Positions 1 through 64,000 of a DNA stretch of 64,000 nt are shown one piece after another; position 1 is the stretch's first letter; every line of letters starts with the position of its first letter. Origin of the DNA: an uncultured Bacteroidota bacterium (GTDB taxonomy: Bacteria > Bacteroidota > Bacteroidia > Flavobacteriales > Flavobacteriaceae); contig CABXVR010000002.1 of NCBI GenBank assembly GCA_902515565.1, positions 1 to 64,000 on the forward strand, given 5' to 3'. Both the position numbers and the translations under genes were made by a program. A model generated the notes under the pieces. That model was not told where the DNA came from, made no database searches, and saw only the letters and a program-made list of their open reading frames with translations.

Positions 1-815
1 ATCATACTTGGAGAGTCATTATCTATGGATAAATAAAATTTTGAAAATGGAGCCAAATTAATAAATCTACTATCTAAATTATTATCGCTACTAAACAAGT
101 ATTCATTTTTAATAAAATTAGCCCAGATATCTTTTTCATTTTTTGATGCCCAAGAAAATTCTTCATTTGTGTAACCAATTATCTTTGAATCTTCTGTGTC
201 AGTTAACATTGAACTTGTAAATAATAATATTTTTCCGTGGTTAATCATTTTTTCTATAAAAGTATAATTATCCACTTTTATCTCTGAAATTACTGAAACG
301 GCATATTCTTTTGCAATATCAATTACAATATTTTCTTTATTGAATGTGCTTTTAATATAATTAGGAAATGAAGAATAAAAAAAATGATTTTCACCCAGAT
401 AATTATCTAATCCAATTAAAAGAAGTGAGTCAGTTAAAATTATTTTCTTTCTATAATCAACATCGGTAGTTAAAGTAATTAGTCTAGGTATTTTATATTT
501 AGAGTCGTATTCTAAGTAATTACTGTAAAAACTTTCAATCTCATATTTTTGATCTGAAAAATCACCAAAAGATAAATTTACTTCACTGTAAAGTTGATTT
601 TGAATAGTATCCTTTAAACGGTTAATCCATATTTGATCGTCATACTGGGGAGGGAATAAAAAAGAAAAATCTTCTTTTACTTTATAAAGATTATTAGCAT
701 CAGTATTAAAAAAAATATCTTCGAATCGTTCTATCTCAACCTTAACATTTGGAGTGTTAACGTTATTACAACTCAATGTTAAAAAAATAAATAAAAAGAT
801 TAAAAATTTATGCAC
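1..815 (-). CDS. gldB: gliding motility lipoprotein GldB (C-terminus cut by window edge; GTG start)
   Basis: Not in the ORF track. Minus-strand reading from GTG at 815: MHKFLIFLFIFLTLSCNNVNTPNVKVEIERFEDIFFNTDANNLYKVKEDFSFLFPPQYDDQIWINRLKDTIQNQLYSEV...LTTDVDYRKKIILTDSLLLIGLDNYLGENHFFY. Lipobox LTLSC and GldB-like motifs; open to position 1; next to nadE. Confidence 0.9.
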   Translation of the reverse strand, partial: MHKFLIFLFIFLTLSCNNVNTPNVKVEIERFEDIFFNTDANNLYKVKEDFSFLFPPQYDDQIWINRLKDTIQNQLYSEVNLSFGDFSDQKYEIESFYSNYLEYDSKYKIPRLITLTTDVDYRKKIILTDSLLLIGLDNYLGENHFFYSSFPNYIKSTFNKENIVIDIAKEYAVSVISEIKVDNYTFIEKMINHGKILLFTSSMLTDTEDSKIIGYTNEEFSWASKNEKDIWANFIKNEYLFSSDNNLDSRFINLAPFSKFYLSIDNDSPSM

Positions 816-846
816 AGATAATAACTTTTATTAATGTTTTAATATA

Positions 847-867
847 TATTTTTGTACTACAAATGTA
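847..867. promoter_or_regulatory. divergent Bacteroidetes-type -7 elements for nadE (+) and gldB (-)
   Basis: TATTTTTG on + (847-854) and TACATTTG on - (867-860) both fit TAnnTTTG. They flank the 13-bp palindrome TTTGTA-C-TACAAA. No clear -33 boxes. Confidence 0.4.
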
Positions 868-898
868 AGATTCTTATTACATAAATAATATATATTTT

Positions 899-1684
899 AT
901 GAAAACGGAGAAAGTTTCAGAGTTTATAGTCGATTGGCTAAAAAATTATGCTCAAACAAATAAAATATCAGGTTTTGTTGTCGGCATTTCTGGTGGAATA
1001 GACTCTGCTGTTACTTCCACTTTATGTGCGAAAACTGGACTTGAAGTAATATGTGTTGAAATGCCTATTAAGCAAAATGATGAACATGTCACTAGGGCTA
1101 AAAATCATATAAAAAATCTTCAATTAAATTATGATAATGTTACTGGTAAATTAGTAGACTTAAACTCTGTGTTTGATTCATTTTGTAATCAAGTAAATTC
1201 ATCGAAAAAAAAATTTACTCATGAACTATCGTTGGCTAATTCAAGAGCGAGATTAAGAATGACAACTCTTTATTATTTTGCAGGAATTAACAATTACTTG
1301 GTTGTTGGTACAGGAAATAAAGTTGAAGATTTTGGAGTTGGTTTTTACACGAAATATGGAGATGGAGGAGTTGATTTAAGTCCAATAGCAGATTTATTGA
1401 AATCTCAGGTTTACAACTTAGGTAAATTCTTAAATGTTGACAATACAATAATTAACGCTAAACCAAGCGATGGTTTATATGCTGACTCAAGGTCAGATGA
1501 AGATCAAATTGGAGCCACATATGATGAATTAGAATGGGCAATGAATGCTAAAGCATCAAATTCTAAAATTAGCAGTAGAGAAAAAGAAGTTCTTAAAATA
1601 TATAGAAGTTTTAACACAAAAAATAGGCATAAAATGGAACCTATTCCAATATGTACGATTCCAAAAGATCTATTAACAGATTAA
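899..1684 (+). CDS. nadE: NH3-dependent NAD+ synthetase
   Basis: ORF with SGGIDSAV PP-loop and GTGNKVEDFGVGFYTKYGDGGVDLSPIADL. Confidence 0.95.
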   Translation: MKTEKVSEFIVDWLKNYAQTNKISGFVVGISGGIDSAVTSTLCAKTGLEVICVEMPIKQNDEHVTRAKNHIKNLQLNYDNVTGKLVDLNSVFDSFCNQVNSSKKKFTHELSLANSRARLRMTTLYYFAGINNYLVVGTGNKVEDFGVGFYTKYGDGGVDLSPIADLLKSQVYNLGKFLNVDNTIINAKPSDGLYADSRSDEDQIGATYDELEWAMNAKASNSKISSREKEVLKIYRSFNTKNRHKMEPIPICTIPKDLLTD

Positions 1685-3633
1685 ATTACTCTTTTTAGTT
1701 TTCTAGAAAGTAGCATCTTTAAATTAGAATAATTTAATACCTCATCAAGAATTGATTTATTTTCTTGACTATCAATTGTCTTATTTTTGAACTCATTTAC
1801 TTTTTGATCAATTAAAAAACATCTTAAGTTTAGAATTGTATCGTTAACTAACTGGGCAATAGTTTTTGATTTTTCTTTTGGAAAAATATTACTCCTTTGC
1901 CAATCGTGTAGTCTGTATTTTTCTTCGCCCATTAGTATATTAGTTATTTCTAACTCAATGCTAACTGGAACTTTATTTGCAAACATCTCAACTGTGATAT
2001 TTGATCCTTTATTTAAATTTTCAATAATTATGTAATAAATATTTTTAAAATCATCATTTGAAAACTCCATTTCATCTTCTTGAAGATCCATATATATTTT
2101 TTCAAAAACTTTACTTGTCTTGACGACTGGTTCTAAAACTAATTCCCCAGCTTCATTTTCTTTTAATAATAAATCTTCAAAATCCTCTGTTTTATCTCCA
2201 TATAAAATTAATATTTCTATGATTTTTTTTTCTAATTCATATAAAACATTGATGCTCTTTTTTTCGTTTTTATTTTTAACAACCCTAAAAGATTCTTCTG
2301 ATCTTGAAGTAGGTTTGTTTAATTTAGAGCTTTGTTTTTTAGAAATCTGAGCTAAAGTACTATATAAAACTTCCTCGCTAATATCCATAATTGAAGAACA
2401 CTCCTTTATATATATCTCTTTTTTTATTTGATCACTTATTTTTGAAATACTTGCTACCATATCTCTAATAGTTTCTGATTTTTTTATAGGATCATTTTTA
2501 GCACCTTCAATTAATAAGGATGCTTTATAGGTTATAAAATCTTTTGAATTTTCTAAGAAATAAGAAGACAACTCTTCAACATTTTTATCTTTTGCAAAAC
2601 TATCAGGATCTTCACCCTCAGGTAAATTACATATTTTCACATTCATCCCCTGCTCAAGTATTATGTCAATACCTCTAAAAGCAGCATTTATTCCTGCAGA
2701 ATCTCCATCAAATACTACTGTTATATTATTTGTAAGTCTATTAATTAGTCTTATTTGGTCTGAACTTAAAGCAGTCCCCGATGAAGAAACTACATTACGT
2801 ATTCCTCTTTCATACATCCTCATCACATCTGTATATCCTTCAACTAAAAAACAATTGTCTTGTTTTGCAATCTCCTGTTTGGCATGAAATAAACCATATA
2901 AGACTTTACTTTTGTAGTAAATCTTACTTTCAGGTGAGTTAAGGTACTTGGCAGTAGATTTTGAGGTTTTTAGCGTTCTTCCTCCAAAACCTAAAACCCT
3001 ACCAGACATACTTAGTATAGGAAAAATTACTCTTCCTTTAAATCTGTCAAATTTCTTATCCTCTTTAACAATTGTTAAACCAGATTTTTCTAAAAATTCA
3101 ATCTTATAGCTATCTTTTATAGCCTGATCTGTAAAACTAGTCCATTCATCCTTACAATATCCTAATTGAAATCTATTAATAGTGTCTTCTGCAAATCCTC
3201 TTTCTTTGAAATAACTTAACCCTACCGACTTACCTTCATCAGTTTTTTTAAGGGTTTTTTGAAAAAACTTGTTGGCATAATCACTTACTAAATATAAACT
3301 CTCCATTTCATCAGACTCGAGTTTTTGTTCGTTTGTTTGCTCGGTTTCTTCAACTTCAATATTATATTTATTTGCTAAATATTTTATAGCTTCTGGATAA
3401 GTGAAGTGTTCATGCTCCATTAAAAAAGTAATGGCAGTACCACCTTTTCCACTTGAAAAATCTTTCCAAATCTGTTTTACAGGAGAAACCATAAAACTAG
3501 GAGTTCTTTCTTCACTAAATGGGCTTAATCCTTTAAAATTCGATCCAGATTTTTTTAATTGAACAAAGTCTCCTATGACTTCCTCAACTCTTGAAGATTC
3601 GAATACTTTATCAATTGTGGACTTTGAAATCAC
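1681..3633 (-). CDS. dnaG: DNA primase
   Basis: TOPRIM core (LVEGYTDVMRMYERGIRNVVSSSGTALS, VFDGDSAG) and DnaG N-terminal region; zinc ligands replaced (see findings). Confidence 0.96.
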   Translation of the reverse strand: MISKSTIDKVFESSRVEEVIGDFVQLKKSGSNFKGLSPFSEERTPSFMVSPVKQIWKDFSSGKGGTAITFLMEHEHFTYPEAIKYLANKYNIEVEETEQTNEQKLESDEMESLYLVSDYANKFFQKTLKKTDEGKSVGLSYFKERGFAEDTINRFQLGYCKDEWTSFTDQAIKDSYKIEFLEKSGLTIVKEDKKFDRFKGRVIFPILSMSGRVLGFGGRTLKTSKSTAKYLNSPESKIYYKSKVLYGLFHAKQEIAKQDNCFLVEGYTDVMRMYERGIRNVVSSSGTALSSDQIRLINRLTNNITVVFDGDSAGINAAFRGIDIILEQGMNVKICNLPEGEDPDSFAKDKNVEELSSYFLENSKDFITYKASLLIEGAKNDPIKKSETIRDMVASISKISDQIKKEIYIKECSSIMDISEEVLYSTLAQISKKQSSKLNKPTSRSEESFRVVKNKNEKKSINVLYELEKKIIEILILYGDKTEDFEDLLLKENEAGELVLEPVVKTSKVFEKIYMDLQEDEMEFSNDDFKNIYYIIIENLNKGSNITVEMFANKVPVSIELEITNILMGEEKYRLHDWQRSNIFPKEKSKTIAQLVNDTILNLRCFLIDQKVNEFKNKTIDSQENKSILDEVLNYSNLKMLLSRKLKRVI

Positions 3634-3809
3634 TATTTTTAATTTTTAATAAATATAAGATATATCATTTAAAAATTATCAATAATTAAATTTATGAAAC
3701 CAATATTTAAAAGATTATTACTGATAATTACATTGTGAAAATGGATAATTAAATCCATAAGTATAATATTTTGTACATTTATAAGTAACAAACCAATACT
3801 CAACTACTT

Positions 3810-5423
3810 ATGAAAAAAATTACTTTTTTATTATCACTAATTATTACTAGTTCCATTTATGCTCAATCTTTGGAAATGCCAAATATTCCAGCTGATGGTG
3901 TGAACTATGAAACTAGGACCTTAGATGATGTTATATTTATTTCCGATCAAGGGCCCTGGGATTTTTCTCAGTTCAATAATTTGCCAGATCAAAGTGTTAT
4001 CTCTATGCAGTCAATAGATGATTCTCCATATTCAAGTTCAAATTACCCTAATACTACCCACGTTAAATATGGTACTTCTGGCTCTCAGAGTGTTATTCAG
4101 TTTCCTGGATTTACCTCTAGTGGATATACTTATAATGGAGAAAACAGTATAATAGTAAACAACTATGCAACTCCTCTAACTATTAATCCATACCCATTTA
4201 ATGTTGGTGACACTCATACAGATGCAGTTTACGACATCCCTTTCACTTGTGCTATTTGCCCTCCGTCAATGTTTAGGGATCATGAGGTTGAAACTGAAGC
4301 TCTTTCCTCAGGCTCTGTTACAATGCCAGATGGAACAGTATTTGAAAATGTTATGCTAGTTCGCTCTGTAGCAGTATTTTCTGATGCTCAAACAGGATCA
4401 AATCCATGTATTAACACAAGAGAATCTTATTTTTTATGGGCAGCAGATATTGGAATTCCTTTAGTTGAAAGTTTTAGCCAAGTAACTACTGGTGCTTGTA
4501 ATTTTGATCCAGTACAATTTACTAGATTTTATGAATCAGAATCAGAATTTAATAATGGCGGCGGCGGAACTGATTGTCCTGACGAATATGAATTGCCAAT
4601 AGTTTGGAGGGACGGTTTTGAATGCTATACTCCATTCGCAATTGACAATATCGAAGGCTGGACAGCGATAGACGGAGAAGGTGGTACGACATGGGGAGCT
4701 AACGATGTTGATTTTACAAATGAATCATATGCTGGTGCTGGTATTATCTGGAATAGTAATGAAGCTGACAATTTAGGAAACGATATTTCAGCTTACAATG
4801 CATACGAAGGAAATCAAGGCTTATATTTCTTTGCTTCAGGTGCAAATAGTACCCCATTTCCAAATGATGATTGGATGATAAGCCCTGAATTTACTATTAG
4901 TGGGGTTAGTTCTCCTACACTTAGTTTTTGGGCTAAATCTATAACAGATCAATATGGTCTAGATAGATTCCAAATAGCAATTGGCAGTAGTACAAACCCT
5001 GCAGATTTCACTGTGATTTCAGCTGGAGCATTCGAAGAGGCTCCTATTGAGTGGACACAGTACGAGTACGATTTAAGTGCTTACGATGGTCAAACTGTTA
5101 GAGTTGGTATACACTGCGTGAGTAATGATTCTTTCGTACTACAAATGGATTCATTTGTTGTGGAAGGTACTTTAGGTGTGAACGATGTTCAATCTCTTGA
5201 AATGAACATTTATCCAAACCCAGTTAATGGTAATTTTGTTACAATACAAACTCCAGTAAATGGAATGAAGTATGTTGAGGTATTTGATATCACTGGAAAG
5301 AGATTAATCAATACTTCATTAAGTGCCGATACTTTAGAAGTTAGTTCATTAAGTGCAGGAATGTACCTAATTAAAGTAACTGTTGAAGGTCAAAGTAAAA
5401 CATCTAAATTAATAGTTAGATAA
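3810..5423 (+). CDS. secreted protein with choice-of-anchor J-like domain and T9SS type A C-terminal sorting domain
   Basis: Signal peptide MKKITFLLSLIITSSIYAQ; C-terminus NIYPNPVNGNFVTI...VEVFDITGKRLI...LSAGMYLIKVTVEGQSKTSKLIVR is a typical Por secretion tail. Confidence 0.85.
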   Translation: MKKITFLLSLIITSSIYAQSLEMPNIPADGVNYETRTLDDVIFISDQGPWDFSQFNNLPDQSVISMQSIDDSPYSSSNYPNTTHVKYGTSGSQSVIQFPGFTSSGYTYNGENSIIVNNYATPLTINPYPFNVGDTHTDAVYDIPFTCAICPPSMFRDHEVETEALSSGSVTMPDGTVFENVMLVRSVAVFSDAQTGSNPCINTRESYFLWAADIGIPLVESFSQVTTGACNFDPVQFTRFYESESEFNNGGGGTDCPDEYELPIVWRDGFECYTPFAIDNIEGWTAIDGEGGTTWGANDVDFTNESYAGAGIIWNSNEADNLGNDISAYNAYEGNQGLYFFASGANSTPFPNDDWMISPEFTISGVSSPTLSFWAKSITDQYGLDRFQIAIGSSTNPADFTVISAGAFEEAPIEWTQYEYDLSAYDGQTVRVGIHCVSNDSFVLQMDSFVVEGTLGVNDVQSLEMNIYPNPVNGNFVTIQTPVNGMKYVEVFDITGKRLINTSLSADTLEVSSLSAGMYLIKVTVEGQSKTSKLIVR

Positions 5424-5444
5424 TTACAAGATTAAATAATTTCA

Positions 5445-5483
5445 AAAAAAAAGCACCTTAACTAAAACTAAGGTGCTTTTTTT
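5445..5483. terminator. bidirectional rho-independent terminator between T9SS protein gene (+) and rlmN (-)
   Basis: AAGCACCTTA-actaaaac-TAAGGTGCTT (5451-5478), A-tract upstream and T-tract downstream. Confidence 0.85.
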
Positions 5484-5506
5484 ATTTATGCTTAAACGGG
5501 TTATAG

Positions 5507-6544
5507 TTATTGGCTTTTATTAGCTAATTGACCACATGCAGCATCAATATCCTTTCCTCTAGACCTTCGAAAAGTAACAGTAATGTTATTTTTTTCTAAA
5601 ACATTCATATATAAAGCAATAGCAGAATTATTTGCTTGCTTAAAACTTGGGTCATCAATTGAATTGTATTGAATTAAATTAACCTTACTTGGTGAAAATT
5701 TACAAAATTCAACAAGAGCATTAACATCCTCCATTTTATCATTTATTCCTTCCCAAACTACATATTCATATGTAATTCTATTTTTAGTGTTTTTATACCA
5801 ATATTTTAAAGAATCTCTTAACTCTACTAAATTAAATTTTTCATTAAAAGGCATAATTGAAGTCCTTGTTTTTTCAATTGCACTATGCAAAGACACGGCT
5901 AACTTAAATTTAACTTTATCATCAGCCATTTTTTTAATCATTTTTGGAATTCCTGATGTAGAAACAACTATTCTTTTAGGCGACATACCTAAACCACTTG
6001 GAGAGGTTATCTTGTCAATAGCCTTTAAAACATTATTATAATTCATTAAAGGCTCTCCCATCCCCATAAAGACAATGTTTGTCAATGGTTTATTATGGAA
6101 TTCCAGACATTGATTATTAATAGTAACTACCTGATCGTATATTTCATCAGGATTTAAATTTCTCATTCTTTTTAATCTGGATGTTGCACAAAATTTGCAA
6201 TTCAAACTACAACCAACCTGTGAAGATATACATGCAGTCATTCTAGTCTTTGTAGGAATTAACACAGACTCAACTGTTAAACCATCATGTAGTTTAATAG
6301 CATTTTTAATTGTTCCATCCGTACTTTTTTGTACAGAATCAATTTCAATATTATTAATTACAAATTCAGACTTGAGAGAATCTCTAATTTCTTTAGAGAT
6401 ATTTGTCATTTGATCAATATCAGTGATGGATTTTTTCCATAACCATTCATAAACTTGGTTTCCTCTAAATGCTTTGAAACCTTTATCAATAAAGAAAGCT
6501 CTAAGATCTTCTAGAGATAGTGATCTAACGTCTTTTTTAGTCAT
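5507..6544 (-). CDS. rlmN: 23S rRNA (adenine(2503)-C(2))-methyltransferase
   Basis: Radical SAM CSLNCKFCATS motif, VFMGMGEPLMNYNNV, C-terminal RRSRGKDIDAACGQL. Confidence 0.95.
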   Translation of the reverse strand: MTKKDVRSLSLEDLRAFFIDKGFKAFRGNQVYEWLWKKSITDIDQMTNISKEIRDSLKSEFVINNIEIDSVQKSTDGTIKNAIKLHDGLTVESVLIPTKTRMTACISSQVGCSLNCKFCATSRLKRMRNLNPDEIYDQVVTINNQCLEFHNKPLTNIVFMGMGEPLMNYNNVLKAIDKITSPSGLGMSPKRIVVSTSGIPKMIKKMADDKVKFKLAVSLHSAIEKTRTSIMPFNEKFNLVELRDSLKYWYKNTKNRITYEYVVWEGINDKMEDVNALVEFCKFSPSKVNLIQYNSIDDPSFKQANNSAIALYMNVLEKNNITVTFRRSRGKDIDAACGQLANKSQ

Positions 6545-6546
6545 GA

Positions 6547-7596
6547 TTATATAATCAGCATTGCATCACCATAACTAAAGAAATTATATTTCTTTTTAAT
6601 GGCCTCTTCATATGCTCTTAACATAAAATCGTGACCTGCAAATGCAGATGTCATCATCATTAAGGTTGATTTAGGCATATGGAAGTTTGTAACCATGCAA
6701 TTTGCAATACTAAATTCATAAGGAGGAAAAATAAATTTGTTTGTCCAGCCATTATACACATTTAAAGTTCCACTTGATGATACAGAACTTTCAATAGCTC
6801 TCATAGATGTAGTTCCAACTGCACATATTCTTCTTTTTTCTTTTAATGCTTTATTAATAATTGTCGTTGCATTAATATCAACATCAATTTCTTCACTATC
6901 CATCTTATGTTTAGATAAATCTTCAACTTCAACTGGATTAAAAGTCCCCAAACCAACATGCAAAGTGATTTCTGCAAAATTTATTCCTTTAATTTCTAAA
7001 CGCTTTAAAAGGTGTCTTGAAAAATGCATTCCTGCAGTTGGTGCTGCAACAGCTCCTTCATTTTTTGCAAATATTGTTTGATATCTTTCTTTATCGTCAG
7101 GTTCAACTTCTCTATTTATATATTTAGGTAAAGGAGTTTGACCAAGTTCAGTCAATTTAGATCTAAATTCATCATAACCCCCATCGAATAAAAATCTTAA
7201 GGTTCTACCTCTAGAAGTTGTATTATCAATTACCTCAGCTACTAATGTATCATCATCGCCAAAGTATAACTTATTTCCAATTCTTATTTTTCGTGCTGGA
7301 TCAACTAACACATCCCATAATCTTTGTTCAGAATTTAATTCTCTTAAAAGAAAAACCTCAATTCTTGCTCCAGTTTTTTCTTTATTACCATAAAGTCTAG
7401 CTGGGAAAACTTTTGTGTTATTTAATACCATAACATCATCTTCATCAAAATAATCAATAATGTCTTTAAATGACTTATGTTCGATAGTTTGTTCTTTTCT
7501 GTTAAGAACCATTAGTTTTGATTCATCTCTGTTTTCAGCAGGGTATTCAGCTAAGCGATCTTCAGGTAATTCAAATAAGAAGTGGGATAATTTCAT
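6547..7596 (-). CDS. queA: S-adenosylmethionine:tRNA ribosyltransferase-isomerase
   Basis: [58 protein letters not shown]. Confidence 0.95.
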
Positions 7597-7655
7597 GTTA
7601 TATATTTTTTAGAAGGTGCTAATATACAATCTGGGAATAGGCAAAGTCAAGTAAA

Positions 7656-8882
7656 TCAGCTTTTATTTATTGTAATTCCTATTTTAGTTAAATCATTCCA
7701 AAAATCTGGATAAGACTTTGAAACAACATCTGGATCTTTAATAATGATATTTGTCAAAACTGATAATGGTGCAAATGCCATTGCCATTCTATGATCTTCA
7801 TAAGTTTGAATAGTAACATTGTTATTTATTTGGTTTGGATTATTAAAGCTCAAAGTATCGCTCGTAATCACTATATCAGTCCCGAGTTTTTTAATTTCAT
7901 TTTTCAATGCTAACAATCGATTAGTTTCTTTGATTAGTAAGGTCTTTAGCCCAGTCAATGAGCAATTAATTCTAAGTCCTAAACATGTCACAGCAATAGT
8001 TTGTGCTAGATCTGGTGATGAATTTAAATCAAAAGACACAGTGTGTTTAGAAATCTTAGTTTTTTTGATTGTTATTGAATTATCATTAAAACTTGTTTCA
8101 ACTCCAAATTCATTGTAAATCTTATTAAGAACAGAATCACCCTGAAGACTTGAAATATTATAGCTGCTTAATATAATTTCAGTGTTAATTGGAGATAGTG
8201 CAACAAAACTATAATAGTAAGATGCAGAGGACCAGTCTGATTCAACCTTTATAATTTTTTTTACACCCAAGTCATTAAATCTATTAATTTTAATAACATT
8301 TTCTTCAAAGCTGTATAAAACACCTAATTGATTTAATAAAGATAAAGTCATCATAATATAGGGTTTAGAAGTAATTTGCCCTTTTAAATTAACTTCTAAC
8401 CCATTTTTTAAACTAGAACCAATTAATAATAATGCAGAAATATATTGACTACTTACATTAGAATCTAAACTTAATTTATTAGTATTAAATTCTTTCCCTC
8501 TAATTCGTAAAGGAGGATAACCTTTTTTATTCAAATATTTAATATCAGCACCAATACTATTTAGAGCATCTACTAGAATTTTGATAGGTCTATTTTGCAT
8601 TCTATTAGATCCTGTAAGAATGATATTACCTGATTTAGATATTGCAAAAAATGCTGTTAGAAAACGCATTGCAGTACCAGCATGGTGAATATCGATAGTA
8701 TCTGAGTTAGAAGCTAATGCTTTATGTAAAACATTAGTGTCATCTGATTTAGAAAGGTTTAAAATAGTAATGTTGGGATAAAGTGCCTTTAAAATTAATA
8801 ATCTATTAGATTCGCTTTTTGAACCAGTAATGGATAAAAATGAACCACTTAGTACGCTAGATTTGTTAAGAATTAAACTCAT
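7656..8882 (-). CDS. aroA: 3-phosphoshikimate 1-carboxyvinyltransferase (EPSP synthase)
   Basis: SGSFLSITGSKSESNRLLIL, HAGTAMRFLTAFFA, KETNRLLALKNEIKKLG, TYEDHRMAMAFAPL. Confidence 0.93.
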   Translation of the reverse strand: MSLILNKSSVLSGSFLSITGSKSESNRLLILKALYPNITILNLSKSDDTNVLHKALASNSDTIDIHHAGTAMRFLTAFFAISKSGNIILTGSNRMQNRPIKILVDALNSIGADIKYLNKKGYPPLRIRGKEFNTNKLSLDSNVSSQYISALLLIGSSLKNGLEVNLKGQITSKPYIMMTLSLLNQLGVLYSFEENVIKINRFNDLGVKKIIKVESDWSSASYYYSFVALSPINTEIILSSYNISSLQGDSVLNKIYNEFGVETSFNDNSITIKKTKISKHTVSFDLNSSPDLAQTIAVTCLGLRINCSLTGLKTLLIKETNRLLALKNEIKKLGTDIVITSDTLSFNNPNQINNNVTIQTYEDHRMAMAFAPLSVLTNIIIKDPDVVSKSYPDFWNDLTKIGITINKS

Positions 8883-9208
8883 TTAATTAACTTATCATTA
8901 TTGTGGTGCCTATCATGATCTCTTTTAGTTTTTAATGCCATTTTTGAATCAAACGACTTTTGAAGATCTACACCTGTTTGATTAGCTAAACATAAAACAA
9001 CAAACATAACATCAGCTAGCTCCTCGCCCAGATCAGATTGTTTATCTGAATCTTTTTCACTTTGTTCACCATACCTTCTTGCAATTATCCTAGCTACTTC
9101 ACCAACTTCTTCAGTCAATTGAGCCATATTTGTCAACTCGTTAAAGTATCTAACTCCATGATTATTTATCCATTTGTCTACCTGAGTTTGTAAGTTGTTA
9201 ATTTCCAT
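8879..9208 (-). CDS. MazG-like nucleotide pyrophosphohydrolase
   Basis: LTEEVGEVARIIARRYG...DLGEELADVMFVVLCLANQTGVDL. Confidence 0.88.
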   Translation of the reverse strand: MEINNLQTQVDKWINNHGVRYFNELTNMAQLTEEVGEVARIIARRYGEQSEKDSDKQSDLGEELADVMFVVLCLANQTGVDLQKSFDSKMALKTKRDHDRHHNNDKLIK

Positions 9209-9212
9209 AAAT

Positions 9213-9659
9213 TTATTTTTTTAATTTGAGACTTGAATCATATATAATTGTAACAGGCCCGTCATTTGATAAGTTAATTAGCATGTCTGCTCCAAATACT
9301 CCAGATTTCAATTCTGTATTAAGATTTTCATTTAGTTGCTTTAAAAATTTGTCATACATAATTTTAGCTAATTCAGATTTTGCAGCTTTAATGAAACTAG
9401 GTCTGTTTCCTTTTAAAACATTTGCTTGAAGAGTAAACTGACTAACCAGCAAAACATCGCCCTTAACTTCGTTAATATTATTATCAAATGTGTTAAACAT
9501 TCTAAGTTTTATTATTTTATTTATTAGCCAATGTATATCATTATCATTGTCATCAATTGCTATTCCCAAAAAAATAACAATCCCCTTATTAATTGAGGAA
9601 ACTAACTTTCCGTCAATTATTGTTTCAGCACTCGACACCTTTTGAATAACAGCTTTCAT
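9213..9659 (-). CDS. dtd: D-aminoacyl-tRNA deacylase
   Basis: MKAVIQKVSSAETIIDGKLVSSINKGIVIFLGI, LLVSQFTLQANVLKGNRPSF, GVFGADMLINLSNDGPVTIIYDS. Confidence 0.94.
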   Translation of the reverse strand: MKAVIQKVSSAETIIDGKLVSSINKGIVIFLGIAIDDNDNDIHWLINKIIKLRMFNTFDNNINEVKGDVLLVSQFTLQANVLKGNRPSFIKAAKSELAKIMYDKFLKQLNENLNTELKSGVFGADMLINLSNDGPVTIIYDSSLKLKK

Positions 9660-10606
9660 TTAACATCAAAATTATCAACTCTGTAGCTGGACTTATCATC
9701 TTCTAAAATTTGAAGATAATTTTCATATCTAGAAATTGCAATTTTACCATCTTCAACATACTGCTTGACTATGCATTTTGGTTCATTTACATGCATACAG
9801 TCATTAAATTTACATTGATTAACCAATTTATAAAATTCTGGAAAATAATTTTTAATATCACTTTTGTTAAAATCGACTATACCAAAGCCTCTAATACCGG
9901 GAGTATCAATTATTTTAGCACCAAAATCAAGATCGAATAATTCTGCATTTGTAGTAGTATGTTGACCTTGTGAATGTTGAACAGAAATATTATTTGTTCT
10001 TAGATTTAAATTTGGCTGAAGAGAATTAATTAAAGTAGACTTACCAACTCCAGAATGTCCTCCAAACATACTTATATTATCCTTCATTAAGAATTTAACT
10101 TTGTCTGTATTATATTGGTTTTTAGCAGATATTTCAAAACATTTATATCCAATATTTGTATAAATCTCAATTAATTTTTTTAAAACTTTTTTTTCTGCCC
10201 CATCCAACAAATCGATTTTATTAAATAATAATACAGTGTTTATTGAATAAGCGTTTGACGTTAATAAAAATCTATCTATGAAATTTGTAGAAGTTACAGG
10301 GCTAGATATTGTTATAATTAAAAAAACAATATCAATATTTGAAGCTAGAATATGTGTTTGCTTGGAAAGGTTAACAGATTTTCTTAAAACATAGTTTTTT
10401 CTTTCACAAATGTTATTTATGACTCCAGTAACAACATCACTATTTTTTTCTAATTCAAAATCTACATAGTCACCAACAGCTATAGGGTTGGTGCTTTTTA
10501 TACCATCTAATCTAAATTTACCCTTAATTCGACAATCAAATTGCTCATTGCTTGGGGTTTTAACAGAATACCAACTGCCGGTTGATTTATAAACTAATCC
10601 TCTCAT
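9656..10606 (-). CDS. rsgA: ribosome small subunit-dependent GTPase A
   Basis: Circularly permuted GTPase: NKIDL, GHSGVGKSTLINSL, DTPGIRGFGI; zinc motif CKFNDCMHVNEPKC. Confidence 0.95.
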   Translation of the reverse strand: MRGLVYKSTGSWYSVKTPSNEQFDCRIKGKFRLDGIKSTNPIAVGDYVDFELEKNSDVVTGVINNICERKNYVLRKSVNLSKQTHILASNIDIVFLIITISSPVTSTNFIDRFLLTSNAYSINTVLLFNKIDLLDGAEKKVLKKLIEIYTNIGYKCFEISAKNQYNTDKVKFLMKDNISMFGGHSGVGKSTLINSLQPNLNLRTNNISVQHSQGQHTTTNAELFDLDFGAKIIDTPGIRGFGIVDFNKSDIKNYFPEFYKLVNQCKFNDCMHVNEPKCIVKQYVEDGKIAISRYENYLQILEDDKSSYRVDNFDVK

Positions 10607-10659
10607 TATTACAAAGATGAAGATTAATAACTCTCAATGCAAAAAAAATATTTAATAAT

Positions 10660-11742
10660 CTATTGTTTAAAAATGCTTTGTTGATGATTAATAGACTCTT
10701 GATGAATTGCTTTATATACTCTCAAAATAAATTGCTCACTTAAATCCTTCTTTTTACCCTCTGCAATCATTTTTTCTAGAATCTCATTCCATCTTTTAGA
10801 TTGTAAAACTGCAACGTTATTTTCTTTTTTTAAAACACCAATCTCTTCAGCTATATTCATTCTTTTTCCTAAAGTTTCTAATAATTGACTATCAACAAGA
10901 TTTATTTTTGTCCTAAGATTGTTCAAATTATTTTTATACTCATCTGCATGATCAGTAATTTTTCTAATTTTTAAATCCTTTATGATTTTTATCAAGCTGG
11001 AAGGGGTTACCTGTTGAGCTGCATCGCTCCAAGCATTATCTGGGTCATGGTGAGTTTCTACCATAAAGCCATCATAATTAAGCCCTAAAGCAGTTTGACA
11101 TAAATCAAATATTATATCTCTTCTTCCAGCAATATGAGAAGGGTCTAAAATTAAAGGCAAATCAGGAAATTTATTTTGTAACTCAATTGCAATTTGCCAT
11201 TCTGGATTATTTCTGTAATTGGTCTTTTCATAAGTGGAAAAACCTCTGTGGATAACTCCTAAATTCTTTATGTTACAAGAATAAAATCTCTCTACAGCTC
11301 CAAGCCACAATGAAAGATCTGGATTTACTGGATTTTTTATTAAAACTGGCTTATTTGTTCCTTTAAGAGCTTCAGCTATTTCTTGAACAATAAATGGACT
11401 CACAGTTGATCTAGCACCAATCCATAATATATCAATATCATGCTTTAGAGCTAATTCAACATGATTTGCATTAGCGACTTCAGTTGTAATTAGCATTCCG
11501 GTTTCTTGTTTTGCTTTTTGTAGCCATTTTAGACCTAATGAACCTACCCCCTCAAAATTACCTGGTCTAGTTCTAGGCTTCCAAAGTCCTGCTCGAAAAA
11601 CAGTAGCTTTAGTGTCCTTTAGACTATGTGCTATTTTTAAAACTTGACCCTCAGTTTCTGCACTACAGGGTCCCGCTATTGTTAAAGGGTGATTTAAGTT
11701 AAACTCATCTAGCCAGTTTCTTAATTCTTTATTATTTTTCAT
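10660..11742 (-). CDS. bifunctional DAHP synthase / chorismate mutase
   Basis: DAHPS N-terminal domain (AGPCSAETEGQVLKIA, FRAGLWKPRTRPGNFEG, LDPSHIAGRRD) plus C-terminal chorismate mutase helices (LRTKINLVDSQLLETLGKRMNIAEEIGVLKKENNVAVLQSKRW). Confidence 0.92.
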   Translation of the reverse strand: MKNNKELRNWLDEFNLNHPLTIAGPCSAETEGQVLKIAHSLKDTKATVFRAGLWKPRTRPGNFEGVGSLGLKWLQKAKQETGMLITTEVANANHVELALKHDIDILWIGARSTVSPFIVQEIAEALKGTNKPVLIKNPVNPDLSLWLGAVERFYSCNIKNLGVIHRGFSTYEKTNYRNNPEWQIAIELQNKFPDLPLILDPSHIAGRRDIIFDLCQTALGLNYDGFMVETHHDPDNAWSDAAQQVTPSSLIKIIKDLKIRKITDHADEYKNNLNNLRTKINLVDSQLLETLGKRMNIAEEIGVLKKENNVAVLQSKRWNEILEKMIAEGKKKDLSEQFILRVYKAIHQESINHQQSIFKQ

Positions 11743-12590
11743 TTTATTCCTTTGAGAATGTTTTTAATGTAATTTGTTTGTGTCATTTGAGTTTTTAGTT
11801 CTCCAAATTTATCATTTTGGAGTAAATTTTTAAAGCTCTTTAAGTTCATTATATATTCATCTAAACTCTCAACAATATTTTCTTTATTTAATTCAAGAAT
11901 TGGAGCCCACATTTCTGGTGAACTTTTTGCTAGTCTTACTGTGGATTCAAAACCACTTCCTGCCATATCAAAAATATTATTTTCGTTCTTTTCTTTATCC
12001 ATAACAGTTTTACCCAACATAAATGAACTAATGTGAGATAAATGAGATACATAGGCTATATGCTTGTCGTGAGATAAAGAATCCATATATCGAATGTTCA
12101 TGTTCATACTTCTAAATATGTTTTCAGCAGATGTCAATAGATTTGGATCGGTCTTTTCAGTATCACACAAAATCATAGTTTTATTATTAAATAAGCCTGA
12201 AAATGCAGCATTTGGTCCTGAGAACTCAGTACCAGCAATTGGATGAGATGCTAGATAGTTTTTTCTTTTTTTATGATTTTCAACTGTGCTACAAATGTTG
12301 GTTTTGGTAGATCCAAAATCAATCACTAGTGATGTACAATTAATATTATTTAAAACATCAATTATTATATTATTTGCTACATCGACCGGAGTAGAAATTA
12401 GTACTAAATCAGCTTTATATAAAACATCTAAACTAGACTTATAATCAATTAAATCTAGCTTAAGAGCTAGGTCTAAATTTTCAGAAGAAGTATCTATGCC
12501 ATAAACTTTGACTTTGGGATATATTTTTTTTATATCTAAACAAAGACTGCCTCCAATTAAGCCAACTCCAATAACAAAAATATTATTCAT
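11739..12590 (-). CDS. tyrA: prephenate dehydrogenase
   Basis: NAD-binding IGVGLIGGSLCLDIK; SHPIAGTEFSGP; SHLSHISSFMLG; aromatic operon context. Confidence 0.9.
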   Translation of the reverse strand: MNNIFVIGVGLIGGSLCLDIKKIYPKVKVYGIDTSSENLDLALKLDLIDYKSSLDVLYKADLVLISTPVDVANNIIIDVLNNINCTSLVIDFGSTKTNICSTVENHKKRKNYLASHPIAGTEFSGPNAAFSGLFNNKTMILCDTEKTDPNLLTSAENIFRSMNMNIRYMDSLSHDKHIAYVSHLSHISSFMLGKTVMDKEKNENNIFDMAGSGFESTVRLAKSSPEMWAPILELNKENIVESLDEYIMNLKSFKNLLQNDKFGELKTQMTQTNYIKNILKGIK

Positions 12591-13731
12591 TGATTCTATT
12601 AATTGCTTTAATTAATAATTCTTTTGGTGCGCATAACGAAAATCGCACATAACCTTCTCCGTTAGATCCAAATATATCTCCAGGAGCTATAAATATATTA
12701 TGATTATATAACAAATCATCTGTAAATTCTTTAGATTTTATACTTTCTTGAATTTTGGCCCAAACAAATAAGCCAGATGATAATTTATTATATGTACAGT
12801 TTAAACTATCTGCTAATTTCCAAACCAAAATTCTTCTTTCGTTGTATATTTTGTTTATTTCATTAAACCATGAGTTTGTGGAATTTAAAACAGCAATAGC
12901 TCCTTTTTGAATTGGATAAAACATTCCCGAGTCCATGTTACTTTTAACTTTTAATATATTCGAGATATTTTGCTTACTTCCCAAAACCATTCCAATTCTC
13001 CATCCAGACATATTGAACGTTTTACTTAAAGAGTTTAATTCTAAACAATGTTCTTTTGCTCCTTTTAAATTTAAAATACTTATTGGATTATCATTCAAGA
13101 TAAAACTATATGGATTATCATTTACCAATAAAATCTCATGTTTTCTTGCAAAATTTATTAATTCTTCAAATAAACTATGATCGCAATTAGCACCTGTAGG
13201 CATATGAGGGTAATTTAACCACATTAATTTAACCTTTGTTAAATCATTTTTTTCTAATTCTTGAATACTAGGAAACCAATTATTTTCGGCTTTTAAGTCA
13301 TAATATATAGGATTAGCCTGGACTAAATTTGTAACAGAGGAATAAGTAGGATACCCTGGGTTTGGTATTAAAACTGAATCGCCAATATTTAAAAAAGCCA
13401 TAGAGATATGCATAATTCCTTCTTTACTACCCATAAGTGGTAGAATTTCAGAATTAAAATCTAAATCAACATCAAACCACTTATTGTAGAATTTAGAGAT
13501 TGAAATTCTTAAATCTTCTAATCCAATATAGCTTTGGTAATTGTTTGCATATTGGTCATTTAAACTATTCTTTAAAGCCTCAATAGCATATGATGGGGGT
13601 AATAAATCTGGACTTCCAATACCTAAATTAATTATCGGATTACCTTTTTTAATTAAAGAATTAACCTCTTTTAGCTTTGTTGAAAAATAATATTCCTCAA
13701 CAGTATTTAATCGTTTTGCGCTAACTTTCAT
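12583..13731 (-). CDS. PLP-dependent class I/II aminotransferase (candidate aromatic aminotransferase)
   Basis: LGIGSPDLLPP, SLSKTFNMSGWRIG, between pheA and tyrA. Confidence 0.9.
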   Translation of the reverse strand: MKVSAKRLNTVEEYYFSTKLKEVNSLIKKGNPIINLGIGSPDLLPPSYAIEALKNSLNDQYANNYQSYIGLEDLRISISKFYNKWFDVDLDFNSEILPLMGSKEGIMHISMAFLNIGDSVLIPNPGYPTYSSVTNLVQANPIYYDLKAENNWFPSIQELEKNDLTKVKLMWLNYPHMPTGANCDHSLFEELINFARKHEILLVNDNPYSFILNDNPISILNLKGAKEHCLELNSLSKTFNMSGWRIGMVLGSKQNISNILKVKSNMDSGMFYPIQKGAIAVLNSTNSWFNEINKIYNERRILVWKLADSLNCTYNKLSSGLFVWAKIQESIKSKEFTDDLLYNHNIFIAPGDIFGSNGEGYVRFSLCAPKELLIKAINRINE

Positions 13732-14552
13732 TTCTTTCTATTTTCATATTCACCTAATACCTTAAAGTCTTTAGCCATAATAGACATGATTGATTTAGCT
13801 TTTAAATAGTATTCATAATTATCAAAAGTAATATCTATGAAGAATGAGTAAACCCAAGGAGAATCTATTTTAGGTAATGATTGTATTTTAGTTAAATTAA
13901 GTTTACAATCACTTAGAACATTTAATACTGCAGCTAAACTACCTCTTGCATGATCTAATTCAAACTTAACAGATGCTTTGTTTAATTTATCTTTAGTTTT
14001 ACTTGAATATTTTTGAAGTATCACAAATCGAGTTTCATTATGTTTTATAGTTTGGATACTCTTGTTTAATATAGTCAAAGAAAATATTTCTGCAGCCAAA
14101 TCACTTGCAATTGCTGCAATATTTTTTAGTTTATTTTCACTTATTCTCTTAGCAACTTGAGCGGTATCTTTGTCCTCAACTAATTTAATGTTTGGATATT
14201 TTTTGAAGAATTCTTTACATTGTAAAAGTGCCATAGGGTGTGAATGGACTTCTTTAATATCATTAATACTTTGACCACTTAAACAAATTAAATTATGTTG
14301 AATATCTAAATATTCTTCTCCAACAATATGTAAATTATTATTGTCAATTAACGCATAATTTGGAATAATTGAACCTGCTATAGAATTTTCTAATGCCATT
14401 ACAGCAAAATTACATTTTTCATCAACTAAAGAGTCTACCAAGTCATCAAAACTTAAAAATTCACTTATGGCTACTTCATTTTTAAAATATTGTTTTGTAA
14501 CAATATGATGAAAAGAGCCTTTTATTCCTTGAATTGCAATTGAATTTTTCAT
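13728..14552 (-). CDS. pheA: prephenate dehydratase
   Basis: IQGIKGSFHHIV, FAVMALENSIAGSI, NETRFVILQ, C-terminal ACT (FELDHARGSLAAVLNVLSDCKLNLTKIQSLP). Confidence 0.92.
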   Translation of the reverse strand: MKNSIAIQGIKGSFHHIVTKQYFKNEVAISEFLSFDDLVDSLVDEKCNFAVMALENSIAGSIIPNYALIDNNNLHIVGEEYLDIQHNLICLSGQSINDIKEVHSHPMALLQCKEFFKKYPNIKLVEDKDTAQVAKRISENKLKNIAAIASDLAAEIFSLTILNKSIQTIKHNETRFVILQKYSSKTKDKLNKASVKFELDHARGSLAAVLNVLSDCKLNLTKIQSLPKIDSPWVYSFFIDITFDNYEYYLKAKSIMSIMAKDFKVLGEYENRKK

Positions 14553-14555
14553 AAT

Positions 14556-14580
14556 AAAAAAAGCCTCGATTTTCGAGGCT
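14556..14580 (-). terminator. attenuator terminator hairpin immediately upstream of pheA
   Basis: Minus strand AGCCTCGA-AAA-TCGAGGCT followed by TTTTTT; ends 3 nt before the pheA ATG; sits in the only large gap of the run. Confidence 0.85.
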
Positions 14581-14602
14581 CACATAAATATTTGGTTACA
14601 AA

Positions 14603-14674
14603 TTATAAGTATATGGCCTCTCTTTTACTAAAAAAATAAAAGTTATAATAGATTATATGTAAGTAATTTATCAT
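14603..14674 (-). CDS. putative Tyr/Phe-rich leader peptide MINYLHIIYYNFYFFSKREAIYL
   Basis: Not in ORF track. Read from minus strand: ATG ATA AAT TAC TTA CAT ATA ATC TAT TAT AAC TTT TAT TTT TTT AGT AAA AGA GAG GCC ATA TAC TTA TAA. Six of seven codons 9-15 are Tyr/Phe; overlaps a potential antiterminator arm. Confidence 0.75.
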   Translation of the reverse strand: MINYLHIIYYNFYFFSKREAIYL

Positions 14675-14747
14675 ATTGATATTGAATGAATAGCTAATGT
14701 ATGTAAATTTTCAATATTTTAACATTATAATAGAATTAAATTCAAAA

Positions 14748-15812
14748 TTACTTTAATATTTCGTTTGACAACCAAGTCCCAACCTCAGATGTACTGAAAC
14801 TTTTCCTTCCCTCAGACAAGTCTTCAGTTACAATTAACTGCTCTAAAGAAAGATTAACAACATCGCGAATCAATTTTGCCTCCTCTTTTAGTTTAAAAGC
14901 ATCTTCAAACATCATAGCTGCAGATAATATTGTCGCTAAAGGATTTGCGATATTTTTTCCAGCAGCTTGTGGATAAGAACCGTGAATAGGTTCATATAAT
15001 GATGTTTCTAACCCAACAGATGCTGATGGCATAAGCCCCATAGAACCTGAAATAACTGAAGCTTCATCAGTTAAAATATCACCAAATAAATTCTCCGTAA
15101 TTAAAACATCATAAGATTTAGGCCATTGAACTAAACGCATAGCTACAGCATCAACAAATTCATAAGATACTGTAACCTCAGGATAGTCTTTTTCCATTGA
15201 TTGAACAGTTTCTCTCCATAATCTAGACGACTCTAAAACATTTGCCTTATCAACGCAACAAAGTTTTTTTGATCGTTTCATTGCCAGGTTAAAACCTTTT
15301 TTAGCTATCCTTTTAACCTCATTTCTAGTGTACGTGCAAGTATCATAGGCTGTTTCTCCATTGTCTAACCGGCCTCTTTTACCAAAGTAAATACCTCCAG
15401 TAAGTTCTCTTAAAAAAACAAGATCTGTACCTTCAATGATATCTTTTTTTAATGGGGATTTATTTAGCAACGAAGGAAACACAAAAGTTGGTCTAACATT
15501 TGCAAATAAACCTAATTTTTTTCTCATTTTTAATAATCCCTGCTCAGGCCTTACTTTGGCAGACGGATCATTATCAAACCTAGGATCACCGATAGCTCCA
15601 AATAATATAGCATCTGCATTTAAACAAATTTCGTGCGTAGTATTTGGGTATGGGTCATCATGAACATCAATTGCAGCTGCTCCAACTAGACCGTTAATCC
15701 AACTAATTTGATGATTAAATTTTTTGGCAACAGCGTTAGAAACCTTAACTGCTTCATTAATAACTTCGGGACCGATACCATCGCCAGGTAAAACAGCTAT
15801 ATTTAATTTCAT
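14748..15812 (-). CDS. leuB: 3-isopropylmalate dehydrogenase
   Basis: IAVLPGDGIGPEV, LFGAIGDPRFD, LRELTGGIYFGKRG, EPIHGSYPQAAGKNIANPLA. Confidence 0.96.
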   Translation of the reverse strand: MKLNIAVLPGDGIGPEVINEAVKVSNAVAKKFNHQISWINGLVGAAAIDVHDDPYPNTTHEICLNADAILFGAIGDPRFDNDPSAKVRPEQGLLKMRKKLGLFANVRPTFVFPSLLNKSPLKKDIIEGTDLVFLRELTGGIYFGKRGRLDNGETAYDTCTYTRNEVKRIAKKGFNLAMKRSKKLCCVDKANVLESSRLWRETVQSMEKDYPEVTVSYEFVDAVAMRLVQWPKSYDVLITENLFGDILTDEASVISGSMGLMPSASVGLETSLYEPIHGSYPQAAGKNIANPLATILSAAMMFEDAFKLKEEAKLIRDVVNLSLEQLIVTEDLSEGRKSFSTSEVGTWLSNEILK

Positions 15813-15822
15813 TTTTAATAAG

Positions 15823-16419
15823 TTAAAGTGGTGTATTTTTAGCGAATTCAGTAATGGTCTCTTTCATGTTTATTAAATAGTCAATATCGTCATATCCATT
15901 TAACATATTATTTTTTTTATAATCATTTATGTTAAATGACTCACTAAGTTTTAAATCTGGAATGCTAACTAATTGATTAGGCAAATCAACATTAAGCTGA
16001 ATATTTGGGTTTTTATAAATATTTTCAAAAATTATATTTAAAAAGCTAGGTGAAACTTGAACAGGGAGAACACCAACATTTAAGCAATTGGCTCTAAAAA
16101 TATCAGCAAAAAAACTTGAAATAACGCATCTAAAACCATAGTCATAAACAGACCAAGCTGCATGCTCTCTAGATGATCCAGAACCAAAATTTTTACCCCC
16201 AACAAGTATTTTTCCATTGTATATTGGATTATTCAATACGAAGTCTTTTATAGGTGAGTTATCTGAATTATATCTCCAATCTCTAAATAAATTATCTCCA
16301 AAACCCTTTCTCTCAATTGCTTTTAAAAACCTTGCAGGGATTATTTGATCTGTATCAATATTTTCTATTGGTAAAGGAATACATGAGCTCTTAAGTATTT
16401 TAAATTTATCGTATGCCAT
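15823..16419 (-). CDS. leuD: 3-isopropylmalate dehydratase small subunit
   Basis: NIDTDQIIPARFLK, GGKNFGSGSSREHAAWSVYDYGFRCVIS. Confidence 0.96.
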   Translation of the reverse strand: MAYDKFKILKSSCIPLPIENIDTDQIIPARFLKAIERKGFGDNLFRDWRYNSDNSPIKDFVLNNPIYNGKILVGGKNFGSGSSREHAAWSVYDYGFRCVISSFFADIFRANCLNVGVLPVQVSPSFLNIIFENIYKNPNIQLNVDLPNQLVSIPDLKLSESFNINDYKKNNMLNGYDDIDYLINMKETITEFAKNTPL

Positions 16420-16424
16420 TTTTA

Positions 16425-17819
16425 TTAAAATAAAGTTCTTGGATCGGTTATCACTCCTGTTACTGCTGCTGCTGCTGCAACCAAAGGACTGGCTAAAATA
16501 GTTCTTGATCCAGGTCCTTGTCTACCTTCAAAATTTCTGTTTGATGTACTTACAGCATACTTTCCTTTAGGAATTTTATCATCATTCATAGCTAAACAGG
16601 CAGAACAGCCAGGTTCTCTAAGTTCAAACCCAGACTCAGTTAAAGTGGCTAAAATACCCTCATCTATAATAGCCTTCTCCACTTGATGAGAGCCCGGAAC
16701 TAACCATGCAGTGACATTATTTGCTTTTTTTCTACCCTTAATTATTTTGGCAAAATCTCTAAAATCTTCAATTCTCCCATTAGTGCAACTTCCAAGAAAA
16801 ACAAAATCTATTTTTTTTCCTAACATACTTTCTCCTTCATCATAATTCATATAATTAAGAGATTTAAAATAGCTTTTTGAAGCTGAATTTTGGTCATCAA
16901 CTTTTGGAATATCATTTAATATACCCATTCCCATACCAGGGTTAGTACCATAGGTAATCATTGGAGTAATACTACAACCGTCGAATGATATTTCTTTATC
17001 AAAAACTGCATTAGGATCGGTTTTTAAAGTTTTCCAATATTCCATTGCCCTATCCCATTTATCTCCCTTTGGAGTAAACTCTTTTTCTTTTATGTATTCA
17101 AAAGTTTTATCATCTGGAGCAATCATTCCTCCTCTAGCTCCCATTTCAATACTAAGGTTACAAACTGTCATTCTACCCTCCATGGACATTTGCGAAAATA
17201 CTTCACCATAATATTCTACAAAATAACCAGTAGCCCCAGCTGTACTTAATTTTGAAATAATATATAATGCAACATCTTTTGGACTAACACCTTTACCTAA
17301 TGAACCATTTATCGTAATTCTCATTTTTTTTGGCTTTGGCTGCATAACACATTGCGTAGACAAAACCATTTCCACCTCAGAAGTTCCTATACCAAATGCT
17401 ATAGCACCAAAAGCTCCATGAGTAGATGTATGAGAATCTCCACAAACAATTGTAGCACCAGGCTGAGTAATGCCATATTCAGGGCCAACCACATGTACAA
17501 TACCATTTTTTTCATGACCTAAACCCCAATATAAAATACCATGCTCTTCAGAGTTTTCTTCTAGTACTTTTAATTGGTTTGCAGACAACTTGTCTAAAAC
17601 TGGAAGATGTTGGTTAATAGTTGGTGTATTATGATCTGCAGTAGCAAAAGTTTTTTCAGGGTACAATACTTTAACTCCTCGATTTTTTAGACCTAAAAAT
17701 GCAACTGGACTTGTCACTTCGTGAATCATGTGTCTATCTATAAACAAAACATCTGGACCGTTAGAGATTTTACTAACAACGTGTGAATCCCAGACTTTAT
17801 CAAATAAAGTAGTACTCAT
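16425..17819 (-). CDS. leuC: 3-isopropylmalate dehydratase large subunit
   Basis: [61 protein letters not shown]. Confidence 0.96.
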
Positions 17820-17831
17820 TTTTGTTACTAT

Positions 17832-18983
17832 TTATAAAATATTATTAATTATTTCTGGAATATCCTTATCCAATACACTTTTATTGTTATCTGCAAATTT
17901 TAAAAATTCAGGATAAACTAAATCTAATTCATCTTTAGATAGTTCAAATCCAACTAATTTAGCCCTGTATGCCAATGCCGACCTTCCACTTCTGGCAGTT
18001 AATATTATGGATGATTTATTTACCCCAACATCAAAAGGGTCAATTATCTCGTAGGTTAACCTATTCTTTATAACGCCATCTTGATGTATTCCAGAACTAT
18101 GCGAAAAAGCATTTGCACCAACAATAGCTTTATTAGGCTGAACCATCATACCCATGCTTTCAGAAACTAAAAGACTAGTTTCATAAAGAAGCTTTGTGTC
18201 TATGTTAGTATCTAAATTTAGACTGTTGTGTTGCTTCATAATCATTACAACTTCCTCTAAAGAAGTATTTCCAGCTCTTTCTCCAATTCCATTAATTGTA
18301 CATTCAATTTGTCTTGCACCGTTTGCAATAGCAGCAATTGAATTTGCAGTGGCTAAACCTAAATCATTATGACAATGACATGATACAGTTGCCTTGTCAA
18401 TATTTTTAACATTTTCAAAAAGGTATTTAATTTTATTACCATAATCCTCTGGAAGACAGTATCCAGTTGTGTCAGGAATATTTAAAACTGTCGCTCCAGC
18501 TTCAATCATTTTTTCACAAACTTTTGCTAGAAATGCATTATCAGTTCTTCCAGCGTCTTCAGCATAAAATTCTACATCTTCAACGAATGTTTTGGCATAC
18601 TTAACAGCATTATAACCAGTTTCTATAATTTTTTCCCGAGTAGAATTAAACTTATGCTTGATATGTGAATCAGAAGTTCCAATACCGGTGTGAATCCTAG
18701 GGAACTTAGCGTATTTTAAAGCTTCTCCAGCAACCTTAATGTCATTCTCAACTGCTCTTGAAAGAGCACAAACAGTAGTGTCCTTAATAATTTTTGTAAT
18801 TTCTAAAACTGAATTAAAATCTCCAGGACTAGAAACAGGAAACCCAGCTTCAATTACATCAACACCAAGGTTTTCTAGTTTTTCTGCAATTACAACCTTT
18901 TGAGCTGTATTAAGCTTACAACCCGGCACCTGCTCTCCATCTCTTAAAGTAGTATCAAATATTTTAACTGATTCTTTATTCAT
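17832..18983 (-). CDS. leuA: 2-isopropylmalate synthase, short form lacking C-terminal regulatory domain
   Basis: [57 protein letters not shown]; only 383 aa. Confidence 0.93.
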
Positions 18984-19040
18984 TTATAAAAAATTATACT
19001 CAATAAAAATAGTGAATTATAACAACTAAATATATTAATA

Positions 19041-20633
19041 CTACAAAATATAATCAGTCGAAATAAAGTTTGATTTTTTTGTGTTTAATAAATCCTTTAT
19101 AATTTTTTTATTTGTAGGGTTATCTTTGGAAGCAACGAAAGTTCTAATTGAAAAAGATCTTAAAGCATCATGAACACTTAAGGTACTAAAAGCTGAATCT
19201 TTTCTGCCAGTAAAAGGATAATTGTCTGGACCTCTTTGACAAGAACTATTAAGATTAACTCTGCAAACTAAGTTAACTAGAGTATCAATAAGTGGTCCTA
19301 ATTTATCAATATCTGTACCGAATACACTTGCTTGTTGACCATAATTAGATTCAGCCATATCATTTAGAGGCACATTAATATCATTAAATGTTAAAATTGG
19401 AACAACTGGGCCAAACTGCTCGTCTTTATAAACATCCATATCTTTGGAGACAGGAAATAATACAGCAGGGAATACATAGTTTTCTGAGCTTAAACCACCA
19501 TTTTTATTTATAATTTTAGCTCCTTTATCTTGGGCATCAGAAATTAATTCTTTAATATATTTTGGTTTATTTGGTTCAGGCAAGGGAGTTAATTGTGCAT
19601 TATTATCCCAAGGGTTACCAAAATTCAACTCATCAACTTTTTCGCTAAACATTTTATTAAACTTTTCAACAATTTGTTCATGTACATAGATGATCTTAAG
19701 AGCTGTACACCTTTGACCATTAAAAGATAAAGCGCCTGCAACACACTCGTTAACTGCTAATTCCAAATCGCAATCTGGCATTACTATAGCTGGGTTTTTA
19801 GCCTCTAATCCTAAAACAAGTCTTAACCTATTTTTCTTAGGGTGGCATTCTTGTAATGCATTAGCTGAAGAACTATGACCGATTAAAGCTAAAACATTAA
19901 CTTTTCCAGACTCCATTATAGGAGTGGCTAAAACTCTTCCTCTTCCATAAAGAATATTTACAACTCCTTTAGGAAAACATTTTTGAAATGCCTCCATCAA
20001 TGGAGATATTAATAAAACTCCATGTTTAGCTGGTTTAAAAATAGCTGTATTACCCATAATCAGAGCTGGTATTAATAAACAAAAAGTCTCATTTAAAGGA
20101 TAATTATACGGACCTAAACATAATACAACACCTAGTGGTCCTCTTCTAATATGGGCATAAATATTGCTATTTTTTTCAAATTTTGCGGAGTCTCTGTCAA
20201 TAATCTTGTATGCTTCAATTGTATCAAAAATATAGTCAACTGTTCTGTCAAATTCCTTTTCAGAGTCAGCTAAGTTTTTACCAATCTCCCACATCAATAA
20301 CTTAACAATTTCATCTCTTTTAGTTTTCATTTCATTTGCGAAATTTCGCATATGCTTAATTCTATCACGCACTTTCATGGTTGGCCACTCACCTCTTCCA
20401 TTATCAAATGCATCACAAGCAGAATCTAATGCTTCTATGGCTTGTTCTTTTCCCAGACTTGGAATTTTACCTAAAAGGGTTGGTTTGTATTCCTTTGTAG
20501 ATGAAATTGTAGAATATACATTAGAAAAATCTCCTTTCCAATTAACTAAATTACCTGAAACAAGATAATCTTCTTGATTTACTAAATTATTGATTTTATA
20601 TTTTTCAGGAATTTCATTGTATGATAGTTTCAT
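19041..20633 (-). CDS. aldehyde dehydrogenase, GapN-like (NADP-dependent glyceraldehyde-3-phosphate dehydrogenase)
   Basis: ALDH motifs ([71 protein letters not shown]) and GapN-like C-terminus ([36 protein letters not shown]). Confidence 0.82.
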
Positions 20634-20662
20634 ATTTATTTTTTTAATAATTTATTTATTTC

Positions 20663-21916
20663 TTATATTAAGAAGTGAAATAGTTCAGGTTTATTGTTTA
20701 AATAATCTTGATAAAAACCAAAACTTTTCATTCTTTCGATTAGTGGCTGTAAATCTGTCTGATTTTTTAATTCAATTCCGACGCTTGCAGTTCCATTACC
20801 CATTTGATGTTTTTTCATATATTGAAAATATGTAATATCATGATTTGATCCCAAAACTTCGTTAACAAATTCTTTTAACGCACCTGCTCTTTGCGGAAAT
20901 TTTAGGATAAAGTAATGTTTTAAATTAGACCAAAGCATTGCTCTTTCTTTAATCTCTGACATTCTTGCAATATCATTATTACTGCCACAAATTATACAGC
21001 CAACTTTTTTGTTTTTTATTTTTTTCTTGTATTGACTTAAAGCACTTATTGCCATTGCTCCAGCTGGTTCAACTACAATTGCATCTTTATTGTATAAATC
21101 TAAAATTGTTTGACATATCTCACCTTCATCAGTTAAAACTATATCATCTAGGTGTTTATTACATAAATTAAATGATATCTCACCAACTCTTTTTACAGCA
21201 GCACCATCAACAAAGTTATCTATGAATTCAAGGGTTGTAATTTTTTTGTTCTTTAATGACACATGCATGGAGGGCGCGCCAGCTGGTTCAACTCCTATAA
21301 TTTTAGTTGTTGGCGAGAGTTGCTTAAAAACACTTAAAGCGCCTGCAATTAAACCTCCACCTCCAATAGGAACAAATAAATAATCTAATTTATCAGCATG
21401 TTGATTAATGATTTCTAAAAATAACGTTGCTTGCCCTGCAATTACATCATAATCATCGAATGGGTGAATAAAAACTTTATTATTATTTTTTGTAAATTTT
21501 AAAGATTCGATATTAGCTTCATCATAATTATCACCAACTAAAATTACTTCCACAAATTTACCTCCAAACATTTTAACTTGATTTACTTTTTGGCCAGGAG
21601 TTGTTGTTGGCATAAAAACTGTACCAAGAGTGTTGAGTCTTTTGCAAGCTAAAGCAAAACCCTGAGCATGATTTCCTGCACTAGAGCAAACCACCCCTTT
21701 TTTGAGTTGAGAATCGGATAAAGAATAAATTTTATTATAAGCCCCTCTTATCTTAAAGGATCTTACTTGCTGAAGGTCTTCTCTTTTTAAAAACACTGAA
21801 CATCCAAATAATTCACTATACCTAGTATTTTGATAAAAGGAAGTTTTTACAACTACATCTTTTATATTTGACTGGGCTTTTTTAATTATTGATATTTCTA
21901 ACAATTTATTAGACAT
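20663..21916 (-). CDS. ilvA: threonine dehydratase (biosynthetic)
   Basis: LKREDLQQVRSFKIRGAYNKI, SSAGNHAQGFALAC, PIGGGGLIAG, ACT-like C-terminus. Confidence 0.94.
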   Translation of the reverse strand: MSNKLLEISIIKKAQSNIKDVVVKTSFYQNTRYSELFGCSVFLKREDLQQVRSFKIRGAYNKIYSLSDSQLKKGVVCSSAGNHAQGFALACKRLNTLGTVFMPTTTPGQKVNQVKMFGGKFVEVILVGDNYDEANIESLKFTKNNNKVFIHPFDDYDVIAGQATLFLEIINQHADKLDYLFVPIGGGGLIAGALSVFKQLSPTTKIIGVEPAGAPSMHVSLKNKKITTLEFIDNFVDGAAVKRVGEISFNLCNKHLDDIVLTDEGEICQTILDLYNKDAIVVEPAGAMAISALSQYKKKIKNKKVGCIICGSNNDIARMSEIKERAMLWSNLKHYFILKFPQRAGALKEFVNEVLGSNHDITYFQYMKKHQMGNGTASVGIELKNQTDLQPLIERMKSFGFYQDYLNNKPELFHFLI

Positions 21917-23385
21917 TAAACAATTTTTTTCATTTGTTTCATAGAATTTCTTAAAGTCATACCTATTTTTTCAATCGGATGAGAACTAATAATTGAATTA
22001 ATATCAATTAAATCACTGTCATGAAAATCATCAGAAGTGTCACATGCAATACCAATGGTATTAGCAGGCAAATCAGTTACAAAATCTTTTAAAAGAGGCT
22101 TGCAAGCATGATCAAACAAATAACAACCATACTCTGCAGTATCTGAGATAATTCTATTCATCTCAAATAATTTTTTTCTTGCAACTGTGTTAGCTATAAG
22201 AGGTAATTCATGTAAAGATTCATAATAAGCAGAAGAATCGATTATTCCAGAATCAACCATTGTTTCAAAAGCTAGCTCAACTCCTGATCTTACAAATGCA
22301 ATCATTGCAATTCCATGATCAAAATACTGCTGTTCATCAATTTTTTCATTTGATGAATTAGTTTTCTCGAACAAGGTTTCACCAGTTTCAGCTCGCCATT
22401 TTAGTAAGTTTTTATCATTATTGTGCCAATCTAACATCATTGTCTTAGAAAACTCTCCAGACATAATGTCGTCCATATGTTTTTTAAACAAAGGTCGCAT
22501 TAGGACTTTTAAATCCTCGGAAATTTTAAATGCTTTTATTTTTGAATTATCAGAAAGTCGATCCATCATTTTAGTGATACCTCCGTGTTTAAGCTCCTCT
22601 GTAATTACTTCCCAGCCATTTTGAATCAATTTTGCAGCATATGTTTTTTCAACTCCTTGGTTAATCATTTTATCAAACAATAAAATTGATGCAGTTTGCA
22701 AAACTCCACATAATATGGTTTGTTCACCCATCAAATCACTTTTCACTTCAGCAACAAATGAAGATTCTAAAACTCCAGCTTTGTGACCACCTGTTGCCAC
22801 AGCATAAGCTTTAGCTTGACTTAAACCTTTATTTTCGGAATCATTTTCAGGATGAACTGCAATAAGGGTAGGAACTCCGAAACCTCTTTTGAATTCTTCT
22901 CTTACCTCAGTTCCTGGACATTTTGGAGCCACCATAATAACAGTAATGTCCTTTCTGATTTCCATTCCCTCTTCAACAATATTAAAACCATGAGAATAAG
23001 ATAGTGTAGAACCTTTTTTCATCAAATGCATAATTGATTTTACAACATTAGTGTGTTGTTTGTCAGGAGTAAGGTTTAAAACTAAATCAGCATCGGGGAT
23101 TAATTCTTCATATGTTCCAACAGTAAAACCATTATTAGTCGCATTTAAAAAAGATTGTCTTTTTTCTTCAATGGACACTTTTCTTAACGAATAAGAAATA
23201 TCTAGTCCAGAATCTCTCATATTAAGGCCTTGATTTAATCCTTGAGCACCACAACCAATAATAACTATTTTTTTATTTAATAATGCAGATACTCCGCTAT
23301 CAAATTCGTCAGAATTCATAAATCTACATCTTGAAAGCTGGTCTAATTTTTCACTTTTCGAAAGGGTGTTAAAATAATTTTTCAT
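21916..23385 (-). CDS. ilvC: ketol-acid reductoisomerase, long (class II) form
   Basis: [50 protein letters not shown]; 489 aa. Confidence 0.95.
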
Positions 23386-23397
23386 TATGTTTTTTAA

Positions 23398-23928
23398 TTA
23401 ATTTTTAAAATCAGATAATATTTCTGAAATATTCATTGGTTTTTTTGTTATGGCAACAGCTCCAGATCTGACAAATTGTAGAATTCCGTATTCATTCAAT
23501 TTATTATATAAACTATCAATCTCTTTTCTTCTACCAGATTTTTCTAATACAAAAAACTCTTTGTTTACAGTTACTATCCTGGCATTACTGTCTTTAATAA
23601 TGTTTTGTATTTGTCTATCATCAAATAATAAACTTGATTTTATTTTAAACAAGCAAGACTCTTGATAAACGGTATCATCTTCATTATGGTAGTAAGCTTT
23701 AATTACTTCAATTTGTTTGTCAATCTGGCCTATTATCTTTTTTATTTGAATTTCAGTTACATTTACAATAATCGTAAACCTATACACACCTTTAATTTCT
23801 GAAACTGAAGAGTTTAAACTCTCAATATTAATATGTCTTCTTTGAAATATTGCAGAAATTCTGTTTAATAATCCAATATTATTCTCAGTATAAATTGAGA
23901 CCGTAAATGTTTTAATTTCTTTTTCCAT
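23398..23928 (-). CDS. ilvN: acetolactate synthase small subunit
   Basis: ACT: FTVSIYTENNIGLLNRISAIFQRRHINIESLNSSVSEIKGVYRFTI; next to large subunit. Confidence 0.93.
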   Translation of the reverse strand: MEKEIKTFTVSIYTENNIGLLNRISAIFQRRHINIESLNSSVSEIKGVYRFTIIVNVTEIQIKKIIGQIDKQIEVIKAYYHNEDDTVYQESCLFKIKSSLLFDDRQIQNIIKDSNARIVTVNKEFFVLEKSGRRKEIDSLYNKLNEYGILQFVRSGAVAITKKPMNISEILSDFKN

Positions 23929-23930
23929 AC

Positions 23931-25628
23931 TTATTTTAATCTTATATCTGAAACCGCTGCCCCACTTGGAATCATTGGAAATACATTAGCTTCTTTTTCT
24001 ACAACTACTTCTAAGAAAAATGATTCTTTAGATTTTATCATTTCTTCAACTGCAGAAGCAAGATCATCTCTTTTTGATACTTTATTACTTTTAATGTAAT
24101 AAGCCTTGGCAATTGCAGTAAAGTCTGGATTAACAAGTTCTGTAGAAGCATATCTCTTTTCAAAGAATAGTTGCTGCCATTGTCTAACCATACCTAAAAA
24201 ACTATTATTCAATACCACAATCTTAACAGGAACTTTAGATTGAAATATCGTACCTAACTCTTGAATTGTCATCTGATATCCTCCGTCCCCTATCACTGCT
24301 ACAACTTCTCTTTCAGGACATGCCATTTTAGCTCCTATAGCTGCCGGAAGTGCAAAACCCATAGTACCTAAGCCGCCTGAGGTTATGTTACTTCTTGATT
24401 TATTAAAATTAGCATAACGACAAGCAATCATTTGATGTTGACCAACATCAGTGACAACTGCAGCATTTCCTTTGCTATAGTTATTAATTTCTTTAATAAC
24501 TTCACCCATAGTTAAACCATCTTTAGTAGGGAACAAATCTTCTTTAATTACTGAATCATACTCAATCTTATATAATTCTTTAAAATTATTAAGCCATTTG
24601 TCATGTTTTCTTAATTTCAATAAGGGCAAGATCTTTGTTAAACTTTCTTTAGCATCTCCTAACACTGGAACATCTGCTTTAACATTCTTATTTATTTCAG
24701 CTTTGTCTATTTCAAAATGAATTACTTTGGCTTGCTTTGCGTATTTATCTAAATTTCCGGTAACTCTATCATCAAATCTCATCCCAATAGCAACCAAAAG
24801 GTCACATTCATTGGTAAGCATGTTTGGTGCATAATTTCCATGCATTCCAACCATTCCAACGTTTAAAGGGTGTGAAGTAGGTATAGCCGAGACCCCCATA
24901 ATAGTCCATGCAGCGGGAATACCTGTTTTTTCAACAAAAGCCTGAAATTCTATTTCTGCTTCTGAGAGAATAACTCCTTGACCCCAAACTATTAAAGGTT
25001 TTGAAGCATTGTTAATTAAATCAGCAGCTAGATTTAGGCTTGTAGCTTCTAGTTTGGGAACTGGCTTATAACTTCTTATTCCAGTTACTTTTGAATAATT
25101 AAAATCAAACATCTCAAATTGAGCATCTTTAGTAATATCAATTAAAACTGGACCGGGTCTACCACTTTTAGCTATGTAAAATGCTTTTGCTAATACCTTT
25201 GGTATATCAGCAGCTTTTGTGACTTGGTGATTCCATTTTGTGACAGGTGTAGATATTCCAACTATGTCTGTTTCTTGAAATGCATCACTTCCTAATAAAT
25301 GTGAAGCTACTTGTCCGGTGATACAAACCATTGGAGTAGAATCAATTTGAGCATCAGCTAAACCAGTTACTAAATTTGTAGCTCCAGGACCTGAGGTTGC
25401 AATTGCCACGCCTACCTTACCTGATATTCTTGCAAAACCTTGAGCAGAATGTGTAGCTCCTTGTTCATGCCTAGTTAAAACGTGATGAATTTTATCTTCG
25501 TATTTATGAAGTTCATCGTATACCGGCATTATAGCACCACCAGGGTATCCGTATATAATTTCTACTCCTTCAGCTATTAAACATTTAACAACTGCTTCAC
25601 TACCGCTTATTTTTTTTTGACTACTCAT
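23931..25628 (-). CDS. ilvB: acetolactate synthase large subunit
   Basis: ThDP enzyme: GYPGGAIMPVYDELHK, RHEQGATHSAQGFARISGKVGVAIATSGPGATN, GDGGYQMTIQELGTI. Confidence 0.96.
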   Translation of the reverse strand: MSSQKKISGSEAVVKCLIAEGVEIIYGYPGGAIMPVYDELHKYEDKIHHVLTRHEQGATHSAQGFARISGKVGVAIATSGPGATNLVTGLADAQIDSTPMVCITGQVASHLLGSDAFQETDIVGISTPVTKWNHQVTKAADIPKVLAKAFYIAKSGRPGPVLIDITKDAQFEMFDFNYSKVTGIRSYKPVPKLEATSLNLAADLINNASKPLIVWGQGVILSEAEIEFQAFVEKTGIPAAWTIMGVSAIPTSHPLNVGMVGMHGNYAPNMLTNECDLLVAIGMRFDDRVTGNLDKYAKQAKVIHFEIDKAEINKNVKADVPVLGDAKESLTKILPLLKLRKHDKWLNNFKELYKIEYDSVIKEDLFPTKDGLTMGEVIKEINNYSKGNAAVVTDVGQHQMIACRYANFNKSRSNITSGGLGTMGFALPAAIGAKMACPEREVVAVIGDGGYQMTIQELGTIFQSKVPVKIVVLNNSFLGMVRQWQQLFFEKRYASTELVNPDFTAIAKAYYIKSNKVSKRDDLASAVEEMIKSKESFFLEVVVEKEANVFPMIPSGAAVSDIRLK

Positions 25629-25630
25629 TT

Positions 25631-27307
25631 TTAAAATTCATCTGTAACACAGCCTTTAGAAGCTGATGAAACAGTTTTTGCATATTTATATAATGAACCA
25701 AAATCTACTTTCAATTTTGGTTCAACCCATTTATTTTTTCTTTTTATTAACTCATTGTCTTCAACATCAAGAATTATTGTGTTTTTTATTGCATCAATGA
25801 TAATGGTATCACCATTTTCAATTAAAGCAATGTTACCTCCATTTTGAGCTTCTGGTGTTATATGTCCAACAACAAAGCCGTGAGTACCTCCTGAAAATCG
25901 ACCATCAGTGATTAAAGCAACATCTTTCCCAAGTCCAGCTCCCATAATAGCTGCTGTAGGCTTTAACATTTCAGGCATTCCAGGGCCTCCTTTAGGTCCT
26001 TCATATCTAATAACAACAACATCCCCTTTTTTTACTTTTCCTTCACCAATCCCTTTATTTGCCGCAAATTCAGAATCAAAAACAATTGCTGAACCCTTAA
26101 AAACTAAACCTTCTTTACCCGTAATTTTAGCTACTGAACCTTCCTCTGCAATATTTCCATATAATATTCTAATATGACCTGAACTTTTAATTGGGTTTTC
26201 TGTTGTTTTAATAACATCTTGATTCAGTTTAAGATCACTGACTTCTTTTAAATTCTCTTCTAATGTTTTACCAGTAACGGTAAGACATTCACCATGAATT
26301 AATCCTTTTTTAAGAAGATATTTCAAAACTGCAGGAGTTCCTCCAATATCATGCACATCTTCCATTAAATATTTTCCACTAGGCTTTAAATCTGCTATAA
26401 ATGGAGTGCTATCACTGATTTTTTGAAAATCATCTAATGTGAAATCTATTTTTGCAGCCCTAGATATAGCTAGAAAGTGTAATACAGCATTGGTAGATCC
26501 ACCAAGAGCAACTACTAATCTAATAGCATTTTCTAAAGATTTTCGAGTAACAATATCTAATGGCTTTAAATCTTTGATTAGTAGATTTTTTATCGCTTTA
26601 CCACAATTTTCAGATTCAATTTCTTTAAGTTTACTGTTAGCTGGATTTGACGAATTAAATGGTAAGGACATTCCTAACGCTTCAATGGCAGAGGCCATTG
26701 TATTTGCGGTATACATTCCACCACATGCTCCAGCACCTGGGCAAGCTTTTTTAATTATTGACTTATATTCCTGATTATCCATCTGCCCAGAAACCTTACT
26801 TCCCCATGCTTCAAAAGCAGAAACTATATCTAATTTTTTTCCATTGTGACAACCCGAATCGATTGTACCTCCGTAAAGCAATATTGATGGTCTATTTAAT
26901 CTAATCATAGCCATTAATGCTCCTGGCATGTTTTTATCACACCCAACTACAGTGACTAAACCATCATAGCTCATGGCTTGGACAACTGTCTCCATTGAGT
27001 CTGCAATAATATCTCTTGAGGGTAAGGAATATCGCATTCCTGGGGTACCCATTGAAATTCCATCACTAACCCCAATGGTATTAAAAATTAATCCTGTAAC
27101 ATTATTTGATAAAACTCCTTTTTTTACAAGTTTTGATAAGTCATTTAAATGCATATTACATGGATTCCCTTCATAACCAGTACTAGCTATTCCAACAATT
27201 GCATTTTTAAAGTCAGATTCTTTCATCCCAATGGCATGCAACATTGCCTGAGCAGCCGGTTGTGTATCATCTTGAGTAACCGTTTTACTATACTTGTTTA
27301 AATTCAT
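25631..27307 (-). CDS. ilvD: dihydroxy-acid dehydratase
   Basis: [70 protein letters not shown]. Confidence 0.96.
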
Positions 27308-27624
27308 TTTATGAGATTCTTAAAATTAAAGGCTTTAATTAAATTATTCTTAGTGAAAGATGGCTAAATTTGAAATATCCATATTTATCTATTTTTCAGT
27401 GATTTAACCTTATAAATCCTAAATAAATATATATTTATTAATTGAATATTAAAAATTAATAACCGAATTATTAATTAGTATTTAGAATTAGGAAAAATGA
27501 TATATAGACCATTATTTAAAAAAATAAAATGAACTATCAAAAAGAATAAAAAAAACTACCAATAAGATTGAACTAATAAAATAAAAATAGACTTTTCAAC
27601 ACAAATTAAGCTTAAATAACTATA

Positions 27625-30405
27625 CTATAAGTCATATACTAGCCTGAAAGTTATAAACCTTGGCTGAATAAAATACTCGGTTGAACTTATCGAAATATTT
27701 CCAGTGTTTGATTGATTTTGAGATTTAGTATTAAGTAAGTTGGTAGCTTTTAATTCAAATTCCCATTTACTATCTTGGTTTTTTTTGTATGCAAGTGATG
27801 CATCCCAAAATTCGTACTCATTTAAAACAGCTCTGTCATTACTAAAAGAGGTGTTTGTATACCTCGATCTAAAAGTAAATGATTTTAAAATTAATGCATC
27901 TACATCGATAAATGGAGCTTTTGTGTAAAATTTACTTTCAACATCACCCAAGATATTATTAGTCAGTGAATAGTTATATCCAAGTTCTACATTTGGTGCT
28001 TCTCTAAACGATGTTCTAACAGTTGCCCCATAGTTTTGAGAAAAGTTTTCACTTATACTAGGATTATTTATATCAGAAATATACTGATTGAATTTAGAGA
28101 AATTAATACCACTAGATAATGATGCTCTAATTTTCCCAAATTGTCTTTGAAATCTACCATTTGCAGAAAAATTTTCATCTGCAAAAGGAGAATTAAAAGG
28201 AGAACTAGAAGCCACAACACTCTCAAATGTTGTAAGGTTTCTAATTTGATCAATACTTTTATTGTATGAGATTCTTGCAAATATATTAGTATAATTAAAT
28301 AAGTTGAAACTGAAATAATTTAGATTAAAGCTGTGTGAAATAGCATTTTGTATTTCATTATCTCCACTAAAAATAGAGTTATAGTTATTTAAAACTAATC
28401 CTTGAGCTATTTTAGAAACGTCTGTAAATTGAGTTCTCATCGCATAATTAAATCTTATTGACTCACTTTGTTTAAGTTGAATTATCGCATTGAAATCAGG
28501 TAATATTTTAAAGAACGAATCCGAATAATCAACAGAAAATTGACTATTTTTCGAATTGTAGGCGTGTGCAGTAAAACCAGGGCTAAGAGTAAAAATGCCA
28601 GATTTAAGCCTGTAATGCATACCAACATAATAATCAGAAAAATTATAATTTATGTTGTTATAATCAATTCCGTTATTTACCGTAGGAATTGACTCATAAA
28701 TATCTCCATTATCTAAATACTGAAATATATTAGAGTCAAATTTTTGATCACTTAAAATAGTTCCAACAGTGAAATTAATGTCACTTTTAATGTTTAAAAT
28801 GTTCCAATAGTCCAGTTTAGCGTCTAACTGATTAGTCTTCACTAGTTTTTCTTGATTAATATTAAAATTAGATTGATTATTATCAAAACCTAGTCCTAAA
28901 GCTGTGTTTTGATAATTAGCATCATTTTCTAAAATAGCATTGTAAAATGGATCATCTTCACTAATAAGATGTTGTGCTTCTAATGCAAAAATGTTCTTTT
29001 CGTCTAAAGTGTAATAATAATTAAGATTTTGATTTATACTAAATGCTTCAGAATTTTCATCTTGAATTGTATTTCCTAAAACAGAAGAAAATAAAGTTTG
29101 GTCTTGACTTTCAATTGAGTTTCTAGTTAAAATTTCATAATCTAACTGATTATTTGAATTAGGTTTGTATTTAACTGTAAATTTAGATAGTGCGAGATCA
29201 CTAACCTGGGCAGTATTAGTCTCTGTTTCTTCATCAGGAATTCCAAGTTCAGTATTTATATATTGAGTGGAATTTTTTTCTTGTAAATCAATATCGCTTC
29301 TTGTTAAAATGACAAATCCATAAAGGTCGAGTTTTTTATTAGGTGAATAACTAAAATTAGCTGCTCCAAATTTTGAGGATATATCTTTTGCTTTATTATT
29401 TTGTAGTTGTAAAAAACCTAAGTTATTATTACCTAAGCTAATTGATGTACCGCTTTTACTGCTTGGCTGGCTAAATCCACCTGAAAAATTAAAATAATCT
29501 CTTCTTGTGAAAGCTAACTCACCTATATTATTTAAATCTCCTATTACATTAACAGTGTATTTGGGGCTGTAATAAAATAGTTTAGGCTGAAACAAATACA
29601 GACTCTGGTTATCGACGTCAGTATCAGAAGTATTATTCAGCAATCCTTCAATTGCAGAAACTCCAGCTGTTACATTTCCAAACCAAAATTTATCTTTTCC
29701 TTTTTTTAATTTTATGTTAATAGCAATATTGTCCTGGTTATTTTGAACCCCACTTAATTGCCCTACTTCTGAATAATTTTTTAATATCTGTACCTTATCT
29801 ATAGCATTTGAAGGAATATTTTTAGTTGCTATTTTCGTGTCTCCATCAAAAAAATCTTTTCCCTCAACCATTACTTTTCCAACTACCTTACCTTCAACTT
29901 CAATCTGACCATCGTCGTTGACCTCAACTCCAGGAAGATTTTTAAGTACATCTTCTAACTTTCTTTCTGTTCCAGTATTAAATGAATCAGCATTGTAAAT
30001 TAGAGTATCACCACTAATTTTAACGGGCATTTCGTAAGTAAGTTCAACTGCATCTAAAACATTGCTTTGGGATAGTGTAAAATCTTTATTAATGTCGTTA
30101 TCCTTAGAATCAATTTGTCTGGAAATAGACTCCATCCCTATGTAACTAACTTGTAAGTTGTAAGAGGTATTCTTTTGTAGTGATAGTTTATATTCACCAT
30201 TTGCATTAGAAATGGCAAAGCTTTCTAAAGCACTAGTTTCCTTGTTAATTAAAATAACATTAGCAAGTTCTAATGGGTTATTTAAACTATCCTTTACCAA
30301 ACCTTCCATTTTAATCTGAGAAAAAGTTAAAGATGTGGTTAATAGCAATATAAAGGTATATAGTATTTTGTTCATAAAGTTAATTTTAAAAGTTTTTAAT
30401 TCCAT
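27625..30405 (-). CDS. outer membrane beta-barrel (TonB-receptor-like) protein with N-terminal carboxypeptidase-regulatory-like domain
   Basis: Signal peptide MNKILYTFILLLTTSLTFSQ (likely true start at 30375), VKDSLNNPLELANVILIN domain, plug-like region, long barrel; directly downstream of a GLPGLI gene. Confidence 0.85.
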   Translation of the reverse strand: MELKTFKINFMNKILYTFILLLTTSLTFSQIKMEGLVKDSLNNPLELANVILINKETSALESFAISNANGEYKLSLQKNTSYNLQVSYIGMESISRQIDSKDNDINKDFTLSQSNVLDAVELTYEMPVKISGDTLIYNADSFNTGTERKLEDVLKNLPGVEVNDDGQIEVEGKVVGKVMVEGKDFFDGDTKIATKNIPSNAIDKVQILKNYSEVGQLSGVQNNQDNIAINIKLKKGKDKFWFGNVTAGVSAIEGLLNNTSDTDVDNQSLYLFQPKLFYYSPKYTVNVIGDLNNIGELAFTRRDYFNFSGGFSQPSSKSGTSISLGNNNLGFLQLQNNKAKDISSKFGAANFSYSPNKKLDLYGFVILTRSDIDLQEKNSTQYINTELGIPDEETETNTAQVSDLALSKFTVKYKPNSNNQLDYEILTRNSIESQDQTLFSSVLGNTIQDENSEAFSINQNLNYYYTLDEKNIFALEAQHLISEDDPFYNAILENDANYQNTALGLGFDNNQSNFNINQEKLVKTNQLDAKLDYWNILNIKSDINFTVGTILSDQKFDSNIFQYLDNGDIYESIPTVNNGIDYNNINYNFSDYYVGMHYRLKSGIFTLSPGFTAHAYNSKNSQFSVDYSDSFFKILPDFNAIIQLKQSESIRFNYAMRTQFTDVSKIAQGLVLNNYNSIFSGDNEIQNAISHSFNLNYFSFNLFNYTNIFARISYNKSIDQIRNLTTFESVVASSSPFNSPFADENFSANGRFQRQFGKIRASLSSGINFSKFNQYISDINNPSISENFSQNYGATVRTSFREAPNVELGYNYSLTNNILGDVESKFYTKAPFIDVDALILKSFTFRSRYTNTSFSNDRAVLNEYEFWDASLAYKKNQDSKWEFELKATNLLNTKSQNQSNTGNISISSTEYFIQPRFITFRLVYDL

Positions 30406-31301
30406 TTACCGCCACGGGATCTACCTCTATTATCTCTCATTTCTTGCATCTTAAACTGAACCATATCGGTGTATTCTTTTTTGGTAACAACATCTCCTTT
30501 AGATGGTCTTGTAATTTCATCCTTCTTCTCAGGATTTAATACAATTTTTGAACATAACATTGTTGTGTTTTTTGTGTTTAACTCCAATATTAAACCTGGT
30601 AAACCATAAGATTGTTCAGGTCCATTACTAATTGGAATTTGAGGAGTATACCAAGCTACAATAGTTTCAATTTTTGCATCAACTACAACTTCTTCTATCT
30701 CTTCTAGTTTAGTGTTTGTTTCTTCATCAACATCTGAAATTTTTTCATTGTTGTCATTTTCTTTATTTGTTGAATCTTTGGATGTTTGGTTTCTTGACCC
30801 TCTTAAGCTCTCCCAACTAAAGTTGTCATTTACTCTTTTTCCGACAGCTTTAAAACAGATATAGTTACCAATTTGTTTTTGTTCACCCGTCATTTCCCAC
30901 ACAAATTCTGGTAACTTATCATTAACTAAAAACTTTTTACCAAAAAATTCATTTTCCTGGAGATAAACCTTTTCTTTAATGTTTTTATACATCTCTGGAT
31001 TACCGCTTCCAGCACTCATAAACATTGCTCCCATACCAGATCTTCCTGAGCCTGGAGCGTCTAGTCTTTCTTCTTCCTCAAAAGTAGACTCTGTCCTATT
31101 AAAAGTTAAGATAAAAGTCTTTTCTAAATAGGGTTTCATCCTGTCTTTCATTGCACTTTTTTGCTCGGCAGACATTCTGCTTCCCCAACTTCCTAGATCC
31201 ATAGTAGTTTTGGATTGATAAAAAGCTTTTCCTTGAAAATCTTGAGAAAATAAATTTATAGAAACAAAAAATAAAATTATTAGTGTGAGTAATTTTTTCA
31301 T
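30396..31301 (-). CDS. GLPGLI family protein
   Basis: Signal peptide and diagnostic SYGLPGLILELN motif. Confidence 0.92.
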   Translation of the reverse strand: MKKLLTLIILFFVSINLFSQDFQGKAFYQSKTTMDLGSWGSRMSAEQKSAMKDRMKPYLEKTFILTFNRTESTFEEEERLDAPGSGRSGMGAMFMSAGSGNPEMYKNIKEKVYLQENEFFGKKFLVNDKLPEFVWEMTGEQKQIGNYICFKAVGKRVNDNFSWESLRGSRNQTSKDSTNKENDNNEKISDVDEETNTKLEEIEEVVVDAKIETIVAWYTPQIPISNGPEQSYGLPGLILELNTKNTTMLCSKIVLNPEKKDEITRPSKGDVVTKKEYTDMVQFKMQEMRDNRGRSRGGKWN

Positions 31302-31365
31302 GAGTTTAATTTTTAGCTAAATTATAAAGGTTATAGATCAAAACAGTTAATATTATCTTAAAAGA

Positions 31366-32160
31366 TTGTATCTTAATTTAATGAGATTCTTCACTATAAT
31401 ATATCTATTATGTTTTTCAGTTTTAGCCAATGAAAACTCGTTGGAGTTTAAATTAATTTTCAAGAAAGAAAATGTAAACAAAAATATAAAGGCAATAGAT
31501 AATTTTAACAACATTTATTCTATAGAAAATAATGAGCTAATTAAAAGTTCGGATACTAAAGACTATTATTATAAGAACAGTTTATATTCAAATATTTCCT
31601 CAATTGATGTTCAAAATTCCTTGAAAATAAAATTGTTTTATGAAGATTACAACTCCTTAATTGTTCTTGACAATAAACTTTCTGAAATATCAAAAATTAA
31701 TTTTAATATACTTAGTCCCAATAAAATAATTTCTAAGTTTTCGGCATCAAATGACAACAATATATGGGTATACAATGAAGTAAACTCAAAAATTGAATTG
31801 TATAACTACGTTAATAATACATTTAGAATTGTTAACTCAGAAATTTCAGGACAGGTAATTTCATTAGAAAGCAACTATAAGTATTGTTGGGTTCTAACAG
31901 ATTCACACATATATAAATTCAATTATTTTGGAAGTTTGATTACTAAAGTTGCTGTAAATAAAATTGAGCAAATTGAAAGTTTTAATGATTTTTTATTTTT
32001 CAAAAGAAATAATGAGTTGTTTTATTTTGATCAAGATCTTTTATTAGAGAATAAATTTAAATTAGAAAATTTATTAATAAAAGATTTTTTTGTAATCAAT
32101 CAAAGCTTGTATATTTACGATTCTGAACATTTTATAAAGTATCAAATTCAAAAAAAATAA
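31366..32160 (+). CDS. hypothetical exported protein (repetitive, beta-propeller-like)
   Basis: Signal-like MRFFTIIYLLCFSVLA (likely start 31381); IWVYNEV/CWVLTDSHIYKFN/LFYFDQD repeating blade-like segments; no family recognised with certainty. Confidence 0.6.
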   Translation: MYLNLMRFFTIIYLLCFSVLANENSLEFKLIFKKENVNKNIKAIDNFNNIYSIENNELIKSSDTKDYYYKNSLYSNISSIDVQNSLKIKLFYEDYNSLIVLDNKLSEISKINFNILSPNKIISKFSASNDNNIWVYNEVNSKIELYNYVNNTFRIVNSEISGQVISLESNYKYCWVLTDSHIYKFNYFGSLITKVAVNKIEQIESFNDFLFFKRNNELFYFDQDLLLENKFKLENLLIKDFFVINQSLYIYDSEHFIKYQIQKK

Positions 32161-32163
32161 ATT

Positions 32164-32772
32164 ATGCATATTGCAATTGCAGGAAACATTGGAGCAGGAA
32201 AAACAACTTTAACTAATTCACTAGCCAAGCATTACAAATTCGAGGTACAGCTTGAAGATGTAGTAGATAATCCATATTTAGATGATTTCTATAATGAAAT
32301 GGAAAGGTGGAGTTTTAATCTTCAAGTTTACTTTTTGAATAGCCGATTTAGACAGCTAATTGATATTACAGAAAGTAAAAAAAATGTAATTCAAGACAGA
32401 ACAATTTACGAGGATGCAAATATATTTGCACCTAATTTGCATGCAATGGGCTTAATGGCCAATCGTGATTTTGAAAACTATAAATCTCTATTTGAATTAA
32501 TGGAATCAAAGGTAGACGCCCCAGATTTATTAATTTATTTAAGAAGCTCAATTCCCAATCTAGTTTCTCATATACACAAAAGAGGAAGAGATTATGAAAA
32601 TTCAATAAGTATTGACTATTTAAGTAGATTAAATGAGCGTTATGAAGCTTGGATTCACAACTACAACAAGGGTGAATTATTAATCATTGATATTGATAAT
32701 TTAGACTTTGTTGATCACCAAGAAGATCTTGAGAAAATAATTTCGATGGTTGATGAAAAATTAAAGAAATAA
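32164..32772 (+). CDS. deoxynucleoside kinase
   Basis: IAIAGNIGAGKTTLTNSLAKHY, DRTIYEDANIFAPNLH, YLRSSIPNLVSHIHKRGRDYE. Confidence 0.92.
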   Translation: MHIAIAGNIGAGKTTLTNSLAKHYKFEVQLEDVVDNPYLDDFYNEMERWSFNLQVYFLNSRFRQLIDITESKKNVIQDRTIYEDANIFAPNLHAMGLMANRDFENYKSLFELMESKVDAPDLLIYLRSSIPNLVSHIHKRGRDYENSISIDYLSRLNERYEAWIHNYNKGELLIIDIDNLDFVDHQEDLEKIISMVDEKLKK

Positions 32773-32805
32773 AAAAAAGCCTCATTTGAAAATGAGGCTT
32801 TTTTT
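32771..32805. terminator. bidirectional rho-independent terminator between dNK (+) and hppA (-)
   Basis: AAAAAAA + AGCCTCATTT-ga-AAATGAGGCT + TTTTTTT. Confidence 0.9.
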
Positions 32806-32824
32806 ATGAAATAATATAATATAT

Positions 32825-35206
32825 TTAATTCTCTTGAGCCTCAGCTACAAGATCCTTAACTGTTTGATTTACATGGGACTCACTACCCTTAATAACAGAT
32901 GAAACTTTCGTTTGAACTCCGTCTTTGTTAGTTATAATCTTGACTTCTGCAGTTATATTATCTGCATCATCAACACTAGTCGCATTTACTTCAACCTGAA
33001 CTTCATTAGTAACTGAAGAATGATTTTCTGAAACCGAATGACCTCCTAATATAGGTGCAATCACTAAACCAATCAAACAAGTTAACTTAATTAAAATATT
33101 CATTGAAGGACCTGAAGTGTCTTTGAAAGGATCACCAACTGTATCTCCTGTGACAGCAGCTTTGTGAGCCTCAGAACCTTTATAAGTCATCTCGCCGTTA
33201 ATTTCAACTCCTGCTTCAAATGATTTTTTGGCATTATCCCAAGCTCCACCAGCGTTATTCTGAAATATCGCCCATAAAACTCCACTTACAGTAACCCCTG
33301 CCATATAACCACCAAGCATTTCGGCAATTATTTGATTATCCATACCAAATAACATTGGTAAGACAGTTATTAGTATTGGGAAACCGATAGTTAATAATCC
33401 AGGTAACATCATTTCTTTTAACGAAGCCTGCGTAGAAATAGCAACACATTTATCATATTCTGGTTTACCAGTTCCTTCCATAATTCCAGGAATATCTTTA
33501 AACTGTCTTCTTACTTCATATACCATTTCCATTGCAGCTTTTCCTACAGCATTCATTGCTAATGCAGAGAAAACAACCGGAATCATACCTCCAACAAATA
33601 ACATTGCTAAAACTGGAGCTTTAAATATATTTATACCATCAATTCCTGTGAATGTAACATAAGCTGCAAATAAGGCAAGAGATGTTAAAGCAGCAGATGC
33701 AATAGCAAACCCTTTTCCTGTAGCTGCAGTTGTATTACCAACTGAATCTAAGATATCTGTTCTTTCTCTAACTACAGGTTCTTGTTCACTCATTTCTGCA
33801 ATACCACCAGCATTGTCAGAAATTGGACCGAAAGCATCAATCGCCAACTGCATAGCAGTAGTAGCCATCATTGCAGAAGCGGCTAAAGCAACTCCGTAAA
33901 ATCCAGCAAGAGCATAAGAACCCCAAATAGCAGCAGCAAAAAGTAGTACTGATGGGAATGTAGATATCATACCAGTAGCTAAACCAGCGATGATATTAGT
34001 ACCTGCTCCAGTACTTGATTTTTGTACGATTTCTAAAATTGGTTTTTTTCCAAGACCTGTATAATATTCAGTAATTGAAGAAATGACTCCACCAACAAAC
34101 AATCCAACTAGAGTAGCAAAAAAGACTCTCATTGAAGAAATATCTTGTTTCCCTTCTCCAAAGAACTCCATTTGCATTGTTTCAGGTAACATGTAATCAA
34201 CTAACAAATAACATGATAAAGCAACTAAAGCTATAGAAACCCAGTTACCTTTATTTAATGCTCCCATTACCTGATCTTCCTTAGCATCATTAGAATTAAT
34301 TTTTACTAGCATAGTTCCTATTGCTGAAATAATAATTCCAACTCCGGCAATTGCCATTGGCAATAAAATTGGACCAATACCTCCAAAAGCATCGTCAATT
34401 GAACCTCCCATATCAACTATAACATAATTTCCTAAAACCATTGCAGCAAGCACAGTGGCTACATAAGATCCAAATAAATCTGCACCCATTCCAGCTACAT
34501 CTCCAACATTATCTCCCACGTTATCTGCAATTGTTGCTGGGTTTCTTGGATCATCTTCTGGTATTCCAGCTTCAACCTTTCCAACTAAATCAGCACCAAC
34601 ATCAGCAGCTTTGGTGTATATACCACCTCCAACTCTTGCAAATAATGCAATTGATTCAGCTCCTAATGAAAATCCAGCCAACGTTTCTAATACTATTGTC
34701 ATATCTTCAGTAGATGTCCAAACTCCGTTCATAAAGTATTGAAAGAAAAGAATGAAAAAAGTTGTTAATCCTAAAACAGCAAGTCCTGCTACTCCAAGTC
34801 CCATAACTGTTCCTCCACCAAAAGATATTTTTAAAGCATTTGGCAGACTAGTAATTGCTGCTTGTGTAGTTCGAACATTTGTTTTGGTAGCTATTTTCAT
34901 CCCCATATTTCCAGCCCATGCTGAAAAAAGCGCACCAAATATAAATGCTACAACTATTAATATATGTGTAGTTGGGACTATGAATGATATTCCAGCTAAT
35001 GCTAAACTTACAATAATCACAAATACAGTTAAAAGTCTATATTCAGCATTTAAAAATGCTAAAGCTCCTTCATAAATGTGATCAGAAATTTCTTTCATTT
35101 TACCATCTCCTGCATCTTGTTTCATAACCCATGATTTTTTGTAAATCATGTATCCTAGTCCTAATAAAGCCGCTAGTATCGGCATGTAAATAATCATTGA
35201 ATCCAT
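32825..35206 (-). CDS. hppA: membrane-bound sodium/proton-translocating pyrophosphatase, K+-dependent type
   Basis: [66 protein letters not shown] (Ala/Gly pair typical of K+-dependent forms). Confidence 0.95.
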
Positions 35207-35295
35207 TTTATATTTTTTAGTAATTTTTAATTCGGTGGCAAAAGTAATGAAATCAGTTTAGATTTAAAAACTAAACAGATCTCAAATACGAATGC

Positions 35296-36276
35296 TTATT
35301 TTTTGTAAAGCACTTTTTTAACAGCTTTAATTACATCTTCACTGTTTGGAAGCCATTCAGCTAAAAGAACAGGTGAATATGGAGCTGGAGTATCTGCAGT
35401 ATTTATCTTTTCAATTGGAGCATCTAAATAATCAAATGCTTTCGACTGAACTTGAAAAGTAATTTCAGTGGAAACATTTCCAAAAGGCCAAGCTTCTTCT
35501 AAAATAACTAGTCTATTTGTTTTTTTAACAGATTTAAGTACACTGTCAATATCTAAAGGTCGAACAGTTCTTAAATCAATAATTTCACAAGAAATATTTT
35601 CTTCCTTTAATTTATCGGCTGCTTTGTATGCCTCTTTAATTATTTTTCCAAATGAAACTATAGTAACATCTGAACCTTCTCTTTTAATGTCAGCAACTCC
35701 AATCGGTAATGTGTATTCTCCTTCAGGAATTTCACCTTTATCTCCATACATTTGCTCGCTCTCCATAAAAATAACAGGATCATCATCTCTAATAGCAGAT
35801 TTTAATAATCCTTTAGCATCGTAAGGGTTTGAAGGAACTATGACCTTAAGACCAGGTGTATTTGCAAACCAATTTTCAAAAGCTTGAGAATGAGTCGCAC
35901 CTAATTGACCTGCAGATGCAGTTGGGCCTCTGAAAACGATAGGGCATTTAAATTGACCACCAGACATTTGTCTGATTTTTGCAGCATTATTAATAATCTG
36001 ATCAATTCCAACAAGGGAAAAATTAAATGTCATGTATTCAACTATAGGACGGTTACCTGTCATTGTGGAGCCGATAGCAACACCTGCAAATCCCAATTCA
36101 GCAATTGGTGTGTCAATGACTCTTTTTTCTCCAAATTCGTCTAACATTCCTTTTGAAGCTTTGTAGGCTCCATTATATTCTGCAACTTCTTCTCCCATAA
36201 GATAGATACTTTCATCTGCTCTCATTTCTTCTGACATTGCCTCACAAATAGCTTCTCTAAATTGAATTGTTCTCAT
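35296..36276 (-). CDS. pdhB: pyruvate dehydrogenase E1 component subunit beta
   Basis: MRTIQFREAICEAMSEEMRADESIYLMGEEVAEYNGAYKASKGMLDEFG, EYMTFNFSLVGIDQIINNAAKIRQMSGGQFK. Confidence 0.93.
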   Translation of the reverse strand: MRTIQFREAICEAMSEEMRADESIYLMGEEVAEYNGAYKASKGMLDEFGEKRVIDTPIAELGFAGVAIGSTMTGNRPIVEYMTFNFSLVGIDQIINNAAKIRQMSGGQFKCPIVFRGPTASAGQLGATHSQAFENWFANTPGLKVIVPSNPYDAKGLLKSAIRDDDPVIFMESEQMYGDKGEIPEGEYTLPIGVADIKREGSDVTIVSFGKIIKEAYKAADKLKEENISCEIIDLRTVRPLDIDSVLKSVKKTNRLVILEEAWPFGNVSTEITFQVQSKAFDYLDAPIEKINTADTPAPYSPVLLAEWLPNSEDVIKAVKKVLYKK

Positions 36277-36292
36277 TTATATAATTTTACTG

Positions 36293-36300
36293 CAAAAATA
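36293..36300 (-). promoter_or_regulatory. putative -7 element for pdhB
   Basis: TATTTTTG on minus strand (fits TAnnTTTG), 16 nt upstream of the pdhB ATG. Confidence 0.4.
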
Positions 36301-36338
36301 CTAAAGGATTTAATAATTGTAATTAAAAAAAATAAAAT

Positions 36339-36362
36339 AATTACTATGCATGCATAGTAATT
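36339..36362. promoter_or_regulatory. 24-bp perfect palindrome, candidate operator between divergent pdhB and etfB
   Basis: AATTACTATGCA|TGCATAGTAATT, about where a -33 box for etfB would lie. Confidence 0.5.
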
Positions 36363-36376
36363 TATGTATTATTAAT

Positions 36377-36384
36377 TATATTTG
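36377..36384 (+). promoter_or_regulatory. putative -7 element for etfB
   Basis: TATATTTG fits TAnnTTTG; 18 nt upstream of ATG at 36403. Confidence 0.4.
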
Positions 36385-36402
36385 ATCTTTAAATTAAAAG
36401 AT

Positions 36403-37149
36403 ATGAAAATAATAGTTTGTATTAGTCATGTTCCTGACACAACTTCAAAAATAAATTTCTCTGATGGAGATACAAAGTTTGAAAGAAATGGTGTTCAATT
36501 TGTAATTAATCCAAATGATGAATTTGGTCTTACAAGAGCAATGTGGTTTAAAGAAAAACAAGGAGCAACTGTTGATGTGATCAATGTTGGTCTTTCTGAT
36601 ACTGAGTCAACTTTAAGAAAAGCGCTTGCCATTGGAGCAGATAAAGCGATTAGAATAGACATGAGTCCTGAGAATGGGTTTAATGTAGCTAAGCAGTTAG
36701 CTAATTATATAAAAAAAGAAAATTACGATCTTGTAATTGCAGGTCGAGAGTCCATTGATTACAATGGAGGAATGGTTCCAGGGATGATAGCTGGTTTGAA
36801 CAATGCTAATTTTATAAACAATTGTATAAGTCTTGAAATTGACGGTACTAACGTGACTGCTTCTAGAGAGATTGACGGAGGAAAAGAAACTATTGAATCT
36901 TGTATTCCACTAGTGATTGGAGCTCAAAAAGGTTTAGTAGAAGAAAGTGATTTAAGAATTCCTAACATGAGAGGAATAATGATGGCTAGAAAAAAACAAC
37001 TTGAAGTTATTCCAGCTATTGATGCATCAAATCAAACTAACTCAATTGAATTTGAAAAACCAAAACCAAAAGGAGAAGTAACACTAGTTTCTTCAGACAA
37101 TTTGGATGAATTAATCAACTTACTACATAACGAAGCTAAAGTAATTTAA
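36403..37149 (+). CDS. etfB: electron transfer flavoprotein subunit beta
   Basis: MKIIVCISHVPDTTSKINF..., GLTRAMWFKEKQGATVDVINVG, GRESIDYNGGMVPGMIA; the track start at 36382 uses an upstream TTG overlapping the promoter. Confidence 0.93.
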   Translation: MKIIVCISHVPDTTSKINFSDGDTKFERNGVQFVINPNDEFGLTRAMWFKEKQGATVDVINVGLSDTESTLRKALAIGADKAIRIDMSPENGFNVAKQLANYIKKENYDLVIAGRESIDYNGGMVPGMIAGLNNANFINNCISLEIDGTNVTASREIDGGKETIESCIPLVIGAQKGLVEESDLRIPNMRGIMMARKKQLEVIPAIDASNQTNSIEFEKPKPKGEVTLVSSDNLDELINLLHNEAKVI

Positions 37150-37151
37150 AT

Positions 37152-38111
37152 ATGGCAATATTAGTATACACAGAATCAGAACAAGGTAAATTTAAAAAAA
37201 TAGCTTTTGAATTAGCTTCTTATGCTAGGGCAATAGCGGATGAAAATAACACTACTGTGACCGCAGTATGTTTCAATGCAGAAAGTCCAATGGAGTTACA
37301 AAACTATGGTGTAAATAAAGTTCTTAATATTTCTAATCAAGACTTAAAATCATTTAACGCCATGTCATACTCCCAATGTGTATTTGAAGCTGCAGAAAAT
37401 GAAAAATCTAACATTATTGTTATTAGCTCAAGTGCTGATTCAAAATATTTAGCTCCGCTACTTGCAGTAAAACATAATGCTGGATATATCTCTAATGCTT
37501 GTGAATTACCAACAAGCTACAGTCCATTAACAGTTAAAAGAACAGCTTTTACAAACAAAGCCTTTGAAATCACAAAGGTTAACACTGAAAATGCATTAAT
37601 AAGTTTAGCTAAAAATAGTTATTCTATAAATGAAGTTAAAACAGATGCATCTTTAGTAGATTTTTCTGTAAATGTTTCCCAAAATGACACAAAAGTTAAG
37701 TCTATAGATAAAGCTACTGATAAAGTAACAATTGCTGATGCCGATACAGTTGTATCAGCAGGCAGGGGATTGAAAGGTCCAGAAAATTGGGGAATGATAG
37801 AAGAATTAGCTGAGGTCTTGGGTGCAGCTACAGCTTGTTCAAAACCTGTATCTGATTTGGGTTGGAGACCCCATGGTGAACACGTGGGTCAAACTGGTAA
37901 ACCCGTAGCAAGTAACCTTTATATTGCTATTGGAATCTCTGGGGCAATACAACATTTAGCAGGAATTAATTCTTCAAAAGTTAAAGTCGTGATTAATACT
38001 GATCCAGAAGCGCCATTTTTTAAAGCTGCTGATTATGGTGTTGTTGGAGATGCTTTTGAGGTAGTACCTGAATTGATAAATAAACTAAAAACTTTCAAGG
38101 CTCAAAACTAA
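37152..38111 (+). CDS. etfA: electron transfer flavoprotein subunit alpha
   Basis: VVSAGRGLKGPENWGMIEELAEVLGAATACSKPVSDLGWRPHGEHVGQTGK, GISGAIQHLAGI. Confidence 0.94.
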   Translation: MAILVYTESEQGKFKKIAFELASYARAIADENNTTVTAVCFNAESPMELQNYGVNKVLNISNQDLKSFNAMSYSQCVFEAAENEKSNIIVISSSADSKYLAPLLAVKHNAGYISNACELPTSYSPLTVKRTAFTNKAFEITKVNTENALISLAKNSYSINEVKTDASLVDFSVNVSQNDTKVKSIDKATDKVTIADADTVVSAGRGLKGPENWGMIEELAEVLGAATACSKPVSDLGWRPHGEHVGQTGKPVASNLYIAIGISGAIQHLAGINSSKVKVVINTDPEAPFFKAADYGVVGDAFEVVPELINKLKTFKAQN

Positions 38112-38147
38112 TTCCTTTTGAGTATAACATAAAAAGGTTAAATTTGA

Positions 38148-38768
38148 TTGCAATTTGTTAAATCAAGTATGAGCTTAGTACGTCTAATTATTAAAGGAAT
38201 TTCTTACAGTCAAACACAAAATGGAGCTTATGCACTAATTCTTAGTGAATTAGAAGGGCAAAGAAAACTTCCGATTGTTATTGGAGCTTTTGAGGCTCAA
38301 TCTATTGCAATTGCTTTGGAAAAAGAAATAAAACCTCCTAGGCCTCTAACTCATGATTTATTTAAAAATTTTTCTATCCGTTTTGACATAATTGTTAAAC
38401 AAGTGATTATTCATAAACTTGTAGATGGAGTATTTTATTCAAGTATAATTTGCGAGAGAGATAAAATTGAGGAAGTTATTGACGCTAGAACAAGTGATGC
38501 AATAGCACTTGCACTCAGATTTAATGCACCAATTTTTACATATGAAAATATTTTAATTAAAGCTGGAGTAATTCTAAAAGTTGAAAATGACGAAGGACAA
38601 GGGGATTCTATTCTAAAAGAAATTATTCACGAGGACACAAAAGACAGTAAGAAAGATTACAAAAACAAAACAACTGAGGAGCTTCAAAAATTATTAAAAA
38701 TTGCTGTTTTAAAAGAAAACTATGAAAATGCAGCTCTAATAAGAGATGAAATATCTAAAAGACAATAA
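38148..38768 (+). CDS. bifunctional nuclease family protein (BFN/DUF151) with C-terminal UVR-like motif
   Basis: LPIVIGAFEAQSIAIALEKEIKPPRPLTHDL, ARTSDAIALALRFNAPIFTYE; LKIAVLKENYENAALIRDEISK. Likely start ATG 38169. Confidence 0.9.
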   Translation: MQFVKSSMSLVRLIIKGISYSQTQNGAYALILSELEGQRKLPIVIGAFEAQSIAIALEKEIKPPRPLTHDLFKNFSIRFDIIVKQVIIHKLVDGVFYSSIICERDKIEEVIDARTSDAIALALRFNAPIFTYENILIKAGVILKVENDEGQGDSILKEIIHEDTKDSKKDYKNKTTEELQKLLKIAVLKENYENAALIRDEISKRQ

Positions 38769-38770
38769 TT

Positions 38771-40438
38771 ATGTTAAAAAAACTTTCAATTTTACTATTT
38801 ATCTTTTCATTTAATTCAATTTTTTCTCAATCTATTGTTGGTGATTGGTTTTTTCAAAATATTCAAGATTCTAATGGAAATGAATTATTTGAAGTTAAAA
38901 AAACAGATCTCTTAAGTATTACTGGAAAAGATTTTAAGTACAACTTAGAAGCAAAAAATAATTTACAGGCTGATGGTAGTTACTCAATTGCAAACAATAA
39001 ATTGTCATTTAAATATAATACACCTTCTGACACCCTAAGAACTTATGATATTACTTTATTATCTGAAAATGAACTAGAATTTACAGAAAATGGAGTTAGC
39101 TATAAATTTCAAAGGATTGAATCATTAATTCCTAGTCAAGGGTTTTCCATCTCTGGAATGACAAAGGGGATTACAGGAATGGTTTTTTTAATTTTCATAG
39201 CATTTTTATTTAGTAAAAACAGAAAAGCAATAAAATGGAAAACAGTATTTATTGGGTTAGCCGCACAGCTTTTGTTGGCCGTAGGTGTTTTAAAGGTTGA
39301 TTTTATTCAAAAAATATTTGAATTTTTTGGAAAGATATTTGTAAAGACACTCGACTTTACAATGGAGGGAAGTACATTTTTGTTAGGGGATATGATGAAC
39401 GTAGAAAGTTTTGGTTATGTGTTTTTGTTTCAAGTTTTACCGACCGTAATATTCTTTTCGGCCTTAACATCAGTCCTATTTTATTTAGGAGTTATTCAAA
39501 AATTTGTTAAAGCACTAGCATGGGCTCTAACAAAATTATTAAACATTTCTGGTGCAGAGAGTTTAAGTGTTGCAGGGAATATATTTTTAGGTCAAACTGA
39601 AGCTCCACTAATGATAAAAGCATATTTAGAAAAAATGTCTAAATCAGAAATATTACTAGTCATGGTAGGTGGAATGGCTACAGTAGCAGGTGGAGTTTTG
39701 GCTGCTTACATTGGATTTTTAGGAGGGGAAGATGAAGTTGTTAGGTTATTTTACGCAAAACACCTGTTAACTGCATCAGTTATGGCTGCTCCAGGAGCAA
39801 TCGTGATTTCAAAAATACTATATCCTCAAACTGAAAAAATTAACACTGAGGTACATGTCTCTCAAGAAAAAATTGGCGCTAATTTACTTGACGCAATAGC
39901 AAACGGAACAACAGAGGGGTTGAAATTGGCTGCAAATGTTGGTGCAATGCTATTAGTTTTTGTCGCTTTTATAGCCATGATTAACTTTGGATTTGAGAAA
40001 ATTGGAACGATTGGTCAAATAAATAACTGGATTAGTTCGAATACTTCATATGACCAACTTTCCATAGAGTTTGTTTTAGGTTATACATTTTCTCCATTAA
40101 TGTGGCTAATTGGAGTTGCAAAAGAAGACATGGCATTAATGGGTCAGCTATTAGGAATAAAGTTAGCTGTCAGTGAGTTTATCGGATACATGCAATTAGC
40201 TGAACTTAAAGACATCACAAATTTGATTCATTTTAAATATGAAAAATCCATAATTATGGCTACATATATGTTGTGTGGTTTTGCAAATTTTGCATCTATT
40301 GGAATTCAAATTGGTGGTATTGGTTCATTAGCACCTGGGCAAAGAAAAAACTTGTCAGAATTCGGATTTTTAGCTTTGATAGGTGGGACACTTGCCTCAC
40401 TATTATCTGCAACTTTTGCAGGAATGATTATTGGCTAA
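38771..40438 (+). CDS. Na+-dependent nucleoside transporter (CNT/NupC) with N-terminal exported domain
   Basis: CNT core (GNIFLGQTEAPLMIKAYLEKMSKSEILLVMVGGMATVAGGVLAAYIGFLG, GSLAPGQRKNLSEFGFLALIGGTLASLLSATFAGMI), preceded by signal peptide and ~115-aa lipocalin-like domain. Confidence 0.92.
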   Translation: MLKKLSILLFIFSFNSIFSQSIVGDWFFQNIQDSNGNELFEVKKTDLLSITGKDFKYNLEAKNNLQADGSYSIANNKLSFKYNTPSDTLRTYDITLLSENELEFTENGVSYKFQRIESLIPSQGFSISGMTKGITGMVFLIFIAFLFSKNRKAIKWKTVFIGLAAQLLLAVGVLKVDFIQKIFEFFGKIFVKTLDFTMEGSTFLLGDMMNVESFGYVFLFQVLPTVIFFSALTSVLFYLGVIQKFVKALAWALTKLLNISGAESLSVAGNIFLGQTEAPLMIKAYLEKMSKSEILLVMVGGMATVAGGVLAAYIGFLGGEDEVVRLFYAKHLLTASVMAAPGAIVISKILYPQTEKINTEVHVSQEKIGANLLDAIANGTTEGLKLAANVGAMLLVFVAFIAMINFGFEKIGTIGQINNWISSNTSYDQLSIEFVLGYTFSPLMWLIGVAKEDMALMGQLLGIKLAVSEFIGYMQLAELKDITNLIHFKYEKSIIMATYMLCGFANFASIGIQIGGIGSLAPGQRKNLSEFGFLALIGGTLASLLSATFAGMIIG

Positions 40439-40513
40439 AAAGTTAATAACTTTAATATATTTATTATTTAATTTTCTCTGGATTTATCTATTTTTATTTT
40501 TTAAATATTTCAA

Positions 40514-41338
40514 ATGAAGCAATACTTAGATTTAGTAAAAGAAGTTTTAGAAAACGGAAATCAAAAAGGAGATAGAACAGGGACCGGAACAAAAAGTATT
40601 TTTGGTCACCAACTAAGATTTGATTTAAGTAAAGGCTTTCCGATGATTACTACAAAAAAACTTCATTTAAAATCTATAATTCATGAATTATTATGGTTTA
40701 TAAATGGAGATACCAATATTAGTTATCTTAATGAAAATGGTGTTAAGATTTGGAATGAATGGGCAAATAATGATGGTGATTTAGGGCCTGTCTATGGCTA
40801 TCAGTGGAGAAATTGGAACGGTGATGAAATTGATCAAATTAAGGAGCTAATAAGTACATTAAAAAGCAATCCTAATAGTAGAAGAATGCTAGTCTCTGCT
40901 TGGAATCCATCTGTTCTACCAGACACTTCTAAATCTTTCGAAGAAAATGTTGCAAATGGCAAAGCTGCACTTCCTCCATGTCATGCCTTTTTTCAATTTT
41001 ATGTAAATAACGGAAAACTTTCTTGTCAACTATACCAAAGAAGTGCAGATGTTTTTCTTGGAGTTCCCTTCAATATTGCATCCTACTCATTATTCACAAT
41101 GATGATTGCACAAGTGTGTGGATATCAAGCTGGAGATTTTGTACATACATTTGGAGATGCTCATATATATAACAACCATATTGAACAGGTCAAATTACAA
41201 CTAAGTAGAGACACAAGACCATTACCTAAAATGGAGATAAACCCTGAAATTAAAAGTATTTTTGATTTTAAATTTGAGGACTTTAAATTGGTCGACTATG
41301 ACCCACATCCACATATTAAAGGAGCTGTAGCAATTTAA
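40514..41338 (+). CDS. thyA: thymidylate synthase
   Basis: [57 protein letters not shown]. Confidence 0.97.
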
Positions 41339-41343
41339 AAAAT

Positions 41344-41847
41344 ATGACTAGATCTAATTTAACTATAATTGTTGCTGCCGACTTAAATGACACTATCGGT
41401 AAAGACAACAAATTAATTTGGCATTTACCTGATGACTTAAGGAGATTTAAAAAACTTACTTCAGGGCATCACATTATTATGGGAAGAAAAACCTTTGATA
41501 GCTTTCCAGGCCTATTACCAAACAGAAAACACATTGTCATTACAAGACAAAAAGAAAATAAAGAAATTGAAAATGTTGTTTACGTAAACTCTATGCAAGA
41601 GGCTATTAATGTCAGTAATGAAGACCCTAATCCATTTGTAATTGGAGGTGGGGAAATTTACAAAATAGCAATGGACTATTGTTCAAAAATAGAGCTAACC
41701 AGAGTTAATCATTCTTTTGATGGAGACACACATTTCACTAAAATTGATAGCAACGATTGGACTAAAATATCTGATGAATTTCATGATATAGATGAAAAAC
41801 ATAAATATTCATTTAACTTTGAAACTTACGAAACAAAAAACATATGA
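41344..41847 (+). CDS. folA: dihydrofolate reductase
   Basis: TIIVAADLNDTIGKDNKLIWHLPDDLRRFKKLTSGHHIIMGRKTFDS, FVIGGGEIYKIAM. Confidence 0.96.
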   Translation: MTRSNLTIIVAADLNDTIGKDNKLIWHLPDDLRRFKKLTSGHHIIMGRKTFDSFPGLLPNRKHIVITRQKENKEIENVVYVNSMQEAINVSNEDPNPFVIGGGEIYKIAMDYCSKIELTRVNHSFDGDTHFTKIDSNDWTKISDEFHDIDEKHKYSFNFETYETKNI

Positions 41848-42728
41848 AAGCTTACGTATTTCCAGGGCAAGGTGCTCAGTTCTCAGGAATGGGATTAGAT
41901 CTTTATAATCAAAGTGACATCGCTAAAGAATTATTTGATTCTGCCAATTCAATTTTAGGTTTCAAAATCACTGAAATAATGTTTAATGGATCTGCTGAAG
42001 ACCTAAAACAAACTAAAGTAACACAACCTGCTATCTTTCTTCACTCTGTAATTTTAGCAAAAATGTTGGGCGATAATTTTAAACCTCAAATGGTTGCTGG
42101 ACATTCCCTTGGTGAGTTTTCTGCACTTGTAAGTACTGGTGTGATTAGTTTTGAAGATGGATTGAAGCTTGTTTCTAAACGAGCAATTGCTATGCAAAAA
42201 GCTTGTGATATTCAAAAAAGTACAATGGCTGCAGTTTTAGGATTAGAAGATTCGATTGTTGAAAAAGTATGCGATAGTATTGATGGGGTTGTTGTAGCCG
42301 CTAATTATAATTGTCCAGGTCAATTGGTAATCTCTGGAGAAATAAACGCAATTAATGAAGCTTGTGAAAAATTAAAGGAAAATGGAGCAAGAAGAGCTTT
42401 AGTCCTCCCTGTTGGTGGTGCATTTCATTCCCCACTTATGAACCCTGCTAAAGAAGAGTTAGAAAAAGCGATCAACACCACCACATTTCATAAACCATCT
42501 TGTCCTATTTACCAAAACGTAAGTGCAAGTGCAGTTATGGATGATAATAAAATAAAAACCAATTTAATTTCTCAACTTACCTCACCAGTTAGATGGACTC
42601 ATACAATTCAACAAATGATTAAAGACGGAGCTACAGAGTTCATTGAAGTTGGCCCAGGAAAAGTACTACAAGGATTAGTAAAAAAAATAAATAGAGAATC
42701 CGAAGTTTCTTCTGCTACAATATTTTAA
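41844..42728 (+). CDS. fabD: malonyl CoA-acyl carrier protein transacylase
   Basis: FPGQGAQFSGMGLDLY, VAGHSLGEFSALVSTGVISFEDG, GAFHSPLM. Confidence 0.95.
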   Translation: MKAYVFPGQGAQFSGMGLDLYNQSDIAKELFDSANSILGFKITEIMFNGSAEDLKQTKVTQPAIFLHSVILAKMLGDNFKPQMVAGHSLGEFSALVSTGVISFEDGLKLVSKRAIAMQKACDIQKSTMAAVLGLEDSIVEKVCDSIDGVVVAANYNCPGQLVISGEINAINEACEKLKENGARRALVLPVGGAFHSPLMNPAKEELEKAINTTTFHKPSCPIYQNVSASAVMDDNKIKTNLISQLTSPVRWTHTIQQMIKDGATEFIEVGPGKVLQGLVKKINRESEVSSATIF

Positions 42729-42733
42729 TAAAA

Positions 42734-43216
42734 ATGAAAAATAAAAGAAATTTATATATTATATCTCTAGTGATTTTAAATATCATTCTAGATCAATTAT
42801 CCAAATTTTGGATCAGAGCCAATGTAGCTCCTTACAGTGATATTAATATAATTGCTGATTATTTTATTATTACTAATGTTGAAAATAGTGGAGCATTCTT
42901 AGGCCTTGGTAGTGATTTTTCACCTGTCATAAAAAGTATCTTATTACTTGCTTTACCAGTAGGAGTTCTTGTAACTGTTTTAGTTTACGTATTTAAAGAC
43001 AAATCTATAGACAAATTAAGTCTTATTGGTTATAGCTCAATTATTGGTGGTGGTATTGGAAATATTTACGACAGGTTTTTATACGGATCCGTGACAGATT
43101 TTTTATTTATTGATTTAGGTGGAGTTTTTAAAACAGGTATTTTTAATATAGCTGATCTATCAGTTACAACCGGAATGATCTTAATTATTTGGGCAAGTTT
43201 TAAAAATAAAGAGTAA
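42734..43216 (+). CDS. lspA: lipoprotein signal peptidase (signal peptidase II)
   Basis: LDQLSKFWI, TNVENSGAFLGLG, GGIGNIYDRFLYGSVTDFLF, FNIADLSVTTGM. Confidence 0.92.
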   Translation: MKNKRNLYIISLVILNIILDQLSKFWIRANVAPYSDINIIADYFIITNVENSGAFLGLGSDFSPVIKSILLLALPVGVLVTVLVYVFKDKSIDKLSLIGYSSIIGGGIGNIYDRFLYGSVTDFLFIDLGGVFKTGIFNIADLSVTTGMILIIWASFKNKE

Positions 43217-43220
43217 AAAA

Positions 43221-44498
43221 TTAATTTTTATAAACTACCCCTTCTTTCATTACAAAAACTACATTTTCTAAAGTTGAAACATTATCCAAAGGGTTATGTT
43301 CAGTTGCTACAATATCTGCAATAAAACCTTCTTTAATTTTACCTAAATCATTTTCCATACTTAAAATTGAAGCATTTGTAATAGTTGCTGACTGTATACA
43401 CTCCATTATTGGCATCCCAACTTCATGCATATATCCAAACTCTTTACCATTAATTCCATGTGGATATACACCAGCATCAGAACCAAATGCAATTTTTACA
43501 CCTGCTTTGTAAGCTTTTGCAAATGTAGATTGAATTTGCGGGCCAATAGCAAGCGCTTTAGGCACAACTAATTCATCATAATATCCTTTTATTTTTGCTT
43601 TTTCTGCAACTTCTTTACCTGCAGTAATTGTAGGAACATAATAAGTTCCGTATTCTTTCATAAGTTCGATGGACTTATCACTCATAAGTGTTCCATGTTC
43701 AATCGTGGTAACTCCTCCAATTATTGCTCTCTGAATCCCTTCATCTCCGTGAGCATGAGCTGCTATAATCATTCCATAGTCTTTAGCAGTATCGCAGATT
43801 GATTTAATTTCCTCCAAAGTAAACTGAGGGTTTTGACCATTTTTGGCAATACTCATTACTCCTCCAGTTGCAGTAATTTTTATATTATCTGCACCGTCTT
43901 TATATCTTTGTCTAACAGCTTTTTTTGCGTCATCTACACTATTAATAACTCCTTCTTTCGGGCCTGGATCCCCTCTTAATGAGTTTTTCCATCCATTTGT
44001 AGGATCCGCATGACCTCCTGTTGTACCAATTGCTTTTCCAGCAGTAAATATTCTTGGTCCTACAACTTCCCCTTTAGCAATAGCATCTCTTAGTGAAATA
44101 TTTATTCCCGTTCCTCCTAAATCTCTAACAGTCGTAAATCCAGCCATTAGGGTTATTTCTGCAAATTTTAAAGACCCAAAAGCTATATCAGCATCATTTG
44201 CTGTAAAAGCATTCATATATTTTTGAGGATTAAACTCAGATTCAATGTGAACATGCATATCAATTAATCCAGGCATTACAGTTTTTGATTTTAAATCAAT
44301 TACTTTATCAAGTGGATTATCAGATGAAACATATCCATTTTTTATTGCTACAATTTTGTCAGAAGAAACAATTATAGTTTTCTTATTTAAAACCTTACCT
44401 CTCTCAGTATCTATGATTTTTCCACATTGTAAATAAGTGTCTTGAGAGCTGATGTTAAAACTTATAAAGAAAATAAGTAGGCATATAAATTTTTTCAT
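43221..44498 (-). CDS. secreted amidohydrolase family protein
   Basis: Signal peptide MKKFICLLIFFISFNISSQ; VMPGLIDMHVHIESEF, AHAHGDEGIQRAI, TIEHGTLMSD, AFGSDAGVYPHG. Confidence 0.9.
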   Translation of the reverse strand: MKKFICLLIFFISFNISSQDTYLQCGKIIDTERGKVLNKKTIIVSSDKIVAIKNGYVSSDNPLDKVIDLKSKTVMPGLIDMHVHIESEFNPQKYMNAFTANDADIAFGSLKFAEITLMAGFTTVRDLGGTGINISLRDAIAKGEVVGPRIFTAGKAIGTTGGHADPTNGWKNSLRGDPGPKEGVINSVDDAKKAVRQRYKDGADNIKITATGGVMSIAKNGQNPQFTLEEIKSICDTAKDYGMIIAAHAHGDEGIQRAIIGGVTTIEHGTLMSDKSIELMKEYGTYYVPTITAGKEVAEKAKIKGYYDELVVPKALAIGPQIQSTFAKAYKAGVKIAFGSDAGVYPHGINGKEFGYMHEVGMPIMECIQSATITNASILSMENDLGKIKEGFIADIVATEHNPLDNVSTLENVVFVMKEGVVYKN

Positions 44499-44657
44499 AA
44501 TTGGGGTATTTTTTTGTTTATGACAGTGTACTAATGTACATATTTTTTTTTCCTTTTGAGAAAAATAATATAAAGTAGTGTATTTTAGCTATAAAATAAT
44601 TTTATCATTTATAATATAATATTACATACAAGTAGGTTTGTTTTTAGATTACTATCG

Positions 44658-45818
44658 TTGTTCAACTCTAAAATTAAACTTGGAGTTATTGGTAGGCATG
44701 AGACTTTTAATCGACTTAATAATTCTATTAATTCAAATGATAAAACTATTTGGTTTCATTGCGCATCCCTTGGCGAATATGAACAAGGGTTTCCACTGTT
44801 TGTAGAAATAAAAAAGAAATATCCGAATCATAAACTAGTATTAAGTTTTTTCTCTCCATCTGGTTATGAAGTTAAAAAAGCAAATAGTATTGCAGATGTT
44901 GTTGTATATCTTCCAATAGATACTAAAGATAATTGTGAAAAATTTTTAGATTTAATCAAGCCTGAAATAGTAGTATTTATAAAGTCTGAGATTTGGCCAA
45001 ACTATTTAAATGAAATTAAAAAAAGAAATATAAAATCGATACTAGTTTGTGCAATTTACAACTCTTCACAAATGAAGTATGGTTTATTGAAAAAAGCAGT
45101 TTTAAAGTTTGATTACATTTTTACTCAAGATGAAAAGTCAAAAGATTTCTTTAAATCAATTGGACATAATAATGTATTTAATAGCGGAGATACCAGATTT
45201 GATCGAGTCTCCTTGTCTAAAAACTTAAATGAAGATGTTGATTATATTAAAGAGTTTTTGAGTAAAAAAGACTGTCTAATCGCAGGTAGTACGTGGGGTA
45301 AGGACCATGAGATACTTACAAGTTATATAAATCATTCAAAGTCAAATCTTAAATTTATTATAGCTCCTCATGAAATAAATAAAATGGAAATAAATAATCT
45401 AAAATCATTTATTAATAAAAAAACAATTCTTTTCTCTGAGTTAAATAATGAAAATATTAAGACTGCAAGTGTAATTATTGTAGATAATATTGGGACTCTT
45501 TCTAAGCTCTATAAACACGCTAGTTTAGCTTACATAGGAGGTGGATTTAATGGTGAAGGCAAGCTCCATAACACGTTAGAAGCAGCAGTTTTTGGTTTAC
45601 CAATAATCATTGGAAAATATTATAGTAAATTTCCAGAAGCAGTGAGTATGATTAAAAGTGGAGGAATGTTTTCAGTTAATAATGCTGAATCTTTAAAAAT
45701 TAAAATTGATGAATTAATTAGGGATAAAGAAAAACTACAAAAAACAGGTGCTCTTAACTCTAGTTTTATTAATAGTAAAATTGGGGCTACCCAATCAATA
45801 TTAGCTAATTTAAAATAA
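44658..45818 (+). CDS. waaA: 3-deoxy-D-manno-octulosonic acid (Kdo) transferase; true N-terminus probably upstream (about 44604)
   Basis: IWFHCASLGEYEQGFPLFVEIKKKYPNHKLVLSFFSPSGYEVKK, GDTRFDRVS, AYIGGGFNGEGKLHNTLEAAVFGLPIIIGKYYSKFPEA. Listed start is an internal TTG; anchor helix is encoded upstream in frame. Confidence 0.9.
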   Translation: MFNSKIKLGVIGRHETFNRLNNSINSNDKTIWFHCASLGEYEQGFPLFVEIKKKYPNHKLVLSFFSPSGYEVKKANSIADVVVYLPIDTKDNCEKFLDLIKPEIVVFIKSEIWPNYLNEIKKRNIKSILVCAIYNSSQMKYGLLKKAVLKFDYIFTQDEKSKDFFKSIGHNNVFNSGDTRFDRVSLSKNLNEDVDYIKEFLSKKDCLIAGSTWGKDHEILTSYINHSKSNLKFIIAPHEINKMEINNLKSFINKKTILFSELNNENIKTASVIIVDNIGTLSKLYKHASLAYIGGGFNGEGKLHNTLEAAVFGLPIIIGKYYSKFPEAVSMIKSGGMFSVNNAESLKIKIDELIRDKEKLQKTGALNSSFINSKIGATQSILANLK

Positions 45819-45824
45819 ACAAAA

Positions 45825-46301
45825 ATGAAATATTTCGTATTAACAGTATTGAGCTTTGTAATTATCTCTTGTGATTATAAAGTAGAAAAAACAATAGATT
45901 TTAACAGCTCTTCAGCTGCAGAAGTTGAATTTTACTCCACTGAAGAAACAATAAAAGCAGGATATCCATTTTCTGATGCAGTGAAAATTAACGATGTTAT
46001 AATTCTCTCTGGTGTTGTTGGAAATGTTCCAGGTAATGAATCTGTGGTTGAGGGAGGTATACAAGCAGAAACAAGACAAGCTTTAGAAAACATCAAATCT
46101 ATACTCCAACATTATGATTTAACAATGGATAATATTGTAAAATGTACTTGCATGATTGATGATATTTCTGAATGGGGACAAATGAATGAAGTATATAAAA
46201 CCTATTTTACCAAAAACAAACCCTCAAGGAGTGCTTTTGGTGCTGACGGACTAGCACTTGGCGCTAAATTAGAACTAGAATGTTGGGCAGTAGAAAATTA
46301 A
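45825..46301 (+). CDS. RidA family protein with lipoprotein signal peptide
   Basis: MKYFVLTVLSFVIISC lipobox followed by RidA-like core (YPFSDAVKINDVIILSGVVG...IQAETRQALENIKSILQHYDLTMDNIVKCTCMIDD...YFTKNKPSRSAFGADGLALGAKLELECWA). Confidence 0.88.
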   Translation: MKYFVLTVLSFVIISCDYKVEKTIDFNSSSAAEVEFYSTEETIKAGYPFSDAVKINDVIILSGVVGNVPGNESVVEGGIQAETRQALENIKSILQHYDLTMDNIVKCTCMIDDISEWGQMNEVYKTYFTKNKPSRSAFGADGLALGAKLELECWAVEN

Positions 46302-46355
46302 ATCGCATAAATTGTGATTTATATTCTACTTAAAAATATTTAATCCTATAATTAT

Positions 46356-47786
46356 TTAATCTATAAATTCCTGAGCAGATTTATTTTTTAACCGCTTTGA
46401 ATTAAATAAGAAAAATACGAAAGCACTAGTAAAAAGAAGAATTATAGTGCTTAACCATATATTATTTTTAATTCTGTTTTCATAATTAAACACAGGCATT
46501 TCATTATAGTTTTTAATTGTAAATTTCTGATTCTTAAATAGCATAGGCGCTAAGTAACTTCGCCACTTATCAGAAAACTCAAATACCTGTTTTTTATAAT
46601 CATTATAATGCTTTTCAGATGTGCCTGCAAAATTATTTAGTGATTGTTGAACTAGTATAGCCGGCGATAAATACTTAAACAAACTAATTAAGTCTTGTTG
46701 TTTTTTTAATTGACCCTCATATTCAACTAATATTGGTTTTGTTTTTTCTTCCATAACTTTTTCTGAAGCAAAATAATTATGCCAGAAACCAAAATTATCC
46801 TTATCGCTCTGTTGAGCTAGTTCTGGGTGATTTCGTAAATACTCATCCATAATTTTGTTTTGACTCTCTTCATTTTCTTTTTTAATTAATCGAATTTCAT
46901 TAATCATTTTTAAGCGAGAAGGAACTGGATACAAAGAATTACCTATTTGATTAATTGAAGCAGGTAATACTAAAACGATAAGTAACCATAAACCAATTAG
47001 AGTTAATGCATTTTTTGCTGAATTATTCACCATTATATTTATCACACAACTTAAGACAAACCAAAACAAGTTATATGCAGAAAGCAAAGCTACTAAGCCT
47101 AACATGCTAAACCCATCTGCGAGTGAATTTGGAGAAAAGATAGCAATAACAAAAAGTAATGAAACAATACTTGTAAGGGTAAAAATCAGGAAACGAATTC
47201 CAGTTTTTTGTAACAACCAATTTATCATAGAAAGAGGTTGAGCTGACAATAACCTAAGAGTTCCTAACTCCTTTTCTTTTGATAAAATATTAAAAGTAAA
47301 AGATATAATTAGTAAAGGTAAAATGTAAATAATTACAAATGCCAAGTCAAAATTTCCGAACAATAACTGCACAGGATTAATCATTTCAGAGTAATCTAAT
47401 GCAAAGTTGTTCCCATATACAGTTGGACTCTTAAAATGAGTATACATATCACTTTGTCCTGTTGCAATAAATGAAAACTCATTTGGATCCATTATTGCTA
47501 ATCGTGGATGTCTATATCCAATGGTCATAGGGTCAGATGGTAAACGCCAACTCGGACCATCAACAGCTTCACCTTTTTCAATTTTTGTAAGTGTCGATAA
47601 TATTGCGCTATCCTGTATTTGCAAACCCTCTGTAACCTTTGAAATGTCATTGAGTCTTTTTTCTACATTTTTATTTCCATTAAATGCAGCAAAAGCAAAC
47701 AGTAAGGTTGTACTAATAAACAATACAAGTAGCCATTGGCTTCTAAGCAGTAATTTGATTTCGTGTAATAAGTTATTTAAAAACAT
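46356..47786 (-). CDS. ABC-2 type permease (DUF3526-like)
   Basis: TM-rich; FNILSKEKELGTLRLLSAQPLSMINWLLQK; homologous layout to the adjacent permease. Confidence 0.82.
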   Translation of the reverse strand: MFLNNLLHEIKLLLRSQWLLVLFISTTLLFAFAAFNGNKNVEKRLNDISKVTEGLQIQDSAILSTLTKIEKGEAVDGPSWRLPSDPMTIGYRHPRLAIMDPNEFSFIATGQSDMYTHFKSPTVYGNNFALDYSEMINPVQLLFGNFDLAFVIIYILPLLIISFTFNILSKEKELGTLRLLSAQPLSMINWLLQKTGIRFLIFTLTSIVSLLFVIAIFSPNSLADGFSMLGLVALLSAYNLFWFVLSCVINIMVNNSAKNALTLIGLWLLIVLVLPASINQIGNSLYPVPSRLKMINEIRLIKKENEESQNKIMDEYLRNHPELAQQSDKDNFGFWHNYFASEKVMEEKTKPILVEYEGQLKKQQDLISLFKYLSPAILVQQSLNNFAGTSEKHYNDYKKQVFEFSDKWRSYLAPMLFKNQKFTIKNYNEMPVFNYENRIKNNIWLSTIILLFTSAFVFFLFNSKRLKNKSAQEFID

Positions 47787-47789
47787 TTT

Positions 47790-49193
47790 TTATTTATTTT
47801 TTGAAAAGATTAATAAACCTACAAACGGAAGAAATAGCCAAAGACATAAAAACAATATGTTTTGAGTATTTTCTTTTATTATTTCTGAATTTGTAGGAGG
47901 AGTGAAATTAAATTTTGGAAGTTGTTTAAACTTCTCCTCTGTCATATTGTAACCGCGCTCACCATACTTTGAATTATCTTTAATATCATAATTTAAAAAC
48001 TCTTGTTTTTGCAATCGATATTTCTCAGCAGCATTAGTGAATTTCCAATGTAATTTATCGCTTGTATTTGAGACATCCATTGATAAAAATCGTAATGAAA
48101 TAAATGGTGACAAAAAGGATAAACTTTCATAAACCTTGTTTTGTTTGATTGCAATTTCATTTAAAATATCATAATGTTTTTTATAAATCTGAGCTTCATG
48201 CTCTTCTCCTTTTTGCATTCGATAACCCGAATAATTAAACGGTAATTCACTAATCTTTTCAACTCCATATTCTTCTAATGTTTCTAACTCTAGTTTTTGA
48301 GCAGCCTCGTTCCATGGGTTGTGACCATCAAGTCCATTTTTTTTATCTTCAGCAACAGCTGCGTTAAATTCTGATTTTGATGGATAAGGGTGGGCTTCAT
48401 TTGCAAAATTTGTGGCAACTTTTGGAGTAATAAAACTAAATAAAATCCAAATTAGCAAAGTGCATACTAAGGAAGTTCCAGATGATTTACTGAATAAAGA
48501 AACTAAAACTGTGATCGTTGAAATAATTAAATAATAAACCAAATATGAAGCCAATAGAGTCATTAAACTGCTCCAACTAAAAAAGGCTAAGTCATGAACA
48601 TTTGATAAAACAACTCCTATAACCAAAAAGGTAAATATGGTTAGAATAAAAATAGGAATTATTGCAGCGAACCACTTTCCTAGAATTAATTTTACAGAAC
48701 TTACACCTTGACTTTTTAACATTGTCAAAGTTTTATTTTCTAATTCTTTCGTATAAGAATTATAACCAATAAGTATTATTATTAAAGGAAATAAGTAAAT
48801 CAATACAAAGTTGATAGAAAGTGTGCCAAAACGAGCTAAACTTGTTTGGTCTGTAGCCTCACTAAATGATGCTTCATTTCGATTGTGAGCCTCTAAAAAT
48901 ATGGAATTACCAGTATACTTAGTGACACCATAATCTAATAAAGACAAAGCAAACTTAGGCTTAAAGGCATAGGTCCCATAGTGGGCTGCAGAGTGTGGGT
49001 TTTTAGCTCCTTGTGTCTCCCAGATTGTACGTTCTTTAGAAACCGACTCGGTAAGTTGTTGATTACTTTTTTTATATTGATTAACCCCTGTAATTAAAGC
49101 TAACAGTAGTAAAATACAGGATATAACGACTGCTGATTTAAATCGTCCATCTCTACTTAACTCTTTAAGCTCCTTAAAAATTATGTTTCTCAT
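47790..49193 (-). CDS. ABC-2 type permease (DUF3526-like)
   Basis: TM-rich; YNSYTKELENKTLTMLKSQGVSSVKLILGKWFAA. Confidence 0.82.
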   Translation of the reverse strand: MRNIIFKELKELSRDGRFKSAVVISCILLLLALITGVNQYKKSNQQLTESVSKERTIWETQGAKNPHSAAHYGTYAFKPKFALSLLDYGVTKYTGNSIFLEAHNRNEASFSEATDQTSLARFGTLSINFVLIYLFPLIIILIGYNSYTKELENKTLTMLKSQGVSSVKLILGKWFAAIIPIFILTIFTFLVIGVVLSNVHDLAFFSWSSLMTLLASYLVYYLIISTITVLVSLFSKSSGTSLVCTLLIWILFSFITPKVATNFANEAHPYPSKSEFNAAVAEDKKNGLDGHNPWNEAAQKLELETLEEYGVEKISELPFNYSGYRMQKGEEHEAQIYKKHYDILNEIAIKQNKVYESLSFLSPFISLRFLSMDVSNTSDKLHWKFTNAAEKYRLQKQEFLNYDIKDNSKYGERGYNMTEEKFKQLPKFNFTPPTNSEIIKENTQNILFLCLWLFLPFVGLLIFSKNK

Positions 49194-49194
49194 A

Positions 49195-49908
49195 TTAGCT
49201 TACATTTTTAAAGTTCATAATATCCAAGTAAATTGTTTCCAACTGCTTAAGTGTAAGTTCAGACGTACTAGAATAGTTTTCCAAAATACCGGAACGCATA
49301 ATTCCTATATGGGTACTAACTTCTTTTGCTCTAAATAAATCGTGAGTAGCCATTAGTATAGCAACACCGTCGTTCTTCATTTTTTTAAGCAATGAAATAA
49401 ACTCATTACTAGATTTTGGATCCAAACCAGATGTAGGCTCATCAAGTAATAAAACCTTTGATTCTTTTGCAATAGCTAATGCAATTCCAACCTTTTGACG
49501 CATTCCTTTAGAGAATGTATTTACTCTATTATTATGAGCAGCTTTTTCTAATCCTGCCTCTGACAAAAAGTTTTGTAATTGTTGCTGATCAAATGTCTTA
49601 TTAGAAAGTTTAGTAAAATAATCCAAATTCTCAACAGCACTTAATGTTGGGTACAACATAAGGTTTTCAGGTATATAGGTTAGAAATTCTTTTGTTTTTA
49701 TTGGATTTTTTATAACATCAAGATTATTGATTTCAGCAGTTCCTAAGCTAGGAAGTGTGAAGTTTAATAAGATGTTGATTATTGTAGACTTTCCAGCACC
49801 ATTAGCACCAAGCAAACATAATATTTCTCCTTCATTGACATTAAAAGAAAGATCATTAATAGCTGTGAAATCACCATATTTTTTGGTGATATTATTTGTG
49901 GTTATCAT
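49195..49908 (-). CDS. ABC transporter ATP-binding protein
   Basis: Walker A LLGANGAGKSTIINIL, signature FSKGMRQKVGIALAIA, Walker B VLLLDEPTSGLDP. Confidence 0.93.
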   Translation of the reverse strand: MITTNNITKKYGDFTAINDLSFNVNEGEILCLLGANGAGKSTIINILLNFTLPSLGTAEINNLDVIKNPIKTKEFLTYIPENLMLYPTLSAVENLDYFTKLSNKTFDQQQLQNFLSEAGLEKAAHNNRVNTFSKGMRQKVGIALAIAKESKVLLLDEPTSGLDPKSSNEFISLLKKMKNDGVAILMATHDLFRAKEVSTHIGIMRSGILENYSSTSELTLKQLETIYLDIMNFKNVS

Positions 49909-50007
49909 ATAAATAAATTAAAAATTAGCAATTAATATAGCGTGATACTATATCATTAAACAAGTCTTTAAGACATGTGATTATATTGTAAAAAGCAAAA
50001 AGGTGTA

Positions 50008-50334
50008 TTATAATGTAGGTGGAGGCCTACAAAAAAGAGAATTGTCAATTTGACTTTGTTTGAATTTATAATCATGAGCATAAAAATTTTGCTCTTTAAA
50101 TAAATTCGTGATTTGTGTTGAAGAACTAATTGAGTTATTAGTTGTAAAATCTGTCTCATTAGTAACAATGACATGCTCACAAATTTCGCAATCATTGTCT
50201 AGAGTGTCACTTTCATCGTGAGTAAAAGAGTGTAAACTGACTACTTTTAGTCCCATAAATAGGAAAAGTAAAAAGAAGGCAATATTATTTTTATATTTAA
50301 TCAAGTGAACGAATTTAACAATCAAAAGTAACAA
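50008..50334 (-). CDS. small exported His/Cys-rich protein upstream of ABC genes
   Basis: Hydrophobic N-terminus then HSFTHDESDTLDNDCEICEH; co-directional with the ABC operon. Confidence 0.6.
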   Translation of the reverse strand: MLLLIVKFVHLIKYKNNIAFFLLFLFMGLKVVSLHSFTHDESDTLDNDCEICEHVIVTNETDFTTNNSISSSTQITNLFKEQNFYAHDYKFKQSQIDNSLFCRPPPTL

Positions 50335-50423
50335 TATTTTAAATATCTTTAAAATAAAAATACAATTACTATAGACATTATAGTGTTTGTTATTTTATTT
50401 TAAAAATTGAATTTATTTTAATA

Positions 50424-50458
50424 AAAAAAGGGGTTAATCTTAAAGATTAACCCCTTTT
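50424..50458 (-). terminator. rho-independent terminator after the tRNA pair
   Basis: AAAAGGGGTTAATCTT-A-AAGATTAACCCCTTTT, near-perfect long inverted repeat just downstream of tRNA-Leu. Confidence 0.85.
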
Positions 50459-50459
50459 G

Positions 50460-50544
50460 TACTGAAGGCGGGACTTGAACCCGCACGGACTTACAGTCCA
50501 TTGGATTTTAAGTCCAACGTGTCTACCAATTCCACCACTTCAGC
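50460..50544 (-). tRNA. tRNA-Leu (UAA)
   Basis: GCTGAAG...CTTCAGT acceptor, anticodon loop CTTAAAA, long variable arm, GGTTCAAGTCC T-loop; 85 nt. Confidence 0.93.
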
Positions 50545-50558
50545 ATATATATTTTCAG

Positions 50559-50630
50559 AGCGAAAGAAGGGATTTGAACCCTCGACCTCCACCTTGGCAA
50601 GGTGATGCTCTACCCCTGAGCTACTTTCGC
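50559..50630 (-). tRNA. tRNA-Gly (GCC)
   Basis: GCGAAAGTAGCTCAGGGGTAGAGCATCACCTTGCCAAGGTGGAGGTCGAGGGTTCAAATCCCTTCTTTCGCT; 72 nt cloverleaf. Confidence 0.95.
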
Positions 50631-50667
50631 AGTTTTTTTAATGAACGAACACCTAATGGTGCGGGTG

Positions 50668-50697
50668 CAAATTTAATACAATTCTTATAATAGCAAA
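50668..50697 (-). promoter_or_regulatory. putative promoter of the tRNA-Gly/tRNA-Leu pair
   Basis: Minus strand TTTG-N18-TAAATTTG. Confidence 0.5.
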
Positions 50698-50723
50698 GTA
50701 TTTTTTAAAAAAATAAGCAGTTA

Positions 50724-53321
50724 TTAAATATCTAACTTTTTTTTAAGTTCGCTAAGTTTAAGTAAAGCCTCAACTGGTGTTAATGAGTTAATATCAATTT
50801 TTGATATTTCATCTTTCAACTCCTCCAAAACAGGATTATCTAAATTAAAAAACTGAAGTTGAATATCGTCTTTTATTGACTTAACCTTCCCAGTTAACTC
50901 CTCATTAGAATGTGATTTTTCTAGTTTTTTCAAAATCTGATGAGCCTTATTTAAAACCTTTGAAGGCATACCAGCCATTTTAGCAACATGTATTCCAAAG
51001 CTATGTTCACTACCTCCTGGAACTAATTTTCTTAAAAACAAAACATCATTTTTTTCTTCCTTTACAGAAACATTAAAATTCTTTATTCGTTTGAAAGAGG
51101 AAGTCATTTCATTTAGCTCATGATAATGTGTTGCAAAAAGAGTTTTTGGTTTGGATATGTTATCGTGTAAAAACTCGCTAATAGCCCAAGCTATTGATAT
51201 TCCATCATAGGTACTTGTTCCTCTTCCTATTTCATCTAGAAGAATCAAACTTCTACTAGAAATATTATTTAATATGGATGCAGTTTCATTCATTTCTACC
51301 ATGAAAGTAGACTCTCCCATGGAAATATTATCACTTGCTCCAACTCTAGTAAATATTTTATCAAACCAACCCATTCTTACGGATTTTGCAGGTACAAAAC
51401 TACCCATTTGAGCCATTAAAACAATTATTGCTGTTTGCCTTAATATGGCAGATTTACCCGACATATTAGGCCCAGTAATCATTATAATTTGTTGTTTATC
51501 TGCATCTAAAAAGACATCATTAGAAATGTAAGATTCATGTGCCTTTAATTGTTTTTCAATAACAGGATGTCTGCCATCTTTGATGTCCAAATCATGAGAG
51601 TCATCTATGATAGGTTTGCAGTAATCATTCTCTATTGATAGTTGACTAAACCCAGATAAACAATCTAATTTTGCAATTAAAAACGAATTATTTTGAACCT
51701 CCTTTATAAAGCCGCCCATCCATTGAACTAAATCATTAAAAATTTGAATTTCAAGAGTCATTATTTTTTCTTCAGCACCAAGTATCTTAGATTCATACTC
51801 CTTTAATTCTTCAGTAATATATCTTTCTGCACTTACTAATGTTTGTTTTCTTATCCAATGCTCTGGGACCTTATCTTTATGAGTGTTTCTGACCTCTATG
51901 TAGTATCCAAACACGTTATTTGAAGCTATTTTTAGAGATGTAATACCTGTCGCTTCACTTTCTCTAACTAGCATTTTATCTAACACCTCTTTGCCTGAAA
52001 AAGCAATATTTCTTAATTCTTTTAACTCCTTTGAATATTCAGAAGATATAGAATTTCCTTTTAAAATATTAACTGGAGCTTCTTCCAAAAGAGTTTCTTT
52101 AATCCTATCCCTTAACTTATCACAATTACTTAAGGTAACTCCGATTTCTTTTACAGAAGCATTAGTAGATTTTTCTGCAAGTGATTTAATTGGAATAATT
52201 GCCTCAAGAGAATTTTTTAATTGAATTACTTCTCTGGGGCTAATTTTAAAAGTAGCAACTTTAGAAATGAGTCTTTCTATATCACCAATTAATTTAATAT
52301 GATGTTGGATTTGATTTAAAGAATTTAAATCTTGAATAAAAAACTCAACCACTTCTTGGCGACTATTTATTTCTTTAAGATCTTTTAGGGGAAGTGCTAA
52401 CCATCTTTTAAGTAGTCTACCACCCATTGGAGATATTGTTTTATCGATAACATCAATTAAAGTAACCGCATTTAAATTATTTGAATTAAAAAGCTCTAAG
52501 TTTCTTGTGGTAAATCTATCCATCCATACATAATCCTCTTTTGGTATTCTTTTAATTGAAGATATATGATTAATTTTCTGGTGTTGTGTTTCACTTAAAT
52601 AATGCATAATAGCTCCTGCGGCTATAACACCATCATTTAAATTTTCAATTCCAAAGCCTTTAAGGTTCTTAGTTTTAAAATGCGTACAGATAGACTCTTT
52701 AGCAAAGTCATGTTGAAAGACCCAGTCTTCAAGATAAAAAAGTTGATATGGGTAGCTAAATTTTGAGCTGAAGTCTTGTTTTTTTTGTTTGGAAACTAAT
52801 ATTTCACTGGGATTAAAATTTTGAAGAAGCTTATCTACTTCGTCAACTGTTCCTTGAGAAATTAAAAACTCTCCTGTGGAAACATCTAAGAAAGAGATTC
52901 CAATCTGTTTTCCTAGGCTAATTGCAGCTAAAAAATTATTTGTTTTTGGAGAAAGCACTTCATCTATAATAGCTAGACCTGGTGTTATTAGCTCTGTTAC
53001 TCCTCTTTTAACTATCGTTTTAGTAAGCTTAGGATCTTCAAGCTGGTCACATATAGCAACTCTTAATCCGGCCTTTACTAGCTTAGGCAGATATGTATTT
53101 AATGAGTGGTGAGGGAAACCTGCAAGTTCTGTTTCACTAGAGCTGCCAGCACCTCTTTTAGTTAGAATAATTCCAAGTATTTTTGCAGTTTTAATTGCAT
53201 CCTGTCCAAAGGTTTCGTAAAAATCTCCAACTCTAAAAAGTAACAATGCATCAGGATATTTTACCTTGATAGCATTATATTGCTTCATTAAAGGGGTTAT
53301 TTTTTTTACTGTTTTAGACAA
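50724..53321 (-). CDS. mutS: DNA mismatch repair protein MutS
   Basis: TPLMKQYNAIKVKYPDALLLFRVGDFYETFGQDA, TGPNMSGKSAILRQTAIIVLMAQMG, DEIGRGTSTYDGISIAWAI. Confidence 0.97.
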   Translation of the reverse strand: MSKTVKKITPLMKQYNAIKVKYPDALLLFRVGDFYETFGQDAIKTAKILGIILTKRGAGSSSETELAGFPHHSLNTYLPKLVKAGLRVAICDQLEDPKLTKTIVKRGVTELITPGLAIIDEVLSPKTNNFLAAISLGKQIGISFLDVSTGEFLISQGTVDEVDKLLQNFNPSEILVSKQKKQDFSSKFSYPYQLFYLEDWVFQHDFAKESICTHFKTKNLKGFGIENLNDGVIAAGAIMHYLSETQHQKINHISSIKRIPKEDYVWMDRFTTRNLELFNSNNLNAVTLIDVIDKTISPMGGRLLKRWLALPLKDLKEINSRQEVVEFFIQDLNSLNQIQHHIKLIGDIERLISKVATFKISPREVIQLKNSLEAIIPIKSLAEKSTNASVKEIGVTLSNCDKLRDRIKETLLEEAPVNILKGNSISSEYSKELKELRNIAFSGKEVLDKMLVRESEATGITSLKIASNNVFGYYIEVRNTHKDKVPEHWIRKQTLVSAERYITEELKEYESKILGAEEKIMTLEIQIFNDLVQWMGGFIKEVQNNSFLIAKLDCLSGFSQLSIENDYCKPIIDDSHDLDIKDGRHPVIEKQLKAHESYISNDVFLDADKQQIIMITGPNMSGKSAILRQTAIIVLMAQMGSFVPAKSVRMGWFDKIFTRVGASDNISMGESTFMVEMNETASILNNISSRSLILLDEIGRGTSTYDGISIAWAISEFLHDNISKPKTLFATHYHELNEMTSSFKRIKNFNVSVKEEKNDVLFLRKLVPGGSEHSFGIHVAKMAGMPSKVLNKAHQILKKLEKSHSNEELTGKVKSIKDDIQLQFFNLDNPVLEELKDEISKIDINSLTPVEALLKLSELKKKLDI

Positions 53322-53439
53322 TGTAGAGTAGTTTTAAATATTTATTTTTACCAACATAATATCATGTGTTGCTAATGTAACTAATATTTATTTTTTTAAA
53401 AAGACATTAAAAAAAGATATTATAAATAATTTTTCTAAA

Positions 53440-53961
53440 ATGAGAAAATTAAAAAACAGTGAGCTAAACAGAATTAGCCCCAAAGAATACAAAGAAGCTG
53501 TTAAAAGTCCTGTCATTGTTGTGCTTGATAACATTAGAAGTTTAAACAACATTGGAAGTGTTTTCAGAACTAGTGATGCTTTTATGGTAGAAAAAATATA
53601 CCTATGTGGGATAACAGCAATACCACCTCACAAAGACATTAATAAGACTGCCTTAGGCAGTACAGATAGTGTAGAATGGGAACATATAACAAGTACTATA
53701 GAATTAGTAAATCAATTAAAAAAACAAGGTGTAAAGGTTATATCAATTGAGCAATGTGAAGGCTCTAGTAAACTTAATGAATACACGTTTGAAAAAGATG
53801 AAAAATATGCCTTTATATTTGGAAATGAAATTAAAGGGGTGGATCAAGAAGTAATTAACCAAAGTGATGATGTTATTGAAATTCCTCAGCTTGGAACCAA
53901 GCATTCTTTAAATATTTCAGTTAGTGTAGGGGTTGTACTTTGGAACTCAGTTTTTAAATAA
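53440..53961 (+). CDS. TrmH/SpoU family RNA methyltransferase
   Basis: VVLDNIRSLNNIGSVFRTSDAF, FIFGNEIKGVDQEVI, IPQLGTKHSLNISVSVGVVLW. Confidence 0.92.
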   Translation: MRKLKNSELNRISPKEYKEAVKSPVIVVLDNIRSLNNIGSVFRTSDAFMVEKIYLCGITAIPPHKDINKTALGSTDSVEWEHITSTIELVNQLKKQGVKVISIEQCEGSSKLNEYTFEKDEKYAFIFGNEIKGVDQEVINQSDDVIEIPQLGTKHSLNISVSVGVVLWNSVFK

Positions 53962-53969
53962 GAAACTAA

Positions 53970-55094
53970 TTACTGACAAATAGATTTTAATATGCTCAAA
54001 TAATCTATTCTGTTATTTACAAAATCCATATTATTAATGTCAATGATTTTTATATTTAAATCGGTTTGAGTTTTGTGAAAATCAAGATATCCTGAGTTAA
54101 TATTTTTCAAATACTTTGAATCTATATTTTGTTCGTAATCTCTACCGCGTTTTTTAATATTTTCTTTTAATCTGTCAATATTTTGATTAAGATATATATA
54201 TAAATCAGGTTTGAGAATATCTTTATACATAGAGAAAAATAGCTTTCTATATAATGCAAACTCATCCTCACTTAAAGTTATTTTAGAAAATATCAATGAT
54301 TTAAATATATCATAGTCACTAACAATAGAATCATTAAAAATATTTAGTTGTGACAAGTCATCAGTAATTTGCTGATATCTTTCTGCTAAAAAAGACATCT
54401 CTAATGTAAATGCATACCTATCTGGATCTTTATAGAATTTTGGGAGAAAAGGATTATCTGCAAATCTTTCTAAAATCAATTTTGAGTTAAAATCTATAGA
54501 TATTTTTTTAGCAAGAGAAGTTTTACCAGCTCCAATATTTCCTTCAATAGCTATATATTTAAACTTAGAAATATCAAATTGATCCTTTGGGTTAGTTAAA
54601 ATTTCACGGAGTTTTTCCACATCACCACTCTTACACAACTTTAATAATTCATTTGAGGTTTTATTTAAAATTGGGTGGTTTATATTTGGATCAATATCGT
54701 TTAATGGAGCTAAAACAAATTCACGCAAATGCATAGAGGGGTGAGGTACAGTTAATAGATTGTTTTTGATAACCTGGTCCTCGATTAATATAATATCAAG
54801 ATCAATTATTCTTGATTCATACACATTTTTATCGCTCCTAGTTCTGCCAAGTTTTGCTTCGATATTTAGAAGAGATTGTAATGTGTTATTTGGATCATCA
54901 TTTGAGAAAAAAGAAATACATATATTATAAAAATCATCGCCTTTAAAACCTACAGCTTTTGTTTTATATATAGAAGATATTGAGGATACAATAGAGATTT
55001 CTAAATGGATTAAATCAATTGCATCTTGGAGGTTTTGCAGCTTATCTCCAATATTAGAGCCAATAGAAATATGATATTTATTAAAAGATTTCAT
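53970..55094 (-). CDS. folK: fused HPPK (FolK) / deoxynucleoside kinase
   Basis: N-term HISIGSNIGDKLQNLQDAI...ESRIIDLDIILIEDQ...VPHPSMHLREFVLAPLNDI; C-term IAIEGNIGAGKTSLAKKIS...ERFADNPFLPKFYKDPDRYAF...KRGRDYEQ. Confidence 0.93.
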   Translation of the reverse strand: MKSFNKYHISIGSNIGDKLQNLQDAIDLIHLEISIVSSISSIYKTKAVGFKGDDFYNICISFFSNDDPNNTLQSLLNIEAKLGRTRSDKNVYESRIIDLDIILIEDQVIKNNLLTVPHPSMHLREFVLAPLNDIDPNINHPILNKTSNELLKLCKSGDVEKLREILTNPKDQFDISKFKYIAIEGNIGAGKTSLAKKISIDFNSKLILERFADNPFLPKFYKDPDRYAFTLEMSFLAERYQQITDDLSQLNIFNDSIVSDYDIFKSLIFSKITLSEDEFALYRKLFFSMYKDILKPDLYIYLNQNIDRLKENIKKRGRDYEQNIDSKYLKNINSGYLDFHKTQTDLNIKIIDINNMDFVNNRIDYLSILKSICQ

Positions 55095-55158
55095 TGGTAC
55101 AAATTAAACAAAAAGAAATTCAAAATGTTATATTTACTTTAAATAATATTTTGAATTA

Positions 55159-55863
55159 ATGACAGTAAAAAATAAAATATTAGCACAAAAAATATATCTT
55201 ATTCTTGGGGCTTTATTTATCACATCTTTAGTTGTTTCTAACTTAATATTTCAAAAATTTTTTTATTGGCATCCATTTGATATAAAAATATTTGGGGTGG
55301 ATTTATTTATTCTTTCTGTAGGCATTTTACCCTACCCTATCACCTTTTTAATTACAGACTTAATTAGTGAGATATACGGAAAACAAAAAGCTAATCAGAT
55401 GGTAACTGTTGGGATTTTTGCATCTATTTTTTCAATTTTGATAATCTTAGTGGCAGATTCTGTCCCTGCAATTGTAGATTCTCCTGTTGGAGATGAATTA
55501 TTTTCAAAAGTGTTTGGAAGTACAATAATCGCTGTATTCGCAAGCATGATAACTTACCTGTTTGCTCAATTTGTAGATATTCATATTTATCATTTTTGGA
55601 AAAACCTGACCAAAGGTAAAATGCTTTGGCTTAGAAATAATTTTTCAACTTTTTTCTCACAATTTGTAGATACTTTTACCATTACATTCTTGCTCTGTGC
55701 ATTTGAAGTATTAAACTGGGATCAGTTTATGGGATTACTTATTTCTGGATTTTTATTTAAGGTTATAATTGCTCTTATTGATACTCCGTTTTTATACTTA
55801 GGGGTATATTTTTTTAGAAGAAAGTTTAATCTTAAAATAAATGAAGAAATTAATATTGATTGA
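55159..55863 (+). CDS. queuosine precursor transporter (YhhQ family)
   Basis: Multi-TM; VGILPYPITFLITDLISEIYGKQKANQMV, WLRNNFSTFFSQFVDTFTITFL. Confidence 0.9.
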   Translation: MTVKNKILAQKIYLILGALFITSLVVSNLIFQKFFYWHPFDIKIFGVDLFILSVGILPYPITFLITDLISEIYGKQKANQMVTVGIFASIFSILIILVADSVPAIVDSPVGDELFSKVFGSTIIAVFASMITYLFAQFVDIHIYHFWKNLTKGKMLWLRNNFSTFFSQFVDTFTITFLLCAFEVLNWDQFMGLLISGFLFKVIIALIDTPFLYLGVYFFRRKFNLKINEEINID

Positions 55864-55867
55864 TTTT

Positions 55868-56659
55868 TCAAAAAGATACTTCCACGACAAAACCTTCATG
55901 AGACCTAACATTAAAAACTTTGTTTTCTTCAAAAATTAAGTATTGACCTTTAATTCCTTTCAAAGTTCCTTTTATCTCATTTGTTTTTATAAGTTTTTGA
56001 GTGAGTGGTTTAATTGGATATTCTTTTACTGGGAAATTAATATCTGTTGGGCTATTACTTTGAATATAATATTCAAGAGCTTCATTTGGGATATGTTTTT
56101 TAATATCTTCTTTACAGGATATTAAATCAAGCTCATTAGATTCATTAGTTAACATTTTTCTCCAATTGGTCTTATCGCTTATAAACTCTTTTATGGCAAC
56201 TTCTGTTATCCCAGCTAAATATCTATTTGGAACCTCGACTAGTTCAACTGCTTGATGAGCTCCCTGATCAATCCACCTAAATGGAACTTGAGTCTTCCTA
56301 GTTACACCAACTTTAATTTGACCTGTATTAGCTAAGTAAACAATATGTGGTTGGAGTTGAACACTTTTTTCATAATCTAGATCTCTATCTTCAATATTTA
56401 AATGGGCTTTACTTAGTTCTGGTTTAATTATCCAATCTCCAGCCTGGGGTTGTTCAAAGAAACAGTTTTTACAATATCCTTGTCTAAAGATTTCTTTTTC
56501 TCTTTCACAACTTAAACAAAAATAATGTAGGAACTTTATTGAAACTTCTTTTTCTAGTAGATCATTAAGGCAAATGAAATCATCATCAAATTCCATATAA
56601 TATTTTATAGGACTTTTAAACTCACTCTGCATTTTTCTGATAACACCTTGAAATTTCAT
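55868..56659 (-). CDS. DUF2797 family protein
   Basis: C-x2-C...C-x2-C zinc-ribbon-like N-terminus and VYLANTGQIKVGVTR...RWIDQGAHQAVELVEVPNRYLAGITEVAIKEFISDKTNWRKML. Confidence 0.82.
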   Translation of the reverse strand: MKFQGVIRKMQSEFKSPIKYYMEFDDDFICLNDLLEKEVSIKFLHYFCLSCEREKEIFRQGYCKNCFFEQPQAGDWIIKPELSKAHLNIEDRDLDYEKSVQLQPHIVYLANTGQIKVGVTRKTQVPFRWIDQGAHQAVELVEVPNRYLAGITEVAIKEFISDKTNWRKMLTNESNELDLISCKEDIKKHIPNEALEYYIQSNSPTDINFPVKEYPIKPLTQKLIKTNEIKGTLKGIKGQYLIFEENKVFNVRSHEGFVVEVSF

Positions 56660-56701
56660 GAAAATATTACTAATTTTAGTATTCTATAAATATATGAAAA
56701 A

Positions 56702-58210
56702 ATGGTAAATCCTTTTATTAATACAGTAACCTCTTGGTTTCTAAAAAAACGGATTCATCAAATTGAATTGTTCATAAAATATCCGAACGAAGTTCAAAAC
56801 GAATTACTTTTAAAACTACTAAATACAGCTAAAAATACTTCAATCGGAAAACTATTTGATTTTAATTCTATTAATAGTTACAAAGAGTTTAGCGAAAGAG
56901 TTCCTGTTACAACTTATGAAGAAATTTCAGAAATTATTGAAAGATCTAGAAAAGGAGAAAAAAATATTTTTTGGAACACAGAAATTAAATGGTTCGCTAA
57001 ATCTAGTGGAACTACAAATTCTAAAAGTAAATTTATTCCTATCAGTCAAGAATCTTTAGACTATTGTCATTATGCTGCAAATAAAGATTTACTATGTCTG
57101 TATCTATCAAATAATGAAAACTCAAAATTGTTTGAAGGAAAAAATCTTCGATTAGGCGGAAGCAAATCAACCTATTCTGAAAATGGTAGCATATATGGTG
57201 ACCTCTCTGCAATTTTAATTGAAAATATGCCAATCTGGGCAGATTTTAGTAGTACCCCGGGAAAAAACGTTGCATTAATGAGTGATTGGGAATATAAAAT
57301 GGACGCCATAATTAATGAAACAGTAATGGAAAATGTTACAAGTTTAGCAGGAGTTCCGTCATGGATGCTAACACTACTAAATAGAACATTAGAGGTTACA
57401 AAAAAAAGTTCTATTAACGAAATTTGGCCAAACTTAGAAGTCTATTTTCACGGTGGCGTTAGTTTTAACCCATACTTAAATCAATATAACTCTATACTCA
57501 AGTCTGATAAAGTAAAATATTACGAAATTTATAATGCATCAGAGGGGTTTTTTGCAGTACAAGACTCTAACGATTCAAAAGATCTTTTATTGATGTTAGA
57601 TTATGGAATATATTATGAATTTATTCCAATGGATGATAACCAAAAAGAAACAATTATTAATCTGTCTCAAGTAGAGCTAAACAAAAACTATGCAATTGTT
57701 ATTACTACTAACGCAGGTCTTTGGAGATATAAAATTGGTGATACAATTCGATTTAAATCATTAAACCCATATAGAATAGTAGTAACAGGAAGAACAAAAC
57801 ATTTTATAAATGTATTTGGTGAAGAAGTTATTATTGAAAACAGTGACAATGCAATTAAAAATTTATGTAAAAAAAAGAATTTAGAAGTTGTTGAATACAC
57901 AGTAGCTCCTGTGTTTATGGACGGAAAGAATAAAGGAAGACATCAATGGTTAATTGAGTTCAAAAAACCTCCATCTAAAATGCAAGAGATATCAAGCCTA
58001 ATTGACGAACTCTTAAAATCTGAAAACTCAGATTACGAAGCAAAGAGGTATAATAATATTTCTTTAGACAAACCAGAAATTATCATTGGCAAAAAAGGAG
58101 TATTTTACAGGTGGATGAAAAAAAGAAATAAGTTAGGAGGTCAAAATAAAATTCCAAGACTATCTAACTCTAGGGAATATATTGAGGAGTTATTAAAACT
58201 CAATATTTAA
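56702..58210 (+). CDS. GH3 family (auxin-responsive promoter/acyl-amido synthetase-like) protein
   Basis: [64 protein letters not shown]. Confidence 0.9.
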
Positions 58211-59433
58211 GATGCTGCTTTTAATTTTTTTAAGCTAATTCTAGATAATTGCTTTTCTGCATATGATTTAGTCACAACTAATTTCTTGCTAGCCCCGCCC
58301 GGCATACTAAACATAGCGTCATTTAAAATTTCTTCACACAATGATCTTAAACCTCTAGCTCCTAAATTATAGTCTATAGCTTTTTCAACAATATAATCTA
58401 ATGCTGGTTCTCTAAACTGAAGATCGATATCATCCATTTTAAATAATTTTACGAATTGCTTAATTATTGCATTTTTTGGAGTAGTTAGAATAGCTCTAAG
58501 AGCATTTTTATCTAACGGATTCATATAAGTTACTACTGGTAATCTTCCAATTATTTCAGGGATTAATCCGAAATCTTTTAAGTCTTTTGGATTAATATAC
58601 TGCAGTAAGTTTTCTTTCAAAATAACTTCCTCTTTTGAAGATTTATAACCGATAGCAGCCATGTTTAATCTTTTTGAAATAAATCTCTCTATTCCAGAGA
58701 ACGCACCGCCAGCAATAAATAAAATATTTTCAGTATTTACCTCAATAAATTTTTGATCTGGGTGTTTTCTTCCTCCTTTAGGAGGGACATTTACTATAGT
58801 TCCTTCTAATAATTTAAGTAAAGCTTGTTGAACCCCTTCACCAGAAACATCTCTTGTAATAGATGGATTATCACTTTTTCTTGCAATCTTATCAATTTCA
58901 TCAATAAAAACTATTCCTCTTTCTGCTTTTTCTAAATTGTAATCTGCAGCTTGTAATAATCTTGTTAAAATACTTTCAACATCTTCACCTACATATCCTG
59001 CCTCTGTTAAAACAGTTGCATCTACAATTGCCAATGGAACATCTAACATTTTTGCAATACTTTTTGCAATCAAAGTTTTGCCAGTTCCTGTTTGACCAAC
59101 CATTATTATATTACTCTTTTGAATTTCAACATCATCATCAATTTGCTGATTTAATCTTTTGTAGTGGTTATATACTGAAACAGAGAGGATTTTTTTGGTA
59201 AAATCTTGACCAATTACATATTCATCTAGAAAGTTTTTAATTTCTTGGGGTTTGAGAAGTTTTTTTTGAGAAACCTCAGGGTTATTTAAATCTGATTTAG
59301 CCTCTTGAATAACAATCCCATTAGCTTGCTCGATACATTGATCACATATATGTGCATCAATTCCAGCAATTAACAGTTCAGTTTCTGCTTTTTTCTTTCC
59401 ACAAAAAGAACATTGTAATTCAGATTTGCTCAT
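58207..59433 (-). CDS. clpX: ATP-dependent Clp protease ATP-binding subunit ClpX
   Basis: [10 protein letters not shown] zinc finger, [56 protein letters not shown]. Confidence 0.97.
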
Positions 59434-59445
59434 AGATAAATAAAT

Positions 59446-60120
59446 TTAAGATCTAGTAAGAATTTCATCAATCATACCGTATTCTAACGCTTTATCCGCT
59501 TTCATCCAGTAATCTCTATCACTATCTTTATAAACCTTGTCATATTTTTGACCAGAATGCTTACTAATAATTTTATATAATTCCTCTTTAAGAATTAATA
59601 TTTCTCTTGCGGTTATTTCAATATCACTGGCTTGACCTTGAGCACCACCCAAAGGTTGGTGAATCATGACTCTGGAGTGTGTTAATCCACTTCTTTTACC
59701 TTTCTCGCCTGCACACAATAAAACAGCCCCCATTGATGCTGCCATTCCTGTACAAATAGTTGCTACATCAGGTTTTATTAATTGCATTGTATCATATATA
59801 CCAAGACCAGCGTAAACACTACCACCTGGAGAGTTTATATAAATTTGAATATCCTTTGAAGAATCCGTACTCTCTAAAAATAAAAGCTGTGCTTGAATTA
59901 TGTTAGCTACTTGATCATTTATTGCAGTTCCCATGAAAATTATTCTATCCATCATAAGTCTTGAAAAGACATCAAAAATAGCAATATTCATTTGTCGTTC
60001 TTCAATAATGTTAGGGGTTAAAGAACTAGGATACATACTACTGATAATTTTGTTGTAATAAGTACTATTAATACCTTGGTCTTTTATAGCAAACTTTTCA
60101 AACTCTTTAGAATAATCCAT
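59446..60120 (-). CDS. clpP: ATP-dependent Clp protease proteolytic subunit
   Basis: IYINSPGGSVYAGLGIYDTMQ, GMAASMGAVLLCAGEKGKR, SRVMIHQPLGGAQGQASDIEI. Confidence 0.97.
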   Translation of the reverse strand: MDYSKEFEKFAIKDQGINSTYYNKIISSMYPSSLTPNIIEERQMNIAIFDVFSRLMMDRIIFMGTAINDQVANIIQAQLLFLESTDSSKDIQIYINSPGGSVYAGLGIYDTMQLIKPDVATICTGMAASMGAVLLCAGEKGKRSGLTHSRVMIHQPLGGAQGQASDIEITAREILILKEELYKIISKHSGQKYDKVYKDSDRDYWMKADKALEYGMIDEILTRS

Positions 60121-60159
60121 ACGATTTAATAATTTATTTAAATATACTGATTTTAAAAA

Positions 60160-61485
60160 TTAGGCACCATAAACTTCTTTAACGAATTTTTCGTAAGAAA
60201 GTTTCTTCGCTTTTAAATTTACATTTTCTTTGAAAAAAGATAATATTTTTTGACTAGTTAATTGCTCAGATATTCTCTTTACTTCATCTTGATTAGAAAG
60301 AACTCTAGTTACAATATCTTCCAATTCTTTATCTCCAGGATTAGTTTGCCCATACTGTAGCATTTGATTGGTGATCATTTCTTTAGTGTAAGATTTGATC
60401 TCATCCATATTAACTTGAAGTTTGTTTTCGGTAATAATTTTTCCTTCAATTAACTGATATCTCATACTTTTTTCAGACTTTTCATATTCTGCTTTAGCTT
60501 CTTCAAGAGTAAGATCTTTTTCTCCTGCTGTTTGCATCCATTTATGCAAGAAATCTGAGGGTAAAACAAATTTAGTGTTATCTAAAAGATACTCGGTAAC
60601 ATCATTTAACAACTTTTGATCAGACTGCTGTACAAATTGTTTTTCTGCATCTTCAGCGATTTTTTTCTTCAACTCAGTAGCAGTTTTCACAATACCTTTG
60701 CCAAAAAGTTTATCAAATAATTCAACATCTAAATCTGCTGGTTCTCTAAAATTTATTTCTTCAATGGAAAGCTCAAGTTCAATTTTTAAATTTTCCGCTT
60801 TTTCTGTTGAAATTTTTAATGCACTAACCAAATCTGCCTGATTCACAAACAAATTATTAGTTTTGATTGTGATTTTATCACCAACCTTAAGTCCAGTGAT
60901 GGCTTTAGCAGTAGATTTACTTTTAATTTTGTCCAATTTAAAAGTAAACTTGTTGTTGATTTCTTCATCTTCATTAACAAACAATGCAGTAATCTCATCT
61001 GATTTAGAAATCTCTTTTTTGCTAATTAATTTTCCATATTGATTTTGAATATTAGCAATTTGGTCATTAATCATTTTGTCATCAGCAGTAATTGTGTAGC
61101 TAGTTACTGGTTTCTTAAATTTTAGATTAACATCAAAAACTGGAGTTAAACCAACCTCAAAATCAAAATTAAGTTCTCCAGAATTCCAATCAATATCATC
61201 ATTAGATACTGGAAGTGGACTACCTAAAATATCAAGTTTTTCTGTAACTAAATACTTTCTTAATTCTTCTTGGATAATTTTATTTACCTCATCAACAATA
61301 ACTGCTTTTCCATATTGTTTTTTAACCAATCCAAGGGGAATATGTCCTTTTCTAAAGCCTGGCATATTTGCTGTTTTAGAATAATTAACTAATATCTCAT
61401 TTACTTTTTCAGAATAATCCTTTTCAATTAATTGGACACTAATTAAGGAATGTTGTTTACCTAGACTTTTTTTAGAAATTTTCAT
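60160..61485 (-). CDS. tig: trigger factor
   Basis: MPGFRKGHIPLGLVKKQYGKAVIVDEVN signature; tig-clpP-clpX order. Confidence 0.93.
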   Translation of the reverse strand: MKISKKSLGKQHSLISVQLIEKDYSEKVNEILVNYSKTANMPGFRKGHIPLGLVKKQYGKAVIVDEVNKIIQEELRKYLVTEKLDILGSPLPVSNDDIDWNSGELNFDFEVGLTPVFDVNLKFKKPVTSYTITADDKMINDQIANIQNQYGKLISKKEISKSDEITALFVNEDEEINNKFTFKLDKIKSKSTAKAITGLKVGDKITIKTNNLFVNQADLVSALKISTEKAENLKIELELSIEEINFREPADLDVELFDKLFGKGIVKTATELKKKIAEDAEKQFVQQSDQKLLNDVTEYLLDNTKFVLPSDFLHKWMQTAGEKDLTLEEAKAEYEKSEKSMRYQLIEGKIITENKLQVNMDEIKSYTKEMITNQMLQYGQTNPGDKELEDIVTRVLSNQDEVKRISEQLTSQKILSFFKENVNLKAKKLSYEKFVKEVYGA

Positions 61486-61508
61486 TTTTTGCTTTAAAAA
61501 TTGGGTCG

Positions 61509-61539
61509 CAAAAATACAATAAATTTTAGATTAGGGCAA
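61509..61539 (-). promoter_or_regulatory. putative Bacteroidetes-type promoter of tig-clpP-clpX
   Basis: Minus strand TTG-N20-TATTTTTG, 23 nt upstream of the tig ATG. Confidence 0.6.
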
Positions 61540-61555
61540 GACTATAATTACAGAT

Positions 61556-62332
61556 TTAATTTTTTAAAATTTGAAGTAATTTCATGTTAAAGTATTCAGG
61601 GTTTTCTGCGTGTACCCAATGTCCTGAATTTGGGATTGAAATAATTTGTGAATTCGGAAATCTATCTTTGATTAAAATAACATCGTTTTCATTTATATAA
61701 GCTGATTTTTCACCTTTAAGAAAAATTGTATCAATCAAGATTTTATCCTCAATTATTAACTTTTCCATTAATACTATTAAATTTTGATGAAGAACATTGA
61801 TATTAGCTTTAAAGAAAAATTTGTTATTACTGTCCCTCCCAATATTTTTTAAAAGAAAAAACACTAAAGATTCTTCCTTAACATTTTTTGTAAGCTCGAC
61901 TTCTATCTCTTTTCTTGAACTACAATTACCTAAATTTAGTGATTGAAGTGCCTGAAATAAATAATTGAATTTAGGTTCATATTTTTTAGGGGCTATATCA
62001 ACAATTATTAATTTATGTAAATATTCGGCGTGAGTCATACTAAAATTAATAGCAGTTTTACCACCCATTGAATGCCCTACAAGAAAACACTTTTCAATTG
62101 AATTGTGTTTTAAATAATTATGTAAATCATCAACCATTAAATCATAGTTAATTTTTTCTGAATGAAAACTTTTTCCATGATTTCTTTGGTCAATTAAATG
62201 AACGCAAAAGCTTTTATCATTTGATAATTTATTGGCAACTGACTTCCAATTATCACCCATTCCTAATAATCCATGAAGAATAATAATATGATTATTCCCT
62301 GATCCAATTATTTTTGAATGAAGAATTTTCAT
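61556..62332 (-). CDS. alpha/beta hydrolase
   Basis: ILHGLLGMGDNWKSVANKL, DQRNHGKSFHSEKINYDLMVDDL, VGHSMGGKTAINFSM, NSGHWVHAENP. Confidence 0.92.
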   Translation of the reverse strand: MKILHSKIIGSGNNHIIILHGLLGMGDNWKSVANKLSNDKSFCVHLIDQRNHGKSFHSEKINYDLMVDDLHNYLKHNSIEKCFLVGHSMGGKTAINFSMTHAEYLHKLIIVDIAPKKYEPKFNYLFQALQSLNLGNCSSRKEIEVELTKNVKEESLVFFLLKNIGRDSNNKFFFKANINVLHQNLIVLMEKLIIEDKILIDTIFLKGEKSAYINENDVILIKDRFPNSQIISIPNSGHWVHAENPEYFNMKLLQILKN

Positions 62333-63042
62333 GATAATTTTTGCAAATAAGATTTTATAACTGGCTCAAGTCCCATGATCAAACTCTCAGTTATTAAAGC
62401 ATGCCCTATTGAGACTTCAAGTAAATTATTAATTTTTTTCTTGAAAAATTCTATGTTCTTCAATGACAAATCATGACCTGCATTAACTCCTATATTTAAT
62501 TGATTTAACAGTTTAGCACAATTTACATATGGATCAATAGCGCTGTAATTTCCTTGTTCATAATTAGTTGCATAATCTTCAGTGTATAGTTCTATTCTAT
62601 CTGTACCAATTTTATGTAAATTTTCGATGAATTTTAGTTCTGGGTTAAGAAATATTGATGTCCTTATGTTATTTCGTTTAAACTCTCCAACTACTTCAGC
62701 TAAAAAACTTTCATTTTTAATTGTATTCCATCCGGAAGAAGAAGTAATATCATTTACGCCATCTGGGACAAGGGTTACTTGAGTTGGTTTAATTTCAAGA
62801 ACCATTTTAATAAACTTTTCATTAGGATTTCCTTCAATATTAAACTCTGTATTGACAATTGGTGATAAATTATACACATCGGAATATCTTATATGTCTCT
62901 CGTCAGGCCTTGGATGCACTGTAATTCCTTGAGCGCCAAACATTTGAATTTTTTTTGCAAATTCTAATAAGTCAGGATTGTTTCCTCCTCTAGCATTTCT
63001 TAATGTTGCTATTTTATTAATGTTAACACTTAATTTAGTCAT
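62329..63042 (-). CDS. pdxJ: pyridoxine 5'-phosphate synthase
   Basis: LSVNINKIATLRNARGGNNPDLLEFA, GITVHPRPDERHIRYSDV, GVNAGHDLSLKN, VSIGHALITESL. Confidence 0.96.
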   Translation of the reverse strand: MTKLSVNINKIATLRNARGGNNPDLLEFAKKIQMFGAQGITVHPRPDERHIRYSDVYNLSPIVNTEFNIEGNPNEKFIKMVLEIKPTQVTLVPDGVNDITSSSGWNTIKNESFLAEVVGEFKRNNIRTSIFLNPELKFIENLHKIGTDRIELYTEDYATNYEQGNYSAIDPYVNCAKLLNQLNIGVNAGHDLSLKNIEFFKKKINNLLEVSIGHALITESLIMGLEPVIKSYLQKLS

Positions 63043-63115
63043 TTGTTAATTTTAATGTAAAAATACAAACTACTTTAAGTAAATTATGTAATTTGGTTTA
63101 AAATTTACAAGTAGT

Positions 63116-63424
63116 ATGGTCGTAGAAAATATTGTTGAAAACGAGGTAACAATTAAGGTTCTAAAAAACATTAATTCTTTTTCCTTTTCTGAAATTTGTC
63201 AAATATTAGAAGTCAATAATGTTAAAATATTTAGTGTTTCCATTTCTAATACAAATTTAGAATACATTAAAGCTATAGTAAAGATTTCTGCAAAAGACTT
63301 AGCGCCGGCACTTAGGCTACTAAGAGAGTTTGAATATGAAGTTCTGTCAAATCACGAAGAAGATGATTTTTTAAATGATTTAAAAGACAGGTCAAAATAT
63401 TTGGATAAATATTTAAACATTTAA
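63116..63424 (+). CDS. short protein resembling the C-terminal ACT-like domain of flavobacterial CBS-domain proteins; CBS pair absent
   Basis: NSFSFSEICQILEVNNVKIFSVSIS...LLREFEYEVLSNHEEDDFLNDLKDRSKYLDKYLNI; between pdxJ and nadK. Confidence 0.7.
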   Translation: MVVENIVENEVTIKVLKNINSFSFSEICQILEVNNVKIFSVSISNTNLEYIKAIVKISAKDLAPALRLLREFEYEVLSNHEEDDFLNDLKDRSKYLDKYLNI

Positions 63425-63429
63425 ATTAA

Positions 63430-64000
63430 ATGAAAGTAGCTATTCTTGGTAAAATTAATAAATCCGATCCAACAGAATACATTACTAATTTGATAACATT
63501 ATTAGAAAAAAGAAATGTTTCTGTTTTTATTGAATCTGAGTATTTCAATTCTATAAGTGGGTTTATTTCAAAATCTATTAGTTCATTTAAAGACTTAGAT
63601 AAATCTTTTGATTTACTTATTTCTATTGGTGGAGATGGAACAATTTTAAGAGCCATAACATTTGTGAAGGATTTATCCATACCAATTATAGGTGTCAACA
63701 CTGGAAGATTGGGGTTTTTAGCTAAAATTCAAATTGACAATATTGAACAGGTTATTGAAGAGATTATTTCAGGAAATTATTCTATTTCAGAAAGAACTTT
63801 AATTGAAGTTTCAACATCTGAGTCAAACAAACAGCTTTCAAAATTAAACTTTGCACTAAATGAAATAACCTTAAGTAGAAAAAATACTACTTCAATGATT
63901 TCAATTGATACAAAGCTAGACAATAAACACTTAAACTCTTACTGGGCAGATGGACTAATTATTTCTACCCCTACCGGATCGACTGGATATTCATTAAGCT
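63430..64000 (+). CDS. nadK: NAD kinase (3' end cut by window edge)
   Basis: Not in ORF track. ATG at 63430: MKVAILGKINKSDPTEYITNLITLLEKRN...DLLISIGGDGTILRAITFVKDLSIPIIGVNTGRLGFLAKIQ...; GGDGT and NTGRLGFLA motifs; open to end. Confidence 0.95.
   Translation, partial: MKVAILGKINKSDPTEYITNLITLLEKRNVSVFIESEYFNSISGFISKSISSFKDLDKSFDLLISIGGDGTILRAITFVKDLSIPIIGVNTGRLGFLAKIQIDNIEQVIEEIISGNYSISERTLIEVSTSESNKQLSKLNFALNEITLSRKNTTSMISIDTKLDNKHLNSYWADGLIISTPTGSTGYSLS

Follow-up and report, generated by a model that had tools for sequence, protein, structure and literature searches.

The window, i.e. the entire 64,000-nt stretch of DNA analysed here, encodes on its minus strand an aromatic amino acid operon, whose reading frames overlap from pheA through the aminotransferase and tyrA genes to a DAHP synthase-chorismate mutase fusion (DAHPS-CM; Table 1). 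The Pfam assignments of these genes (prephenate dehydratase, aminotransferase, prephenate dehydrogenase and DAHPS/CM) identify Phe and Tyr as the products of the operon. On the same strand (7656-11742), DAHPS-CM is followed by rsgA, D-aminoacyl-tRNA deacylase-like and MazG-like genes, and the gene for EPSP synthase (aroA), with rsgA and aroA identified by Pfam and the other two assigned by eye. As these genes share a strand and are separated by short gaps, aroA may lie on the same transcript as pheA and hence share the attenuation proposed below.

Upstream of pheA, a gap of 195 nt separates it from leuB. Read on the minus strand, this gap carries a short leader ORF, an intrinsic terminator and an antiterminator pairing that competes with the terminator. 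The ORF contains five Tyr and three Phe codons (8 of 23 residues aromatic), most of them concentrated in residues 9-15, in accordance with the products of the operon. An earlier preliminary description, made from the sequence of the window alone, had reported this Tyr/Phe-rich ORF with coordinates that proved exact to the base, and had matched its codons to the downstream genes, a match that the Pfam assignments bear out. The hairpin, the T-run and the distance of 3 nt between the end of the latter and the pheA ATG (14552) were likewise found where it had placed them. The terminator arms are AGCCTCGA (14580-14573) and TCGAGGCT (14569-14562), and the hairpin surpasses all other terminator-like sites of a 19-kb region (9000-28000) in both total pairs and G-C pairs; its 25-nt sequence occurs only once in the genome. 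The competing pairing had also been anticipated, albeit with a 3-nt TGA bulge: the antiterminator does exist, but its best form joins GAGGCCATATA to TATGTG-A-GCCTC through 11 pairs around a single-A bulge (-15.1 kcal/mol), and no duplex as good arose in 500 shuffles of the ORF-end segment. Elsewhere in the window, an AT-rich gap of 317 nt lies upstream of ilvD (27308-27624, minus strand), in which inspection by eye revealed neither a branched-chain-rich leader ORF nor a strong terminator.

Table 1. Features of the leuB-pheA gap and of the operon downstream of it, in window coordinates
Feature	Position	Strand	Basis or remark
Putative -7 promoter box TACATTAG, Bacteroidota type TAnnTTTG	14694..14701	-	putative assignment from motif
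Leader ORF MINYLHIIYYNFYFFSKREAIYL*, 23 codons	14603..14674	-	sequence
Proposed regulatory codons TAT TAT AAC TTT TAT TTT TTT (YYNFYFF)	14630..14650	-	sequence; aromatic run conserved family-wide
Antiterminator 5' strand GAGGCCATATA, overlapping the leader ORF at its 3' end	14610..14620	-	duplex with terminator 5' arm
Antiterminator 3' strand TATGTGAGCCTC, including the terminator 5' arm	14575..14586	-	folds and duplexes
Intrinsic terminator hairpin AGCCTCGA-AAA-TCGAGGCT	14562..14580	-	sequence; -13.0 kcal/mol for 14581-14561
Terminator T-run, 7 T	14556..14562	-	sequence
pheA, prephenate dehydratase, first gene under the proposed control	13728..14552	-	PF00800, E 9.4e-55
Class I/II aminotransferase, 4-nt overlap with pheA	12583..13731	-	PF00155
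tyrA, prephenate dehydrogenase	11739..12590	-	PF02153 + PF20463
DAHP synthase-chorismate mutase fusion	10660..11742	-	PF00793 + PF01817

To examine the conservation of this arrangement we searched for PheA in 301 Flavobacteriaceae genomes and analyzed 149 upstream regions, mostly from different genera, with a detector that requires an ORF in which a ten-codon stretch encodes at least 6 Phe, Tyr or Trp residues, and a terminator downstream of it. Such a leader precedes pheA at 148 of the 149 loci, and at none of the 149 when the same detector is applied to the reverse strand; the sole miss (L028) is truncated where its contig stops and contains the same core sequence. Thus, the leader is not peculiar to the genome of the window. 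Among named relatives it was recovered in 79 of 80, including species of Lacinutrix, Psychroserpens, Gelidibacter (G. algens), Olleya (O. aquimaris), Bizionia, Tamlana and Winogradskyella, with the remaining record truncated at a contig end, and it is retained in the two metagenome-assembled genomes L225 and L226, whose PheA proteins are 94% and 93% identical to that of the window. The typical leader peptide of the relatives is MKTTNYTYYNWFYFFFSDKSEILYV or similar, while a second group has MTKQYFWNGFYFYFFFKRSTGLF. A putative promoter element accompanies the leaders: TAnnTT(A/T/G)G is found 55-150 nt before the leader stop codon in 211 of 219 family leaders, and the -33 TTTG is visible in most relatives and indistinct in the window. 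A sigma-70 promoter scan was discarded as uninformative for Bacteroidota. In two relatives (L020 and L030), palindromic repeats (TCCCGCC..GGCGGGA) are situated between the attenuator and pheA, placing the gene 230-570 nt away, and the leader is retained.

Across 245 non-redundant leaders the antiterminator duplex has a mean energy of -12.75 kcal/mol. Shuffling the ORF ends gives -5.9 and swapping arms across sequence classes gives -7.9, and the native duplex is better than its own shuffles in all 245. The three segments involved, namely the antiterminator strand and the 5' and 3' arms of the terminator, covary across leaders: GAGAC/GTCTC/GRGAC, GGGAC/GTCCC/GGGAC, GGATT/AATCC/GGATT, GCGGT/ACCGC/GCGGT and GGAAC/GTTCC/GGAAC are all observed, and the window has GAGGC/GCCTC/GAGGC where its congener L003 has GAGGT/GTCTC/GAGAC. 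As the antiterminator strand was located via its pairing, and these 5-nt triplets were tabulated from the best-pairing stretch, the table is biased towards pairing, and swapping of arms provides the fairer comparison; in 2 of the 245 leaders the 5-nt core of the antiterminator is imperfect. Formal pair counts are weak among close relatives because their arms hardly vary, and the covariation rests on the divergent sequence classes. The ORF likewise bears signs of selection on what it encodes: in an alignment of 165 leaders, substitutions at aromatic positions are mostly among Phe, Tyr and Trp, and the synonymous share of single-base codon differences before the antiterminator strand is 0.277, against an expected 0.165, in pairwise comparisons that are not independent of one another. 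The preliminary description had interpreted the gap as an attenuator and had proposed the leaders of related flavobacteria as the place to check it; the comparison, which recovered an aromatic-rich ORF, the terminator, the T-run and a covarying antiterminator within the family and in other families, supports that interpretation.

The spacing of these elements is also conserved. The last core aromatic codon precedes the antiterminator strand by a median of 11 nt (interquartile range 9-11; 9 in the window), and the end of that strand precedes the end of the stop codon by a median of 6 nt (7 in the window) across the same 245 leaders. With the usual ribosome footprint, a ribosome stalled on the aromatic run just spares the antiterminator strand, whereas one positioned at the stop codon covers it; hence, the layout of the leader appears to be what a ribosome-operated switch would require. 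In folding predictions for the window, the antiterminator forms if its strand is free and the 3' arm has yet to be made, and the terminator alone forms if a ribosome occupies the stop codon. At full equilibrium, by contrast, folding of the window leader prefers the terminator even with the antiterminator strand free. The antiterminator would therefore have to win kinetically, in the course of transcription. A weak hairpin is predicted beside the antiterminator strand in the window, and in a test for a 1:2 pause/protector hairpin the mean pairing probability of this strand before the 5' arm is made was 0.76.

In light of this anatomy, we propose with high confidence that transcription of the pheA-aminotransferase-tyrA-DAHPS/CM operon is controlled by a ribosome-mediated attenuator located in this gap. 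In the proposed mechanism, a ribosome would translate the leader closely behind RNA polymerase. When charged tRNA-Tyr or tRNA-Phe is scarce, it would stall in YYNFYFF with its leading edge just short of GAGGCCATATA, leaving this strand free to pair with TATGTGAGCCTC as soon as the latter is made; the terminator would then not form and the operon would be transcribed. When both tRNAs are charged, the ribosome would advance to the stop codon and cover the GAGGCCATATA strand, so that AGCCTCGA would pair with TCGAGGCT and transcription would end before pheA. From the sequence we infer that the ORF is translated, that the ribosome is coupled to the polymerase, and that readthrough depends on starvation.

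No rival reading fits this anatomy as well. As the hairpin comes after leuB on the same strand, and that gene has no other strong terminator behind it, it could be taken as merely the terminator of the upstream ilv-leu operon, with the ORF an accident of an AT-rich gap. However, relatives such as L005 retain the ORF, the antiterminator and the terminator beside a different upstream neighbor (in L005 an ABC-transporter ATPase gene) on the opposite strand, which contradicts the reading of the hairpin as the terminator of an upstream operon. Moreover, of 5000 dinucleotide-shuffled versions of the gap, 14 contained a terminator-like site and 168 an aromatic ORF, but none had both in the right order, and the ORF and the arms covary. 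Accordingly, we regard the leuB terminator explanation as scarcely credible. A different possibility, that the hairpin chiefly hides or exposes the start of pheA without terminating transcription, draws on the close approach of the T-run to the ATG in the window. Against this, the distance from the leader stop codon to the start of the pheA match ranges from about 49 to 574 nt among relatives, with the gene in many of them beginning tens to hundreds of nt past the hairpin, yet the T-run is kept almost everywhere; and Bacteroidota make little use of Shine-Dalgarno pairing. The wide variation in distance alongside the persistence of the T-run makes a start-site mechanism very unlikely as the main mode of control; on the translational effect at the pheA start that the preliminary description had mentioned as a possibility, the comparison speaks neither for nor against.

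A riboswitch or a T-box-like element, in which a metabolite or tRNA senses the leader directly and the ORF is secondary, would also be compatible with conservation of an RNA structure 5' to biosynthetic genes. Yet, at gathering score no Rfam leader family, T-box included, matches the window or seven relatives, and the whole window yields only two tRNAs. The Phe_leader model (RF01859) reaches 20.6 bits (E 0.34) in the window, short of its gathering score of 55, and covers the hairpin only; like the other low-threshold Rfam matches in the window, it was dismissed as being at chance level. Furthermore, families differ in the peptide and the RNA sequence but keep the aromatic content and the distance from it to the antiterminator. 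Direct sensing by the RNA is thus extremely improbable, and ribosome-mediated attenuation remains our preferred interpretation.

Across the phylum, this detector, with its threshold lowered slightly, recovered leaders before pheA in 13 further families: four within the order (f4, f5, f11, f16), six elsewhere within the class (f18, f19, f20, f23, f24, f26) and three outside it (f31, f34, f43). Between families the peptides, RNA sequence and arms differ, and the plan is the same. No leader was found before pheA in f7 (five loci), f13 (one locus) or f17 (three loci, from 0.6-Mb genomes), nor in three f23 genomes (L202-L204), in which pheA immediately follows another reading frame. The leaderless pheA genes of f7 (L190, L193-L196) encode mostly divergent PheA proteins, about 30-35% identical (47% in L190), and the 0.6-Mb genomes in which pheA has no leader (L187, L188 and L197) are reduced.

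Many leaders additionally contain Trp codons, which are present in 155 of 219 family leaders and 4 of 26 from outside the family; the window leader has none. The idea that such a codon tracks Trp synthesis was rejected: trpA is near-universal, scoring above cut-off in 279 of the 301 family genomes, so that loss of Trp synthesis does not account for the roughly 30% of leaders that have no Trp. A further connection to Trp emerged in genomes devoid of pheA. When 121 family genomes were scanned with a covariance model built from the element, the strong matches were pheA leaders; among the extra weak matches, L310 and L312 are also pheA leaders, and L309 is a leader of DAHPS in a pheA-less genome. 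Four other weak matches (L305, L306, L307, L308) have no aromatic gene downstream and were discarded as ordinary GTCTC/GCCTC-type terminators. Pfam detected no prephenate dehydratase in any of the 29 family genomes without a PheA match, 26 of which have a DAHPS-CM gene at a readable locus. At 13 of these 26 loci (L315, L317-L324, L326, L328, L334, L335), DAHPS is preceded by an ORF with a Trp-Trp pair (often WWH) and a hairpin/terminator, usually with an antiterminator pairing; the peptides, e.g. MYNTSLYWWHPYKL and MTNNNTWWSNSKFYLKR, have few Phe or Tyr residues. None of 223 pheA upstream regions contains a Trp-Trp ORF of this type. Among pheA-less genomes the Trp-Trp leader occurs in 11 of 15 with Trp genes versus 2 of 10 without them (Fisher p = 0.015, with one truncated locus omitted, congeners counted separately and some assemblies incomplete). 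Thus, the leader codons appear to follow whichever aromatic product remains. Together these observations raise a broader proposal on which we are evenly poised, namely that this is a phylum-wide and probably ancient attenuator, in which a single leader senses Phe and Tyr together, along with Trp in most Flavobacteriaceae, controls the whole aromatic branch, and has been retuned to Trp-Trp before DAHP synthase where pheA was lost.

The position of such an element before pheA and the general idea of attenuation have already been published: a 2021 transcriptome study of Flavobacterium psychrophilum described a conserved structured 5' element upstream of pheA, present also in other Flavobacteriaceae, and strong clues for leader-peptide attenuation upstream of amino acid operons (PMC9723704). 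This element occupies the same place as the window leader; the main text of that study does not give the peptide, the switch anatomy, the covariation, the spacing or the spread beyond the family, part of which its supplements may hold. Short ORFs in long 5' UTRs have been reported in Bacteroides thetaiotaomicron (PMC7366714). In the searchable literature on attenuation in Bacteroidota, only the F. psychrophilum study bears directly on this leader; setting aside its supplements, searchable papers yielded no account of the anatomy, the three-segment covariation, the spacing, the occurrence in other families or the Trp-Trp counterpart before DAHPS.

Attenuation of amino acid operons is textbook knowledge in Proteobacteria and hardly described in Bacteroidota. 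The latter are an abundant phylum in which promoters and start-site rules are distinctive. A pheA attenuator in most examined Flavobacteriaceae and in 13 other families provides a directly testable system in this phylum, and would imply that transcription and translation are coupled in these bacteria. Annotation also gains from it an Rfam family and a short gene that have been missing, and the loss of pheA accompanied by Trp-Trp leaders before DAHP synthase offers a natural test of the rule that codons match products.

Among known systems, the closest in outline is the enterobacterial pheL leader (RF01859), which features a short ORF rich in codons for the product and an antiterminator/terminator switch, upstream of pheA. 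The Bacteroidota leaders share these features but use Tyr and Phe, often along with Trp, where pheL uses Phe alone; furthermore, in the window the antiterminator strand overlaps the last codons of the ORF, and the operon includes tyrA and DAHP synthase. In the logic of the mechanism and the order of elements they likewise resemble the trpL, hisL, ilv, leu and thr leaders of Proteobacteria and Actinobacteria, from which they differ in belonging to another phylum, in having no relation detectable with Rfam and in that one leader would read several amino acids.
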